From a virus: a stretch of 55,447 nucleotides of DNA. Positions 1-55,447 of this stretch are shown here, piece by piece. Location of the stretch: positions 1 to 55,447 of IMG/VR virus record IMGVR_UViG_3300042991_000477; one strand, 5' to 3'. Positions within the stretch are counted from its first letter, which is position 1; each line of letters begins with the position of its first letter. The translations under genes were made by a program, and so were the position numbers. Under the pieces are notes generated by a model. The model was not told the DNA's origin. It did no database searches and was given only the letters and a program-made list of their open reading frames with translations.

Positions 1-79
1 TTAATTTTAATTCATTTATCATAGTTAATTTGACATTACCTTTTGAATAATTATTTTCAAATGTTTTTAAATGTTTCAT
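1..79 (-). CDS. KYNI-family small protein, N-terminal fragment (partial)
   Basis: The frame opens with ATG at 79 and runs off the left edge, giving about 26 residues that begin MKHLKTFENNYSKG. This is the N-terminal tag shared by many small genes in the window. Its start overlaps the stop of the upstream gene by 4 nt (ATGA), so the two are probably translationally coupled. The rest of the protein, including the expected KYNI end, lies outside the window. Function is unknown. Confidence 0.6.
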   Translation of the reverse strand, partial: MKHLKTFENNYSKGNVKLTMINELKL

Positions 80-492
80 ATATTATATTTATTTTCATCT
101 AGTTTAATTTTAAATAATGCCAGGTCTTTTATAATTTCTTCTAATATTTTTTTATCTGGTGCTAATTTTTTTAAATCTTCAAGAATATTTAACAGATTTT
201 TTTCTTTTATTTTTAAAAAATATCCTATTTTATAATTAGTTGATGGATCTACTGTTGTATTGTTTACTCTTAATAATTTCCAAATTTGTTTTGTTATTTT
301 GAATATCTCTTCGTCTATATATGAATATTTTATCATACATGAGTATTCATTATCATGTTTATTCCAAAATTCAAAACTATAGAATTTTTTTCCGTAATTT
401 TTAAATAAAATATCTCCAATTGCAGCACCTATTGATCTTAATATTTCTTCTTCTTCTGCATAATAACTTTCAAATTTTTTTAAATGTTTCAC
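76..492 (-). CDS. KYNI-family small protein
   Basis: A 138-residue protein begins MKHLKKFESYYAEEEE and ends DENKYNI, so it has both tags of the family. The middle (about 15-125) is a mixed alpha/beta sequence with a Lys/Leu-rich C-terminal half and does not show the GDYV core of its relatives. The start codon is GTG, and it lies 3 nt after the stop of the ankyrin-like gene upstream. The stop codon overlaps the next gene's ATG by 4 nt. I do not recognise the core. The family is inferred from the shared ends only. Confidence 0.75.
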   Translation of the reverse strand: MKHLKKFESYYAEEEEILRSIGAAIGDILFKNYGKKFYSFEFWNKHDNEYSCMIKYSYIDEEIFKITKQIWKLLRVNNTTVDPSTNYKIGYFLKIKEKNLLNILEDLKKLAPDKKILEEIIKDLALFKIKLDENKYNI

Positions 493-495
493 TTT

Positions 496-1458
496 TTATA
501 AATTATATTTTTTAACAGCACCATAAATAGTATATGATGATAAATAATCTAAAATTTCTTTATATCTATTTTTATCATTAAACATTTGCATTAATCTTTC
601 ATATACTTTAATATAATGTGAATTATCTTTAAATATCCATTTAATGTGATTTAAAATTTCATCTTCTTTATATAACCAAATATTAAAAAATAATTTATTA
701 ACATATAAAAGCATCATATCATCTGTAAAATATTTTCTAATTTTATCTATAAGTTCCATAGATACACCTTTATCATTATAACGAAGATTATCAACACAAT
801 CGACAAAAAAACGATTATCTATTATTTTTAATCCATTTTGAAATAATAAAATTAAAATATCTGTTATTTTTTGCCTGTGTTTTGGCCAATATTCGTATTT
901 ATGCAATAAATGAGAGAGATAATTGTTTTGTACTTTATCATTTTTATTTAAATTTATATTATTTTTAATAAAAAATAACACCATTTTTTTTACTTCAATA
1001 GAATATGTTAAGCAATCATAATTATTTACACTAATTAAATTTATATCTATTCCATCTCTCATTAATTTTTGATACGTGTCAACATCATATATTCTTTTTG
1101 ATGCCAGAGACATCATGACATTCATATTAAGATGATTAATTTGTTTAACATTAACTCCAAGATTATAAAATATGTTAAAAGCTGTTAAGCTTTTACAAAA
1201 GAATAAAACATTTTCTTTAAGAACAGTAATAGCATGTATATCTGGATTAAAAGTTAATATATAATTTATATGGTCAATATTATTTTTTTCTATTACTTTC
1301 ATTAAAAATGTTTTACCATCTTTTTCTTTTTTATTAATTATTTTATCTATTATGTGTTTATATTTTTTATAATCTAAAGACATTATAATATCAACTATTT
1401 CATCAAAAGATAAATTAACATTTTCGTTTATTCTAAATATTTCGTAATTATTAATCAT
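496..1458 (-). CDS. Ankyrin-repeat-like protein with KYNL tail
   Basis: A 320-residue protein with ankyrin-like helical repeats around residues 45-190: DGKTFLMKVIEKNN, then 'INYILTFNPDIHAIT', then 'FYNLGVNVKQINHLNMN', each with the helix-helix-loop pattern and Asn/Asp at loop positions. The repeats are degenerate. The N-terminus (MINNYEIFRINEN) resembles the family's other N-terminal form (MITNFKIFEN), and the C-terminus is KKYNL, one residue from KYNI. It therefore looks like a large member of the tagged family built on a different core. Ankyrin repeats usually bind proteins; the partner is unknown. Confidence 0.65.
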   Translation of the reverse strand: MINNYEIFRINENVNLSFDEIVDIIMSLDYKKYKHIIDKIINKKEKDGKTFLMKVIEKNNIDHINYILTFNPDIHAITVLKENVLFFCKSLTAFNIFYNLGVNVKQINHLNMNVMMSLASKRIYDVDTYQKLMRDGIDINLISVNNYDCLTYSIEVKKMVLFFIKNNINLNKNDKVQNNYLSHLLHKYEYWPKHRQKITDILILLFQNGLKIIDNRFFVDCVDNLRYNDKGVSMELIDKIRKYFTDDMMLLYVNKLFFNIWLYKEDEILNHIKWIFKDNSHYIKVYERLMQMFNDKNRYKEILDYLSSYTIYGAVKKYNL

Positions 1459-1479
1459 TTTTACATGTTATGTTTTTTA

Positions 1480-1743
1480 TCATATGTTATATTTACTGGT
1501 GTCATACTTTTTTTCGTTTTCATAATTAATAATTTCTTCGGTTGTTGCGGTTCTATCAATAGCATCATGAAGTATATATTCTTTTCTACCACCTGATGAA
1601 AATGCTGCATACATAACAATTTCATCCATAACACCGATATAATTTTTTTCACCTGTTAGTTTATATATATTATTTTTATATAAAATATAATCACCTTCTC
1701 TATATTCTTGTCTATTTTCAAATATTTTAAATTGTGTTATCAT
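1480..1743 (-). CDS. KYNI-family small protein with SH3-like core
   Basis: An 87-residue protein beginning MITQFKIFENRQEY and ending SKYNI. Residues 15-60 carry the recurrent core: REGDYILYKNN, then 'YIGVMDEIV' and 'KEYILHDAI', a beta-rich pattern like KOW/SH3-type barrels, followed by an acidic linker (TTEEIINYENE). Its ATG overlaps the stop of the upstream gene (ATGA). Function is unknown; the core assignment is pattern-based. Confidence 0.8.
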   Translation of the reverse strand: MITQFKIFENRQEYREGDYILYKNNIYKLTGEKNYIGVMDEIVMYAAFSSGGRKEYILHDAIDRTATTEEIINYENEKKYDTSKYNI

Positions 1744-2045
1744 ATGTTATATTTAATTGTTTCTGCTATAATCGGTAATATTTTTAAACATTCTTCTAAA
1801 TCATTTGATTCAAATAATATTTTTGGTTTAATATATTTAACTGAAAAAATATGTTTTTTATTATTATCTATTTTTGTTAATTTATCTTTATATAAATGAT
1901 AAATTTGAATCATTTCAAACTTATCATATGCATTATCATTATAAATTTTATTTATTTTTAAAATAGAATATGTTTTATTAACTATAATTATAATATATTT
2001 TTTAAAATTATTATCAATTTCCTCATATGTTTTTAAATATTTCAT
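1740..2045 (-). CDS. KYNI-family small protein
   Basis: A 101-residue protein beginning MKYLKTYEEIDNN and ending IKYNI. The middle is beta-rich (KKYIIIIVNKTYS, KHIFSVKYIKPK) with a late segment SNDLEECLKILP that recurs in the relative at 51267-51584 (SDSLEECKEKIL). That match beyond the two end tags supports true paralogy. It is coupled by 4-nt overlaps to the genes on both sides. Confidence 0.8.
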   Translation of the reverse strand: MKYLKTYEEIDNNFKKYIIIIVNKTYSILKINKIYNDNAYDKFEMIQIYHLYKDKLTKIDNNKKHIFSVKYIKPKILFESNDLEECLKILPIIAETIKYNI

Positions 2046-2317
2046 ATATTATATTTATTTGATGATGATTTTATTTTATATTCTTCAATTTCTTCTTCTG
2101 TTAAGTGTCTAATAACTTTATCTCTTTCTATGAATAATTGTCTGTCATCACTTAATACTACAAGATATGGAAAATATGACATATTAGTAATATAAACTAT
2201 AATTGCTAATCCGTCTGTTTCATAATCTTCATTGTGTAATGCATTAACATCTAATAACACATAATCATCCTCTTTAAAATCATGATTATTTTCAAATATC
2301 TTAAAATTTGTAATCAT
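2042..2317 (-). CDS. KYNI-family small protein with SH3-like core
   Basis: A 91-residue protein beginning MITNFKIFENNHDF and ending SSNKYNI. The core reads KEDDYVLLDVNA, then 'GLAIIVYITNMSYFPYLVVL' and 'RQLFIERDKVI', then the acidic LTEEEIEEYK linker typical of the family. It is the first gene of the leftmost minus-strand run. Its start lies 50 nt from the ATG of the divergent plus-strand gene at 2368, so a divergent promoter must sit in that gap. Function is unknown. Confidence 0.8.
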   Translation of the reverse strand: MITNFKIFENNHDFKEDDYVLLDVNALHNEDYETDGLAIIVYITNMSYFPYLVVLSDDRQLFIERDKVIRHLTEEEIEEYKIKSSSNKYNI

Positions 2318-2367
2318 TTAATATGACCTCAATTTTATTTATATATATTAAAAAACAAAATCAATAT

Positions 2368-2982
2368 ATGAAGAGTGAAACGCCAAAGGCATCTGATTTT
2401 AGGGAATTATTTCAAGAAAATATAGATAAGCTTAAAACAGAAATAGAAGAAACACAAGATGAATTGGATTTTGATCCATCAGATTTTTTTCCAGAAAAAC
2501 AAGATATAGATTTAAATATTCAAATAGAATTTCATGATTATGAAAGAGATTTAGAAATAATAAGAGATGAATCAAAAGAAACTCTTGAATGTTTAGCTAA
2601 TCTTTATTTGGATGAAGAAATCATGACAAATAAAAATATAAATAATATTATAACAAATGATGCATTGGCATTATCCGATTTAAAATTTTCAATATCATGT
2701 TCAAAAAGAGGTTTAATAAATTTAATGCGACAAATTGATAATGGTAGTGCGGATGCTGAACTATATCAAGCTGTATCATTATTTCAAAGAGAAATGAAAG
2801 AGGGTATAAATATGTTATATAAATTACAAAAAAGCATGAAAGATTTTTTTAAGGACCTTAAAAGTGAATTAAAAGAAATTAATGTGGGTAGTGCTGAAGT
2901 TAATGATAAAATGCATGGTTATAAAATTGCAGATAAAGATATTAATAAATCTATTGATAAAATAATGAAAGGTAAAAAATGA
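2368..2982 (+). CDS. Acidic coiled-coil protein, possibly small-terminase-like
   Basis: A 204-residue acidic, strongly helical protein. I prefer the ATG at 2368 (MKSETPKASDF) to an ATG 45 nt upstream that adds an unlikely hydrophobic leader. Residues about 115-175 form a long helix pair (ALALSDLKFSIS, then 'LMRQIDNGSADAELYQAVS', then 'KEGINMLYKLQKSMKDFF'), reminiscent of the central helices of T4 gp16-type small terminases. The match is only in general pattern, and no large terminase is next to it. It converges on the minus-strand gene at 2987 with a 4-nt gap. Confidence 0.6.
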   Translation: MKSETPKASDFRELFQENIDKLKTEIEETQDELDFDPSDFFPEKQDIDLNIQIEFHDYERDLEIIRDESKETLECLANLYLDEEIMTNKNINNIITNDALALSDLKFSISCSKRGLINLMRQIDNGSADAELYQAVSLFQREMKEGINMLYKLQKSMKDFFKDLKSELKEINVGSAEVNDKMHGYKIADKDINKSIDKIMKGKK

Positions 2983-2986
2983 TTAT

Positions 2987-3235
2987 TTATCTTTTTTTAA
3001 TTTCTTGAATAGCACCTATAAGCATTTTAATATATGTTTTCTTTTTTTCTTCTAAAAGATCACACATTTCTTTAGTATTATTTGCTAAATTTTTCAATTT
3101 TTCATATTGTTCATCAGTTAAATATACATATCTGATATTACCAAATTCATATTTAGCCTTTTTTAATTCACCTTGATCAGTTAATTCATAAGGATATTCC
3201 TTTTCTACTTCTTCATTATACTTTGTAACTTTCAT
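2987..3235 (-). CDS. Hypothetical small protein
   Basis: An 82-residue protein from ATG 3235 (MKVTKYNEEVEKEYPY). I prefer this start because upstream ATGs lie well inside the preceding gene. The second half is helical and charged (YLTDEQYEKLKNLANN, then 'MCDLLEEKKKTYIKMLI'). It overlaps the end of the upstream gene by 20 nt in another frame. No family recognised. Confidence 0.6.
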   Translation of the reverse strand: MKVTKYNEEVEKEYPYELTDQGELKKAKYEFGNIRYVYLTDEQYEKLKNLANNTKEMCDLLEEKKKTYIKMLIGAIQEIKKR

Positions 3236-3551
3236 TTTGAATTTTTTTGTTTTTATTAAAATATTTATCATAGATAATTTCTGCTGTATATTGATATCTT
3301 TTATCAGAATTTGTATCAATATCTAAAAGCACTTCTTGATTATTATCAAAAAACTTTTCAATATATGCTTTTGTATTATCTAATTGTTTAAAAGATTTTT
3401 CACTTATTCCATTAACTTGACAAATTATATTCATCAAATGATCAAATACATCATCTACATATGTTCTTTTTGGTATTTTCCAACCAAAAGAATTTGTTTC
3501 AAATTCTGTTGGTTTTTTATACATTTCGGTTATAAGTTTAACGTGTTTCAT
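3216..3551 (-). CDS. Hypothetical protein with family-like N-terminus
   Basis: A 111-residue protein beginning MKHVKLITEMYKKPTEF. The first residues resemble the MKHLK tag of the KYNI family, but the end is ESYKV. The centre (VDDVFDHLMNIICQVNG, then 'NTKAYIEKFFDNNQE') looks like an alpha-helical bundle. It starts 3 nt after the stop of the DHH gene upstream of it on this strand's map order, so it is probably in the same transcript as the genes around it. No function can be assigned. Confidence 0.65.
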   Translation of the reverse strand: MKHVKLITEMYKKPTEFETNSFGWKIPKRTYVDDVFDHLMNIICQVNGISEKSFKQLDNTKAYIEKFFDNNQEVLLDIDTNSDKRYQYTAEIIYDKYFNKNKKIQNESYKV

Positions 3552-3554
3552 TTT

Positions 3555-5432
3555 TTATTTCATATTTTTTAACCATTTTTCAGTTTTTAATTCTGATTCT
3601 TTAGTTATATATAAAAAATTTAACATGTTAAATATTATTCTCATTACACATTTTAATTCTTTTCTTTGTTCACCTCTAGATACATAAGCTTCATCAAGAT
3701 ATATATCAGTTAAATTGAATTTTTTAATAATTTTATTAAAAAGAATAGTTTTTTCAATTGACTTATTTTGTTTCCAATATAAGTTATTGATTTGGTCAGA
3801 TTTTAAAGTACCTGTTTTAATTTCTTCAAAATTAGTTTCTAACCATAATTCATATATATTTCTTAATCTTATATCTTTCAGATTTTTAATTATATCATCA
3901 TTATTAAAGCTACCTTGACTATTTACTATTAAATTATTAACAACTTCTCTTTCAACTTTTTCATTTATAGCTTCGTTTTCACTTCGAACATCTTCAATAT
4001 TAATTAATTTTTTATTTATTTCGTCTGGTTTTACTATTCTTTTTTTTTCTTCTTCTTCATTCCAAGCCATTTTAAGTTTCCAATTAACACCAGATAAATC
4101 ATTAATAATTTTATTTTTAAATAAATCTAAAAATTTAACACCTTCAAATGGTGCTTTATGACAAATACCAAATATATTTGATATTGTACCAATACCATCA
4201 TGTCCACCACTTGCTGTTCTACTATCTTTATAATTTAAATGTTCTTTAAAATTTGCTACTAATTGGTCTGCATACTTACCTAAATGTGAAATTGGATTAC
4301 CTTCTTTATCTTTAGGTAAATCATCAGCATTCATTTTTTTAATTTTATTATTTAAATCTGCAAATTGTATAGTATTGCCATATTGTAATATGGTGAAGTT
4401 TAATTTTGGATCATTAGGTACTTCACCATTTTGTAAATCAGTATGAAATATTGACTTTGCTCTTAATGCATTTGCCCATGTTCCTGATGGAACATACATC
4501 ACATTTCCTATTAGTTGATAAATACCTGGTTTTAATTGCCATCTAAAATGATCAGGATTATTTTTATCTATTTCAATAGGATATCCTTCTTCATCAAGCG
4601 GAGCATATGGTAAGTTATTAGCAAAATCTTTCCAAAAATCTTCTTGAGACATGTATCTTTTTTTGCTACCATCTTCGTTAAATCCTTTTTTAATGATGCT
4701 TTCACCTTTGGTTCTTTTTTGCATTTGAAGTATTCTATCTTTACCATCTTCAACAAATTCTGGCTCACTACCACTTATCCAATTTGGATTATTTTTTGGA
4801 TAAAAAAGTTTGAACAATCTATAAATATTATATATAGATGGCTCTTGTGATGAATGTACTACTTCTATTAATGTTTTATGATCACCTCTTTTTATTAATT
4901 GATTAAAAGATGCTGCAAATTTTAATTTTGAATTTTTACTTTTAACAATGTCTTTTAAATCAAATTCTAAAATACCTTTAATATCAATTTCATATTCTGA
5001 ATATTTTGCAGAATCTATCATATCAATCCAATCTTTGGTATCATTTGAAAATGATACACCTAATTGTAATGCTATACCTTCTGCTGCAGAATCTGTTTGA
5101 GTTTTTATTGCAAATTGTTTTTGTGTACGTGTAATGCTATTATCAAATTTACCGTGATGATCTATATAGATATCAACACCTTCTCTGTTTTCGGAAAAGT
5201 CAACAGCAACTATTATTAATTCTTTATTTATACTAAATGCATCCCAACTTTCTTGATAATTGATCACGCCGTATTTTTTAATTATAAAACCTTGACGTAA
5301 AAGGTAATTTTTAATTATGATAGCGCTAGTTGCGCCATCAAGATCATCATGAAATATTAAACATACATTTTTTCCAGATTTACCTTTTTTTAACCAATAA
5401 TTTATATCGTTTGGTATTCTTGGTGCGCTCAT
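3555..5432 (-). CDS. DHH-family phosphoesterase (RecJ-like)
   Basis: A 625-residue protein with the DHH phosphoesterase motifs in its N-terminal 120 residues: FHDDLDGATSA (motif I), IIVAVDFSE (motif II) and DIYIDHHGKFDN (the DHH signature). These Asp/His residues bind the two metal ions in RecJ, NrnA and related enzymes that hydrolyse phosphodiester bonds in DNA, RNA or small nucleotides. The long C-terminal part (about 200-625) is not recognised, though SGTWANALRAKS and the Gly-rich ASGGHDGIGT near 410 may correspond to the DHHA1-type substrate region (GGHxxxxG). A role in phage DNA recombination or nucleotide recycling is inferred. Confidence 0.75.
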   Translation of the reverse strand: MSAPRIPNDINYWLKKGKSGKNVCLIFHDDLDGATSAIIIKNYLLRQGFIIKKYGVINYQESWDAFSINKELIIVAVDFSENREGVDIYIDHHGKFDNSITRTQKQFAIKTQTDSAAEGIALQLGVSFSNDTKDWIDMIDSAKYSEYEIDIKGILEFDLKDIVKSKNSKLKFAASFNQLIKRGDHKTLIEVVHSSQEPSIYNIYRLFKLFYPKNNPNWISGSEPEFVEDGKDRILQMQKRTKGESIIKKGFNEDGSKKRYMSQEDFWKDFANNLPYAPLDEEGYPIEIDKNNPDHFRWQLKPGIYQLIGNVMYVPSGTWANALRAKSIFHTDLQNGEVPNDPKLNFTILQYGNTIQFADLNNKIKKMNADDLPKDKEGNPISHLGKYADQLVANFKEHLNYKDSRTASGGHDGIGTISNIFGICHKAPFEGVKFLDLFKNKIINDLSGVNWKLKMAWNEEEEKKRIVKPDEINKKLINIEDVRSENEAINEKVEREVVNNLIVNSQGSFNNDDIIKNLKDIRLRNIYELWLETNFEEIKTGTLKSDQINNLYWKQNKSIEKTILFNKIIKKFNLTDIYLDEAYVSRGEQRKELKCVMRIIFNMLNFLYITKESELKTEKWLKNMK

Positions 5433-5456
5433 ACTTATTTACTTTTAAATTTGAAA

Positions 5457-5464
5457 CAAATATA
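5457..5464 (-). promoter_or_regulatory. Possible Bacteroidota-type -7 box (TATATTTG)
   Basis: Reading the minus strand, TATATTTG matches the TAnnTTTG -7 element of Bacteroidota promoters. It lies about 25 nt upstream of the DHH gene start. No clear TTG -33 element is visible at the usual distance, and in DNA this AT-rich the motif will occur by chance. Confidence 0.3.
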
Positions 5465-5489
5465 AGATTTAATTATTAAAAAAAATTAT

Positions 5490-6257
5490 TTATTTATCAT
5501 TTTTTTTTGGAATCAAATATAAACTACCTTTTGATAGATTATTTATTCTTTTTGTTATACACAAATTAATTATATTTCCAATTATAGACGGATCAATATT
5601 ATTTATAAACCCATTTTTTATTGATATTTTATGATCTATATGAGGATACAAATCATTATTAAAATGTAATTTTTTATATTCTAAAATCATTTCATTATCA
5701 TAAAAATCTAATCCATTCCAATTTTTATATAACTCTTTAGTATATTTTCTCGTATAATTACGAACGGCTTTTTTATATAATTCAAATTCAGACAATTTTT
5801 CATCTGGTATTTGTTTACCACTCTTTATTCTTTTATTTTTTTCAATTTCTTTAATTTCATCATTTTGTCTAAAGTGCGCTACTCCATATTTTTCTATAAA
5901 AGTTTTTTTCATTTTATCTTTGACAAATTCTAATTGAAAAACATTATCAACATTATATTTTTTATTTAATGATTTTTTTCTATTTTCTTTTAATAATTTT
6001 AAAAATTTTTTATCATTACACTCTTTACAAATATATTTACCATTTTTATTAAAAACAATCATATAATCTTGATATTTAACATTTGTTTTATTTTCACACT
6101 CATCACAGGCACAATTTAACCTATAATGAGAACCAGATGATAATTCTTTTGGTTTGACTATAATTTTATTTTTACATTTAACATTATATCCTAATTTTTT
6201 ATAATGATTTATGTTATGATTAATAATTGTAACTTCAACAAATTTATCTAAAATCAT
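5490..6257 (-). CDS. HNH homing endonuclease with zinc-finger DNA-binding module
   Basis: A 255-residue protein. Residues 1-85 carry two Cys pairs (NCACDECENK and YICKECNDK), likely a zinc-binding DNA-recognition module. Residues 95-130 contain KKYNVDNVFQ and EKYGVAHFRQ, the 'KYGVxNxxQ' repeats of phage homing endonucleases. The C-terminus has an HNH core: YPHIDHKISIKNGF followed by NIINLCITKRINNLSKG. The N-terminal module is clearly related to that of the gene at 26940-27941, which has a different catalytic domain. It is a mobile-intron-type nuclease in a free-standing gene between ordinary phage genes. Confidence 0.8.
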   Translation of the reverse strand: MILDKFVEVTIINHNINHYKKLGYNVKCKNKIIVKPKELSSGSHYRLNCACDECENKTNVKYQDYMIVFNKNGKYICKECNDKKFLKLLKENRKKSLNKKYNVDNVFQLEFVKDKMKKTFIEKYGVAHFRQNDEIKEIEKNKRIKSGKQIPDEKLSEFELYKKAVRNYTRKYTKELYKNWNGLDFYDNEMILEYKKLHFNNDLYPHIDHKISIKNGFINNIDPSIIGNIINLCITKRINNLSKGSLYLIPKKNDK

Positions 6258-6264
6258 TTTATTA

Positions 6265-6684
6265 TTAAATTTTCTTTGAAAGTAATTTAGTTAAATCGTC
6301 AATAAATTTATCTTTAAAGTTCATTTTCATGTTTTCAATTATAGAAAAATTTTGATTTCCTTTAATTTTTATACCTTCTGTTATTTTTCTAAGTTCAGGT
6401 TTTGCTGAATAGAATTTCAATAGTGAATTTACAAATTCATTAATATTTAATGATATTGTTTCATTATATTTAACAATGTGAAGTTCGTTATCTTTTTTTC
6501 TGAAAAAGAAATGAGTGTCAGAATATTTAGATTTTATAGTTTCTAATATATCTTTTATATGTCCAGAATTAAATTTTATTATCTTTTCATCTAATATTTC
6601 AATTCCTAAGTTATTGCCAGTTTTAGGTTGTAATAAAACATCTTCTTTAATATTTTCAAAATCAGTGTATTTTTTAATTGGCAT
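6265..6684 (-). CDS. Hypothetical protein, paralogue of 30793-31176
   Basis: A 139-residue protein. Its residues 55-135 align with the protein at 30793-31176: 'HFFFRKKDNELHIVKYNE' with 'WYILIEKDDNQLQCIKYNN', and 'IKIKGNQNFSIIENM' with 'LTIEGNKHFSIIKNI', then a shared helical end (DKFIDDLTKLLSKK / ISFLTDELIQLLKDK). No known domain is recognised. The start (MPIKKYTDFENIKED) is loosely like the tag seen on the KYNI family. Confidence 0.65.
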   Translation of the reverse strand: MPIKKYTDFENIKEDVLLQPKTGNNLGIEILDEKIIKFNSGHIKDILETIKSKYSDTHFFFRKKDNELHIVKYNETISLNINEFVNSLLKFYSAKPELRKITEGIKIKGNQNFSIIENMKMNFKDKFIDDLTKLLSKKI

Positions 6685-6757
6685 AATATTTTTTGTTTTC
6701 TTTTATATATTAATATTTAAAATTAGTTTTTTAATTGATAGACATAATTTTAAATAA

Positions 6758-6788
6758 AAAAACTCTCCTATAAAATAAGAGAGTTTTT
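6758..6788. terminator. Bidirectional intrinsic terminator
   Basis: AAAAACTCTC and GAGAGTTTTT form a perfect 10-bp stem around an 11-nt loop. The T-run on either strand allows termination in both directions. It lies 22 nt past the stop of the Gln/Val-repeat gene (minus strand). Confidence 0.8.
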
Positions 6789-6810
6789 AACCAGTATAAA
6801 TTAAATAATT

Positions 6811-7338
6811 TTAAATTTCTTGTGCAGGAATTTGTGCTGCTGCTGTTTGAGCTTGTCCTTGTCCTTGACCTTGAACTTGTACATTAGGTTTTTGAACTTG
6901 AGAATTTTGAATTGGTTGTACTTGAACTTGTGATTGTGCTTGAACAGGTTGTGTTTGTGCTTCTTCACCTTCTGGTGTTTCTTCAGATGGATCTTGTACT
7001 TGTCCTTGAACTTGTCCTTGAACTTGTGTTTGTGCTTGAACAGGAGATCTATCTGAACCAGTAACAATTTCAATTGGTAAATTTTCTATATTTAAATAGT
7101 TTTCATTAGCCCATTGAACTAATCTTTCTGCTAATCTTTTTTCACCCATGTCAGCTCTAAGATCTTTACCAGTGCTTTCTTTAACTTTTTTAATATAAGA
7201 ACTTATTAATCCTTTTGGTATGTCAACATCAACACTAACACGATAAACATCATCAATAGCGTCAACCATTTCATTTACTTTTGCTGGTACTGATTTCTTA
7301 CCTTTGAAATCATTTAAACTTAAAATATTTTTTGTCAT
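6811..7338 (-). CDS. Protein with Gln/Val-repeat tail
   Basis: A 175-residue protein. Residues 1-100 look folded: a basic start (ILSLNDFKGKKSVPAKV), then 'VSVDVDIPKGLISSYIKKVK', resembling the amphipathic helix pair of small DNA- or protein-binding domains. Residues 105-175 are low-complexity and dominated by Gln and Val (VQAQTQVQGQVQGQVQ, later VQVQGQGQGQAQT), with an acidic break (EETPEGEE). The tail is encoded by imperfect 6-12-bp repeats. A virion or scaffold-like role is possible, but nothing in the sequence proves it. Confidence 0.7.
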   Translation of the reverse strand: MTKNILSLNDFKGKKSVPAKVNEMVDAIDDVYRVSVDVDIPKGLISSYIKKVKESTGKDLRADMGEKRLAERLVQWANENYLNIENLPIEIVTGSDRSPVQAQTQVQGQVQGQVQDPSEETPEGEEAQTQPVQAQSQVQVQPIQNSQVQKPNVQVQGQGQGQAQTAAAQIPAQEI

Positions 7339-7465
7339 TTTATCTAAATTATTTTTTTATTATACTATATATAAATTTTTTATTTTGATTTTTATATTTT
7401 TACCTAAAAAAATCATTTTTATTATATATTAAATAAAAAAAGCCGTTTTTTATTAAAAATATTAT

Positions 7466-7473
7466 TATCTTTG
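7466..7473 (+). promoter_or_regulatory. Possible Bacteroidota-type -7 box (TATCTTTG)
   Basis: TATCTTTG matches TAnnTTTG and lies 14 nt before the ATG of the HNH gene at 7488, in the 149-bp gap between divergent transcription units. A promoter for the long plus-strand operon is expected in this gap. The -33 element is not clear. Just upstream at 7431-7452 is an A/T palindrome around GCCG. Confidence 0.4.
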
Positions 7474-7487
7474 CACAAAATATTTAT

Positions 7488-7943
7488 ATGAAAGTAATAA
7501 CATATTTTAAATCTAAAACAGGCACTACTAAATGTAATTATATCATTTACAATGATAATGTTTCGGTTAAGTCACAATCATCTTTAATACTTTTAAATGA
7601 GTATTTTAGAGAAAGGGATGTAGATTATTTAAAATCTATGATGGTATTACAAAATTATTTAAATAAAAGACATATTTTTTTATTAAAAACAAAAAAGACT
7701 GAAGGTGATTTAGTTTGTCATTATTGCAATAAAAAACATTTAGAAATAGGATTCAGATCTGTAATTTTATGTAATGCTAATAATGATAATAAAAATTTAG
7801 CAACAATAGATCATGTTGTTCCAGTTAGTTCAGGTATAGATCCATTAGATGAATCAAATTGGGTTATATCTTGTAAAAAATGCAATACTGAAAAAGGCGA
7901 TATGGATTATAATAAATTTAAAAATAAAAAAGAATTAGTATGA
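7488..7943 (+). CDS. HNH endonuclease
   Basis: A 151-residue protein with an HNH nuclease fold in its C-terminal half: CHYCNKKH (first Cys pair, near residue 78), LATIDHVVPVSSGID (the catalytic His region), SNWVISCKKCNTEKGD (second Cys pair with the Asn/His position). The N-terminal 70 residues are not recognised. It is the first gene of the plus-strand operon and overlaps the next gene by 4 nt (ATGA). It may be a homing endonuclease or a packaging-type HNH protein. Confidence 0.8.
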   Translation: MKVITYFKSKTGTTKCNYIIYNDNVSVKSQSSLILLNEYFRERDVDYLKSMMVLQNYLNKRHIFLLKTKKTEGDLVCHYCNKKHLEIGFRSVILCNANNDNKNLATIDHVVPVSSGIDPLDESNWVISCKKCNTEKGDMDYNKFKNKKELV

Positions 7944-8659
7944 AAGTAAGAATGTCAGGTGGTCCAGAATATGATTCCAAGTATGATTGGAATTGTTTTT
8001 GTCAAGGCGGAACATCAGGTATAGTATTACCAAAAGGTAGTTTTGATAAAATCTTTAGTGATGAACCATTAAAAGGTTTAGCAGAAGGTATGTCAAGTGA
8101 AGAAAGTTATACTACTGCATTTTTTGAAGCTTTTCCTAAAAATCCAAGCTGTTTTCTTAGGGGCGAAGGTGCAACAATTGAAGAAGCAGAAGAATCTTGT
8201 TGGAAAAAATACCAAAAGGTTCTTAATTGTAATCATGAAATGGAACGTAGAGATAGAACTGATGGTTATGCTTATTGTAAACACTGTTCTTATTCATCTA
8301 CTGTATTTGAACCACTTACAAAATGTTGCAAATGTGGTAAGCCAACTTCATATTCTAAAGATTATAAAGGTAAATACTATTGTAAAAAACATGCTCAAAC
8401 AAAGCCAAAAAATCCAAATCCTTCAAGATGGGAAATAACAGATAATAGATTATCTAGGAAAAGAAAAAAACTTTTGAAAAAATCAGCAGAATATGCTTTC
8501 CAAAAAAGTGAAATATTTGGTAAAGTTAAATTTACATACAAATTATTTATTAAATTTACATGTAATAATAAAGAAATTTCTTTATTGTTTGGTAAACAGG
8601 AAAAACAGCTTATTGAAAAATATAAAAATAAAAAATATGAAAAAAGGTCAAGTTTTTAA
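7940..8659 (+). CDS. Cys-rich zinc-binding protein
   Basis: A 239-residue protein. The first 90 residues contain aromatic and Gly-rich segments (YDWNCFCQGGTSGIVLP). Residues 95-160 hold several Cys/His pairs that could bind zinc: NCNHEMERRD, YCKHCSYS, CCKCGKPTSY, YYCKKHAQT. The C-terminus is basic (RLSRKRKKLLKKSAEY). Together this suggests a nucleic-acid- or protein-binding zinc protein; no catalytic motif is seen. It overlaps its neighbours at both ends, so it is probably co-translated with the HNH gene. Confidence 0.65.
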   Translation: MKVRMSGGPEYDSKYDWNCFCQGGTSGIVLPKGSFDKIFSDEPLKGLAEGMSSEESYTTAFFEAFPKNPSCFLRGEGATIEEAEESCWKKYQKVLNCNHEMERRDRTDGYAYCKHCSYSSTVFEPLTKCCKCGKPTSYSKDYKGKYYCKKHAQTKPKNPNPSRWEITDNRLSRKRKKLLKKSAEYAFQKSEIFGKVKFTYKLFIKFTCNNKEISLLFGKQEKQLIEKYKNKKYEKRSSF

Positions 8660-9068
8660 AGCAAAAGAAATAAACAAAATAGTACATTTAATACTTATAG
8701 GATGTGCTATTTTAAGTTTTGTAGTTGTTAATCATATAGCTTATCCATCAACCACTGGAATGCTTATACTTGGAAATATGTCATTGCTTTTTATGTGTAT
8801 TGCTTTCTATGTTATGATATTTAAATTAATAATGTCTTTTACTTGGGATAGTTTAATAAAAAGAAAGTATGATATTAGAGATAAAAGACTTGTAAATAGT
8901 TATAATTTATGTCTAAAACATATTGAAAATAAGGATTTAGATAAAGCCACAATAATTTTTGTAAATGCCTTTAAAGGTAAAAATAATAAATATGAAGATA
9001 TATTAAGGGTTGCTATTAAAGCAGCAAATAATTATTCTTTAAATGATGAATATTTAAAATATGAATGA
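8637..9068 (+). CDS. Small membrane protein
   Basis: A 143-residue protein from ATG 8637 (MKKGQVFKAKEINK). Earlier in-frame ATGs lie deep inside the upstream gene, so this start is preferred. Two membrane segments are visible: residues 15-34 (IVHLILIGCAILSFVVVNHI) and about 43-66 (LILGNMSLLFMCIAFYVMIF), followed by a charged cytoplasmic tail (KRKYDIRDKRLVNSY). It overlaps the genes before and after it. Function unknown. Confidence 0.65.
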   Translation: MKKGQVFKAKEINKIVHLILIGCAILSFVVVNHIAYPSTTGMLILGNMSLLFMCIAFYVMIFKLIMSFTWDSLIKRKYDIRDKRLVNSYNLCLKHIENKDLDKATIIFVNAFKGKNNKYEDILRVAIKAANNYSLNDEYLKYE

Positions 9069-9318
9069 TATAGAATTACAATTAAAAGATTATCTTAATA
9101 AAAATCCTGAAATAATAAAAAAATCATTAGATGAAAATTATTTACATTATGACTTTATAAAAGTTAATAATGTAGAAATTGAAAATGATGGTTTTATGTT
9201 ATATTGTCAACTAACAGAAAATGTTGGTAATTCTATAACCTTTTTACCTATTCCTGAAAAATTTTTAAGAAAAATGAAATTAAATAAAATTAAATCTTAT
9301 CTTTGTAAAAAAAATTAA
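9061..9318 (+). CDS. Small protein with basic LRKMKLNKIK tail
   Basis: An 85-residue protein. The middle is beta-rich (NNVEIENDGFMLYCQLTE). The C-terminus FLRKMKLNKIKSYL matches the R-x-[IL]-K-L-K-x-[IL] tail shared by the gene set at 52995-55262 and by 13502-13768. The tail is the only relationship I can support. It sits immediately before the NAD+ synthetase gene with a 3-nt gap. Confidence 0.65.
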   Translation: MNDIELQLKDYLNKNPEIIKKSLDENYLHYDFIKVNNVEIENDGFMLYCQLTENVGNSITFLPIPEKFLRKMKLNKIKSYLCKKN

Positions 9319-9321
9319 TAT

Positions 9322-11073
9322 ATGAAAATTTCACTTAATCAAATTAATACTATATCTGGTGATATCAAAGGAAATTATAAAAAAATATTAGAAAAAACTA
9401 ATATTGCATTAAATGAAGGCTCTGATATTATTGTTTTTCCTGAGGTTGCATTTACAGGATATTGTGTTGGAGCCTTATGGGACAATACAGATTTCATATT
9501 TGAACAAGAAAATTGTGTTCGTGACTTATTAAAAATTGTACCTTATAATAAATGTGTTATTGTGGGATATATTAGTTATCACGGTACAAAACCTGATGGT
9601 TTTCCATTATTAAAAAATAGTGTTGCTGTAATTAACAAAAATCGTATTCAACGGTATGATAAACAATTACTTGCAAATGCCGATCATCACGAAGATAAAA
9701 AATATTTTAAACCTGGTAAAAAAACAAAAGTTTTCAAATTACAAATCAATGATGAAGAAGTAAAAGTTGGAACTCCTATTTGTGAAGATATTTGGTACAC
9801 AAGTCACTCACGTAATATACCTAAAGAAATGGTTGATATGGGTGCAGAAATGTTAATTTCTGTTAATCAATCTTATTTCTATTATGGAAAACAAGATATC
9901 CGTAAAAATTTATTTAAAGGATTAGGACACTTAAAAGTTCCTATTATTTCTATAAATTCAGTTGGTGTTGGTGACATTGTTAAAAATATTATTGTATTTG
10001 ATGGTTCATCTTTAGTATATGATCCGTACAATAATAATTTTATTCAAATGAAAAGATTTGAAGAAGATACTTTAATGGTTATCTATGAAAAATCTTCAAC
10101 AAATAAATATTTATTAAAATCTAAATGCTCAAATTCAAATGATATTATTAACTATAAATATGATGAAATTATAGATGCAATTTCTTTTGAGCAAAAAGAA
10201 CTTTTCAAATTGATTGGAATAAAAAAAGCACAAGTACATATTAGTGGTGGTGTTGATAGTTCTATTGGTATGGCATTATCTATTTTATCAATGGGTAAAG
10301 AAAATTGCGTTTTTATCACTAATCCAACATCGTTAAATAGTGATAGTTTACCAATTGTACATCAATTAGCTGAAAATTTTGGAGTTGAAATTTATACAAA
10401 TGAATTAGAAGAAGTTTATCAAACACTTAATCGAAAAGACACTGAAAACTTTGGTTCAGAATTAAATAAGACTGGTCAAGCAACCATGCAAGCTGTATTA
10501 AGAACAGTTCAAGGTTTAGCTGCTTGTCATAGGTTTGGATCAGGTATTGTTGCTTGTGGTAATCACACTGAAATTGTATTAGGTTGGGCATCATTTCATG
10601 ATATTGGTTCTATTGGTGTACATTCACCAATTGGTGATTTAACAAAACTTGAATTGTTTGAACTTTGTGTTCAAATTAACAAAAAATTTCATAAATTAGG
10701 ATATATTGAGCATGTAATACCCGAAGGATTATATAATGGTAAAATTATTCCTGCAGCAGAATTACCTGATAGTAAATATGATCCAATTGATTATTATATT
10801 CAATCTGGTTTATGTGCAGAAGTTATTCGTTGTAAAAAAACAAAAACTCAATTAATTAGTGATTTTGAAAATAAAAGATTAACCGCTGATTTCTTTCCAA
10901 AAGATATTTATGAAAAATATATTATGGAACAATTTATAAAAGAGGTTGATTTTACTTTAACAAAAAGTAGAATTTCAGTATTTAAAGCTGCACAAGCAGC
11001 ACCTATTGTAATTCTATCACCAAGAAGTAGAGGTTTTTCAAATCGTGAAACAATTATTAACAAATATAGATAA
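9322..11073 (+). CDS. nadE: Glutamine-dependent NAD+ synthetase
   Basis: A 583-residue two-domain NAD+ synthetase. Residues 1-270 are the carbon-nitrogen hydrolase (glutaminase) domain with a full Glu-Lys-Cys triad: E41 (FPEVAFTGY), K114 (YDKQLL), C154 (GTPICEDIW). Residues 280-583 are the ATP-pyrophosphatase NAD synthetase domain with the P-loop SGGVDSSIGMALS near 308, and later GNHTEIVLG and AELPDSKYDP. It converts nicotinic acid adenine dinucleotide to NAD+ using ATP and ammonia from glutamine. Length fits bacterial two-domain enzymes. It probably restores NAD+ during infection. Confidence 0.93.
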   Translation: MKISLNQINTISGDIKGNYKKILEKTNIALNEGSDIIVFPEVAFTGYCVGALWDNTDFIFEQENCVRDLLKIVPYNKCVIVGYISYHGTKPDGFPLLKNSVAVINKNRIQRYDKQLLANADHHEDKKYFKPGKKTKVFKLQINDEEVKVGTPICEDIWYTSHSRNIPKEMVDMGAEMLISVNQSYFYYGKQDIRKNLFKGLGHLKVPIISINSVGVGDIVKNIIVFDGSSLVYDPYNNNFIQMKRFEEDTLMVIYEKSSTNKYLLKSKCSNSNDIINYKYDEIIDAISFEQKELFKLIGIKKAQVHISGGVDSSIGMALSILSMGKENCVFITNPTSLNSDSLPIVHQLAENFGVEIYTNELEEVYQTLNRKDTENFGSELNKTGQATMQAVLRTVQGLAACHRFGSGIVACGNHTEIVLGWASFHDIGSIGVHSPIGDLTKLELFELCVQINKKFHKLGYIEHVIPEGLYNGKIIPAAELPDSKYDPIDYYIQSGLCAEVIRCKKTKTQLISDFENKRLTADFFPKDIYEKYIMEQFIKEVDFTLTKSRISVFKAAQAAPIVILSPRSRGFSNRETIINKYR

Positions 11074-11291
11074 TGGAACTAATTGAATTAGCAAAAAATT
11101 GGTTAATAGCAAGAAGAAATGGTGATATTGCAGGAATTGAAATATTACCACAAAGAACTAGTGCTGGAATGGTTGTGTGGTTTTATTGGGAAGAAACATG
11201 GGAAGATTTACCATATTTTTTAACTGTACCTATGGTTGAAGAATTGTTAACTGGTAAAAATCCTAAAAACGTAAAAAATAAATACAGATGA
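11073..11291 (+). CDS. Hypothetical small protein
   Basis: A 72-residue protein whose ATG shares one base with the stop of the NAD+ synthetase gene. It is Trp-rich in its middle (MVVWFYWEETWEDLPYF) and looks like a compact alpha/beta unit. No family recognised. It overlaps the following gene by 4 nt. Confidence 0.65.
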   Translation: MELIELAKNWLIARRNGDIAGIEILPQRTSAGMVVWFYWEETWEDLPYFLTVPMVEELLTGKNPKNVKNKYR

Positions 11292-11554
11292 AATTAATTA
11301 AAGCTATAAAATTATACACAAAATTAAGAGTTAGACAAGAGTTATTATGCGATGATTGTGTTCTGTGGTCTCAAAAAATGTATATGTGTGAAGACTATAA
11401 AATATATCCAAAATTAAGTGAATTTAGTGCAATTAATCATGCTGTTAAAAAAGTAGAAAAAAAACTACCAAACATTTACTTTTTTTTAAGTGATTTATTA
11501 GGTGGAAGAAGAAGATTAAAACAAAGAATAATAAAACAAAAATTTAAAATATAA
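11288..11554 (+). CDS. Hypothetical basic protein
   Basis: An 88-residue protein with a very basic C-terminus (GGRRRLKQRIIKQKFKI) and two nearby Cys pairs (CDDC and, 14 residues on, a single C in MCEDYK). It could bind nucleic acid, but this is only from charge. It overlaps the preceding gene by 4 nt and is followed 4 nt later by the next gene. Confidence 0.6.
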   Translation: MKLIKAIKLYTKLRVRQELLCDDCVLWSQKMYMCEDYKIYPKLSEFSAINHAVKKVEKKLPNIYFFLSDLLGGRRRLKQRIIKQKFKI

Positions 11555-11558
11555 AATT

Positions 11559-11750
11559 ATGAACGATGAGCCTCCCGATGTTTATATGGGTTGGGATGAA
11601 GGAAAACCCATGAGACCACCAAACAAGAAAGAAATAGCATTAGATATATATAAACAACTCATTAATGATGATGAATTGTTATATGAGTTAAGTGTATTAT
11701 TAAGAAAAAACAAAATTATTAAATTAGAAAATAATTTAAAAAATGATTAA
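11559..11750 (+). CDS. Hypothetical small protein
   Basis: A 63-residue protein. The first third is Pro/Met-rich (NDEPPDVYMGWDEGKPMRPP), the rest a charged helix (KEIALDIYKQLINDDELLYE). Not recognised. Its last codons overlap the start of the frameshifted gene at 11743 by 8 nt. Confidence 0.6.
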   Translation: MNDEPPDVYMGWDEGKPMRPPNKKEIALDIYKQLINDDELLYELSVLLRKNKIIKLENNLKND

Positions 11751-12050
11751 AATCGTATATGTAGATAGTATTGAAAAGTTAGATTATAATTATTTACCAA
11801 CGTATAAAAAATGTGATAATGGTAAATATTTACAATTATGTACTCATCAATTAAGCATTGAACTTATTAACGAAAATGCTGACCAACACCTCTAATTTTA
11901 GCAATTGATGGTTTTTCAAAACCAGCCTTTAATGAATTAAGAAAAAAATTGAATGTAAATTTTATTGAACTTAATATTGAAGATGATGATGAAAAAAAAT
12001 TAATTATTACTAAATATAGAGAATTTCTAAAAAATACTACTAATGTTTAA
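11743..12050 (+). pseudogene. Hypothetical gene broken by one-base frameshift
   Basis: The frame opens at 11743 (MIKIVYVDSIEKLDYN) and stops at 11895 after LINENADQHL. A second frame resumes with PTPLILAIDGFSKPAFN and continues to the stop at 12050. Adding one C to the CC pair at 11883-11884 joins the two into a 102-residue protein reading NENADPTPLILAIDG. Both halves have normal codon use and no other gene fills the interval. It could be real decay or an assembly error. Not recognised as a family. Confidence 0.6.
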
Positions 12051-12062
12051 TAAAAAAATATT

Positions 12063-12320
12063 ATGAGAAAAATTATATTTTTGATGCTAATTGTACTAAT
12101 TAGTTGTGCTGGACCAAAAGATCCAAATTATATGGGATATGTTGAACGATTACCAAAAGGTGAATATGTTATTTGGAATACTGGTTCAAGACATATAGTT
12201 AGATGTGTGAATAAAGAAGGAAAATATTATAGTTTAAATGATTCTCACTTTGCCGAAAATGGTATTCCTGGATATGATGCACATCAATATAGAGAAAAAA
12301 CAAAAATTGTAATTAAATAA
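12063..12320 (+). CDS. Small lipoprotein
   Basis: An 85-residue protein with a type II signal peptide: basic MRK, a hydrophobic stretch (IIFLMLIVLIS), and a lipobox Cys at position 15 (LISC). The mature part (about 70 residues) is hydrophilic (RLPKGEYVIWNTGSRHIV). It is expected to be lipid-anchored in the host envelope. Phage lipoproteins often block superinfection, but no specific family is recognised. Confidence 0.75.
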   Translation: MRKIIFLMLIVLISCAGPKDPNYMGYVERLPKGEYVIWNTGSRHIVRCVNKEGKYYSLNDSHFAENGIPGYDAHQYREKTKIVIK

Positions 12321-12330
12321 ACATTAAATT

Positions 12331-12633
12331 ATGAAAATTGAATTTGATTGGAAAATTTTTGAAACAGAAAAACCAATAGTGGGTTCTAAGGTTATTTTTC
12401 AATATCAAGGAAAATTGATTTTAGGTATTTATAACGGTGATACTTCAAATAATTATCCAAAAATTGGTATGTGGTCTGATAATAGACAATTTCCAATTTA
12501 TAATTTTGTAGGTAGCGAAATAACACCAAAATCTTTTAATAAAAAATCTCAATTATCATATCCTATTTATACACCTTTTGCTTATAGAGATGGATATAAT
12601 CCATATAATTTTAAATGGGGATTATTATACTGA
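12331..12633 (+). CDS. Hypothetical protein
   Basis: A 100-residue beta-rich protein with many Tyr, Phe and Gly residues (GSKVIFQYQGKLILGIYNGD, then 'GMWSDNRQFPIYNF'). The pattern suggests a small beta-barrel. It starts 10 nt after the lipoprotein gene and is probably co-transcribed. Not recognised. Confidence 0.6.
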   Translation: MKIEFDWKIFETEKPIVGSKVIFQYQGKLILGIYNGDTSNNYPKIGMWSDNRQFPIYNFVGSEITPKSFNKKSQLSYPIYTPFAYRDGYNPYNFKWGLLY

Positions 12634-12665
12634 AAATTGGTTATAACTTTTAATATAAAAAATAA

Positions 12666-12890
12666 ATGAAAATATCGGGAACTCTAATATTTCTAATTAT
12701 TTTAGTAGTATTCATAATAGTTTTTTTTGTAATACCTATTATTGTGGAAATTTTTAGTGAAAGTGAAGAAGAAGAAACTGAAAATGATGACTCAATGTAT
12801 TTATGTGCTAATGTTGATAGATATTGTATATTTTACGATAGGGGTAAATGTAATAGTAAAAGTAAATGTAGAGCTAAATATATAAAATAA
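12666..12890 (+). CDS. Single-pass membrane protein with Cys-rich tail
   Basis: A 74-residue protein with one strong membrane segment at about residues 6-29 (LIFLIILVVFIIVFFVIPII), an acidic linker (SESEEEETENDD), and a Cys-rich end with four Cys (YLCANVDRYCIFYD, KCNSKSKC). The Cys spacing suggests a metal site or disulfides. It lies with the lipoprotein, so both may act at the host envelope. Confidence 0.65.
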   Translation: MKISGTLIFLIILVVFIIVFFVIPIIVEIFSESEEEETENDDSMYLCANVDRYCIFYDRGKCNSKSKCRAKYIK

Positions 12891-12896
12891 TATAAA

Positions 12897-13490
12897 ATGA
12901 ATATAGAATTAACAGATTTCGCATTAAGGCATTTTGATAAAACTTTTGGTGGTACAAAAATTTTAGATTGTACACCACAAAGATTTAATATGTTTTTAAA
13001 CCCAGTTGCACCGTTTGAAAATTTTAAATTATTAGACGGTTATGCTCCATTTTGTAAATTATTACCGATTAAAAATTTTACAGATGCTCGTATTGGTTCA
13101 CTACCAATAACATTAGAAAATTATCAATATCTTCGTTCAGGATATTCTGCTCGTAGAGAAGGTGAATTGCCTGTATTTTCAAGATGGTTTGAATTACCAA
13201 TTAGTAAACCAAAAGCTGAATGGTTGATGCTAGTTCTTTATAGCAACGAACAATTACATAAAGAACATTCAGAAGATAAAAAAAATGCTGGTGTGCCATT
13301 TTTATTTGGTGCTGATTGGGGAGTAGTTGCCATACTTGGTCAAAGTCATCCTAATGAAGAACCAATGAAACCCGAAACAATGTTAAGGAATGCACTTGGA
13401 ATTGAATATGGTGGCTCTGGTGTAGCTTTAGATAAAGAAAAATATTTAGAGTCCGTTGAATTTTGGGATAAAAATGCAACTCTTAAATAA
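12897..13490 (+). CDS. DUF3228-like protein
   Basis: A 197-residue, well-ordered protein. The beginning (MNIELTDFALRHFDKTFGGT), the central RWFELPISKPKAEWLMLVLY with HKEHS nearby, and 'PFLFGADWGVVAILGQ' followed by PMKPETMLRNALGIEYGGSG match my recollection of the DUF3228 family, found in bacteria and some large phages. The family has no established function. It is one of the few genes here with the residue use of an ordinary cellular enzyme, suggesting acquisition from a host. The family name is from memory. Confidence 0.65.
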   Translation: MNIELTDFALRHFDKTFGGTKILDCTPQRFNMFLNPVAPFENFKLLDGYAPFCKLLPIKNFTDARIGSLPITLENYQYLRSGYSARREGELPVFSRWFELPISKPKAEWLMLVLYSNEQLHKEHSEDKKNAGVPFLFGADWGVVAILGQSHPNEEPMKPETMLRNALGIEYGGSGVALDKEKYLESVEFWDKNATLK

Positions 13491-13501
13491 TATTTTAATT
13501 A

Positions 13502-13768
13502 ATGAATTATAAAAAGGGAGATATAGTATATTGTAAAAGAAATTTTGTTTTTTTAGAAGATAAAATATTTGAAGAAGGTAAATCATATATCATTGATAGT
13601 GACTGGCCTAGTTTTTATGATGTATTAGGTGTTTCTTTCTATAAAAACAGTAATTCAATTATGATAGACAAAAAAGTTTTAACACTTGATAATTTTTTTC
13701 ATGATTATTTTTGTACATTAAAGGAATTAAGACAAATAAAATTAAAAAGATTAAAAAGCCTTGAATGA
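13502..13768 (+). CDS. Small SH3-like protein with basic tail
   Basis: An 88-residue protein beginning MNYKKGDIVYCKRNFVF. The GDIVY start and following strands (GKSYIIDSDW, FYKNSNSIMIDKKVL) resemble the SH3/KOW-type core common in the window. It ends LRQIKLKRLKSLE, the basic tail shared with the genes at 52995-55262. The stop codon lies in the loop of a terminator hairpin. Function unknown. Confidence 0.7.
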   Translation: MNYKKGDIVYCKRNFVFLEDKIFEEGKSYIIDSDWPSFYDVLGVSFYKNSNSIMIDKKVLTLDNFFHDYFCTLKELRQIKLKRLKSLE

Positions 13769-13780
13769 AGCTTTTTTTAT
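13753..13780 (+). terminator. Intrinsic terminator overlapping a stop codon
   Basis: AAAAAGC and GCTTTTT form a 7-bp stem around a 10-nt loop, followed by more T. The stop codon of the 13502 gene lies in the loop. It probably separates the NAD+ synthetase operon from the DHFR-PhoH genes. Confidence 0.6.
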
Positions 13781-13824
13781 TAAACTTTATTTATAAAATG
13801 TAATAAATATTAAAAACAACAAAT

Positions 13825-14334
13825 ATGGTTAAATTAAAGATAATAGTTTCAGTATCAGAAAATTGGGTAATCGGTAAGAACAATAAGTTATTATGGAGAT
13901 TAAGTAATGATTTAAAGAGATTTAAAGAATTAACAATTGGTAATACTGTTATAATGGGTCAAAAAACATTTGAATCTCTACCAAATGGTGCATTACCATA
14001 TAGAACAAATATAGTTTTAACTGATAATCCAAAATTTTCAGCACCTAATGTGATAGTTGCATATAATATGTTTGAGGCAATAGAAAAAGCTAAAATAGAG
14101 TGTGGTAAAGATTGTGATGTTTTTATAATTGGTGGAGGAATGATATATAAATTATTTTTAGAATATGCTGATTATATTTATCTAACAACTGTTCATACTA
14201 TAATTGATGGAGATACATATTTTCCAGAATTAAACTATAATGATTGGATATTAGAATCGGAAGAATTTAAAGAGAAAGATGATAATAATGAATATGATCA
14301 TACATACAAAGTGTATAAAAGGAGAATAATTTAA
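13825..14334 (+). CDS. folA: Dihydrofolate reductase
   Basis: A 169-residue protein of normal DHFR length. It reduces dihydrofolate to tetrahydrofolate with NADPH, supporting thymidylate synthesis. Motifs in order: IIVSVSENWVIGKNNKLLWR (active-site start), ten residues on 'FKELTIGNTVIMGQKTFESL' (NADPH-binding GxxVIMGxxTxxSL), then DVFIIGGGMIYKLFL (the conserved GG with following helix). The C-terminus YKVYKRR is typical. The usual acidic active-site residue is present (SNDLKRFK). It starts a second plus-strand unit after a terminator. Confidence 0.93.
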   Translation: MVKLKIIVSVSENWVIGKNNKLLWRLSNDLKRFKELTIGNTVIMGQKTFESLPNGALPYRTNIVLTDNPKFSAPNVIVAYNMFEAIEKAKIECGKDCDVFIIGGGMIYKLFLEYADYIYLTTVHTIIDGDTYFPELNYNDWILESEEFKEKDDNNEYDHTYKVYKRRII

Positions 14335-14345
14335 AAAATGAAAAT

Positions 14346-14708
14346 ATGAAAGTAGATTATAACGAATTAATGCGTTTAAAAAAAGAAATGGAGGAATTAT
14401 ATATAAATTTTCAAAAAAGTCATAATGATATTTTAAAATTAATTGAAATTTCTGATTGTATTGATAATGAAAAAGTTGACGAATATTATTCTTATTTGAA
14501 GGAATATGAGTCTTCTTTAGATTTACTAAAATCTAATTTTTTATTATTAAGTTCTAATCATAAAAAATTAGAATCTTGTTTAAGCCAAACTAGACTGTTG
14601 AAGAAAAAAAGATTAATAAAAATTAAATCGGAAATGTCAAAACGTAAAAATGATGATGAGGAAGATGTTGAGGATGATACAGAATCATTTTTTGATTTAG
14701 ATGATTAA
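14346..14708 (+). CDS. Coiled-coil protein with acidic tail
   Basis: A 120-residue protein, almost all helix. Heptad-like repeats run through residues 5-95 (LMRLKKEMEELYINF, YLKEYESSLDLLKSNFLLL), followed by a basic patch (LLKKKRLIKIKSEMSKRK) and an acidic end (DDEEDVEDDTESFFDLDD). Acidic aromatic tails of this kind occur in single-strand-binding and clamp-interacting proteins, which is only suggestive. It lies between DHFR and PhoH. Confidence 0.6.
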   Translation: MKVDYNELMRLKKEMEELYINFQKSHNDILKLIEISDCIDNEKVDEYYSYLKEYESSLDLLKSNFLLLSSNHKKLESCLSQTRLLKKKRLIKIKSEMSKRKNDDEEDVEDDTESFFDLDD

Positions 14709-14762
14709 ATTAATTTAATCAACGATTGCTTAATATTAAGCAAATAAAAATAAATAAAATGA

Positions 14763-16088
14763 ATGTCAAAAAAAAGCAATAAAATTTTTGTAATAGATAC
14801 ATCTGTGATACTTTATGATCACAATGCAATTTATAATTTTGAGGATAATGATGTAGCAATTCCAATTACAGTATTTGAGGAGTTGGATAATTTTAAAAAG
14901 GGAAATGATACTATTAATTATGAAGCAAGAGAATTTATTAGAAATATAGATAAACTTGCCAATAAAAATAATTTAAATAATTGGATTCCAATAAATAAAA
15001 GTAAAGGTAAATTTAAAGTTATAATGACAGAAAATCCAATTGTTGATGCTATTAAAATTTTTCAAGATAATAAAGCAGACCATCATATATTAAATGCTGC
15101 ATTAACATTAATATCAGAAAATCCAAATAAAAAAGTAATATTAGTATCTAAAGATATTAATTTAAGGTTAAAAGCTAAATCTTTAAATTTAAATTCAGAA
15201 GATTATTTAACTGGTAAAATTCAAGACACAGAAAAATTAATTACAGGTAAGTCAATTATAGAAAATGTTGATGATACTATAATAAATAATATATATCAAA
15301 CTGGATATTGTTCACCAGAAGATATTGGATTAACAGATATTTACAATAATAAATATTTAATTATTAAAAACGATAAATCTTCTGTACTTTGTTATTTTAA
15401 TTCAAAGACTAAAAATGTTGAAAGAATAGAAAAACAAACTTGTTATAAAATAACACCAAGAAATTCTGAACAAGTATTTGCGTTACATGCTCTTTTAAAT
15501 CCAGATGTTAAATTAGTTTCATTACAAGGTGTGGCTGGTACAGGAAAAACATTGTTGGCATTAGCAGCAGCGTTACAACAAAAAAAAGTATTTAAACAAA
15601 TATATCTAACTAGGCCAACTATACCATTGAATGGTAAGGATTTGGGGTTTTTGCCTGGTGATTTAAATTCCAAACTAATAGTATATATGGACGGTTTCTT
15701 TGACAATATTAAATTTATCCAAAATCAATATAAAGAAACAGATAAAGAATATAAATTTATAGGGGATTGTATAAAAGAAGAAAAAGTTATTATTACACCG
15801 TTAACTTACATTCGTGGGCGTAGTATTTCTAATGTTCTTTTCATAATTGATGAATCACAAAATTTAACACCTCTGGAAATTAAAACTATAGTAACAAGAG
15901 CTGGAGAAGGCACAAAAATTATATTTACTGGTGATATTCATCAAATTGATACACCTTATCTAGATGCACAAAGTAATGGATTATCACATCTAATTGACAA
16001 AATGAAAAATCAATCAATTTATGCACATGTAACTTTGGAAAAAGGAGAAAGATCAGAATTGGCAACAATAGCAAGTGACTTACTTTAA
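14763..16088 (+). CDS. PIN-PhoH family ATPase/ribonuclease
   Basis: A 441-residue two-domain protein. Residues 8-150 form a PIN nuclease domain: FVIDTSVILYDHN with the first catalytic Asp, VFEELDNFK, DHHILNAAL, and VSKDINLRLKAK with the later Asp. Residues 230-441 form the PhoH ATPase: GVAGTGKTLLALAAA (Walker A), IYLTRPTIPL, LFIIDESQNL (Walker B), IIFTGDIHQID. This PhoH2-type layout is linked to RNA unwinding and cleavage. The ATG at 14763 is used because the ATG four bases earlier meets a stop at once. Its end overlaps the convergent gene at 16080 by 9 nt. Confidence 0.9.
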   Translation: MSKKSNKIFVIDTSVILYDHNAIYNFEDNDVAIPITVFEELDNFKKGNDTINYEAREFIRNIDKLANKNNLNNWIPINKSKGKFKVIMTENPIVDAIKIFQDNKADHHILNAALTLISENPNKKVILVSKDINLRLKAKSLNLNSEDYLTGKIQDTEKLITGKSIIENVDDTIINNIYQTGYCSPEDIGLTDIYNNKYLIIKNDKSSVLCYFNSKTKNVERIEKQTCYKITPRNSEQVFALHALLNPDVKLVSLQGVAGTGKTLLALAAALQQKKVFKQIYLTRPTIPLNGKDLGFLPGDLNSKLIVYMDGFFDNIKFIQNQYKETDKEYKFIGDCIKEEKVIITPLTYIRGRSISNVLFIIDESQNLTPLEIKTIVTRAGEGTKIIFTGDIHQIDTPYLDAQSNGLSHLIDKMKNQSIYAHVTLEKGERSELATIASDLL

Positions 16089-17228
16089 TCTTTTTAATTT
16101 TTCTATTAAATTGTATAATTTGTTTTTTTTAACGTAAGAATAATGTTTAGGTGATTTTTCTCTAAAATCTTTCAAATTATCATATTTCTCCATTTCTGAT
16201 TTTATATCAGAAATAGAGAATTTTGATGTTCTATGTAAATTTTTAATCAAATGATTTAAATTATTTTTTTTAATATAAAGATAGCAACCTTTTGAATTTT
16301 TTATAAATTCTCCTAATTTATTATATTTTTTTATCTCCTCAATAACTTTTTCTTCTGTCCAATAAATTTTATTACGTTTCAATTTTGATGTATATTTATC
16401 TATCAATCCTCTATTAATCAATTTTTGATATAATGAGAATTCGTTAATTTTAAAATCATGATAATTATCATATTTGCTAATAATATTTATTATTTCTTTT
16501 TCATCTATTATTTTACTATTAATAAATTCATTAATATATTTATCATCAATATTTATAATATAATTAACATTAAAATTTTTATTACAAATATTATTAATAA
16601 TTTTAATATTTTTAATTAATTGTTTTTTTATATCTTGTATATAATTTCTATTATTTTCAGTTAATCTTATAAGTGTAATATTTTTATTTTTACATATCTC
16701 AGTTTTAATCATATCTATTTCTTTATTAACATGCCACAACTTACCATCATATTCAAATCCGAGTTTATATTTTTCAATATAAACATCTAATTCGTATGGC
16801 TTTATTATATTTTTTTCATTATAGGTAATTGTATCATTAAATAATTTTTTTATAATACTAAATAATATTAACTGTGGTATTGAATATGATCCAGTAACCA
16901 TATGACTACAAATATCATTTAAATAACCAGCAACTCTTGCTGTATAATATGCACTACCATCTAATCTTTGAAATTCACCTCTTGTTTTATATTTTTGTGC
17001 AATTATTTTTAAATTTTCATATGATAAATCTCTGCCAACAATTTTATTTCTATTAGCTATATTTTTACTCTTTTGTTTTTTAGATTTTTTCAATTTTAAT
17101 AAATATGCTTTTCTTTCAATTTGATCAATAGTTTTATTTAAAATTTTTGCAATATTAAAATTTATTTCATCAGAATAAATTTCTATTAATTTATTTGTTT
17201 CGTCTTTTGTCCATCTTATATATTTCAT
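16080..17228 (-). CDS. VSR-like (EDxHD-type) homing endonuclease
   Basis: A 382-residue protein. The N-terminus (RWTKDETNKLIEIYSDEINF) is a SANT/Myb-like helix-turn-helix. Residues about 75-110 hold one 'YKTRGEFQRLDGSAYYTARV' helical repeat. The central segment (LDVYIEKYKLGFEYDGKLWH, then 'ICKNKNITLIRLTENN') is a VSR/PD-(D/E)xK-like nuclease core with the catalytic acidic residues and W-H. Three further repeats follow (LGEFIKNSKGCYLYIKKN, LKDFREKSPKHYSYVKKN). It is antisense to its left neighbour and isolated, as expected for a mobile gene. It encodes no recognised intron. Confidence 0.8.
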   Translation of the reverse strand: MKYIRWTKDETNKLIEIYSDEINFNIAKILNKTIDQIERKAYLLKLKKSKKQKSKNIANRNKIVGRDLSYENLKIIAQKYKTRGEFQRLDGSAYYTARVAGYLNDICSHMVTGSYSIPQLILFSIIKKLFNDTITYNEKNIIKPYELDVYIEKYKLGFEYDGKLWHVNKEIDMIKTEICKNKNITLIRLTENNRNYIQDIKKQLIKNIKIINNICNKNFNVNYIINIDDKYINEFINSKIIDEKEIINIISKYDNYHDFKINEFSLYQKLINRGLIDKYTSKLKRNKIYWTEEKVIEEIKKYNKLGEFIKNSKGCYLYIKKNNLNHLIKNLHRTSKFSISDIKSEMEKYDNLKDFREKSPKHYSYVKKNKLYNLIEKLKRLK

Positions 17229-17322
17229 ATTTATGGTTATATTTTATACTATATATAAAAAATATGTATCCAAGTTTACTATTTGTTATAAACTTTTTAT
17301 ATAATAATTCATATAATTAAAT

Positions 17323-17526
17323 ATGAAATATCATTGTATTGATTGTGATAAAGATTTTGATGAATCTTCTGATATACTTGAAATTAAAGGTAAACTTATT
17401 AGAATTTTGTTTGTTAGATGTCCAAATTGTAATAATAGCAATGTTTGTTTATCTGAAAATGGTAAAAAAATGGTAGAAAGAAAAGCAAAAATTAATAAAA
17501 TTGAAACTACAAATTCTTTTTTGTAG
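17323..17526 (+). CDS. Zinc-ribbon small protein
   Basis: A 67-residue protein with two Cys pairs, CIDCDKDF at residues 5-8 and RCPNCNNSN near 33, making a zinc ribbon. The rest is charged. It may bind nucleic acid or act as a transcription accessory factor; this is unproven. Its last nine codons lie in a perfect inverted repeat shared with the convergent CHAP gene. Confidence 0.7.
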   Translation: MKYHCIDCDKDFDESSDILEIKGKLIRILFVRCPNCNNSNVCLSENGKKMVERKAKINKIETTNSFL

Positions 17527-17533
17527 TTTCAAT
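17500..17533. terminator. Bidirectional terminator inside two convergent genes
   Basis: ATTGAAACTACAAA and TTTGTAGTTTCAAT form a perfect 14-bp stem around a 6-nt loop. The hairpin spans the 3' ends of both convergent coding regions. Because the arms are reverse complements read in matching phase, both proteins carry I-E-T-T near their C-termini. Confidence 0.75.
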
Positions 17534-18445
17534 TGGTGTTATTTTTATGTATCTTGATATAGCATGCACTTTTTTTGGATCTCTTTTTATTTTATAAACA
17601 CCATCTCCTTCTCTACTAAATCCAGAATTAGTATTTCCCTCAACTGTAATAAAATAACCACTTTTATCTACTTTTTCTAAAAATCCAACATGACCAACTC
17701 TACCAAGTTCTGGATAATAATATGTTATCACATCTCCTGGTAATAATTTGATGTTATTATTTTTTCTCTTTGATGACCATATAATATCTTTTTGTATTGC
17801 ATAACTAGGAGACCATGCAGTATTTGGATTTTCAACTCCTAACCAGGTGAGATTAGCGCCAACAAAAGCACCACACCATGGTTGCCTTAATTTTGATTTT
17901 ACTGTTATTAAATATTTATCTATCATTGGTCCTCTGTTTTCTGATGTTTCTCTAACATTTAATTGAGAGTTAATAGTGTCTATTAAATTTTCTCTAACAT
18001 CTATATTTTTATTTATACTTTTTGTTTGTGCTCCAGCACCAAATACCAAAGCGGCAGCAAGTATAAACACCAAAATAAACTTTATAGTATATTCTATTTT
18101 TTTATCTTCAGATATACTATCAAAATTGTGATATATCTTATCATGTAAATATTTATATATTTTAGGAAATGATATTCTAAGTGCGAAATGTGCTGACCAC
18201 AATGTAATAATGAATAATAAAATTTTAGATATTATTGTTTCTATTTGACTATAAAAATCAAAAAACGCACCTTGTGGAAACATTTTAATCATTAAGCTAT
18301 TGAAAAAATAAAAACCTATTAATAATAATGGTATAGCAATCATTTCTTCCTTATATGTTTTATAAAAGTCAGAATTTTTTATTTTTATAAATAAATTTTT
18401 TATTTTTAGAAATAAATTTTTAATATTTTTAATCATAGTTATCAT
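17507..18445 (-). CDS. Membrane-anchored CHAP-type peptidoglycan hydrolase
   Basis: A 312-residue protein. Residues 1-150 contain three hydrophobic segments (AIPLLLIGFYFFNSLMI, ILLFIITLWSAHFAL, FILVFILAAALVFGAGA). Residues 185-312 resemble a CHAP amidase/endopeptidase: QPWCGAFVGANLTWLG with the nucleophile Cys, GDVITYYYPELGRVGHVGFL with the catalytic His, and ITVEGNTNSG. CHAP domains cut peptidoglycan peptides or the sugar-peptide bond. The membrane anchors suggest a lysin held in the inner membrane and exposed to the periplasm. No separate holin is visible nearby. Confidence 0.75.
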   Translation of the reverse strand: MITMIKNIKNLFLKIKNLFIKIKNSDFYKTYKEEMIAIPLLLIGFYFFNSLMIKMFPQGAFFDFYSQIETIISKILLFIITLWSAHFALRISFPKIYKYLHDKIYHNFDSISEDKKIEYTIKFILVFILAAALVFGAGAQTKSINKNIDVRENLIDTINSQLNVRETSENRGPMIDKYLITVKSKLRQPWCGAFVGANLTWLGVENPNTAWSPSYAIQKDIIWSSKRKNNNIKLLPGDVITYYYPELGRVGHVGFLEKVDKSGYFITVEGNTNSGFSREGDGVYKIKRDPKKVHAISRYIKITPIETTKKNL

Positions 18446-18485
18446 TATTTTAAACTATATATTATAATTTAAATATAATAATTTG

Positions 18486-18659
18486 ATGAATTTATATGAA
18501 AAAATATCAAAAGCTGCAGAATTAATACATAGAAAATCTTTAACAGGTGCTGGTAATTATATAATAATTAGTCCAAAAATTGCAGAAATTATTGAAAATT
18601 TAAATATCAAAAAGCATCGAAAGAAAAAGTTAGAACAAATATTTAGAACAAGAATCTGA
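18486..18659 (+). CDS. 57-residue protein with capsid-like signature
   Basis: A short frame from ATG 18486 encodes 57 residues: MNLYEKISKAAELIHRKS, then LTGAGNYIIISPKIAEII and a basic end (KKHRKKKLEQIFRTRI). The 'G-x-GNYIIxSPxxA' stretch resembles a segment I recall in T4 gp23-type major capsid proteins (R-x-R-x-GNF-I-x-SP). It might be a detached copy of that segment or coincidence. It lies alone on the plus strand between two minus-strand genes, 9 nt from the next stop. Confidence 0.5.
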   Translation: MNLYEKISKAAELIHRKSLTGAGNYIIISPKIAEIIENLNIKKHRKKKLEQIFRTRI

Positions 18660-18668
18660 ATAGAATTT

Positions 18669-19388
18669 TTATTTTTCATGAAAAATTTTCATTTCTTTTA
18701 TTTGTTCAAATAAATTATCAGTAATATAATCACCGTTCATACAATTATTTTTAGATATTGAAGATTCTGTTGGAACAATTTTAATATCCTTATTAAATAT
18801 TTCTTTTATTTTAAGTAATATCTCATATTTTGATAAACAATCAGGATTTGATAATATTGTAACATGATTAAATTTATTCCAATTTAGCATTATCGTCTCT
18901 GACCATTTGGACCATTCTAATGTTGTATTTCCATTCCAATATTGATTAGTAAAACCATTAACTGTATCATCAGAATTTAAAAACCAATCTAAAAAGGAAA
19001 ATTTTGTATTCTTTTCAAATCCTAATATAGATGTTTTTATAATTTTAGTATTATGATATATTTTTTCTCTTGCTAATTTTTTAGATAATCCATATGGCGT
19101 TTCATCACCTTCGTCTGTGTCAGGATGAATTATCCTAACACCTAATTTATCTAGCCATTTTGGTAATTCATAATTAATTTTATTATATTGATCATCTGTT
19201 GGCTTTCTTTGAGGTATTATACCAATACAATTAATAATATAATCTACTTTTTGATCAGATACCAATAGTTTGAAATCATCATTAGGCCATCTTAAATTTG
19301 TTGTTATTATATCATATTTTTTTGAGATAAAATATTTATAAACCATATTTCCTAATAAACCATTGTGTCCTAATATTAATATTTTCAT
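18669..19388 (-). CDS. RmlD-like sugar-nucleotide reductase
   Basis: A 239-residue extended short-chain dehydrogenase/reductase. The Rossmann start is ILGHNGLLGNMVYKYF (GxxGxxG). Next come VDYIINCIGIIPQ and the active-site YGLSK (Y-x-x-x-K) near residue 136. It resembles dTDP-4-dehydrorhamnose reductase and the related FnlB/WbjC reductases acting on UDP-6-deoxy-4-keto sugars. It is shorter than RmlD (about 290). It overlaps the dehydratase-like gene upstream by 1 nt, which supports a shared pathway. The exact sugar cannot be told. Confidence 0.75.
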   Translation of the reverse strand: MKILILGHNGLLGNMVYKYFISKKYDIITTNLRWPNDDFKLLVSDQKVDYIINCIGIIPQRKPTDDQYNKINYELPKWLDKLGVRIIHPDTDEGDETPYGLSKKLAREKIYHNTKIIKTSILGFEKNTKFSFLDWFLNSDDTVNGFTNQYWNGNTTLEWSKWSETIMLNWNKFNHVTILSNPDCLSKYEILLKIKEIFNKDIKIVPTESSISKNNCMNGDYITDNLFEQIKEMKIFHEK

Positions 19389-20332
19389 TATTTATAATAA
19401 TTATTTTTTTCTAAAATTTCAATTAATTCATTTTTTGTGTATGTATAATCACCACTATTATATTCGTTGTTTATTAATTTTCCATACATATTATTTTCTT
19501 GTATATTTTTATAATGCATTAAATAAATATTATTTTCTTTTGAATAATATGTACGTGGTAATTCTTCTTTTGCTATCATTATTTCATGTATTTTTTCAGA
19601 TATTCTTGGTTCTCCAATTTCATATTTTAATCCAAATTTATCTTTATAAATATCAAACAAATCTTTTATTTTAAAACTTTTTACATTTGGTATAACATTA
19701 TATCCATTAAAATTTAATGCGTTTTCGATAACATCTATAGCGATTTGTACATCTAACATAAATCTTGTCATTTTATCTGAATATAAAGTTAGATGATAAT
19801 TTTTATTTATACTGTCCCATATAAGTGGAATAACACTACCTGTTGAATTTGAAACATTACCATATATAGCAGAAGATAATCTAGTTGAACTATTTTCAGC
19901 ATTAACAATAAAAAGTTCACCAGCAACAAATTTCATAGAACCATATAAAGTTGTTGCAGCTCTTGATTTGTCTGATGAAATAAAACACGCTGCTTCCATT
20001 TCATTTTCTTCTGCACATCTTCTAGAATTTATAGCACCATTAATAATCACCTTAACTGATTCTTCATAATTTTGATCAACTGCACCTATTTGTTTAAGAG
20101 ATGCAGCAAATATACCAATGTCATGATTTTTAGATGATCTTTTCATTAAATCAAAATTTCTAACATCTCCAATAATGCAATTTACATTCGGAAATTCTTT
20201 TTTGAGATAATAATGTTTTGCCTCATCTCTTGAATAAATAGTTATTTCGTTTTCGTTATAATAACTTTTTATGATATTTTTACCTAAAAAACCAGCACCG
20301 CCTGTTATAAATATTTTTTTGTTTTTTATCAT
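19388..20332 (-). CDS. UDP-sugar 4,6-dehydratase/epimerase-like
   Basis: A 314-residue extended SDR enzyme of the CapD/PseB/FnlA group. Motifs: IFITGGAGFLGKNIIKSY (NAD-binding GxxGxxG), CIIGDVRN, FAASLKQIGAVDQNYEE (family A-[SL]-K-Q-[IV] motif), ISSDKSRAATTLYGSMKF (Y-x-x-x-K), and LYSDKMTRFMLDVQIAIDVI (the MTRF-x motif of the family). These enzymes turn UDP-GlcNAc into a 4-keto-6-deoxy sugar. With the reductase at 18669 it could make a 6-deoxy amino sugar for the glycosyltransferases nearby. Confidence 0.8.
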   Translation of the reverse strand: MIKNKKIFITGGAGFLGKNIIKSYYNENEITIYSRDEAKHYYLKKEFPNVNCIIGDVRNFDLMKRSSKNHDIGIFAASLKQIGAVDQNYEESVKVIINGAINSRRCAEENEMEAACFISSDKSRAATTLYGSMKFVAGELFIVNAENSSTRLSSAIYGNVSNSTGSVIPLIWDSINKNYHLTLYSDKMTRFMLDVQIAIDVIENALNFNGYNVIPNVKSFKIKDLFDIYKDKFGLKYEIGEPRISEKIHEIMIAKEELPRTYYSKENNIYLMHYKNIQENNMYGKLINNEYNSGDYTYTKNELIEILEKNNYYK

Positions 20333-21275
20333 TAATTTTCAATTATTTTACAATATTTAATAATATCTTTATTAAATTCTATATCATTATCATTTACAAT
20401 AATATTTAAGTTATTAATATTTAATTTTTCAAACTTTATTTCAGTACTTATTAACTTATATTCATCTGTTATATTAGTGTAATATATTAACTCATTATAT
20501 AATATTTTAACTGATAAGTCTATTTTTATGTCATAAAATAATATATTTACATTGTTGTTTTTTTCAGCAATAAACATATTAAAATTTTCAAATTTCATTA
20601 AATCATAAGAAGAACCATGATTTGATAATACATTATCTTTAAATTTATCATTAGAATCAAAATTTATAACTGTATAAAAATCGTCTTTATATTCATCAAA
20701 TTTAAAAATATAAGAATTAGATTCAGAATATATATATATTTTGCAAAATCTTCAGCAAATCCATTTATTTCTTTATATTTTTCTTTTGAAATTTTATTAA
20801 AAAGTTCTGAACTAGATTTAATTGATGCTAATGGCATTATTACATTATCATTTTCATGTAAAAATGCACAACCCTCAAAATCAGATTTATTTTCAATTTC
20901 ATTTAATAATTTCTCTGTTATAATAGTATCATAATTTAATATAATTATATTATCATAAATATTTTTTAAAAAATCAAATCCTCTTTTCCATTGCTGTAAA
21001 ACAGCATAACCATAGTCTTCAGTATATATATGAAGTGTATATTGCTTATATTTAATCCACCAAGTAATATATTTTTCTGGATAATATAAAATTGGATTTG
21101 AACTGTCATATAAATAATAATTAACTCTTTTTTGAATATTATCATTTAACGGATAATGAGCATGTAAACAAATATCATATCCTGATATACTTTTTAAATT
21201 ATCTATACATTCATTTAATACTTCAATTTTTAAATCTGTATCACAATAACTAGTTATTAAAAAAACAGTTTTCAT
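20332..21275 (-). pseudogene. Glycosyltransferase-like gene broken in an (AT)6 tract
   Basis: From ATG 21275 (MKTVFLITSYCDTD) the frame runs to about 20740 and then ends in a foreign hydrophobic tail at 20664. A second frame continues with YSESNSYIFKFDEYKDD to the stop at 20332. Removing one AT unit from the (AT)6 tract at 20728-20739 joins them into a 313-residue protein. It is a paralogue of 24837-25919: both have 'HAHYPL', a 'YYxYDSxNP' motif and a D-T-x-I/F-T motif. A GT-A-like role is inferred. The tract could be a phase-variation switch, decay or an assembly error. Confidence 0.65.
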
Positions 21276-21553
21276 ATTAATTTTATTTTTTAAATCATTT
21301 ATAAAAAAATCACCATCAATAACATGATGATCGTCTGGTGATCTTAAATATTTTTTTCCATAAATCCTTTCTCGTCCAAATAATTTTTCATACAATTCCA
21401 ATATTTAATATTCTTACTATTAAAAAAAGAATTAAACTTTTTATATAAAAATAATCTTTCAATTTCTGTTCCAGATATTAAATCTTTGTTTTCAAAATTA
21501 TCTTTTAGTGCACCATTTGGAGTTAAAATAATAACTTCACAATTTGAATATAA
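21273..21553 (-). pseudogene. Displaced C-terminus of the SGNH domain
   Basis: After the upstream frame stops at 21537, an overlapping frame reads LYSNCEVIILTPNGALKDNF and then FNSFFNSKNIKYWNCMKN. A third frame reads KKYLRSPDDHHVIDGDFF. Deleting one A from the A7 run at 21554-21560 and adding one A to the A7 run at 21351-21357 (minus-strand A) joins all three. The repaired sequence completes an SGNH hydrolase with D-x-x-H (SPDDHHV) as its last catalytic block. The repaired frame then runs directly into the ATG at 21275 without a stop. Confidence 0.6.
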
Positions 21554-23585
21554 TTTTTTTAATATCTTCTATTGCATAATAATAATCATCTAATAATTTT
21601 TCAGTTATTTCAATTAAATTCTTATTTCTATCTTCACTATTATCTATATTTCTAATTTTCCAAAGAATGCCAATTCTTAAATCTATTTCTCCTAACAATA
21701 GAGATATTTTATCTCCTTCTTTAATTGGTATTGTTTTTAAAAAAGATTTCCAATCAGACCTTATAAAATTTTTAATTGATAATAAAAAATGTGAAACATG
21801 ATTTATTATAAAATTATCACAAATTAGATTAGATTCAATATTATTAAATATGTTCCCAACATGTGAATCTCCTATAACCCAAAAAGTTGGCAACAATTGA
21901 GGTCTTTCTATACATTTAATTCCAGGTAACTTTTTTTCATATATTAATTCATTATTATCATTATCATAAATAAAAACATCAATACCCATTGTAAAATGTG
22001 TATTACAATATGGATGTACATCATATGGATAAAAAGTGCTATAATAATTTATACCTTTTGTTACATTAACAATATGAAAAATTTCAACAGTTTTAAAAAT
22101 TAAATCTTTTAATGATATTTTTATATTTATATCATTATCACCAAAATATTCATAATATATTTTTATGCATTTATCATTGTCTAAATATTCAAAATTATTT
22201 ATGTTTATCAATTTATTATTTAATAAAATTTTATAATTTTTCGGTAAATTTTTATTATTTTCTATTTCAATATATTCTAATTTAACATTATCGAAAATAT
22301 ATTCACCATTTTTTATGCAATTATTAATATATTCATCATTAGTATAAATATCATTATTAAATTCTTGGTGTGAAAAATTTTTAATTTTATCAGATATATT
22401 TTTTGGACCAAAAAAATATGAAAAATGCCACCCACCATTTTTAACTATTTCTCCATCTACTAATATTCTAATGTCTTCTGGTGTTGAGCTTTTAAGTATT
22501 TTATATTTTACAACTTTTGGAAAAGTCCATATTTTAGGATATTTATAATTTAAATTATAAAAATAAAAATCTTGTTCTAGTGCTAATATATTAAAATCTT
22601 TATTTATATATTCTATTATCACATTTGGATTTATTATTTCATCAGCATCAGATATTATTATAATATCTTCATCATTTAAATCTAATTTATTTAAACCTTT
22701 TAAAATTGAATTTCTTTGATTCTCTTCTCTAATTCTAGCTGGAGTGTTTTTAAAATTGTCCAAATGTGTCACATTAGAAACTGATTCTAAATCATCATCT
22801 ATTATATGTATTATTTTATTTAAATATTTATCAAATAAATTTTTATTATTATCAAAATATAATTCCTTATTATTACCTGAATGTGCCTTTTTTGATTCTA
22901 CCAAAACAAAATAATCAACATATTCATCTAATTCTTTTAGTCTAAATTCTAATAATTCAAGTTCATTATAAAATATAAAGGTATCAATAACTAAATTTTT
23001 TATATCGCTTTTATTAACTAACCAAGATGTACCAAAAATTTGAATATTTTTATTTTTAAAAAATTCATTAACAGAATTATACACACCTGGACAGTCTAAT
23101 TTTAAATAATCATGACCAGCAATTATTCCATTCCTTTTTACTTTAGGAAACCAACACTGTAAATCATTTTTAACAGATTCATAATCATGTGCACCATCAA
23201 TAAATAAGAAATCTATTGAATTATCTTCATATTTGTCAAAAACTTGATATGAATATGCTTTAATTGGATTTATATAATCTTTAACTACATTTATATTTTT
23301 TAAAAATTCTTCGTATAATGTACTATCTTGTGTTTTTAAATCATTTATTTTTTTAGTATAAATTTCTTCATCAGTTGATCCAATTGAACCATCCCAACAA
23401 TCTATGCAATCAAATTTTATATTCTTTTTAGAATTAGCTATTTCAACTGCCATGTATGATGTAGATTTACCGAGCCAAGAGCCAATTTCAACAAAATATG
23501 ATCCTGATTCAAATTTATTAACCATATTTGAGTAAATTTCTTCAAAATCAAACCAACCTTCGATATTTTGATATATATGATTCAT
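21537..23585 (-). CDS. Methyltransferase - GT17-like - SGNH multidomain protein (3' end displaced)
   Basis: A 682-residue protein. Residues 1-190 are a class I methyltransferase (YFVEIGSWLGKSTSYMA, DFLFIDGAHDYESVKND, GIIAGHDYLK). Residues 195-450 look like a family 17 glycosyltransferase (FIFYNELELLEFRLKELDE, VESKKAHSGN, IIISDADEIINP with the metal-binding DAD, WHFSYFFGP). Residues from about 560 start an SGNH domain (FWVIGDSHVGNIF, LLGEIDLRIG). The SGNH domain loses its end to a frameshift in an A7 run. The full protein would modify and attach sugars, perhaps adding or removing acyl groups. Confidence 0.75.
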   Translation of the reverse strand: MNHIYQNIEGWFDFEEIYSNMVNKFESGSYFVEIGSWLGKSTSYMAVEIANSKKNIKFDCIDCWDGSIGSTDEEIYTKKINDLKTQDSTLYEEFLKNINVVKDYINPIKAYSYQVFDKYEDNSIDFLFIDGAHDYESVKNDLQCWFPKVKRNGIIAGHDYLKLDCPGVYNSVNEFFKNKNIQIFGTSWLVNKSDIKNLVIDTFIFYNELELLEFRLKELDEYVDYFVLVESKKAHSGNNKELYFDNNKNLFDKYLNKIIHIIDDDLESVSNVTHLDNFKNTPARIREENQRNSILKGLNKLDLNDEDIIIISDADEIINPNVIIEYINKDFNILALEQDFYFYNLNYKYPKIWTFPKVVKYKILKSSTPEDIRILVDGEIVKNGGWHFSYFFGPKNISDKIKNFSHQEFNNDIYTNDEYINNCIKNGEYIFDNVKLEYIEIENNKNLPKNYKILLNNKLININNFEYLDNDKCIKIYYEYFGDNDINIKISLKDLIFKTVEIFHIVNVTKGINYYSTFYPYDVHPYCNTHFTMGIDVFIYDNDNNELIYEKKLPGIKCIERPQLLPTFWVIGDSHVGNIFNNIESNLICDNFIINHVSHFLLSIKNFIRSDWKSFLKTIPIKEGDKISLLLGEIDLRIGILWKIRNIDNSEDRNKNLIEITEKLLDDYYYAIEDIKKIIFKL

Positions 23586-24148
23586 AAATATTTTGAAACT
23601 CTTCTATCTTTTTTTCTTTTAACCAAAGATAAACCCATATCACATATTGGTAAATTTATAATATCTAATTCTGGATGAATAGAATAAACATAATCAAAGA
23701 TATGATATGAATCTGAACAAAGATTAGTATGTATCATTACTTCATGTATAGGATCGGTGTCATGTAAAATTATAATACCAAACTCATTTAATACTTTTAA
23801 TGAATTTTCAAAATCTCTTCTAACATACCTCCAATCATGATTAGCATCAATAAAAATAATATCAAATGTTTCATTATTATTATTAAAAAAATTATCGGTG
23901 GTCATTAAATGATATTCTATATTATTTTTATCTTGTAATTTATCATAAACATCCACACCAACACATTTTTCTACATGATCTCTAATATATTTTATGTTAT
24001 AACCATTATCTACACCAAGTTCTAAATATTTTCTACAATTTGTGGTTTTTACTAAATCTTGTATAAAAACGGCATATGTTTCTACTGGTTTATAATCTCT
24101 AATTCCATCAATACTGTTTATTCTACCATATGCAAATTTATCTATCAT
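23582..24148 (-). CDS. Class I SAM-dependent methyltransferase
   Basis: A 188-residue protein with the class I methyltransferase pattern: CRKYLELGVDNGYNIKYIRD (SAM-binding glycine loop), VGVDVYDK (acidic residue after strand 2), FDIIFIDANHDWRYVRRDFE (motif of the Methyltransf_24 group), and FGIIILHDTDPIHE. It overlaps the next gene by 4 nt. It is likely a sugar O-methyltransferase given the cluster. The substrate is unknown. Confidence 0.8.
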   Translation of the reverse strand: MIDKFAYGRINSIDGIRDYKPVETYAVFIQDLVKTTNCRKYLELGVDNGYNIKYIRDHVEKCVGVDVYDKLQDKNNIEYHLMTTDNFFNNNNETFDIIFIDANHDWRYVRRDFENSLKVLNEFGIIILHDTDPIHEVMIHTNLCSDSYHIFDYVYSIHPELDIINLPICDMGLSLVKRKKDRRVSKYL

Positions 24149-24157
24149 ATTATTATT

Positions 24158-24811
24158 TTAATTTCTATTATCTATATAAATAATTACTTGTTTATAGTAT
24201 TCCACAAAATGTTCATTAAATAAATCCCATTTAATATCAATGCCATCAATTGATAAAACATTATAATTAAATCTTATTAACATATTATCTCTAAAGTTTT
24301 TAAACATTTTATTATCCTCATCAAGACCTAAATGACATTCAAATGCTATTTTTTTAACATTATTTTTTAAGTAATCAAAATTTTCTTCAGTAAATATTAA
24401 ATATTCTCCTCCTTCACAATCAATTTTTAAAAAATCAATATTATCTATACAATTATCTGTTATAAATTCTTTAAATGTTATACCTTTAGCTTTACTTTCA
24501 AATCCTTGCCATTCTATATTTACTTCAAATTCATTGGAAATAGCTCTCCTTAAAAAAGATACTGGGTAACCTTTTAGGTTTTTATATAATGTTCTATAAT
24601 GAGCCTCAACAGGCTCCATAACCCAACAATGTTGTGGATTTTTATCTAATATTGAATATGTAAAGCTTCCAACGAATGCGCCAATATCAACAACGATATC
24701 GTTTTCTTCTACTTTAAATATTTTTTCATATTGACCTGCTAAAGTTTCGTCTCGTAAAAAAGTATAATGAGATTCTGGTACACCCCAATCAAAATTATCA
24801 AAATTTAACAT
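24158..24811 (-). CDS. FkbM-family methyltransferase
   Basis: A 217-residue protein with FkbM features: DIVVDIGAFVGSFTYSIL (SAM loop), CWVMEPVEAHYRTLYKNL (E-P motif), IDFLKIDCEGGEYLIF (the D-x-E-G-x-E signature) and AFECHLGLDED. FkbM enzymes methylate hydroxyls, often on sugars. It lies between another methyltransferase and a glycosyltransferase-like gene, which supports a glycan-modifying role. Confidence 0.85.
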   Translation of the reverse strand: MLNFDNFDWGVPESHYTFLRDETLAGQYEKIFKVEENDIVVDIGAFVGSFTYSILDKNPQHCWVMEPVEAHYRTLYKNLKGYPVSFLRRAISNEFEVNIEWQGFESKAKGITFKEFITDNCIDNIDFLKIDCEGGEYLIFTEENFDYLKNNVKKIAFECHLGLDEDNKMFKNFRDNMLIRFNYNVLSIDGIDIKWDLFNEHFVEYYKQVIIYIDNRN

Positions 24812-24836
24812 ATTTTTTTATTTATTTTTATAATAA

Positions 24837-25919
24837 TTATTCATATTTCATTTTTATACCTTGGTATTTCATTGCAACAATTATTTCTCTATCAATAACT
24901 TTATTATTTATAATTATTGATACTTTATCTTCATCTATTAATTTAATAATATCATTCATAGAATAATCAGTTAATAATGAATATTCTTTATTTTTAATAT
25001 TATATGCATTGGTTATATTACCATTAATATTTATAACAATATTATCAATTGGTTTATTAATTTCAAAAATAAATATCTCAAATTTATTATGTTCTTCATT
25101 AATTCCACCAAATACAAAGCAATAGCCAATATTAATTAAATCAAAACCATTTGCTTCTGATACTGTTGTATATACATCAAAATCTTCTTTTTTTGTATCA
25201 GTTGAATATTGTATAGAATCACCTAAATGGATTTTTATCTCTGATGTACCCAATTTTTTTATTTTAAAATTATCTACTCCATAATATTTTTCATGCTTAT
25301 ATTTATTTTCAATTTTATATAAAACTTCCATTAAATATGTTTCTAACATTGTATCTTTAGATTGTAAATATTTTTCTAATGTTAATTCATTTGTTAATGT
25401 TTCAATAAATGTATTTTTTATAGAAAAAAATACAACAAATATCATTTTATCATCATATTCATTTGCATCAAAATCTCTTTTATTTAAATCTGAATATTCA
25501 AAAACAGCATCATTATTTTGTAAATAATCTTGATGTTTTTTTAAAACGTAATCAGTTATAAAGGTATCATAATTAATAACATGTATATAATCATATTTTT
25601 TTTCTTTTAAAAAAATTAGAGAACTATTCCATTGATTCATAACAGCATAAGAATAATCTGGATTTGTTATGGTTAACAATTTATTTGCGGTTTTATACCA
25701 CTTCCATCTTATTATTGTTTTTGAACCATCTCTTATTACTGGATTGGTTGAATCATAAATATAATATTTTACACTTTGCTGAATTTCTAAATCAAGTGGA
25801 TAGTGTGCATGAATTAATATATCTATATTAAATCTATTTAGATTACTTATACATTTTTTTAATTCACTTACCCTATATGGTGTATTACAGTATGTCGTTA
25901 TTATGAAGCATTCTTTCAT
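24837..25919 (-). CDS. Glycosyltransferase-like protein
   Basis: A 360-residue protein beginning MKECFIITTYCNTPYRVSEL. The first 200 residues fit a GT-A-type nucleotide-sugar fold: IDILIHAHYPLDLEIQ, YYIYDSTNPVI, NSSLIFLKEKKYDYIHVINY followed by D-T-F-I-T. The last third is beta-rich with its own motif (GDSIQYSTDTKKEDFDVYT). It is the intact paralogue of the frameshifted gene at 20332-21275. It is first in a minus-strand run of sugar genes. I do not recognise a named family. Confidence 0.6.
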   Translation of the reverse strand: MKECFIITTYCNTPYRVSELKKCISNLNRFNIDILIHAHYPLDLEIQQSVKYYIYDSTNPVIRDGSKTIIRWKWYKTANKLLTITNPDYSYAVMNQWNSSLIFLKEKKYDYIHVINYDTFITDYVLKKHQDYLQNNDAVFEYSDLNKRDFDANEYDDKMIFVVFFSIKNTFIETLTNELTLEKYLQSKDTMLETYLMEVLYKIENKYKHEKYYGVDNFKIKKLGTSEIKIHLGDSIQYSTDTKKEDFDVYTTVSEANGFDLINIGYCFVFGGINEEHNKFEIFIFEINKPIDNIVININGNITNAYNIKNKEYSLLTDYSMNDIIKLIDEDKVSIIINNKVIDREIIVAMKYQGIKMKYE

Positions 25920-25985
25920 TTAAATGTATATTAAAAAAAATGAGAAATGTTTTTTAATATATACATAAAAATAAATATTAATATA

Positions 25986-26744
25986 ATGCTACCATTAGAA
26001 ACTTCAGTTAGACAATTAAAAAAATTAAGGGCTGAAACAAAAGGTACTGATATAGGTGATTTAACAGCAGGTGATAGACTTAATCATAATGTACCAAATT
26101 TACAATATATTGGTAATCCTGTAGATACTGGAATTGAATCATGGCAAGAATTTTCACAAAAAGATAGTAAATTACAAACTATTGCTTTTAAATCAAAATT
26201 GGTTAATAAATCAATAGTAAAAGAAAATAAAAAAGAAAATATGAAAGAAAAATTAAATAATGTATTAAAATTTAATGATTTTGAGCAAAATTGGACACCA
26301 GAAGCAGCACCTAAAACAAAAAGAACTGATGTTGCTAAAGATGTTATTAAGGAAACTGTTGTAGAAAATGATAATTCAGACGAAGTTAAAAAATTTGAAT
26401 CTTTTAAATTAAAAGAAGTTACAGTAAAAAAAGAAAAACAACCTGAATATACTATATTAGGTGAAGAAAAAGAACTCAAATCAAATCCTAATTTTGGTGT
26501 AGCAGCAGTTAAAGATCAAGAAAATAAAAAAATTGCATTTTTTAATAATTTTGTAGTAGATCCGCCAACACCAAGAGAAAGACCAATAGGTGGATATGTT
26601 GGACAATATGTTGATAATGGTAAAGTTAGAGGTCATATCAATAAAATTGAGGGTAGTAAAGTTTTTGTTGAATCTTTAGATGAACCTATGAAAATGGTTG
26701 AATTAAAATTAAAAGATGTAATTAAATCAACAAAAAAAGATTAA
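25986..26744 (+). CDS. Hypothetical charged protein
   Basis: A 252-residue protein. I prefer ATG 25986 (MLPLETSVRQLKKLRAE) to one 39 nt upstream. Residues 20-60 are ordered (DLTAGDRLNHNVPNLQYIGN), 70-165 are very charged and helical or disordered (KENKKENMKEKLNNVL), and 190-252 form a small beta unit (IGGYVGQYVDNGKVRGHINK, then 'KVFVESLDEPMKMVEL'). A strong terminator follows 6 nt after the stop. The layout of short motif, linker and end domain suggests a structural or assembly protein; no family recognised. Confidence 0.65.
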   Translation: MLPLETSVRQLKKLRAETKGTDIGDLTAGDRLNHNVPNLQYIGNPVDTGIESWQEFSQKDSKLQTIAFKSKLVNKSIVKENKKENMKEKLNNVLKFNDFEQNWTPEAAPKTKRTDVAKDVIKETVVENDNSDEVKKFESFKLKEVTVKKEKQPEYTILGEEKELKSNPNFGVAAVKDQENKKIAFFNNFVVDPPTPRERPIGGYVGQYVDNGKVRGHINKIEGSKVFVESLDEPMKMVELKLKDVIKSTKKD

Positions 26745-26750
26745 TAAAAT

Positions 26751-26780
26751 AAAAAAGCCTCAAAAAGTGAGGCTTTTTTT
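26751..26780 (+). terminator. Strong intrinsic terminator
   Basis: AAAAAAGCCTCA and TGAGGCTTTTTT make a perfect 12-bp stem with a 5-nt loop, ending in eight T. It follows the stop of the 25986 gene by 6 nt. The 160 bp after it, up to the homing endonuclease, are almost pure A/T and hold no gene. Confidence 0.9.
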
Positions 26781-26939
26781 TCTTAAATATTATTTTATTT
26801 TATATATTATAAACAAATATATATAAGTAAAATATAATAAAGTAATTAATATTATAACATTTTATAAATCAAAAAATTATTATATTAAAATGCAATTAAT
26901 ATTACCAAAATATTAAAAAATTAAAAAATTAAAAATAAA

Positions 26940-27941
26940 ATGATATTAACAAAAGAAGTGAATATACATATTAAAGGTGCTCTTATAAAAAGATATAAAG
27001 ATATAGGATATATTGTTAATACAAAAGATTTAAATGTAATAAAAGTTGAAGATCTACCTAAAAATAGTCAAATGAAGGTTAAAGTAAAATGTGATACTTG
27101 CAATATCGAAAAAGACTTAAAAATTCAAGATTATTATTCAAGTTTTAAAAATAACAAATACTCATGTAATAAATGTAAAATATCAACATACAAAAAAACA
27201 ATGTTAGAAAAATATGGAGTTGAAAATAGTTTTCAATTAGAAGAAATAAAAGAAAAATTAAAAGAAACAAAAATTAAAAAATATAAAGATAAAAATTATA
27301 ATAATAGGGCAAAAGCTTCTGAAACTTGTTTAAATAAATATGGTGTTAAAAATCCTCAGCAGAATATCAACATAAAAGAAAAAACCTCAACTACAAATTT
27401 AGAAAAATATGGATTTAGAGCAGTTTCTAAAAATGAAACGGTAAAGGAAAAAATTAAAAACACGAATTTAAAAAAATGGAATAGTGTGTGTACTCTACAC
27501 TCAAATTTACAAAAAGATAAAATAAAAGAAATATTTATTAATAAATATGGGTTTGATAATCCTATGAAAAACAAAGAAATAATGATTAAATCCCAAATAT
27601 CATCACTAAAAAGAAAAGTTTTTTTAAATACTAAGTTATTATATCAAAGTAGTTATGAATTAAATTTTTTAAATAATTATTATAATAAAATAATTATTGA
27701 AAATGGAAAATCAATAAGAATTACTTTTGATAATAAAAAAACTATGTATCATTCAGATTTTTTTATACCAGATATAAATTTAATTATTGAAATAAAATCA
27801 TCATATTGGTATAAAAAGTATTATAGTAAAAATATAGTAAAACAGCAAGAATGTGAAAAATTAGGATATAAATATATTATAATAATAGATAAAAATTATA
27901 ATGAATTTAATTCTATATTGCAGAATCTTCTAAATTTTTAA
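26940..27941 (+). CDS. Homing endonuclease with PD-(D/E)xK-like domain
   Basis: A 333-residue protein. Residues 1-90 repeat the N-terminal module of 5490-6257 (the 'YKxxGY' segment, then KVKCDTCNIEKDLKIQDYYS and SCNKCK). Residues 95-230 carry at least five 'EKYGVxNxxQ' repeats. The C-terminal part (YQSSYELNFLNNYY, HSDFFIPDINLIIEIKSSYW) is a VSR/PD-(D/E)xK nuclease with D-F...E-I-K catalytic pattern. Its 3' end overlaps the 3' end of the DNA polymerase gene by 29 nt on the opposite strand, so it appears to have landed at the polymerase gene. Confidence 0.85.
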   Translation: MILTKEVNIHIKGALIKRYKDIGYIVNTKDLNVIKVEDLPKNSQMKVKVKCDTCNIEKDLKIQDYYSSFKNNKYSCNKCKISTYKKTMLEKYGVENSFQLEEIKEKLKETKIKKYKDKNYNNRAKASETCLNKYGVKNPQQNINIKEKTSTTNLEKYGFRAVSKNETVKEKIKNTNLKKWNSVCTLHSNLQKDKIKEIFINKYGFDNPMKNKEIMIKSQISSLKRKVFLNTKLLYQSSYELNFLNNYYNKIIIENGKSIRITFDNKKTMYHSDFFIPDINLIIEIKSSYWYKKYYSKNIVKQQECEKLGYKYIIIIDKNYNEFNSILQNLLNF

Positions 27942-29391
27942 GTTCAGATTTTAATTTTTCAAGTTCTTCGTGTTTTTCCATCATTACTTTCTTCCATTTT
28001 TTTCTATCAGAATAAACATCACCCATTACAGAGGTTACTACGCCAAGTTCATTCTTAAAAACAGATCCATTTAGAGTTACAATATCAGTAGGATCTATCA
28101 TTAATTGATGACCATTAAATACAGAATAGCTTTTACCTTTAATTTGTTGACCTTTATATGAATCGGCAGAAATATTAAATTGTCTCATTGTTGTTGGATA
28201 CAAAGAACTAAAATCAAAACAAACTGTCCATGTTGCCATACCTCTAACTGGTTCTTTCACCCAACCACCTTTAATTGATGATGCCTCTGTATCACCATAT
28301 TCGTCAACGTGTTCATCTCTAACCAGCACAACATTTTTTTGATCTCTTAATTTTTCTCTTAATATTCCTTCAGTTAATGCTAATGTGGAAATAGCATCTT
28401 TTATTCTAATTTTACCTAAAACAGACATACCATAAAGTATATCAACATATTTCATTTTAATGTGTATTCTTTGAACGAGGCAACTATCTACAGCATTATA
28501 AAAAACGAATTTTTTAAAGTCTTCTCTGTGTAATCTTGTTAAGTCACCTTCATAATTAATTTTTTTAATACCTATAATTTTTTCAGAAGCAAAATCTAAT
28601 GATTGACTTTCTTTAACTTTAATAGATTGATCCCACTTTGTAAATATTTCCATATAGTCAATTATTACTCTGTGTGCTGGTATTTCAGCATAATCTTGTT
28701 GTCCTTTTGAATTGAAATTAAATGGTACATTCATTTTTTTTGTAAATGATGCTACCGATGGATCTATTCCAATTTTTCTTGCTCTTGCCACTAAAAATAC
28801 CCAGTCATAATTAGTGAAATTCCATCCAGTAATTACTGGCATTTTTGGTACTAATTTATTAAAAAAATTATTTAACAGATCATATTCGTTTTTATATTGA
28901 ACATATTTAAATACATAATTTGTTTCAAATTTTTTAAAGTGAATATTAATGTCTGATTCTATTGATTCTATTTGTTGAATAGTTAAAGGTTCTGTACCTA
29001 TAACTAATATTTTATTTTTATTTACTATAGATATAGTTTGAATTGCACTTTCTGCTAAATGTGGTTCTGGTTTTTTATCCAAAATTTCATTTTCAATATC
29101 AACAAAGAAAATATCAGGCTCATTATACTCATATATTTCATTTCTTTCATCTTCTGGTAAATTATCTATAAAATCATACACGGAATATTTATTTGGGTAC
29201 TTCGTGTATATCTCCTTGACACTCAAACCATTCCAGGTTACATATCTACCAGATTTCTCTGGATCATTATCACCAGTAGTTATAAATTTAGTGGGGCTAC
29301 TCCAATTTTTATACTTTAATTTTATAGAACCTTGTTTATCAATGTATGATATGATCAAATTCCCATTCCTAAACTCATAATCAACTATCAT
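27913..29391 (-). CDS. Family B DNA polymerase, N-terminal half (T4 gp43-like)
   Basis: About 492 residues from ATG 29391 (MIVDYEFRNGNLIISYID); an in-frame ATG exists at 29439 but adds an unlikely leader. Exonuclease motifs: IFFVDIENE (exo I), ITGWNFTNYDWVFL (exo II), FYNAVDSCLVQR (exo III). Polymerase motif A is CFDFSSLYPTTMRQFN near residue 405. The protein ends about 85 residues later at LKNLEDSAI, before motif B (K-x-x-x-N-S-x-Y-G) and motif C (D-T-D). The second half is not in this window. It matches the A/B split of gp43 seen in some T4-like phages, next to a homing endonuclease gene. Confidence 0.88.
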   Translation of the reverse strand: MIVDYEFRNGNLIISYIDKQGSIKLKYKNWSSPTKFITTGDNDPEKSGRYVTWNGLSVKEIYTKYPNKYSVYDFIDNLPEDERNEIYEYNEPDIFFVDIENEILDKKPEPHLAESAIQTISIVNKNKILVIGTEPLTIQQIESIESDINIHFKKFETNYVFKYVQYKNEYDLLNNFFNKLVPKMPVITGWNFTNYDWVFLVARARKIGIDPSVASFTKKMNVPFNFNSKGQQDYAEIPAHRVIIDYMEIFTKWDQSIKVKESQSLDFASEKIIGIKKINYEGDLTRLHREDFKKFVFYNAVDSCLVQRIHIKMKYVDILYGMSVLGKIRIKDAISTLALTEGILREKLRDQKNVVLVRDEHVDEYGDTEASSIKGGWVKEPVRGMATWTVCFDFSSLYPTTMRQFNISADSYKGQQIKGKSYSVFNGHQLMIDPTDIVTLNGSVFKNELGVVTSVMGDVYSDRKKWKKVMMEKHEELEKLKSELKNLEDSAI

Positions 29392-29483
29392 AGTGTATAT
29401 TATTATTTTTTTGATGCTATATTTATAGTCATTTAACATTTTTGACTTTGTTTATTTTATATATACATATAAAATAAAAGTTT

Positions 29484-30758
29484 ATGACAAATCAAGAAAA
29501 ATTCATTGAAAAAGCAATTGCTAAACATTTTAATAAATATAATTACTCATTAGTTATATATGAGGAATCCAGAAAAAAGATTAAAATAATTTGTAAAGAA
29601 CATGGAATTTTTGAACAAGAACCAGCCAATCATTTAAGAGGCCAAGGTTGTCCAATATGTGCAGGCGTTAAAAAATGCACACTATCTGATTTTATAGAAA
29701 AAGCAAATAGAATTCACAGTGATAATTATGATTATAGTTTAGTAAACTATAAAAATAATAAAACTAATATAAAAGTAATTTGTAAAAAACATGGCATTTT
29801 TGAAACAAGACCTGATAGACACATTAACTCTAAATCGGGTTGTCCAAAATGTGCAAATAATATTTTATATACCAAAAAAGAATTTATAGAGAAATCTAAT
29901 AAAATTCATAATAATAAATATAATTATTCTAAAGTTAATTATAAAACCGCACTAATAAAAGTAAAAATTATTTGTCCAGAACATGGTATTTTTGAACAGA
30001 GACCAACAAACCATTTAAGAGGAGAAGGATGTATAAAATGTGCAGGAAATTATCAATATACAAATGATGAATTCATTAAAAAAGCAAATAAAATTCATAA
30101 TAATTCATATGATTATTCATTAACAAATTATACTAAAGGTGGGGATAAAATAAAAATTATTTGTAAAGAACACGGTGTTTTTGAACAAAAAGCAAATTCA
30201 CATTTACAAGGATTTAAATGTCCAAATTGTTATAATGAAAAAAGAACATATACCACAGAAAAATTTATAGAATTAGCAAAATTGAAACACGGCAATTTTT
30301 ATAATTATAGTTTAGTTGAATATATACACAGTAGTAAAAAAGTTAAAATTATTTGTCCTATACATGGCGAATTTGAGCAAATTGCTGGTTCTCATATAAG
30401 AGGTGTTGGTTGTTTAGATTGCAATTCATCAAAAGGTGAAAAAGAAATAAGATTATATTTAGAAAATAATAATATTAATTTTAATACTCAACAAATTTTT
30501 GAAAATTGTAAAAATGAAAGATATTTACCTTTTGATTTTTATTTACCAGATATTAATACTTGTATAGAATATGATGGATTACAACATTTTAAAACAATTG
30601 AATATTTTGGTGGGGAATCTACATTAAAAAGAATAAAAATAACAGACCAAATCAAAACAGATTTTTGTAAAAATAATAATATAGAATTATTAAGAATAAG
30701 ATATAATGAAAATATATTAAATAAACTACAATTATTTTTAGAAAAAAGAGACCTTTGA
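29484..30758 (+). CDS. Homing endonuclease with five zinc-finger-like repeats
   Basis: A 424-residue protein. Residues 5-330 are five tandem repeats of about 65 residues, each with 'F-I-x-K-A-x-x-I-H', 'Y-D/N-Y-S', 'I-K-I-I-C-K-x-H-G-I-F' and 'G-C-P-x-C' (e.g. IKVICKKHGIFE, GCPKCANN). Each could bind one zinc through Cys-His and Cys-Cys. Residues 335-424 are a VSR-like nuclease: GEKEIRLYLENN, PFDFYLPDINTCIEYDGLQH, then KTDFCKNNNIELLRIRY. The repeats probably read a long DNA target. It stands divergent from the DNA polymerase gene. Confidence 0.85.
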   Translation: MTNQEKFIEKAIAKHFNKYNYSLVIYEESRKKIKIICKEHGIFEQEPANHLRGQGCPICAGVKKCTLSDFIEKANRIHSDNYDYSLVNYKNNKTNIKVICKKHGIFETRPDRHINSKSGCPKCANNILYTKKEFIEKSNKIHNNKYNYSKVNYKTALIKVKIICPEHGIFEQRPTNHLRGEGCIKCAGNYQYTNDEFIKKANKIHNNSYDYSLTNYTKGGDKIKIICKEHGVFEQKANSHLQGFKCPNCYNEKRTYTTEKFIELAKLKHGNFYNYSLVEYIHSSKKVKIICPIHGEFEQIAGSHIRGVGCLDCNSSKGEKEIRLYLENNNINFNTQQIFENCKNERYLPFDFYLPDINTCIEYDGLQHFKTIEYFGGESTLKRIKITDQIKTDFCKNNNIELLRIRYNENILNKLQLFLEKRDL

Positions 30759-30792
30759 TAGTTAATATATAATATAAATTAAAATTAAATAA

Positions 30793-31176
30793 ATGTCTAA
30801 CGAGAGAGTTAATTTATACGGTAAAGTTGCTAAATTTCCAAAAAATGTAAAAGCTAAAAATGCATATACGTTTTTAGAAAATATAAAAGCATCAAAAAGT
30901 AAGTTGTGGTATATTCTTATTGAAAAAGATGACAATCAATTACAATGTATTAAATATAATAATAAAATGGGTGTCAATTTAAAAGTTTTTGTTGAACAAT
31001 TAAAAGAATATCACTCAAAAGATGAAGAATTACACGAAAATATATCAAAATTAACAATAGAAGGTAATAAACATTTTTCTATAATTAAAAATATACCTGA
31101 TGTAGAAGTTAAACCTGGTAAAAAAATGATATCATTTTTAACTGATGAACTAATTCAATTATTAAAAGATAAATAA
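30793..31176 (+). CDS. Hypothetical protein, paralogue of 6265-6684
   Basis: A 127-residue protein beginning MSNERVNLYGKVAKF. It shares its last 85 residues with 6265-6684 (motifs KYNNKMGVNLKVFVEQL, LTIEGNKHFSIIKNI, DELIQLLKDK). The two genes are 24 kb apart, on opposite strands, and each lies next to a homing endonuclease gene. Its stop lies 4 nt from the stop of the convergent methyltransferase. Function unknown. Confidence 0.65.
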   Translation: MSNERVNLYGKVAKFPKNVKAKNAYTFLENIKASKSKLWYILIEKDDNQLQCIKYNNKMGVNLKVFVEQLKEYHSKDEELHENISKLTIEGNKHFSIIKNIPDVEVKPGKKMISFLTDELIQLLKDK

Positions 31177-31180
31177 AAAT

Positions 31181-31750
31181 TTATGTTTTTATAAATGACC
31201 CCCATATTAATGATTTAACTTCATTGTAATTAAAACCATTTAAATTAAAGTTAATTATAGAATTTTCTATTGCTTCATAGCTTGATTCAGCAGGATATTG
31301 CCAACCGCTTTCTATACAAATGTTACTATATTCTATATCTGATTCTTTATAATCATGTATCATAATAACATCATTTATTTTTAAATATTTTGAAAATAAA
31401 TTAAATTCATTATTTTTATCACCGCCATCGCATAATAGTAAAACTCTTATATTTTCTTCTTGTATTAAATTTATAATTTCATTTTTAATATTTTCTTCAA
31501 ATACATTACCAATTCTAAAGTCAATATTTATACTTTTATCTACTGTGTTAAAATTTGGATTAATATCATAAGATATTAATTCAGTACTATCTAGTTTGTT
31601 TCTATAAATCAACAATGCTAATCCACCAGCATAAGTGCCAATTTCTATTATCCTATCAAAATCTAAAATGATTTTTTTAAAATAGTCTTCTATTCCAGGA
31701 GTTTGTCCTAAATGCACTCCTTCAAATGTAAATGATGTTCCTTTTTTCAT
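31181..31750 (-). CDS. CmcI-like class I methyltransferase
   Basis: A 189-residue protein with methyltransferase motifs: RIIEIGTYAGGLALLIYRN (SAM loop), LISYDINPNF (acidic strand 2), VLLLCDGGDKNNEFNLFS and DVIMIHDYKESD. The 'GVHLGQTPG' start and 'LCDGGDK' resemble the cephalosporin-hydroxylase/CmcI-type methyltransferases common in sugar clusters. It is last in the adhesin-glycosyltransferase block and follows the 31755 gene with a 4-nt gap. Confidence 0.75.
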   Translation of the reverse strand: MKKGTSFTFEGVHLGQTPGIEDYFKKIILDFDRIIEIGTYAGGLALLIYRNKLDSTELISYDINPNFNTVDKSINIDFRIGNVFEENIKNEIINLIQEENIRVLLLCDGGDKNNEFNLFSKYLKINDVIMIHDYKESDIEYSNICIESGWQYPAESSYEAIENSIINFNLNGFNYNEVKSLIWGSFIKT

Positions 31751-31754
31751 ATAT

Positions 31755-32942
31755 TTAAAATATTTTTGTTAATTGTGGAAAATTTAATTCAGTATTTTTA
31801 ATTTCTTCTATATATTTATAAGATATACTATTAATTTCTCCTTTTGTTTCTTTATAAAACGGTGATGTTTGGTACGCAGTTTTTGCAAAATGTTTACCAT
31901 CATTTGCAACGACACCAGCATTATGATATATAGAATGTGTTAAATCTTTAATATCATGATTAGCCCAATGAAATTCTAATTCTGAAATGCATTTTGTCTG
32001 TATATTATTTTTCCATAATACCCAATTAGTTGTCCACATTTCAGATGTCCAAGCTTGTATAGAATATGGATCTCCTTTGGGTTTATATATTTCAGCAGTA
32101 TCTATCATGTGTTTATATAATGGTACTGATGTTTTTTCAACTTCATTCCAAAACTCAAAAGTATTATTTTTAGTTATATATTGAGCACCCCCACAATTTT
32201 TATCATTATTTAAAACTAATTCGGGTGATATTTTAACAATATCGCACATATCATAAAATAATTGTTCACCTTTACTTTTTATATATGTGGAATTTAAATA
32301 GCTACAAGTATCACTTTCATACCAAATATCATCATCTGCAAATTTTTCCCAATCTATTTTTTTTAAAAAAATAACATCAGGATCAAGATAAACATAGACA
32401 TTATCTTTTTCTTCTGGAAAATTTTTAAAATATTGAGCCATCAACCAAGGCTTCATACTTGCTGAATATGTCTTATCATCTCTATTATCGTAATAAATAT
32501 GAAATTTAGATTTTATATCTATATTATTTATTAATTCCTCTAGAATCTTAGTTTTAGTATTATTAAAACAACATACTGGATAATGTGTGTCAATATCATA
32601 ACCGTGTTTTTTAAAATTATTTATTTGAACTAATACTTGCCACAAATAATATGATGTGTCAGGTAAAGGTATTATAAATTTTATTTTTCTTATTTTACCA
32701 TTAAAATCAATTCTTAATTTATTATCAACAGGTAATTTACAATTATCACCTTCCCTTATTCTTATTTCTTTTTGTATATTATTTTCTTCATATAATATAT
32801 TAAGATATTTGACTCTATTTGGAGAAGGGTCACCAAAAATTAAATTAGATGGAATAAATTCTAATTTTTCATTATTTATTATATATTTTCTAACTATTTC
32901 TGTTACATCTTTATTTCCATATGTTGCATTTAATATTTCCAT
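31755..32942 (-). CDS. DUF3395-like domain plus glycosyltransferase
   Basis: A 395-residue protein. Residues 1-72 are the repeated DUF3395-like unit (ILNATYGNKDVTEIV, FGDPSPNRVKYLNILY). Residues 78-395 align along their full length with the stand-alone protein 38275-39186: 'YYLWQVLVQINNFKKHGYDI', YLDPDVIFLKKIDW with the D-x-D metal motif, 'CGGAQYIT', QAWTSEMWTTNW, and FHWANHD. A GT-A glycosyltransferase is inferred. It is one of two closely related enzymes in the same operon, differing by the extra N-terminal domain. Confidence 0.75.
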   Translation of the reverse strand: MEILNATYGNKDVTEIVRKYIINNEKLEFIPSNLIFGDPSPNRVKYLNILYEENNIQKEIRIREGDNCKLPVDNKLRIDFNGKIRKIKFIIPLPDTSYYLWQVLVQINNFKKHGYDIDTHYPVCCFNNTKTKILEELINNIDIKSKFHIYYDNRDDKTYSASMKPWLMAQYFKNFPEEKDNVYVYLDPDVIFLKKIDWEKFADDDIWYESDTCSYLNSTYIKSKGEQLFYDMCDIVKISPELVLNNDKNCGGAQYITKNNTFEFWNEVEKTSVPLYKHMIDTAEIYKPKGDPYSIQAWTSEMWTTNWVLWKNNIQTKCISELEFHWANHDIKDLTHSIYHNAGVVANDGKHFAKTAYQTSPFYKETKGEINSISYKYIEEIKNTELNFPQLTKIF

Positions 32943-32945
32943 TAT

Positions 32946-34664
32946 TTATTTTTTTATTTTATTACAATAATTTATAACGTTGTTAATTCTATTTTTATGA
33001 GAATGATAAGATCTTGCAAACCAAGTATGATATGCAAATTCTTTACCTTCATGATTTTTTAAAATTGTGGTTAAATCGTCTAAATCAGAATCATATGCAT
33101 CCAAATATAAATATTTGCAATTATTTCTCAACATTGAAAAAAATATTTTATAATATGGTTCGAAATTATCATATATAATACCATAAGGTTTATATCCTTC
33201 AGCTATAGTTCTTGAAAATTTTTCTTCTTGTTTTATATTAGTTTTTAATAAATTATTAGGTATAAATACATCCAAATCTTTATTATAGAATTGATTGATA
33301 TTAGGATTATAGAAAGTTCTAAGAAACTTTAAATTAATTATTGTAAAAAATGCATTGATTGAAATTGGATTATGAAATCTATGAGATATGACTCCACCAT
33401 CTGGCATTCCTGAAAAAGATATATTATTTTTAATTTGATAAAATAATAAATCTAGCATAGCATTTGTATCTGTTATAAAACAATCTTCGTCAATATAAAT
33501 CATCCAATCACAACTATCAATATTTTTAATTACATATTCAAAAAATGATAATCCATATAATCCGCCCGAACCATTAATTTTAATGTGTTCTATAAAATCT
33601 ACTTTTTCATAAAAAGATTTGGATTCTTTATATAATTCTTCATTAATATAATTAGAAACAATTTTTACTTTATCGAAATCAATTTTGACATTTTTAAAGA
33701 ATGAAAAATCTACAGCATCATTTAAAGTTGATTTTACAAATTTTTCATAAACTTTTTTATTATTATCATAATTTTCACGCATATTCTTATCAGGGTGATA
33801 TAAATGTAATAAGTCAGATTTTTGTCTAATTACATTATATTTATATGCTATTATTTTATTGTGAAATAAATCATCTTCAAATCCCCAACCTTTTATATCA
33901 TTAGAATGACCGCCTATTCTATAATACATTTCTGAACTTATTATACCTATACCACCTGTTGCTGATTGAATTTTATAATAATTTATATTTAAATTTTCAC
34001 CATCGTTATTAGTATCATTAGACATAAATAATTGAGACGTTTCAGAATTTAAATATTTTACATTTTCATATGGAATAATATAATTATTAGTATCTAATAA
34101 GTATCTAAAATCTTTTAATTTAATTAATATATTTTTATCTATAACACAATCTGCATCAGCAAGAATTAAGTATTTACCTTCACTAATATTAAAACCCTGA
34201 TTAAATAAATATGCTTTTCTAAAAAATGTATTTGTATTTAAAATATATAAATGTTTACTAACCAATTCTGAAACTTGTTCTAAATTTGTTTTAGTGTCCT
34301 GTTCTACAATAATAATATTTGCATTAGGTAAATATTTTTTATAATATTTAATAATAAATAGCAAATTTGTTTTCCTATATTCATCTGAATTTTTAAATGG
34401 AATAATTATATCTATATTATTATATATATCATCAGTTATATCATATTCTGTATTAATATTAAGCATTGTGCCTTCTTGTATTGATTTAGTATATTTTTTA
34501 TCATCAATTTCATACTCGACTGTTAAATATTTTACTATATTAGGTGATGGATCACCAAATAAATAATTTGACACATTTATATTGATACCATTTTCATTAA
34601 CATGTTTTAATAATATATCAGTTACATCGTACTCATTATATAAAGCTTTTAATATTTTTAGCAT
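32946..34664 (-). CDS. DUF3395-like domain plus tandem glycosyltransferases
   Basis: A 572-residue protein. Residues 1-72 carry the DUF3395-like unit (ILKALYNEYDVTDIL, FGDPSPNIVKYLTVEY). Residues 80-310 form a family 2/7-type glycosyltransferase: IDIIIPFKNSDEYRKTNL, YLILADADCVIDKN (D-x-D), then GGHSNDIKGWGFEDDLFHNK, the acceptor-side motif of galactosyltransferases. Residues 325-572 form a second transferase-like unit with CDWMIYIDEDCFITDTNAML. Two active sites in one chain suggest stepwise addition of sugars. Confidence 0.78.
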   Translation of the reverse strand: MLKILKALYNEYDVTDILLKHVNENGININVSNYLFGDPSPNIVKYLTVEYEIDDKKYTKSIQEGTMLNINTEYDITDDIYNNIDIIIPFKNSDEYRKTNLLFIIKYYKKYLPNANIIIVEQDTKTNLEQVSELVSKHLYILNTNTFFRKAYLFNQGFNISEGKYLILADADCVIDKNILIKLKDFRYLLDTNNYIIPYENVKYLNSETSQLFMSNDTNNDGENLNINYYKIQSATGGIGIISSEMYYRIGGHSNDIKGWGFEDDLFHNKIIAYKYNVIRQKSDLLHLYHPDKNMRENYDNNKKVYEKFVKSTLNDAVDFSFFKNVKIDFDKVKIVSNYINEELYKESKSFYEKVDFIEHIKINGSGGLYGLSFFEYVIKNIDSCDWMIYIDEDCFITDTNAMLDLLFYQIKNNISFSGMPDGGVISHRFHNPISINAFFTIINLKFLRTFYNPNINQFYNKDLDVFIPNNLLKTNIKQEEKFSRTIAEGYKPYGIIYDNFEPYYKIFFSMLRNNCKYLYLDAYDSDLDDLTTILKNHEGKEFAYHTWFARSYHSHKNRINNVINYCNKIKK

Positions 34665-34667
34665 ATT

Positions 34668-37433
34668 TTAATTTATTTTAATATTATTACCTTCTATATA
34701 TTCTTTTTCAATAATATTGTTGTTTAGGTAATATTTAATTTTCAAAGTTTTATGTACACCTGGACAAGGATCACCAAACAATTGATTACCAGCAATGAAA
34801 GATATAGAATTGTTTGCTATTTTATCATTTAAAATGTTTGTAACATCTATTACACATTTATGTGAACCATAATTAGCTTTAATTATTCTAAATGTTGGTA
34901 ATTCTGAATAGTAATTTTTATTAAAATGCGGATTTAAATTTATAATACCATTTTCAGAATTATTATTTATTTTATTATCAACATAATTAAAAATATTATT
35001 ATTATTTGGTGTTTGACTATTTAAAGTAGATATATGATATGTATCAACATTCCATCTATATATCATAGTGTAGTGTCCATAATCACATTCTGATATATTT
35101 CCACCCATTTCAAAAGTTATTTTAACATCTTCTGTTACACTAATGTCTGGAAATTCTATATTATCTAAATATTTTTTTGTATATATATTTCCAGTATTAA
35201 TATTACCTGATATATATTTAAAATTGTCATTTATAAAAGTATAATTAAATGTAGATCTATATATATCATATAATGGATATTCATCTATTTGCTTTTTAAC
35301 AATTTTTAATGCATTTGGAGCAAGCAGGTCATCATCATCTAATCTATAAATATAATTATATTTACATTGTTTATAACCAAATTCTATTTTTTTAGATATT
35401 GATGAAAATCTTTCCTTACAATTTATTATTCTAACTCTAGGATTATCATAAACATATTCTACATCTGAAGAATCATTTATAATAACCATTTCTGATTCGT
35501 TTTCAAAATTTTGATTTAAAAAGGATTGAATTGCCTCTTCTAATATGTGATGTCTTTTATATGTTAAAGTTAATATTGATATATTTACTTTTTCTATATA
35601 ATTTTTATATATTTTGATATCTTCATCTGCTACATCAGAAAAATTTAAAGATGTTTTAGAAACTTCACCTTCAGCTTTTAAACCTCTAATTATATATGCA
35701 TTATCTTTTAATTTTTGAAGTAGGTAATCATCTCCACATGCTACTTTTAATTGTTCTGGTATATTTACCCATTTTTGTTTTTTAATAAAAAGTAAACATC
35801 CCCAACAACTTAGCCTTTCATTAATTTTTTCAATATATAGTGTTTTATTTATATCTTTTTCATATAATGAATTAATATCCATGCCTATTATTCCACAATC
35901 TGATAAATTACTCACAAATTCAAAAATTCTTGTTTCAAAATTAATATCATCATTACATATACATATATTATCATATTTAGAATTTAAGACACCTATATTC
36001 CAAGATGGATTAACATATTGATTATCTATATAAGATAGTACTTTTATTTTATTATAATTTTTATTTACTTTATCATTATACTTATTATTGTTATCTATTA
36101 TAATTATTTCTCCTACATAATTACAATTGTCTAATTCATCTAATAGTTTATAAATAAAATTAGATTTCCATAATGTTGGTATTATAACTGAAAATTTTTT
36201 ATTATTTTCATTTTTATATTCTTTTATTTTTTCTTTAATAAAATAATATATCCATGTGGTTAAAGAATATTTAGAATTTTCATTAATATCTATAAACCAT
36301 TCTTCTTCATTATCTTTTGAATGCATCCATAAATTAGAAATATAAGAATATCTTTCTAATATTAATTTATAAAAATCTTTAGCAACATTTATATCACATT
36401 TATAATTACCCCATGAATAATTATTTATATCAGGTAATGTATTATATATATCACACATTTCTCCACCGTATTCACATCTATCGTATAATGATGATACTGA
36501 TACATGACCTTCATATAAATATAATAAAGTCAATCCAAATATAAAATCTATATTTATTTTTTCAATATTATTTTTTATTGCATCTAATGATAATGATTGC
36601 CATGAAAAATTATCACATATTGATATAACATTATTAGAATTTAAAAATTTCTCATTATATAATAATTCTTTTAATATATAATGTTCAGATTCAAAGTTTT
36701 GCCAACAATCATTTCTAGGGAACATAGGAATATTATCATAACCTCTTATTTCTCTATATTTACCATCTATACAATCTTTACTTGTTAAATTATTATAAAA
36801 ACAAGTATGTGGATCATAAGACCTACATATTATATTTTTTTGTGTTGATAACTTATTAATACAAATATCATCAGTGTCTATATAACTACCACCATATTTA
36901 TGCATTAAAACCAATCTTAATAAATCTGAAAATTCTCTTGGTCCACATTTAAAATATTTTTCTTTTAATAATTCTTCAGGAATACCACTTTTATCAAAAA
37001 TATTAATATACCATTTTACAACATTAATGTTAAATATATTTTCGAGGTCATCTTGTTCTATAGTATTTGAAATTAAATATATTGGTCTGCTTTCATTAAA
37101 AATTCTAGTTGAATATAATACATCTTTTAATAATATCATTCTATTTTTTGATATACTACCATCCCAATAAAAAAAGATGTTATTAATATCTTTTTTTATT
37201 TCCTCAAAGTCTTCTTTAAATTCTATATCTATAATGTCTAATTCATTAAAATATTTTTCCTTTATTGTTATTCCATCTATGTATTTTAAATATAATTTTT
37301 TTTTAATACCTGGGGTTGGATCTGTAAAGATGTTATTTGATACTTGAATATATAATTTATTATTAATGATATATTTATTTAGTATATTTTTGACATCTAA
37401 CATTTCATAATAAGCTTCAATTATTTTAGACAT
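34668..37433 (-). CDS. Five-domain glycosyltransferase with two DUF3395-like domains
   Basis: A 921-residue protein. Order: DUF3395-like unit (residues 1-72, FTDPTPGIKKKLYLKY); a sugar-binding DXD-type transferase (90-330; KCGPREFSDLLRLVLMHKYG then SYIDTDDICINK); family 2 transferase (400-610; FSVIIPTLWKSNFIYKLL, NICICNDDINF); a second family 2 transferase (625-840; ISILTLTYKRHHILEEAIQS, IYRLDDDDLLAPNAL); and a second DUF3395-like unit at 850-921 (FRIIKANYG, FGDPCPGVHKTLKIKYY). The largest gene of the window. It could assemble a short glycan alone. Confidence 0.82.
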   Translation of the reverse strand: MSKIIEAYYEMLDVKNILNKYIINNKLYIQVSNNIFTDPTPGIKKKLYLKYIDGITIKEKYFNELDIIDIEFKEDFEEIKKDINNIFFYWDGSISKNRMILLKDVLYSTRIFNESRPIYLISNTIEQDDLENIFNINVVKWYINIFDKSGIPEELLKEKYFKCGPREFSDLLRLVLMHKYGGSYIDTDDICINKLSTQKNIICRSYDPHTCFYNNLTSKDCIDGKYREIRGYDNIPMFPRNDCWQNFESEHYILKELLYNEKFLNSNNVISICDNFSWQSLSLDAIKNNIEKINIDFIFGLTLLYLYEGHVSVSSLYDRCEYGGEMCDIYNTLPDINNYSWGNYKCDINVAKDFYKLILERYSYISNLWMHSKDNEEEWFIDINENSKYSLTTWIYYFIKEKIKEYKNENNKKFSVIIPTLWKSNFIYKLLDELDNCNYVGEIIIIDNNNKYNDKVNKNYNKIKVLSYIDNQYVNPSWNIGVLNSKYDNICICNDDINFETRIFEFVSNLSDCGIIGMDINSLYEKDINKTLYIEKINERLSCWGCLLFIKKQKWVNIPEQLKVACGDDYLLQKLKDNAYIIRGLKAEGEVSKTSLNFSDVADEDIKIYKNYIEKVNISILTLTYKRHHILEEAIQSFLNQNFENESEMVIINDSSDVEYVYDNPRVRIINCKERFSSISKKIEFGYKQCKYNYIYRLDDDDLLAPNALKIVKKQIDEYPLYDIYRSTFNYTFINDNFKYISGNINTGNIYTKKYLDNIEFPDISVTEDVKITFEMGGNISECDYGHYTMIYRWNVDTYHISTLNSQTPNNNNIFNYVDNKINNNSENGIINLNPHFNKNYYSELPTFRIIKANYGSHKCVIDVTNILNDKIANNSISFIAGNQLFGDPCPGVHKTLKIKYYLNNNIIEKEYIEGNNIKIN

Positions 37434-37450
37434 TATTTTTATTTTTATTT

Positions 37451-38266
37451 TTATATAACTTCAGTCGTATTTGAATTCCAATCATAATAATATAAAACCT
37501 CATTAATATTGAATTCGGTTTTTATTTTATTTTTTAATTGTTTAGCATATTCAGAATCCTCACCTAAATTTATAGGTAAATATTTAATATCCAAAGCTAT
37601 ATCTTTTTTAACACACATTAAATGATTTGGTAATCTATAATATTCGTTATCAGTATTATAATCATTATTATAATTAATAGAATAATAGCATATTTTTGGT
37701 GTAGAATTATTTAATGATACCATAACATTAAATGTTATTACATCAGAATTATTAAATGTTGCATTATATATTTTTATTATGTAGTCATTTGAAACTCTAT
37801 CATCATCATCAACAAATACTACATATTCACCTGATGAACAATTTAATAATTCGTTTCTTTTTTTACCAATTGTCATTTTTTTATTATCTATTATAGATAT
37901 AATTTCTATTTCTTGTTGTATTTTATTATTAAGACTATTATATTGTGAAAATAAGTTATTTAACATATTTATTAAAAAATTATTATATCTATTATGTGTA
38001 GAACAAATGCAGATACTTAATTTAGTTTTATGTAATTTGGCTAATGTGTTTTCATTAATTATTAAAAACTCATTTTCTTTAATATTATCTTCAAATATTT
38101 TATTATTATATTTATATTTAATATACAAATTTTTTATAATACCAGGAGATGGATCTCCAAAATAATTATTACTAACTTGCATGTTAATTTCATTATTAAT
38201 TATCTTATTCTCAATAATTTTTGTAACGTCTAAATAATTATAATTTGCTTTTAGTATTTCTAGCAT
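37451..38266 (-). CDS. DUF3395-like domain plus family 2 glycosyltransferase
   Basis: A 271-residue protein. Residues 1-70 are the DUF3395-like unit (ILKANYNYLDVTKII, FGDPSPGIIKNLYIKY). Residues 78-271 are a compact family 2 glycosyltransferase: LSICICSTHNRYNNFLINML, GKKRNELLNCSSGEYVVFVD with the following D-D-D-R metal motif, and NHLMCVKKDIALD. It lies 17 nt after the gene upstream on this strand. The pairing repeats the layout of its three neighbours. Confidence 0.8.
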   Translation of the reverse strand: MLEILKANYNYLDVTKIIENKIINNEINMQVSNNYFGDPSPGIIKNLYIKYKYNNKIFEDNIKENEFLIINENTLAKLHKTKLSICICSTHNRYNNFLINMLNNLFSQYNSLNNKIQQEIEIISIIDNKKMTIGKKRNELLNCSSGEYVVFVDDDDRVSNDYIIKIYNATFNNSDVITFNVMVSLNNSTPKICYYSINYNNDYNTDNEYYRLPNHLMCVKKDIALDIKYLPINLGEDSEYAKQLKNKIKTEFNINEVLYYYDWNSNTTEVI

Positions 38267-38274
38267 AATATATA

Positions 38275-39186
38275 TTAAAAAAGAATATCTTTAAATGTTT
38301 CTTCTGTTTCTTTTATTTCTTTTATGTAATTATATGTACAATTATCATTATTGGCATATAATTCTTTATTAAATGGTGATACTTGATATGTAATTTTACT
38401 AAAATGTGTAGCACTATCTCCTGGTATACCAGCATTATGAAATATATTTGTTTCATTCCATCTACTAATATTATCAGTTGCCCAACAAAAATCTAATTCC
38501 TTATTTATTTTAATTTTATGATTAAAATAGATAGCATTCCATAATAAAGACCACATATCAGCGGTCCAAGATTGTATAGGTGATTGTGGACTATAGATTT
38601 TATCTGTTTCTTTCATCAATCTATATAATTTTTCACTATCATCTAATGATTTTTTAAAAAAATCAGCATTTATATTTTTCATAATGTATTGAGCACCTCC
38701 TGAATTTTCCTCATTATTTGATATAACTTCTGGCGACACGCCAACCACTTCACACATTTTTTCAAAAAGTTCTACACTTTTATTTTTTATATATTGACTA
38801 CCGATATAAGATATTGTGTTGCTTAAATGCCAATATTCATCTTTTTCCATTTCTGTGAAGTCAATTTTATTGGTAAAAATTGCATCTGGATCTATTAAAA
38901 AAACTGTATGTTTTTCAAAATCTGGATTTTCTCTATAAAATTTCTCTAAAATATAATGTCTTAAGGTTACAGGATATGTCATATTTGTTCTTTCATCCTT
39001 AGTAATAAAAAATTTAGATTTTATTTTAGGATGATTCATAATTGATTGAAGAACTGGAGATGGATTATGAGTTGAAATCATATAATATGCATCTATATCA
39101 TATCCATATTTCATAAAATTATTAATTTGTACTAAACATTGCCATAAATAATAATTGTGATCAAAAGTAGGTATTAAAAACTTCAT
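38275..39186 (-). CDS. Glycosyltransferase without DUF3395-like domain
   Basis: A 303-residue protein matching the catalytic part of 31755-32942: 'YYLWQCLVQINNFMKYGYDI', FLIDPDAIFTNKIDF (D-x-D), NSGGAQYIMKN, QSWTADMWSLLWNA, FCWATDNISRW, FHNAGIPGDSATHFSK. No DUF3395-like domain precedes it. It is the first gene after the adhesin in the minus-strand block (54 nt from its stop), so it may be the enzyme acting first on the adhesin. Confidence 0.72.
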   Translation of the reverse strand: MKFLIPTFDHNYYLWQCLVQINNFMKYGYDIDAYYMISTHNPSPVLQSIMNHPKIKSKFFITKDERTNMTYPVTLRHYILEKFYRENPDFEKHTVFLIDPDAIFTNKIDFTEMEKDEYWHLSNTISYIGSQYIKNKSVELFEKMCEVVGVSPEVISNNEENSGGAQYIMKNINADFFKKSLDDSEKLYRLMKETDKIYSPQSPIQSWTADMWSLLWNAIYFNHKIKINKELDFCWATDNISRWNETNIFHNAGIPGDSATHFSKITYQVSPFNKELYANNDNCTYNYIKEIKETEETFKDILF

Positions 39187-39240
39187 TAAATAATTTTTTC
39201 ATTTATATATAATATTTAGTTGGGCTTGTTTTAAATATTT

Positions 39241-40911
39241 TTAATATCTTTTAATGTAAATATCCATTATAGTAGTAGCAATATTTGTTGAATATTCTGA
39301 CCAGTTTGTTCCACCATCTGTTGTTTTTAAAATTTTACCCTCATCTGTTCCTACCCAGCCAATGCTTTCATTTATGAATACACTGCTTAATATACTATTA
39401 ACAGTTTCTGGTAAATTTGATGATAAATCAATCCAAGTTGAACCACTATCAGATGATGCCCAACATTTACCTGATACAGGAGATACGCTTCCATCGCTTG
39501 AACCAAAAATAAATATATTACCTGGAGTTGGAAATGATATTGAATTCATAGTATGAGAATGTGACACTCCTGAGTTGGCTTCATTAATGAATACTGATGC
39601 TGATACTTTTGACCAAGTTTCGCCACTATTAACACTTTTAAGTACTCTAGTTGTTTGATCATCACTTTGACTAGAAATAATAAATCCTGTATTACCATTA
39701 AAGATAACATCGTCTAATACTATATCATCAGTAAGACCACTCATAGTTGATATAGTCCAATTTATTCCACTATTTGTTGTTGATATAAGATTATTTATAA
39801 GAAGATCTGTTTCAGACCTAGTACCAACAATATTTTTATAATTTAATGCGTACAGACTATTAATCCATCCAGTTATACCTGATTTTGAAATACTCCATGT
39901 ATCATTAGAAGTTGTATATTTAAGTATAGTATCATCATTAGCACCTATATAAATATTAGTACCCAATTCTTTTGTTGCACATGCGAAATTTTTATCTGCT
40001 GCAATTGCAGGAAGATTTGATGCTTGATCTATCCAAGTAGTACCACTATCTATTGTTTTTAGTGCTCCACCTATTTTATTTGAATCTGCACTACCAAATA
40101 CAAATCCAGTACCAGGATTAATGAAGGAAATAGCTCTATAATTATCTGTTGTTGCACCTGTATGTACAATTGACCATGTGCTACCATCGTTAGTTGATTT
40201 CATTATATATTTTTGTGATACTGCAAATAATGTATTTGCTGAAAGTGTCGTTGTAGTGGTAGTTGTTGGAGCCAATGTTGTTGTTATTATAGGTGATGTT
40301 GTTGTAGTAGTGGTAGTTGGTGTTAATGTTGTTGTAGTGGTGGTTGTTGTTGGAGTCAATGTTGTAGTGGTAGTTGTATTACCAGTTGTACAAGATTGTG
40401 AAATTAATACTGTTCCACCACTTATATTTCCAGAATATATTGAATCATCATTATATGTAGTATTCCAACCATAATAACCAGTTATATTATATATGTTTAA
40501 TAGAGATGTATCAGTATAAAAGTTAGTAATACTTAAAGGATTTGATTCTACAGCATATCTAGGTGTGGTGTTAAGATATCTACCACAAGCATCACTTAAA
40601 GATATAAATAAGCCTGTAGTTAAATAATAAGTATAATAAGGATCTGATGTTGTGGTAGTAGTTGTTAAAGAACAAACTCCAAGTTGTGTATAAATACCAA
40701 CAGTACTAATAGCTCCATATGGATTTGATGGTCCGTGTGGATTAGCATAATAATATCCACCACCATTAAATAATCCACCATGCCAAAAATAGTAAATAGC
40801 TCCATTTCTTAAAGTGTCACCACTTATAAGTGAGTATGCTGTAAAAATTTTCACACCTTCACTATTACATAAATTTGAAGGAAATGATGCTCTATAAACA
40901 TCTTCAACCAT
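39241..40911 (-). CDS. Thr-rich adhesin with beta-propeller (distal part)
   Basis: A 556-residue ORF from ATG 40911, but coding sequence continues upstream in frame to 41142. Residues 1-175 include Gly/Tyr-rich segments (GGLFNGGGYYYANPHGP). Residues about 178-225 are a Thr-rich tract. Residues 240-556 are about six BNR/Ycf48-type blades with S-x-D-x-G-x-x-W signatures (STNDGSTWSIV, TIDSGTTWIDQ, SVNSGETWSKV, SSDSGSTWIDL, TTDGGTNWSEY). Such propellers bind glycans or proteins at phage fibre tips. The upstream 77 codons encode a CarboxypepD_reg-like unit (TVLSGATIEVSGL). Confidence 0.78.
   Translation of the reverse strand: MVEDVYRASFPSNLCNSEGVKIFTAYSLISGDTLRNGAIYYFWHGGLFNGGGYYYANPHGPSNPYGAISTVGIYTQLGVCSLTTTTTTSDPYYTYYLTTGLFISLSDACGRYLNTTPRYAVESNPLSITNFYTDTSLLNIYNITGYYGWNTTYNDDSIYSGNISGGTVLISQSCTTGNTTTTTTLTPTTTTTTTTLTPTTTTTTTSPIITTTLAPTTTTTTTLSANTLFAVSQKYIMKSTNDGSTWSIVHTGATTDNYRAISFINPGTGFVFGSADSNKIGGALKTIDSGTTWIDQASNLPAIAADKNFACATKELGTNIYIGANDDTILKYTTSNDTWSISKSGITGWINSLYALNYKNIVGTRSETDLLINNLISTTNSGINWTISTMSGLTDDIVLDDVIFNGNTGFIISSQSDDQTTRVLKSVNSGETWSKVSASVFINEANSGVSHSHTMNSISFPTPGNIFIFGSSDGSVSPVSGKCWASSDSGSTWIDLSSNLPETVNSILSSVFINESIGWVGTDEGKILKTTDGGTNWSEYSTNIATTIMDIYIKRY
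40247..40378 (-). repeat. Thr-codon low-complexity tract (mucin-like linker)
   Basis: Imperfect repeats of ACA/ACT/ACC codons encode runs of five to eight Thr broken by LTP, SPII and LAP. The tract links the N-terminal part of the adhesin to its propeller. Thr-Pro-rich linkers of this kind are common O-glycosylation sites. It is flanked downstream by a series of glycosyltransferase genes on the same strand. Confidence 0.9.
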
Positions 40912-41142
40912 ATATAAAGGACCAATTAATATAATATCAACAATATTATTAACGTTTGGTAAAATTGTTGGTATTACAGTTTCTGTTGTATAACCTGTTG
41001 CTGAACATGTAACTATACTTTGACCTATAGGTACAGTTAAAATATAATAACCATTAATATCAGTATATGCTATTAAACCAGAAACTTCAATGGTTGCACC
41101 AGATAAAACTGTTGTCCCACTTTCAGTAACACCACTAACATG

Positions 41143-41667
41143 TCATGACATGGTTGAAAATTGAGATGAAAAAACATTACTATTATAAAAAACAGCACCA
41201 TCTGTAATATTATTATAAAAAATTCCACCATTACAAGAAACTTTACTTAAATATTGATGTTTTAATTTATAACCTGTTGTTATATCATTATAATATCTAT
41301 TTATTACAATTTCATTTTTATTTTTATCAACATATAAGATTTTATAACCAAAATTATAAGTGGAATATATTACATTAGAATTATCAAGTCTAAAAACATC
41401 AGGGTAATCATTTAATTCTAAATAAGTTATATAAATTGTATCTCCAATTTCGAAATTACTTTCAACTTCAGTATATAATTTAATATAACCATTCCAATTA
41501 CTATATGTTTCTAATATTTTAACTGCATTTTTAATATTTATATACTCTTTTTTAGTATTATTTGCTTGTATTAAAATTTTAGGATTAATAGTAGTTGTAT
41601 TACTTGTGTTAGGTTCAGGTAATGGTAATCTAGTTGTTTTCTTATTTGAAATTTTTAATCTTGACAT
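41143..41667 (-). CDS. Adhesin N-terminal part, ended by in-frame TGA
   Basis: A 174-residue ORF beginning MSRLKISNKKTTRLPLPEPN, a Pro/Thr start typical of phage fibre proteins. The body is beta-rich (NGYIKLYTEVESNFEIGDTI, VSCNGGIFYNNITDGAVF). It ends STMS then TGA at 41145-41143. The very next codons, in the same frame, read HVSGVTESGTTVLSGATIEV and continue into the adhesin without a start codon for 77 codons. The two ORFs therefore look like one 808-residue protein split by a TGA. Readthrough, mutation or assembly error could explain it. Confidence 0.7.
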   Translation of the reverse strand: MSRLKISNKKTTRLPLPEPNTSNTTTINPKILIQANNTKKEYINIKNAVKILETYSNWNGYIKLYTEVESNFEIGDTIYITYLELNDYPDVFRLDNSNVIYSTYNFGYKILYVDKNKNEIVINRYYNDITTGYKLKHQYLSKVSCNGGIFYNNITDGAVFYNSNVFSSQFSTMS

Positions 41668-41718
41668 ACATAATGTGAAATTTTAACTATATATTAAAAT
41701 AGTTCTTTTCTTATTTTT

Positions 41719-42456
41719 TTATTGACTGTAAATCTTATCATATAATCTATTTGTTGTGTTAATAAGTTTTTCAATTTTACCTTCTTTTCTTAATTTTTTA
41801 AATACTAAATTCTCAATTGAAAATTCACCACTAGTTGATAAGCCATCTTTTCTAGCTTTCATTATTTTTTTTAATAACTCTTTACTATTATTATAATATT
41901 GTTCAGAATCATAAGAATCTGATTTTCTTTTTGATATTTTTTCTAATTCTTCAATATCATAAACTCTGGCCTCATATTTAATATTAACATCCTCTGTATT
42001 TACGTTTGGTGGATTATAAGAAGGTTTAATTATCCATTTACTATTTAATAATGAATATTGTCCAGATGCAACATGTGCTTCATTTTTATCTTGTACATAT
42101 AATTCAACATCATGTCCTTTTATTACTATATTGTGTTTTAAATTCCATATAAATCTTTGTCCATCAAAAGCTTTTTTTACTAGTGATACATCTTCATTAA
42201 CTTCTGAAAAATCTATAATTATATGAACGTCTAAATCTGAAGATGCTGTATAATTATAGTTGGAAATTGAACCAGTTAATATAATATCTGATATTTCTGT
42301 ATTAATATCTAAATCTTTATGAAAATCTCTAGCTATTCTCAATAATTTCTCTTTAATTCTTTCAATTACATTATTGTTTTCCCAAATATCTGGACATAAT
42401 TTATTTTTATAATTAACTTTTCTTTCAAATATTATAAATTCATTAAAATTTTTCAT
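41719..42456 (-). CDS. Nucleotidyltransferase-fold protein
   Basis: A 245-residue protein with the polymerase-beta-type nucleotidyltransferase core: IILTGSISNYNYTASSDLDV gives G-S, then D-x-D, followed by HIIIDF, and later VELYVQDKNE with the third acidic residue. It begins MKNFNEFIIFERK, strikingly like T4 capsid-targeting peptides (MKTYQEF) and like the KYNI-family tag. The C-terminal 80 residues are helical (YYNNSKELLKKIMKARKD). The transferred nucleotide and target are unknown; it may be packaged in the virion. Confidence 0.75.
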   Translation of the reverse strand: MKNFNEFIIFERKVNYKNKLCPDIWENNNVIERIKEKLLRIARDFHKDLDINTEISDIILTGSISNYNYTASSDLDVHIIIDFSEVNEDVSLVKKAFDGQRFIWNLKHNIVIKGHDVELYVQDKNEAHVASGQYSLLNSKWIIKPSYNPPNVNTEDVNIKYEARVYDIEELEKISKRKSDSYDSEQYYNNSKELLKKIMKARKDGLSTSGEFSIENLVFKKLRKEGKIEKLINTTNRLYDKIYSQ

Positions 42457-42522
42457 ATATTTATATATTAAAAAAATAAACTTAATTTTTAATTTGATTT
42501 ATATTAAAGTTAAAGTAGTATT

Positions 42523-42999
42523 ATGATTATAGCATTATCAAATGAGAAAATAAATATCGGAGATATTGTAATAAATATTAAAGATATTAATGAAAAATAT
42601 TATATAATAACTGCTGGTCAGGAATTTTATGTTGTTGACTATGATAAAAAATATGATTTATACATTATTAAGTCTGAAGATTTAATAATAAGATTATCAA
42701 AATCTTTTTTAACTAAAAAAATAAATTTAAAAAACGCTAAAAATGAGTATATAGAAAGATGTGATAGACATGAATATAATAGTTATATTTTTAGTAAATG
42801 TCCAAATAAAGCATATGGTTATGGTGATAGGGAACAATATGATGCTTGTAAAATATTAGAACAAAAAGGTTATTATGGTGCGTATTGTAGACCAAGTTTA
42901 AAATGTGCAAAATATTTAACTAAAGAAGATAGAAATAATAATAAATTATTATTAAAATATTTAAGAATTAAAAAAATTAAAAAAATAAATGAAAATTGA
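42523..42999 (+). CDS. Cys-containing small protein with basic tail
   Basis: A 158-residue protein. The start (NIGDIVINIKDINEKYYIIT) is SH3-like. Residues 75-125 contain four Cys spread around aromatic and Gly residues (ERCDRHEYNSYIF, SKCPNKAYGYGD, YDACKILEQ, YCRPSLKCAKY). It ends LLLKYLRIKKIKKINEN, close to the basic tail of the 52995-55262 set. It overlaps the next gene by 11 nt. Confidence 0.65.
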   Translation: MIIALSNEKINIGDIVINIKDINEKYYIITAGQEFYVVDYDKKYDLYIIKSEDLIIRLSKSFLTKKINLKNAKNEYIERCDRHEYNSYIFSKCPNKAYGYGDREQYDACKILEQKGYYGAYCRPSLKCAKYLTKEDRNNNKLLLKYLRIKKIKKINEN

Positions 43000-43696
43000 T
43001 GAATTAAAAAATAAAGTTGTAGATAAAATATCAGATTATATTGAATTTGATGTTAATATGATTTTTGATGTTGGTGAATATATTGCAATATATGGTGGTG
43101 CTGTTCGTGATAGTTTAGCTGAAATGCCAATAAATGATATTGATATTTTATGTTTATCAAAATCTGCTTTTAAAATAAAAGAATTGATTATTAGTCTTGG
43201 ATATAAAGAATTAGATTTATATGATAAGGATGCTATAGCTATGTATAATGATATACATATAATTAATGAGCCGTGGACATTTATGAATAATAATTTTAAA
43301 ACAATTCAAATAATAAGACCAGCGTTTGGTACACCTGAACACTTTTATAAAATATTAAAAAATGTTGATATTTCCTGTTGTGGTGTATTTTTAGATAAGA
43401 TGAGAAATAACATCTCATTAAAAGAATCTTGTCAAAATTCTATTTATCAATGTTTATCAAAAACATTTATAATTAATAGTTGGGCAGAATTATATGCATC
43501 TAATAGAACATTGTATAGAGAAGAAAAATTAAAATGTAGAGGTTGGTCAATTGAAAATGAAGATACAGATACTCAAAAAAATAGATTTTATAAATTAATT
43601 AATTTGGAATCGGAAGCTAATTATGATTATAAAATATGGACTGAGTTTGAATATAGAGGTAGAAAAAAACAAAAATATTATATTACCATACAGTGA
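42989..43696 (+). CDS. Class II nucleotidyltransferase (poly(A) polymerase/CCA head-like)
   Basis: A 235-residue protein with a poly(A)-polymerase/CCA-enzyme head motif: IAIYGGAVRDSLAEMPINDI followed by DIL, giving G-G-x-V-R-D and D-x-D. The rest includes CCGVFLDKMRNN and ends with a basic segment (YRGRKKQKYYI). It lacks the long C-terminal RNA-binding domains of true CCA enzymes. It might act on tRNA or RNA ends, or as a nucleotidylating toxin-like enzyme. It overlaps the next ORF in another frame by 74 nt. Confidence 0.75.
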   Translation: MKIDELKNKVVDKISDYIEFDVNMIFDVGEYIAIYGGAVRDSLAEMPINDIDILCLSKSAFKIKELIISLGYKELDLYDKDAIAMYNDIHIINEPWTFMNNNFKTIQIIRPAFGTPEHFYKILKNVDISCCGVFLDKMRNNISLKESCQNSIYQCLSKTFIINSWAELYASNRTLYREEKLKCRGWSIENEDTDTQKNRFYKLINLESEANYDYKIWTEFEYRGRKKQKYYITIQ

Positions 43697-44099
43697 CAAT
43701 GATAATTATACAATTAAAATAGACAGTAGTACAATACATATAACGCACATAACTAATAAAACTAAAAAAGAAATAGTGGGCATTATTTCAACACATAAAA
43801 AAGATAATTTTACTGGTAAATCAAAATTCGGTGTAAAAATATACAAAAAAATATTTACTATAAGTTTAACATGCAAATCAACAGAACCATACATAAATAT
43901 TATAATAAATTATATCGTTAATAATATTAAACTTAATAAAATAAAACCTATTATAACAAAAAGACCTGGTTATATGTTTAATGAAAGATATGAATTAATA
44001 TTTGATGATAGTAATTACAACCAAATAATTGATAATATTAATAAATTATCAACAGAAGATATAGAAACACATATAAACGCAGATAAATACAATATCTAA
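43623..44099 (+). CDS. KYNI-tailed protein (start uncertain)
   Basis: A 158-residue ORF that ends INADKYNI with Ile as ATC and no downstream gene overlapping. No family N-terminal tag is visible. The first 25 codons overlap the nucleotidyltransferase gene, and there is no later ATG until far inside. Either it starts at 43623, or it is the true C-terminus of the upstream gene joined by a one-base change in the A7 run at 43663-43669. The body is beta-rich (YTIKIDSSTIHITHITN, FGVKIYKKIFTISL). Confidence 0.5.
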   Translation: MIIKYGLSLNIEVEKNKNIILPYSDNDNYTIKIDSSTIHITHITNKTKKEIVGIISTHKKDNFTGKSKFGVKIYKKIFTISLTCKSTEPYINIIINYIVNNIKLNKIKPIITKRPGYMFNERYELIFDDSNYNQIIDNINKLSTEDIETHINADKYNI

Positions 44100-44214
44100 C
44101 AACAATACTATTAAAGACGCATACCCAATTTAAATACCAATTTTTAATTTTTATATAAACCTCTTAAAATCCGTAAACTTTCTTAAAAATATAACATACA
44201 TAAAATAAAAAATT

Positions 44215-45259
44215 ATGGAACTATTTATACAATATTATATTAAAAAAGATAAAAATAAAGATAAAAATAATATAAATCATGGTGACTATATAGGGTATGA
44301 TGTAGAAGAAGATAAAGTACTATTCAAAAATAATTATATGTATGGACCTAATAATGATGATCATGAAAATGACTATTATGACGATTATAAAAATGACTCA
44401 AAAGTCTGCTGGATAGTTGACAGAAAACATGTAGATTTAAGATCTTTTAAAAATACAAACTATAAAATTATACAAAATTTAGAAATGAAAAATTTCATTT
44501 TTGATAATGATACAGACATTCTAAATATAGAAGAATGTAGTGTATATGAACTACCTAAATTACCCGACAATTTAAAAATAATAAATATTATTTCAACAAC
44601 ATTAAAATCATTACCTGAGCTACCAAATTCATTAGAAAAATTAACTTTAGATCCAAATATATTCATTGATAATAATATTAAATTACCAAATAACCTAAAA
44701 AAATTATATATAAGACAAGGTGATTTAAAATCATTACCTGAACTACCAGATTCTTTAGAAATTTTAGACTGTAGTGAAAATAAAATTAAAAATATAAATA
44801 CATTACCAAAAAACCTAAAAAAATTAAATTGTGATTCTAATAAATTAAAATCACTACCAAATTTTAATGATAATTTAAAGAAAATTAAATTGTGATTCTA
44901 ATAAATTAAAATCACTACCAGATTTTAATAAAAAATTAAAACTAATAAATTGTACAAATAATAAAATTGATAAATTCCCAAATTTAAAAAATAATAAAAA
45001 ATCACCACGAATATCAATAGATAATAATGTTATATCTGAAAATGAATTTAGACTATTTGAATTATTTGAAAATATACCTAACCCTAATGATCCAAAATTT
45101 GAAGATTATCAATTAAAGTGCCAATTTATTTGTGGTGATAATAATCTACCTTTTATTAATGAATATTCATATATGGAATGGTATAAAGATAAAGTAAATG
45201 ATAAAGATTTTAATATAAAATATAGAAAAGAAAAATTAACTACAATAAATAACAAATAA
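44215..45259 (+). pseudogene. Leucine-rich-repeat protein with one-base frameshift
   Basis: The frame from ATG 44215 encodes acidic N-terminal residues, then LPX-type leucine-rich repeats (ELPKLPDNLKIINII, LPELPDSLEILDCSEN, LPKNLKKLNCDSNKLKSL) of about 20-21 residues. It stops at 44895. Another frame continues with NCDSNKLKSLPDFNKKLKLI and runs to 45259. Deleting one A from the A4 at 44881-44884 gives a 347-residue protein. A perfect 36-bp duplication (44824-44859, 44885-44920) has a period of 61 instead of 60, which points to one inserted base. LRR proteins bind other proteins; the target is unknown. Confidence 0.65.
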
Positions 45260-45665
45260 ATATAAAATTTCAAAGAATTTCCAAAAATATATAGAAAATT
45301 CTTTGAAATTTACCATAAATAGTGTCATAAAATGTCATAAAATGTCATAAAATGTCAAAAATTGTACGGAAATTCTTTGAAATTTTATTTGAATATACAA
45401 ATATACTAAAACAAAAACCCGTACCACCGAGAACTATCCCAGTTTTTAAAAATGATCCTAAAATGAGCACCTATATTTAAGGTTGATCCTCAATTAGTTA
45501 TAACAAATTGAAAATCAGCATATTATAAATATATAACTATCTGATAATCAGCAAATTGCAAAGACATCTCATTATCATAATTATAATTATGTTCAATAAA
45601 AAACTTAACATAATTATTATATTATTAAGTAAAAAATTTAACATAATATTTAATATATATGTATT
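45260..45665. other. 406-bp noncoding region with repeats
   Basis: No gene is seen here. It holds three copies of an 18-bp element, a 10-bp tandem array (both listed separately), an unusual run ending GTACCACCGAGAACTATCCC at 45421-45440, and a late A/T stretch (45590-45660) with two copies of a '[CT]TTAACATAAT' unit before the tagged gene at 45666. It is a good candidate for a control or replication region. Confidence 0.6.
45265..45385. repeat. Inverted 18-bp repeats around a 10-bp tandem array
   Basis: AAATTTCAAAGAATTTCC lies at 45265-45282. Its reverse complement occurs at 45294-45311 with one mismatch and exactly at 45368-45385. Between the last two lie three perfect copies of GTCATAAAAT (45324-45353) and a partial fourth (to 45363). 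A further TTCTTTGAAATTTTA copy lies at 48277-48291. Iterons with flanking inverted repeats are typical of replication origins or repressor-binding regions. Confidence 0.85.
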
Positions 45666-45986
45666 ATGAGATATTTAAAATTTTATGAGCATGATTTTGA
45701 AAATAGTTATTATGGTATAAAGAAAGGTGATATTGTTATATACTCTGATCCTTCTAAAAGTAGATTAAAATATGGTGAAAGATATATAGTACATCAAACT
45801 CTAAAAATTGGAAGTGATAAAAAAGATGATATTATTACAAATGAAGTTAATAATTCAAGTGATGTTATAAAACTAACAGATATGAGTGGAAACCCCATAA
45901 CAGATAAATATGGAGAAATAATGTTATTTTATGCTCATAGATTTTCTATAGAAATACCATTCATGGCAAACAAATACAATATATGA
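45666..45986 (+). CDS. KYNI-family small protein with SH3-like core
   Basis: A 106-residue protein beginning MRYLKFYEHDFENSYYG and ending MANKYNI. The core is KKGDIVIYSDPSKSRLKYGE, then 'RYIVHQTLKIG', 'DVIKLTDMSG' and 'YGEIMLFYAHRFSIEI', a beta-barrel-like series. The last codons (TAC-AAT-ATA-TGA) overlap the next ATG by 4 nt. It is the first of three plus-strand family members. Confidence 0.8.
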   Translation: MRYLKFYEHDFENSYYGIKKGDIVIYSDPSKSRLKYGERYIVHQTLKIGSDKKDDIITNEVNNSSDVIKLTDMSGNPITDKYGEIMLFYAHRFSIEIPFMANKYNI

Positions 45987-46258
45987 AACACCTAAAAACA
46001 TATGAAAAATTAGTTGGTGAACTACGAAGAAGAACTCCAAATTTCAAAGAGGGCGACTTTGTTATTTGTATTGATCCATATAATGATCCAGATAATACTT
46101 ATAATAATTTAGAAAGAGATAAACAATATCAAATAACATATTTAGAACAAAATTTTGATGGTGTCTGGCGTTGTTCAGTAGATGATAGAGAACAAAAGTA
46201 TTATTGTTTTAGATTCTTATCAGAATTAGAATACAACGCAAATAAATATAATATCTAA
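45983..46258 (+). CDS. KYNI-family small protein with SH3-like core
   Basis: A 91-residue protein beginning MKHLKTYEKLVGELRRR and ending NANKYNI. The core starts FKEGDFVICIDPYNDPDN, then 'KQYQITYLEQNF', 'WRCSVDDREQKYYCF' and a short acidic end. The Ile codon is ATC followed by TAA because no gene overlaps. Its start is coupled to the previous gene. It is the clearest example of both end tags with a GDFV core. Confidence 0.8.
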   Translation: MKHLKTYEKLVGELRRRTPNFKEGDFVICIDPYNDPDNTYNNLERDKQYQITYLEQNFDGVWRCSVDDREQKYYCFRFLSELEYNANKYNI

Positions 46259-46286
46259 AATTAATATATAATAAGAAAAGATAAAT

Positions 46287-46565
46287 ATGAAAAGAATAAA
46301 AATGTTTGAAGAGGTATGGCAACCTAATACTGATGAAACTACTTTTCCACCAGGTGCAAAAAATAATCAACCTAATGTTACTACAAGACAACTTCATGAT
46401 AAATTAAAGTCAGGTGATTTAACTCCTAGGGAAATTACCAATATGTATTTTAATCCATTAATTGATAATATTCAAAAACTCGATAACGAAATTTCTAGTG
46501 AATTAATAGCTTATTATATACAAAAATTAGAAACATTATCACAAGCAAATACCTACAATATTTAA
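46287..46565 (+). CDS. KYNI-family small protein (TYNI end)
   Basis: A 92-residue protein beginning MKRIKMFEEVWQPNTDE and ending ANTYNI. The middle is not SH3-like: it is helical (TTRQLHDKLKSGDLTPREIT, ELIAYYIQKLETLSQ). It shows that the two tags can carry an unrelated core. The Ile codon is ATT, so synonymous change keeps the same residue. Confidence 0.75.
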   Translation: MKRIKMFEEVWQPNTDETTFPPGAKNNQPNVTTRQLHDKLKSGDLTPREITNMYFNPLIDNIQKLDNEISSELIAYYIQKLETLSQANTYNI

Positions 46566-46823
46566 AATATCAAAGATGCTCAATGTTAAATTAATGTTAT
46601 CGTGGCCTTATTTAGAATTAGACTAAATAAAAATTACACCTGACAGTCATAATGTCAGTTACGTAATAATAATTATGTTAAATATCAAAGATGCTCATTA
46701 TCAATGCTTTGCAATTTTATGATTTTTTGTCAGGTTATTATGTTAAGTTGTAACTAATTGGTTATCAATGGTTTATTTCTGTTTATCATAAGACCTATTA
46801 TTGGACATTAGATATAAATACTT
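46566..46823. other. 258-bp noncoding region
   Basis: No gene is seen. It contains two copies of AATATCAAAGATGCTCA (46566-46582 and 46682-46698), a short inverted repeat CTGACAGTCATAATGTCAG (46639-46657), and the stretch TAATAATAATTATGTTAA that recurs near 49789. These dispersed elements recur in other gaps between 45.5 and 49.8 kb. Confidence 0.5.
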
Positions 46824-47462
46824 TTATTTCTTTTTTTGTCCACGCTCCAGTGCTTTGTTTTTAATTTTATTTTTTGTATCTTGCGAGATTTTTCTTTTTA
46901 CACCATTATTTTTTTCTAAATATTCTTGATATTGTCTTTTTTTAGTTTCACTAATTTTAATTTTAACTTCTTCACTTCTTGATTTTCCTATTTTAGGTAG
47001 TCCAATTTTTATTTTATGGTTATCTGTAAGTTTTCGTCCTTTATTATTTTTTTGTATATATCCATTATCTCTTTTATTTTTCCATGTTTCTTTTAACTTT
47101 GCTTTTGTTTCATCAGAATGTTTAGTATTTGTTCTATGATGTATATTAGCAAGTTTTGCTTCTTCTAAAGATCTAGATGATGGTATATAAAAATCATAAT
47201 CTTTTCTGGTGTTTCTACAATTTGTACCAAACGCTAATATATGAAAAGCTGCTGCTATTTGTTTATTATCAGGATATATTCTATGTAATAACCAATGTGA
47301 AAGAAAATGCTCTCTGTATGTCAATTTAACTATATTTTCAGCAATATTACTACCATTCATACATTTTGGTATAATATGATGTTTCTCAAAATATTGATTC
47401 TTATTAAATGTTCTAAACTTTGCTCTATTCATAATAGAGTCATATACTTTTAAATAATTCAT
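46824..47462 (-). CDS. HNH homing endonuclease with NUMOD3-type repeats
   Basis: A 212-residue protein. Residues 20-85 hold the HNH core: YFEKHHIIPKCMNGSNIAEN, then 'IVKLTYREHFLSHWLLHRIY', matching the group I-intron-type HNH endonucleases. The rest consists of NUMOD3-like DNA-binding repeats (KHSDETKAKLKETWKNKR, GRKLTDNHKIKIG, SRSEEVKIKISETKKRQY) and a basic end (LERGQKKK). It lies alone on the minus strand among plus-strand genes. Confidence 0.88.
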   Translation of the reverse strand: MNYLKVYDSIMNRAKFRTFNKNQYFEKHHIIPKCMNGSNIAENIVKLTYREHFLSHWLLHRIYPDNKQIAAAFHILAFGTNCRNTRKDYDFYIPSSRSLEEAKLANIHHRTNTKHSDETKAKLKETWKNKRDNGYIQKNNKGRKLTDNHKIKIGLPKIGKSRSEEVKIKISETKKRQYQEYLEKNNGVKRKISQDTKNKIKNKALERGQKKK

Positions 47463-47564
47463 AAATTTTATATTTATATATAAATTTAAATAGGTTCTAA
47501 AGTGGTATTATGTTAACTAACTTTGCAACTTTGTTATTTAGAATGAATCTAAACTTAAAAAAAA

Positions 47565-47620
47565 GTCATGACCACTTAAAACTCCCCGAAGTTTTACCTT
47601 CGCCCTTCATCTTAGATGAC
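47565..47620. other. Possible structured RNA or DNA element
   Basis: GTCAT (47565-47569) pairs with ATGAC (47616-47620). Inside, CGAAG (47587-47591) pairs with CTTCG (47598-47602) around TTTTAC, flanked by C-runs. The GC content is above its surroundings. It could be part of a small RNA or leader; nothing more can be said. It lies in the 265-bp gap between divergent HNH genes, which has no gene. Confidence 0.3.
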
Positions 47621-47624
47621 AGTA

Positions 47625-47632
47625 CAAAGATA
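47625..47632 (-). promoter_or_regulatory. Possible -7 box (TATCTTTG) for the 46824 gene
   Basis: On the minus strand TATCTTTG matches TAnnTTTG, 163 nt upstream of the HNH gene start. A second plus-strand match (TAACTTTG, 47516-47523) faces the other HNH gene. Both are weak evidence in AT-rich DNA. Confidence 0.25.
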
Positions 47633-47727
47633 AATATTAATATTGTTATTACCAAATTTATAGTATATTATTTATATAGTTTCACTTAGAAGTCACATCA
47701 TATTTTATATATAGAATAAAAAATAAT

Positions 47728-48261
47728 ATGCTAAAAGAATGTATATTGTGTAATATAAAAAAAGAAGAAGATGAATTTGTATTTAGAACAGATACTAATA
47801 AGTATAGAACTGTTTGTAAAGAATGTAATAAAATATTAAAAAGAAAATATAGAAATAATAAAGAAAGAAATAGAACAGATCAAAAAAAATATTATCTAAA
47901 CAACAAAGAAAAAGTATTAACAAGAGTTAAAAATTATAAATTAAAAATGAAAGATGATCCTAATTATAAATTAATTAGATCATTAAGAAGACGAATGTAT
48001 AATTTTTTTAAAGGTAATATTTTTAGTAAAAAAAGTACAATTGAATTAATAGGTTGTAATCAAACAGACTTAAAAAAACATATTGAATCATTATTTACGG
48101 AAGGAATGAATTGGAATAATTATGGTTATTACGGTTGGCATATTGATCATAAGATAGCATTATCTAATGCACAAACAAATGAGGAAATTTATAAATTATG
48201 TCATTATACAAATTTACAACCTTTATGGTGTAAAGATAACTTATCAAAAAATAAATATTAA
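47728..48261 (+). CDS. HNH endonuclease with zinc-finger start
   Basis: A 177-residue protein. Residues 4-35 hold CILCNIKKEEDEF and VCKECNKILKRKYR, a Cys4 zinc module. Residues 45-100 are very basic. Residues 130-177 hold the nuclease: YGYYGWHIDHKIALSNAQT with the catalytic H-I-D-H, then LCHYTNLQPLWCKDNLSKN, the standard end of this HNH family. It is followed by an intrinsic terminator. Homing or self-spreading role inferred. Confidence 0.88.
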   Translation: MLKECILCNIKKEEDEFVFRTDTNKYRTVCKECNKILKRKYRNNKERNRTDQKKYYLNNKEKVLTRVKNYKLKMKDDPNYKLIRSLRRRMYNFFKGNIFSKKSTIELIGCNQTDLKKHIESLFTEGMNWNNYGYYGWHIDHKIALSNAQTNEEIYKLCHYTNLQPLWCKDNLSKNKY

Positions 48262-48340
48262 ATCATAATATAAACTTCTTTGAAATTTTAAACTATATTA
48301 ATCATCATAAATAATGCAGTGTATATTCAATTTTTTCACA

Positions 48341-48364
48341 GGGAACAGCAATGTTCCCTTTTTT
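48341..48364 (+). terminator. Intrinsic terminator
   Basis: GGGAAC and GTTCCC make a 6-bp GC-rich stem with loop AGCAAT, followed by six T. It lies 80 nt past the HNH gene and just before the GNAT start at 48368. An ATG at 48314 reads through this hairpin and is therefore unlikely to be the GNAT start. Confidence 0.85.
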
Positions 48365-48367
48365 ATT

Positions 48368-48709
48368 ATGAATAGAAATGAAGGTATAAAATTTAAAGAT
48401 GATATATTCAGAACTGAACACGGTTCAATAAGATATAGAATATATGAGGACAACATAGTTATCTTCATGGGTTCTTACGTTGATAAGATGTACAGAGGAC
48501 ATGGAATATTTAAAGAAATGTTAACCACGCTACTAAATCAAATAAGCATCTATGATATTTATGCACCAGTATCAAATAGTAATGTAATAAACTTATTTAA
48601 AAGGATGGGCTTTGAAATTTATAATGAACCAATAAGATACTGGAGACAATGCGAGAATACTACTAATATGTATAAAAAAAAGGAGAGTGGCCAGACTCTC
48701 CCTTGTTAA
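48368..48709 (+). CDS. GNAT-family acetyltransferase-like protein
   Basis: A 113-residue protein from ATG 48368 (MNRNEGIKFKDD). The GNAT pattern is visible: IVIFMGSYVDKMYRGHGIFK gives the acetyl-CoA-binding R-G-x-G-I/V, and VINLFKRMGFEIYN gives the late 'F-x-x-x-G-F' motif. It is short for the family (usually 140-180), as the first strands are missing. Acyl acceptor unknown. A terminator hairpin overlaps its last codons. Confidence 0.7.
   Translation: MNRNEGIKFKDDIFRTEHGSIRYRIYEDNIVIFMGSYVDKMYRGHGIFKEMLTTLLNQISIYDIYAPVSNSNVINLFKRMGFEIYNEPIRYWRQCENTTNMYKKKESGQTLPC
48682..48706 (+). terminator. Intrinsic terminator overlapping a gene end
   Basis: GGAGAGT and ACTCTCC form a 7-bp stem around GGCCAG, preceded by eight A and followed by CTTGTT. 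It codes for the last residues of the GNAT-like protein (ESGQTLPC) up to its stop. Confidence 0.7.
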
Positions 48710-48798
48710 ATAACCAAACTAATAACTATATGAAAATGAAAAATTGACAACAGTACAAATATAATACTTTTATTTCATTCACCAAATTATTATATGCA

Positions 48799-48869
48799 TT
48801 TTTAATATTTATCGTGTTATTAGTCGATAAAGATAGTTTATCGTGTTAAGATACGATAAATATTAAAAA
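48799..48869. repeat. Long inverted repeat with internal direct repeats
   Basis: TTTTTAATATTTATCGT (48799-48815) and its exact reverse complement (48853-48869) are 37 bp apart. Inside, TTTATCGTGTTA occurs twice in direct order (48808-48819, 48837-48848). The outer flanks TTCACCA (48778-48784) and TGGTGAA (48875-48881) also pair. It can form a large cruciform. The surrounding 230 bp hold no gene. Confidence 0.8.
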
Positions 48870-48911
48870 AGGTCTGGTGAAAAACAACTAAATCTTCTGT
48901 ACCGCTGATTA

Positions 48912-48935
48912 TCGGGGCCACATTTCGGGGCCACA
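48912..48935. repeat. Direct repeat TCGGGGCCACA x2
   Basis: The 11-mer TCGGGGCCACA occurs at 48912-48922 and 48925-48935. It stands out in this AT-rich DNA and lies just after the stop side of the KYNI gene at 48941. Related GTGGCCAC palindromes follow two other KYNI genes (50139-50146, 50612-50619). Confidence 0.75.
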
Positions 48936-48940
48936 CACGG

Positions 48941-49227
48941 TTATATGTTATATTTAGTTACTGCAATCTCTTCTTCTTTGATGTTAACATATCCACCAAA
49001 GGTTAACCCATATCTATCGTAACATTCGTCATAGTTATACTTATCAACAATATAATTATAACCCCAGCCATAATGAAAATATCCTACAAATATATACTTA
49101 ACATTAGTATGCTTTCTTATACCTAACATAAGATTAATACTATCAGTATCTACACCAATAGTTCTCATAGCACCTTTGAATCTATTATCAAGTGGTACTA
49201 ACCAATAATGCTTATACTTCTTATCAT
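48941..49227 (-). CDS. KYNI-family protein, probable frameshift at its start
   Basis: An intact frame from ATG 49168 (MRTIGVDTDSINLMLGIRK) gives 75 residues ending AVTKYNI. Upstream codons in the same frame read KKYKHYWLVPLDNRFKGA, matching its neighbour (KRGKYWLIPVDDRMYKS), so the true start is earlier. An ATG at 49227 overlaps the upstream stop by 4 nt, as usual in this family, and joins this frame if one A is added to the AA at about 49220. The repaired protein has 95 residues. Function unknown. Confidence 0.6.
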
Positions 49228-49541
49228 ATGTTATATCTCTTTATGTCAAGCCCTATCTCATCTATATTAACCTTACCCATATACTTATAGCCACAATCAT
49301 TATAGATATTATTACCATCATACTTATAATCTGTAGAAGTATATTCCCACACACCATTGTTTAACGCCATATAAATATACCCATCGTTATATATTATCTT
49401 AAGAAAGTTATGAGTCTTTAAAAGATTTAATGCTAACTCTATATCAACATTAATATCCCTCATAGACTTATACATCCTATCATCAACAGGTATCAACCAA
49501 TACTTACCACGCTTATCATTCATATCATTCATATCATTCAT
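49224..49541 (-). CDS. KYNI-family protein with repeated start
   Basis: A 105-residue protein beginning MNDMNDMNDKRGKYWL and ending IKRYNI. It is a close paralogue of 48941-49227: KYWLIPVDDRMYKSMRDINV against HYWLVPLDNRF and MRTIGV, plus matching GYKYMGKVNIDEI / YGLTFGGYVNIKEE ends. The first nine residues come from a 9-bp tandem repeat that gives three in-frame ATGs. The MKHLK tag is absent. Confidence 0.7.
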   Translation of the reverse strand: MNDMNDMNDKRGKYWLIPVDDRMYKSMRDINVDIELALNLLKTHNFLKIIYNDGYIYMALNNGVWEYTSTDYKYDGNNIYNDCGYKYMGKVNIDEIGLDIKRYNI

Positions 49542-49549
49542 ATCATTCT
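49515..49549. repeat. 9-bp tandem repeat (ATCATTCAT, about 3.8 copies)
   Basis: Three perfect copies and a partial fourth lie at the 5' end of the 49224 gene on the minus strand. Each unit adds Met-Asn-Asp, so copy number sets how many start codons exist. Confidence 0.9.
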
Positions 49550-50147
49550 ATACTACACAGTACCCAGTATCTACACTACACCCACCGTATGAGCTTACAG
49601 AGCACACCGCAAGATACTACAAAGTTAATTATAATATTTTAAATATCCAAAGATGCAACTCTTGTTATTTAACATGACACAGCATACTTATTATAATAAT
49701 CGTAATGAACTGATGCTCTATTGATTACATTGAACATAATTAAAATTACGTGAAACATTTTTGGTGGTTGGGGTTCTATACTTAATAATAATTATGATAA
49801 ACATTTTTAATATTTTGCAGATGAGGTAGTTAGGTGAATTGGTCGGGAAACTTTTTTAAAATTTTTGATTGATGTTAGTGTTGAGTGATGAGTCATAATT
49901 ATTATTATGTAAACCTGGTGGAAAGGCTCGAAGAGCATGCGCGTGTATAGAGTGTAGATATGTGTATGGGGAGGCCATGGGCAAAAGATTGTTTTTTGGC
50001 ATTTTCTTTTGGGGTGTACTTGAAGAATTTCGATTCTACTATATTTTCTCAAAAGTTGTATTTTAAATTGGATTGAAAAATTTTTTTGGGGAAAAATCTT
50101 TGATATTTTCTGGGGGAATTTTTTTTTGGTTATATGGCGTGGCCACA
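49550..50147. other. About 600 bp without a convincing gene
   Basis: A 113-codon minus-strand frame (49807-50148) exists but its N-terminal half is the 81-bp repeat and its composition (many His, Pro, Thr) is unlike the genes around it, so I do not call it. The region has a GC-richer patch (49915-49985: GCTCGAAGAGCATGCGCGTG), an AT palindrome CATAATTATTATTATG (49893-49908), and a copy of the dispersed AATATCxAAGATGC element near 49642. A noncoding RNA or control region is possible. Confidence 0.5.
50066..50146. repeat. 81-bp dispersed repeat, copy A
   Basis: Identical to copy B (50540-50619) except for one T in a T-run. It begins AATTGGATTG, contains TTTTTTTGGGGAAAAATC and TTCTGGGGGAA, and ends GGCGTGGCCAC. 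On the minus strand it starts directly after the KYNI stop of 50148-50435. Confidence 0.95.
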
Positions 50148-50435
50148 TTAGATATTATATTTATTAGCTGTCAACATCATTTTTAATTCGGTTTCGGTAT
50201 TTGCTACTATAAAAAACTGTTCAATTATATCTAATTTTAAAAATTTAATAATAAAGTACTTTTTATATTCTATTGAAAATGTTGGATTTTTTTCGCCTTC
50301 TGAAATATCGGTTATTTTACCGATATTATCAATAAAAAGTTCGGAATGTTTTCTATCCAATAAGTGTACTTTTTGTGGATCTACAATAATATAATTTCCA
50401 ACTTTCATATTATAAATTTTTGACAAAAATAGCAA
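50148..50435 (-). CDS. KYNI-tailed protein with SH3-like core
   Basis: A 95-residue ORF from ATG 50435 that ends MLTANKYNI. A preferable start is the in-frame ATG at 50408 (MKVGNYIIVDPQKVHLL). The core is VGNYIIVDPQ, 'SELFIDNIGKITDISEG', 'TFSIEYKKYFIIKFLKL' and an acidic helix (ANTETELKMM). The MKHLK tag is absent. The Ile codon is ATC. Copy A of the 81-bp repeat follows its stop at once. Confidence 0.72.
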   Translation of the reverse strand: MLFLSKIYNMKVGNYIIVDPQKVHLLDRKHSELFIDNIGKITDISEGEKNPTFSIEYKKYFIIKFLKLDIIEQFFIVANTETELKMMLTANKYNI

Positions 50436-50477
50436 AAGCTTTTTATATTACAAAATTTTTTTGGGGAAATTTTAGAA

Positions 50478-50539
50478 TTTTATATGTAAAAGCGTATAAA
50501 TAACAAGAGTTGACTATTTTATATGTAAAAGAGTATAAA
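50478..50539. repeat. 23-bp direct repeat, two copies
   Basis: TTTTATATGTAAAAGCGTATAAA (50478-50500) recurs at 50517-50539 with one change (GAG for GCG), period 39. It lies immediately beside copy B of the 81-bp repeat and 40-110 bp upstream of the 50148 gene's start, so it may carry promoter or operator sites for it. Confidence 0.8.
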
Positions 50540-50619
50540 AATTGGATTGAAAAATTTTTTTGGGGAAAAATCTTTGATATTTTCTGGGGGAATTTTTTTT
50601 GGTTATATGGCGTGGCCAC
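50540..50619. repeat. 81-bp dispersed repeat, copy B
   Basis: See copy A at 50066. It lies 7 nt after the stop of the KYNI gene at 50627. A shorter third piece (AAAATTTTTTTGGGGAAA) is at 50452-50469. Together with GTGGCCAC it may form a 3' processing or termination signal, since both copies follow KYNI stops on the minus strand. Confidence 0.95.
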
Positions 50620-50626
50620 GAAAAGA

Positions 50627-50983
50627 TTAGATATTATATTTTTTTGAATTTTGTCTAATTTCAATTTCTTTTAAAATATCTACGATATTAGGTGATGCTT
50701 TTATTATATCATATGGGTATATAATTATTGAATCGTTTTCAAAAAATTGTTGTATAAAGAATTGTAAATAGATATTTTGATATTTAACTTTTACGTAGTT
50801 ATTAGTTGATATGTGTATAATTCTTCCTATATTATTTTCTAGAAAATCTTTTAAATTTTCTTTTGCACGATTTGAATTTGGTCGAGAGTCTATGTTATGT
50901 ATTTGGCAAAGAACATAATCGCCCACATTAAATTGTGTTGTACTTATATTTTTAGTATTTTCGTATGATTTAAGGTGTTTCAT
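50627..50983 (-). CDS. KYNI-family small protein with SH3-like core
   Basis: A 118-residue protein beginning MKHLKSYENTKNIST and ending NSKKYNI. The core reads FNVGDYVLCQIHNID, then 'LENNIGRIIHISTNNYVKVK', 'YQNIYLQFFIQQFF' and a helical linker (NIVDILKEIEIRQ). Its ATG overlaps the previous gene's stop. The Ile codon is ATC then TAA because no gene overlaps downstream. Confidence 0.82.
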   Translation of the reverse strand: MKHLKSYENTKNISTTQFNVGDYVLCQIHNIDSRPNSNRAKENLKDFLENNIGRIIHISTNNYVKVKYQNIYLQFFIQQFFENDSIIIYPYDIIKASPNIVDILKEIEIRQNSKKYNI

Positions 50984-51237
50984 ATATTATATTTTTTTGT
51001 GTTAATATATAATTCTTTTTCTTCTGGTGTTAATCTTTTTAATTCGTTTGCTATATATACACTTAATGTACCTTTTATTTCAACCATATATGATTGTTGT
51101 ATTATACTAATACTAAATAATTTTTTATCCTTCATTATTGATACTATAATACCTATTTCATCTGAATCTTTTATTCTAACATAGTCACCTACATTAAATT
51201 GATAATCATTTTTTTCAAAATTTTTAATATGTTTCAT
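50980..51237 (-). CDS. KYNI-family small protein with SH3-like core
   Basis: An 85-residue protein beginning MKHIKNFEKNDYQ and ending NTKKYNI. It is the most compact complete example: tag, core (FNVGDYVRIKDSDEIGIIVS, 'LFSISIIQQSYMVEIKGTL'), acidic linker (LKRLTPEEKELYI), tail. The Ile codon is ATA and the stop overlaps the next ATG. It follows its upstream neighbour by 29 nt. Confidence 0.85.
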   Translation of the reverse strand: MKHIKNFEKNDYQFNVGDYVRIKDSDEIGIIVSIMKDKKLFSISIIQQSYMVEIKGTLSVYIANELKRLTPEEKELYINTKKYNI

Positions 51238-51266
51238 ATATTAATTGATTTTTGTCAATATATCTT

Positions 51267-51584
51267 TCAGATATTATATTTATTAATTATTGAAAATAAT
51301 AATATTTTTTCTTTACATTCTTCTAAACTATCTGATACATATTTAATACAATTATATTCTTCTGATTCTAACAAATCTATGTTAGCAGAGTTTTCATTAT
51401 TATAATTTTGTAAATTATTATCTTTTATACAATATAAAGTAGTAACTGCTATAGATGGCCAATTATTTTTTACAATTTTACATATTTCCCATGAATCTTC
51501 GATTTCGTCATCATACCAAATAATATATCGACCAACTTTATATTGTGGAAGTTTATTTTTCTCATATGTTTTAATGTATTTCAT
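51267..51584 (-). CDS. KYNI-family small protein with SH3-like core
   Basis: A 105-residue protein beginning MKYIKTYEKNKLPQ and ending INKYNI. The core is YKVGRYIIWYDDEIEDSWEI, then 'WPSIAVTTLYCIKDNN'. The linker 'VSDSLEECKEKILLF' matches 1740-2045. The Ile codon is ATC, as there is no overlap with the next gene (29-nt gap). Confidence 0.82.
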   Translation of the reverse strand: MKYIKTYEKNKLPQYKVGRYIIWYDDEIEDSWEICKIVKNNWPSIAVTTLYCIKDNNLQNYNNENSANIDLLESEEYNCIKYVSDSLEECKEKILLFSIINKYNI

Positions 51585-51928
51585 ATATTGTATTTATCTG
51601 CTGATATATAGTGTTCTATATCTTCTTTATTTTGGGAGAAGTGTTTAATATCTATTATAGGTACGAGTATGGTATTTCCTACTTTGAGTACATCAGAGTA
51701 ATCAGAGTATTGGACTTTGTATAATAGGTTTTTTGGTATATTATATGGAAATAAAACAGTCATATCATCATTGTCCACAAAACCTGAAATGACACCTATA
51801 TTATCAGTTACGAAATTATTTAAATCTTTATAAAAGCTTAGGTTAGCATCATTTTCTTTTAATATAACGAAGTATCCTGCGTGAGGTTCGTCTTCAATAG
51901 TATTTTCGAATGTTTTTAGATGTTTCAT
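51581..51928 (-). CDS. KYNI-family small protein with SH3-like core
   Basis: A 115-residue protein beginning MKHLKTFENTIEDEPH and ending SADKYNI. The core is AGYFVILKENDANL, 'FVTDNIGVISGFVDNDDMTV', 'LLYKVQYSDYSDVLKVG', with linker HFSQNKEDIEHYI. The linker is shared with its neighbour at 51925 (HFSPNKEKLEAII), showing recent tandem duplication. Overlaps of 4 nt link it on both sides. Confidence 0.82.
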   Translation of the reverse strand: MKHLKTFENTIEDEPHAGYFVILKENDANLSFYKDLNNFVTDNIGVISGFVDNDDMTVLFPYNIPKNLLYKVQYSDYSDVLKVGNTILVPIIDIKHFSQNKEDIEHYISADKYNI

Positions 51929-52253
51929 ATATTATATTTTTTTGATGTTATTATGGCTTCTAATTTTTCTTTATTGGGTGAGAAGTGTATTATTTCTGAT
52001 TTTTCAAAATATCTTATACCGTTATTGTTGTTAGATTTATCTATATCAAAAAATGGTTCTAAGCTATTTGGCACGTTTTCGTATTTAACAATTAAAAGAA
52101 TTTTACCATTATCTTCTATATCTTTTATATAAACTTCAATGTTATTTTCAAGGTAATAATTAATTTGTCCCATGTATCATCAGATGTAATAACAAAATCT
52201 CCAATTTTGAGTACGTCTTCAATAATATTTTCGTATGTTTTTAAGTGTTTCAT
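51925..52253 (-). pseudogene. KYNI-family gene broken by one-base frameshift
   Basis: From ATG 52253 the frame reads MKHLKTYENIIEDVLKIGDF then VITSDDTW and goes wrong. A second frame carries GQINYYLENNIEVYIKDIED to SKKYNI at 51925. Adding one G to the GGG at 52169-52171 (minus strand) gives a 109-residue protein 'DDTWGQINYYLENN' with both tags, the GDFV core and the HFSPNKEKLE linker. An internal ATG at 52173 could give a shortened product lacking the N-terminal tag. Confidence 0.7.
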
Positions 52254-52573
52254 ATGTTATATTTATTTACATCATCATTTAGTATTTCTGTTTCTATTTC
52301 TTCTGGTGTTGCGAATCTTATTATTCTTGACGAAGCAAAATTATTCAGTATCCATTTACCTTTGTATTGTTTACCTGATAAATCGGTTTTTGGGTTGCTT
52401 AAATATTCTAAATCATACTCATAATCATAAGAGTGTCCTATTATTTTAGCTGGGTGTGTATCAATAAAATTTCTAAGGTGTTGTCCAGCCCAATAATTTT
52501 TTAAAAATACCCAATCTCCTATTTTATATGTATTTTCGGTTATTATATTTTCATATGTTTTTAAATATTTCAT
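52250..52573 (-). CDS. KYNI-family small protein with SH3-like core
   Basis: A 107-residue protein beginning MKYLKTYENIITENTY and ending DDVNKYNI. The core is KIGDWVFLKNYWAGQHLRNF, 'PAKIIGHSYDYEYDLEYLS', 'QYKGKWILNNFASSRIIRF', then the acidic ATPEEIETEIL linker. It is the first intact gene of the large minus-strand KYNI run. Its start overlaps a relic KYNI tail (52571-52606). Confidence 0.83.
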   Translation of the reverse strand: MKYLKTYENIITENTYKIGDWVFLKNYWAGQHLRNFIDTHPAKIIGHSYDYEYDLEYLSNPKTDLSGKQYKGKWILNNFASSRIIRFATPEEIETEILNDDVNKYNI

Positions 52574-52606
52574 ATGTTATATTTTTTTATATTATTATCA
52601 AATTGT
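52571..52606 (-). pseudogene. Relic KYNI tail without a gene
   Basis: On the minus strand, after a stop, the codons QFDNNIKKYNI-stop run into the ATG at 52573 by the usual 4-nt overlap. Only 11 codons remain and no start precedes them. It looks like the last piece of a deleted family member, or of the 52606 gene's former neighbour. Confidence 0.5.
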
Positions 52607-52911
52607 CATTTTAAATATTTTTCGTTATTTAATAAATCTATGCCAGTTTTTTGTTTTATTCTTTCTAATTGTTCTTTGGAATTTTCGAATGCCATATAAA
52701 CAAGATTTTTATCATTTTTACTTAATGAGCAAATAATATCAAATCTAATTCCTTTTACATTTTCTATTTTATATAGGAATCTGCAAGTATCATTATTTAT
52801 ATAACCAATTTCTACAACTTTTAAATATTTATCATTAGCAGTTTTATAAGGTATATTATCTATAACTAAGTATGAATTTTTCGTAATCACTTTGGTTTTT
52901 AATACTATCAA
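52606..52911 (-). CDS. Hypothetical small protein
   Basis: A 101-residue beta-rich protein (IVLKTKVITKNSYLVIDNIP, 'YLKVVEIGYINND', 'GIRFDIICSLSKNDKN') with a helical end (KEQLERIKQKTGIDLL). It ends NEKYLK, not KYNI, and has neither N-terminal tag. It lies between the two tail families. Function unknown. Confidence 0.65.
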   Translation of the reverse strand: MIVLKTKVITKNSYLVIDNIPYKTANDKYLKVVEIGYINNDTCRFLYKIENVKGIRFDIICSLSKNDKNLVYMAFENSKEQLERIKQKTGIDLLNNEKYLK

Positions 52912-52994
52912 AAATGTTCATTTATTAAATTTTTGTAAAGGTACAAAAATTTTTTGTTATTTAAAAAATTTGTCTTTAATAATATTGTGAATGA

Positions 52995-53460
52995 TTATTT
53001 TAGTATGTTGTTTAATTTTTTGAGTTTAAATTTTCTGATATATTTTTCTGGTTTATTATAGTACAAGAGTTTTAATGTATTATAAAAATCTATATCAATT
53101 AGGTACTCTTGTATTTTTATGTGTTTAATTTGGTTGGTGGTTAGGAATTGGTTATTATATTTATAATATATTTCACCTGTCATTGGATTAATATAGGTTT
53201 TTGTTTTTATGAATGAATTTGGAATAGTATCAATTATGTATTTTTTAATATTTTGTATATATGGATTTAAATTAGGTTGAGTAAATATTGAATCTGTTTT
53301 ATTAATTTCATTAATTTCGTTTTCTATTCGGTAATAAAATTCTAGATAATAGGCTAAATCATCTTCAATATAAGGTAGGGGGGTATTTTATATCATTAAA
53401 TTTATCTACTAGGATATATTTACATTTTTGGAGTGCGTAATTTTTATCTATTTTTGACAT
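52995..53460 (-). pseudogene. Basic-tail protein broken in a C6 tract
   Basis: From ATG 53460 the frame reads MSKIDKNYALQKCKYILVDK and stops after KYPPTLY. Another frame carries YIEDDLAYYLEFYYRIENEI to the stop at 52995. Deleting one C from the C6 tract (53378-53383; G on the plus strand) joins them as KYPLPYIEDDLAYYL, a 154-residue protein. It ends YIRKFKLKKLNNILK, the basic tail. C6 is exceptional in DNA this AT-rich and is a classic slippage site. A 62-residue product could start at ATG 53183. Confidence 0.65.
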
Positions 53461-53690
53461 AATTTTTTAAGTTTTATTTTTCTAACATATTTTATAGATT
53501 TCCAATTTTCATCGAACATTTCTTCTTCTGTAAAATAGACATCTTGGTTTTTATCATCTTTTATCCAACCGCAACGTTGTCCTGAAACAATATTATCTAT
53601 TTTAAAAATAACGTATTGTTTACCTACTGTATAAGATTGGTTGTCATAATCAGCGCCATTAATATATATTAGAATATCACCTACTTTCAT
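53448..53690 (-). CDS. SH3-like protein with basic tail
   Basis: An 80-residue protein beginning MKVGDILIYINGADYDNQSY. Strands continue with GKQYVIFKIDNIV and CGWIKDDKNQDVYFTEEEMF. It ends YVRKIKLKKLCQK. The core is like that of KYNI proteins (V-G-D-x-x-x-Y), but the tail is the other type. It overlaps the next gene by 13 nt and touches the previous one. Confidence 0.72.
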   Translation of the reverse strand: MKVGDILIYINGADYDNQSYTVGKQYVIFKIDNIVSGQRCGWIKDDKNQDVYFTEEEMFDENWKSIKYVRKIKLKKLCQK

Positions 53691-53990
53691 TTAATTTTTG
53701 AAGTTTTTCTTTTCTTTCTCTAATTTTATTAAATTCTCCTTGGTATTTATATCCATTTTTTTAAGCCATCTAATAGATTCTTGTTTATCTTTTCCTTCTG
53801 GCATAAATCCAACTGTTGATAATGGATAAGGTACACCAAATCTTCTTGTAATAAAAACAAAATCATCATTATTATCTTCCATTACCATTTTCCATGTCCT
53901 TACTTGTATATATGTAATATCTTCGATTAATGAAAGTTCTTCTTTATGTACTCTCCAATATGAATTAGTTGGGACTTTTATTTTAGACAT
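53691..53990 (-). CDS. Hypothetical small protein
   Basis: A 99-residue protein. The middle (VRTWKMVMEDNNDDFVFITR, then RRFGVPYPLSTVGFMPEG) is beta-rich and aromatic; the end is a Lys-rich helix (ENLIKLEKEKKNFKN), a weaker version of the basic tail. It overlaps its upstream neighbour by 13 nt. Function unknown. Confidence 0.65.
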   Translation of the reverse strand: MSKIKVPTNSYWRVHKEELSLIEDITYIQVRTWKMVMEDNNDDFVFITRRFGVPYPLSTVGFMPEGKDKQESIRWLKKMDINTKENLIKLEKEKKNFKN

Positions 53991-54244
53991 AAATTTTTGA
54001 GTTTAAGGTTTCTCATTTGTTTTTGTGTTAAAAAAAAGTTTTGGAATTTATATCTATGAAATTTATAATAGTGTATTGAATAATCTGATATTGTGTCGAA
54101 TGTTGATACTTTATCTCTTTCGTCTTTTATATTAATTTCATGAGTTGATATTGATATTATTTCATACCATTTATTTTCTATGTAAAAATTTACATTAAGG
54201 TGTGTTAAAGTTTTAAAGCAATATAATTTATCTCCTTGTCTCAT
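53978..54244 (-). CDS. SH3-like protein with basic tail
   Basis: An 88-residue protein beginning MRQGDKLYCFKTLTHLNVNF. The G-D-K-L-Y start, 'NKWYEIISISTHEINIKDE' and 'KVSTFDTISDYSIHYYKF' form a barrel-like series. It ends QMRNLKLKNLCLK, the basic tail. Function unknown. Confidence 0.7.
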   Translation of the reverse strand: MRQGDKLYCFKTLTHLNVNFYIENKWYEIISISTHEINIKDERDKVSTFDTISDYSIHYYKFHRYKFQNFFLTQKQMRNLKLKNLCLK

Positions 54245-54300
54245 TTAAATTTTTAATTATACGAATATAATAAAAAATTTTTAAAATTCAAAAATGATTT

Positions 54301-54591
54301 TTAATATTTTCGTATAATTTTTGATAGTTTTTCTTTTCTTATAGTTGATAACATATAATCTTTGGCGGATGTCATTTTTATGTTTTTGCCTATTTGTGTT
54401 TGTGTTTGCCATATAAATTTATAAATTTCACTTTCAGCATTTGTTATAAATAATGGATATTGTTCTCTTGAAAAGAATATATTTTTTTTACTATCTAACC
54501 ATTCGTAATTTAATTTGAATAGGTACAATTGTACTTCTCTAAATTCTTTTTTGTTATTACATTTAATACAAAAAAATTGATTATTTTTCAT
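54301..54591 (-). CDS. Hypothetical small protein
   Basis: A 96-residue protein with one Cys pair near its start (FFCIKCNNK). The centre (KNIFFSREQYPLFITNAESE, then IYKFIWQTQ) has the same 'W-Q-T' and strand order as 54873-55262 (KIDVKWQTSKPYM). The end (STIRKEKLSKIIRKY) is a diverged basic tail. It overlaps the gene upstream by 11 nt. Confidence 0.62.
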   Translation of the reverse strand: MKNNQFFCIKCNNKKEFREVQLYLFKLNYEWLDSKKNIFFSREQYPLFITNAESEIYKFIWQTQTQIGKNIKMTSAKDYMLSTIRKEKLSKIIRKY

Positions 54592-54889
54592 CTTTTATTT
54601 TTTTAAGTTTAAGTTTTCTTTCTTCTGATTTTTCTAAAATTATAAAATTTTTTTTAATTAATGAATCAATTTCAAATCCATATTCACCATCTGTCATGCT
54701 ACAAAAAATATTACCATAACTGTCTTCATGATATATCATTTCTTTAATTTTACAATGATATGGATAACTTATTCTTGATGGACAATTCTCATTTAGTCCA
54801 CTTGACCAAGCATCTGGATAGTCTAATATAATAACTTTCATTCCTATTTTGAAATTCTTATATTCATCAATTTTAATTTGCCTTTTCAT
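54581..54889 (-). CDS. SH3-like protein with basic tail
   Basis: A 102-residue protein beginning MKRQIKIDEYKNFKIGMKVI. The core (FKIGMKVIILDYPDAWSSGL, 'HCKIKEMIYHEDSYGNIF') is SH3-like. It ends SEERKLKLKKIKDEK, the basic tail. Overlaps of 11 and 17 nt with its neighbours indicate a single tightly packed transcript. Confidence 0.7.
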   Translation of the reverse strand: MKRQIKIDEYKNFKIGMKVIILDYPDAWSSGLNENCPSRISYPYHCKIKEMIYHEDSYGNIFCSMTDGEYGFEIDSLIKKNFIILEKSEERKLKLKKIKDEK

Positions 54890-55262
54890 TTAATTTTTGT
54901 AATTTAAGGTTTCTAAAAAATTTTATTGATATTTCTTCTGCTATATCGTTCATATATGGTTTTGAAGTTTGCCATTTTACATCTATTTTATATTCTGGTG
55001 TTTTTATTTCGCAAAATGTTATACCACCCCTATTTGTCCATGTTGATTTTGTATTAAAATTAACTGTTATATAAATATAAGTTGGTTTTGTCATATTATG
55101 AAATGATGATCCCACTTTTGTATTATCTATTATTATAGATGGTGAATATTTTATTTCTAAAACTTCGTATTTAGATATTAAAAATTCAGTAAATAATTTT
55201 AATGTTTCGTCGAAAGAATTATTTATTGCAGGGAATAGTTTATATGTTTTAGAATTTAGCAT
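54873..55262 (-). CDS. Hypothetical protein with basic tail
   Basis: A 129-residue protein. The middle is strand-rich (KYEVLEIKYSPSIIIDNTKV, 'PTYIYITVNFNTKSTW', 'FCEIKTPEYKIDVKWQTSKP'), then a helix and the tail FFRNLKLQKLNEKAN. It overlaps the partial gene upstream by 14 nt. Not a GDYV-type core. Function unknown. Confidence 0.68.
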   Translation of the reverse strand: MLNSKTYKLFPAINNSFDETLKLFTEFLISKYEVLEIKYSPSIIIDNTKVGSSFHNMTKPTYIYITVNFNTKSTWTNRGGITFCEIKTPEYKIDVKWQTSKPYMNDIAEEISIKFFRNLKLQKLNEKAN

Positions 55263-55447
55263 TTAATTTTTTACTTTTAAATCCGTTATTTATATGATTT
55301 TTAAATAATTCATTTATAAGTCCATTTTTTCTAGCTTTACCATATGCTCCAGGATCTTTTTTTTGAAATTCTGTTCTTGTTTTATAATTATTAGCTTCTT
55401 CTTGTAGTTCTTCGTTTGATAGATATCTATGTTCTCTATATTTAAAT
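55249..55447 (-). CDS. Homing-endonuclease-type repeat protein, C-terminal fragment
   Basis: The last 65 codons of a gene that enters from the right edge: FKYREHRYLSNEELQEEANN, then YKTRTEFQKKDPGAYGKARK and NGLINELFKNHI. The second piece is the same helical repeat found in the VSR-like endonuclease at 16080-17228 (YKTRGEFQRLDGSAYYTARV). It is probably the DNA-binding end of another homing endonuclease. Catalytic part not in the window. Confidence 0.65.
   Translation of the reverse strand, partial: FKYREHRYLSNEELQEEANNYKTRTEFQKKDPGAYGKARKNGLINELFKNHINNGFKSKKLNAKF

Follow-up and report, generated by a model that had tools for sequence, protein, structure and literature searches.

A poly-threonine phage fibre and its neighbouring phrog_4417 glycosyltransferase: evidence for a probable virion self-glycosylation cassette

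Based on gene neighbourhoods in many unrelated phages, we propose that a glycosyltransferase (GT) operon lying directly downstream of a threonine-rich fibre gene acts on the virion itself. We put the probability that this locus is a virion self-glycosylation cassette at roughly 0.7. The key enzyme, here termed GTe, is encoded next to the fibre and belongs to phrog_4417, a family listed in PHROG as being of 'unknown function' and also known as 'prophage pi2 protein 34'. Members of this family are repeatedly found beside virion proteins carrying poly-Thr tracts, and the pattern suggests that poly-Thr may be a tag with which phages sugar-coat their own particles. In the present phage, GTe would most probably glycosylate the poly-Thr tract of the phage's own fibre.

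The window, by which we mean the whole stretch of DNA analysed, is a record of 55,447 bases from a large bacterial virus, with a G+C content of about 22%. It has no nucleotide neighbours that we could find in phage GenBank, no tRNA genes and no Rfam matches were found in it, and a promoter and terminator scan returned the same counts as in shuffled sequences. In order of transcription, all on the minus strand, the locus consists of a nucleotidyltransferase-like gene (41719-42456), the fibre frame (41667-39241), GTe (38275-39186), GTd (37451-38266), GTc (34668-37433), GTb (32946-34664), GTa (31755-32942) and a methyltransferase (31181-31750). The gap between the fibre and GTe is 54 nt, and the subsequent genes are separated by 3-17 nt. 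The original prediction of five GT genes downstream of the adhesin on the same strand is borne out, coordinates included, and so is its Thr tract at 40247-40378, our proposed O-glycan acceptor, in which as many as 10 of 12 residues are Thr; none of the 75 other predicted genes in the window has such a tract. The estimate of about eight catalytic domains was fair: seven can be assigned, three of them in GTc (the middle one weakly) and one in each of the other four enzymes, while the C-terminal half of GTb has no family match. The single methyltransferase is present as a gene, but its family match (Methyltransf_24/31) is weak and below cutoff; this last gene of the operon is probably a sugar O-methyltransferase. 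The adhesin ORF at 39241-40911 is likewise real, except that it is the body of a longer fibre, forming one frame with the ORF at 41143-41667 that is interrupted by a TGA. In this body the Thr tract is followed by a YCF48/BNR-type propeller (PF14870, E 1.5e-10), whose 41.2 bits lie above the Pfam gathering cutoff of 27. No relatives of the fibre body were found in phages.

GTe matches the phrog_4417 profile over the whole protein (E 1.4e-62). A second, paralogous phrog_4417 domain is present in GTa (E 3.5e-62; 40.5% identity to GTe), where it is preceded by a module shared with other enzymes of the operon. The AlphaFold2 model of GTe, built from an alignment of eighteen sequences, has a pLDDT of 94.7, and its best Foldseek match in the PDB is the catalytic domain of UGGT (E 1.6e-7), followed by the blood-group A/B synthases and LgtC. 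The DxD motif corresponds to D99-D101, with D99 invariant and D101 conserved at over 90%. As far as fold class is concerned, the model clearly identifies GTe as a retaining GT-A fold glycosyltransferase, in common with UGGT (GT24), the blood-group A/B synthases (GT6) and LgtC (GT8), all of which have the DxD motif. UGGT itself acts on glycoproteins. However, at about 10% identity and a TM-score of about 0.5 the fold class is all that GTe shares with these enzymes, and therefore neither its sugar nor its acceptor can be read from the structural matches.

An acceptor is suggested by the neighbours of phrog_4417 genes. We picked loci by the presence of phrog_4417 alone and defined poly-Thr as at least 7 Thr in 12 aa; an adjacent same-strand gene with poly-Thr was present in 29 of 35 loci, as opposed to 34 of the 793 other genes there (4%). 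The loci come from phages of Enterococcus, Lactococcus, lactobacilli, Staphylococcus, Arcanobacterium and Chryseobacterium, from jumbo phages and from prophages. They are not fully independent, and p-values for the pairing are indicative only; when GTs are merged at 50% identity, the pairing is seen in 9 of 11 clusters. Among the eight GenBank phages with phrog_4417, representing seven host genera, the poly-Thr protein is encoded immediately upstream in seven, among them phiFL1A and PMBT8, where it is the major tail protein, and CHPC836, where it is the capsid protein. The exception is VPE25, in which the major tail protein bears the tract and is encoded five genes away. A replicate on prophages, again found by the GT alone, gave the pairing in 11 of 12 loci, and further prophage loci gave 4 of 5; over the 3.9 kb of one prophage locus (L415), no tract adjoins the GT. 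Jumbo-phage contigs show the pairing in 10 of 14 distinct loci, and in several of them the GT is located within a baseplate/tail operon beside Thr-tract proteins, some of which are BNR-like as here. In phages of Gram-positive bacteria the tracts are C-terminal tails on capsid or tail proteins, for example TTTTTTKPTTTTTTTQA. The phrog_4417 gene directly follows the major tail protein gene in phiFL1A and PMBT8 (one short gene later in TPWB06) and the major capsid protein gene in CHPC836 (one gene further in PLE3, where both the capsid and the major tail proteins end in TTTTTTTSK).

Two natural pairs of related phages differ in the enzyme. One consists of CHPC836 and CHPC1175, Lactococcus phages of a single genus. 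The GT is encoded by CHPC836, whose capsid and tail proteins end in ...ADQVGNFTGAPTTTTTTQATTTTTSHA and ...NGYASTTTTTTTHA, respectively, whereas the CHPC1175 record has no GT anywhere and the corresponding C-termini (...ADQVGNFTAGK and ...NGYAGVGV) have no Thr tails. Similarly, R3.3 of the genus Coetzeevirus encodes the GT, and its capsid protein and tail protein both carry Thr tails, whereas Bassarid, with a capsid protein 73% identical to that of R3.3, has no GT in its whole record and no Thr tails; a search of the Bassarid genome in all frames found no run of five Thr. A tail carried by two separate virion proteins only when the GT is present is hard to explain by a linker role. The original prediction of fibre self-modification rested on gene order and shared strand, which by themselves are weak evidence; for GTe the idea gains its support, at the level of sequence comparison, from the pairing of phrog_4417 with poly-Thr virion proteins and from the sister phages. 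Extending the argument, we lean towards the view that phrog_4417 is a widespread phage O-glycosyltransferase, the acceptor being a portable poly-Thr tag on capsid, tail-tube or fibre proteins of Bacillota, Actinomycetota and Bacteroidota phages, with tag and enzyme gained and lost together.

For the present locus, these considerations lead to the following scheme. The flexible poly-Thr stretch between the N-terminal part of the fibre and its propeller would be the acceptor, and GTe would place the first sugar on Thr hydroxyls in the cytoplasm of the host, ahead of assembly or while it proceeds. GTd, GTc, GTb and GTa might then lengthen the glycan, perhaps being brought in by the N-terminal module that they share, and the product of the final gene may add a methyl cap. 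The parts of the scheme that we infer are that GTe works on Thr, which sugar it transfers, what the module does, that GTd-GTa extend a glycan begun by GTe, and how the phage benefits. The later enzymes are composite. GTd combines the N-terminal module with a GT2 domain (PF00535, phrog_8858). GTc has the module, a DxD glycosyltransferase domain of the GT32 type (PF04488, E 2e-7), two GT2-like domains (PF00535, E 1.9e-14; the middle one corresponds, weakly, to phrog_29879) and a C-terminal copy of the module (PF11875, E 4.9e-7). GTb consists of the module, a GT2/GT7C domain (PF02709, E 1.5e-10; PF00535) and the unassigned C-terminal half.

The shared module, of about 72 residues and not mentioned in the original prediction, is N-terminal in four of the five GTs, GTa-GTd, with a fifth copy ending GTc; GTe is without it. 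Alignments place the N-terminal copies, all on the minus strand, at 38051-38266 (GTd), 37218-37433 (GTc), 34440-34664 (GTb) and 32727-32942 (GTa). The C-terminal copy of GTc (34671-34892, minus strand) scores 30.0 bits against PF11875 (DnaJ-like_C11_C, DUF3395), above the gathering cutoff of 27.1, whereas the GTd copy, at 20.4, stays below it. A search of viral contigs for relatives of GTd and of the module found none. The AlphaFold2 model for this module family has a pLDDT of 95.4. We considered whether it could be a SUEL/L-rhamnose-binding lectin, the hallmarks of which are YGR, DPC and KYL motifs and eight conserved Cys (PMC10817417). The module does resemble these lectins in a common signature, 'SN..FGDP.PG..K.L' (phmmer E 1.1e-6 to a three-domain lectin). 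However, it has YG without R, DP with mostly S, C or T, K-x-L kept and only 0-1 Cys, and its confident model matches no such lectin in the PDB at E <= 0.001. With the conserved cysteines missing as well, this assignment was rejected.

The main rival to our scheme keeps the core claim and differs solely in the role of the later genes. Here GTe, perhaps together with GTa, would act on the fibre, while GTb-GTd and the methyltransferase would act on host glycans or on other virion proteins. Such a division is possible, although we hold it to be distinctly the less probable arrangement. It would agree with the variability of the genes after GTe among relatives (GT6, GT25-like or none), which are thus not obligate partners, and with the module that links GTa-GTd and is missing from GTe. 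On the other hand, GTa, of the same catalytic family as GTe, bears the module too, and the 3-17 nt spacing suggests a single transcript. Moreover, two further contigs (L023 and L213) repeat the arrangement of a poly-Thr protein followed by GTe and then directly by a module-bearing protein, and because of this recurrence we tie the module to the cassette.

Another alternative is that the operon serves to alter LPS, capsule or S-layer at the host surface, blocking superinfection or changing the receptor, and is found near the fibre because host-range genes cluster there. Loci for surface polysaccharides typically contain GT2-type domains and methyltransferases. Furthermore, the window contains a second carbohydrate island at 18669-25919 on the minus strand, not beside a fibre. 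It encodes a PseB-like NDP-sugar dehydratase (below cutoff), an epimerase-like protein, a Methyltransf_24+GT17 fusion, a Methyltransf_24 protein, an FkbM methyltransferase and two paralogous, unassigned 'NYDT'-motif proteins resembling GTs. The island suggests wider functions in carbohydrate metabolism or modification and leaves room for roles at the host surface or elsewhere. Nevertheless, we consider remodelling of the host unlikely as the explanation of the operon. In small siphophages phrog_4417 occurs as a single gene in head/tail operons, next to Thr-tailed capsid or tail proteins and with no other listed GT gene, and remodelling fails to explain why the Thr tails are absent when phrog_4417 is absent.

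Poly-Thr tracts might also be plain flexible linkers, the pairing merely reflecting that both they and the GT are common in tail operons. The relationship was also viewed from the side of poly-Thr. In viral contigs the GT was present in 12 of 120 poly-Thr stretches and in none of 120 poly-Ala stretches (Fisher p 4e-4, indicative), and phrog_4417 was the commonest family among the neighbours of poly-Thr ORFs (9 of 100). No GT family was common in the Pfam matches listed for 100 neighbours; GTs in general are thus not enriched beside poly-Thr, and phrog_4417 alone is linked to it. Restricting the comparison to records of at least 30 kb gave phrog_4417 in 4 of 30 poly-Thr and 0 of 28 poly-Ala records. 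Poly-Thr is accordingly rejected as a sufficient predictor of phrog_4417: since most of these large poly-Thr phage records are without the GT, poly-Thr occurs without it too, which is what the linker explanation would expect. That explanation nevertheless seems improbable to us, given that poly-Ala tracts show no such pairing, that the tracts occur on the capsid and distant tail proteins of the same genome and that, in two genera, both are missing where the GT is missing.

The fibre is a single minus-strand reading frame of 808 codons, and the in-frame TGA (41143-41145) that breaks it lies inside a 14-bp palindrome, CATGTCATGACATG (41139-41152). The N-terminal part of 174 codons (41143-41667), which is probably the virion anchor, has a sole detected relative in contig L030 (7995-9266, 49% identity), in which the frame is uninterrupted where the window has the TGA. 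Just past the TGA is a carboxypeptidase regulatory-like domain (CarbopepD_reg_2, 40951-41133, minus strand; PF13715, E 7e-6), under the curated cutoff here and above it in the L030 relative. Recoding of TGA was ruled out, as 25 of 81 ORFs end in TGA, and so was read-through driven by RNA structure, as there is no stable fold around the TGA (z 0.01). Because TGA serves as an ordinary stop in this phage, the one in the fibre frame may reflect a nonsense change, mark a site of read-through or stem from an error in assembly. A full-length fibre from the sequenced genome is not guaranteed because of this TGA. That the fibre is a broken or misassembled gene in a decaying locus, uninformative about function, is a reading that the palindromic TGA and the intact L030 frame would allow, but we think it improbable, since there is no other stop or frameshift across the 808 codons, the GT genes are intact, and a single-base metagenome assembly error or read-through is as likely.

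The closest relatives of GTe are found in long phage contigs, several of which have a DNA polymerase B gene downstream, 76-81% identical to that of the window. In three of them (L007, L014 and L015) the order is a TibC-type enzyme, a TIG-domain fibre, GTe, other GTs and the polymerase, and in a fourth (L013) the TibC-type enzyme is separated from GTe by two fibres with Thr tracts. The TIGR04414 domain of this enzyme scores 305 and 314 bits in L007 and L013, respectively, against a curated cutoff of 200, and the L007 enzyme keeps the catalytic Asp and the four iron-finger Cys of TibC (compared with PMC4358343). TibC O-heptosylates adhesins in E. coli (PMC4358343). Given this activity and the upstream position of the TibC-type enzyme in the relatives, the reading of the locus as a genomic slot for fibre-modifying enzymes is strengthened. 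The resemblance is to TibC/Aah (BAHT) as dedicated O-glycosyltransferases adjoining their adhesin, since in the phage relatives the TIGR04414 domain is encoded directly upstream of the TIG fibre. Unlike TibC/Aah, however, the phage enzyme is fused to a GT4 domain, and its neighbour is a TIG-domain phage fibre rather than an autotransporter with strand-loop-strand repeats. The 55-kb window, which is a fragment, has no TIGR04414 match. The fibre next to the GT is without a poly-Thr tract in L007, L014 and L015; such tracts occur elsewhere in the L007 and L014 records and are absent from the 97-kb L015 fragment. Other fibres also occur in these contigs. L013 encodes a Thr-tract fibre with a type I phosphodiesterase/nucleotide pyrophosphatase domain (7971-9923), possibly receptor-cleaving, and L014 has, in the slot that separates the GTs from the polymerase, a 1191-aa collagen-like fibre with GxNGTSG repeats (14446-18021). 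Viral contigs commonly encode TibC-type O-heptosyltransferase domains (L039-L117): 108 of 109 candidates were confirmed, 47 distinct ones were counted, and the domains are often fused to or beside GT4 domains and beside fibre-like genes.

Glycosylation of phage virions as such is not novel, although in the open-access literature it is documented in few mycobacteriophages only. According to accounts of Freeman et al. (2023) given in PMC12363180 and PMC12619734, phage GTs in Che8, Corndog and Myrna modify the C-termini of the phages' own capsid or tail tube proteins, and virion glycosylation shields mycobacteriophage virions from antibodies. The cassette proposed here is similar in that phage-encoded GTs would act on the phage's own virion proteins. 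Compared by capsid and tail proteins, it differs from the Che8 system in centring on phrog_4417 and poly-Thr tags, in this case on a fibre; neither the capsid protein nor the major tail protein of Che8 ends in poly-Thr or contains a Thr tract. No description of the poly-Thr/phrog_4417 pairing was found in the open-access literature, and the pairing thus looks new. If the rule is true, it assigns a function to an unannotated family and makes both the modified proteins and their probable acceptor residues predictable across many cultured phages of Enterococcus, Lactococcus, lactobacilli and Staphylococcus. It could then be tested with existing laboratory phages, including the natural pairs that differ in the enzyme. 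The contact of phage particles with host surfaces and the immune system is a further question on which it bears, and the combination of a short tag and a single enzyme would offer a useful model for protein O-glycosylation in bacteria.

Several other features of the window are worth pointing out. The DNA polymerase B ORF (27913-29439, minus strand) covers the exonuclease but stops after only the initial portion of the polymerase domain. Its end is similar in L007, L013, L014 and L015, so that it looks like a conserved split polymerase, and homing-endonuclease-like ORFs are found nearby, with an ORF at 26940-27941 (plus strand) noted alongside. A glutamine-dependent NAD synthase is encoded at 9322-11073 (plus strand), and in L007, L014 and L015 an NAD synthase gene is near or directly upstream of the TibC-type enzyme. 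Finally, at 76-2317 and 49224-52573 (minus strand) many small ORFs end in KYNI or a similar sequence before TGA, which suggests a family of small proteins with a common C-terminal motif.
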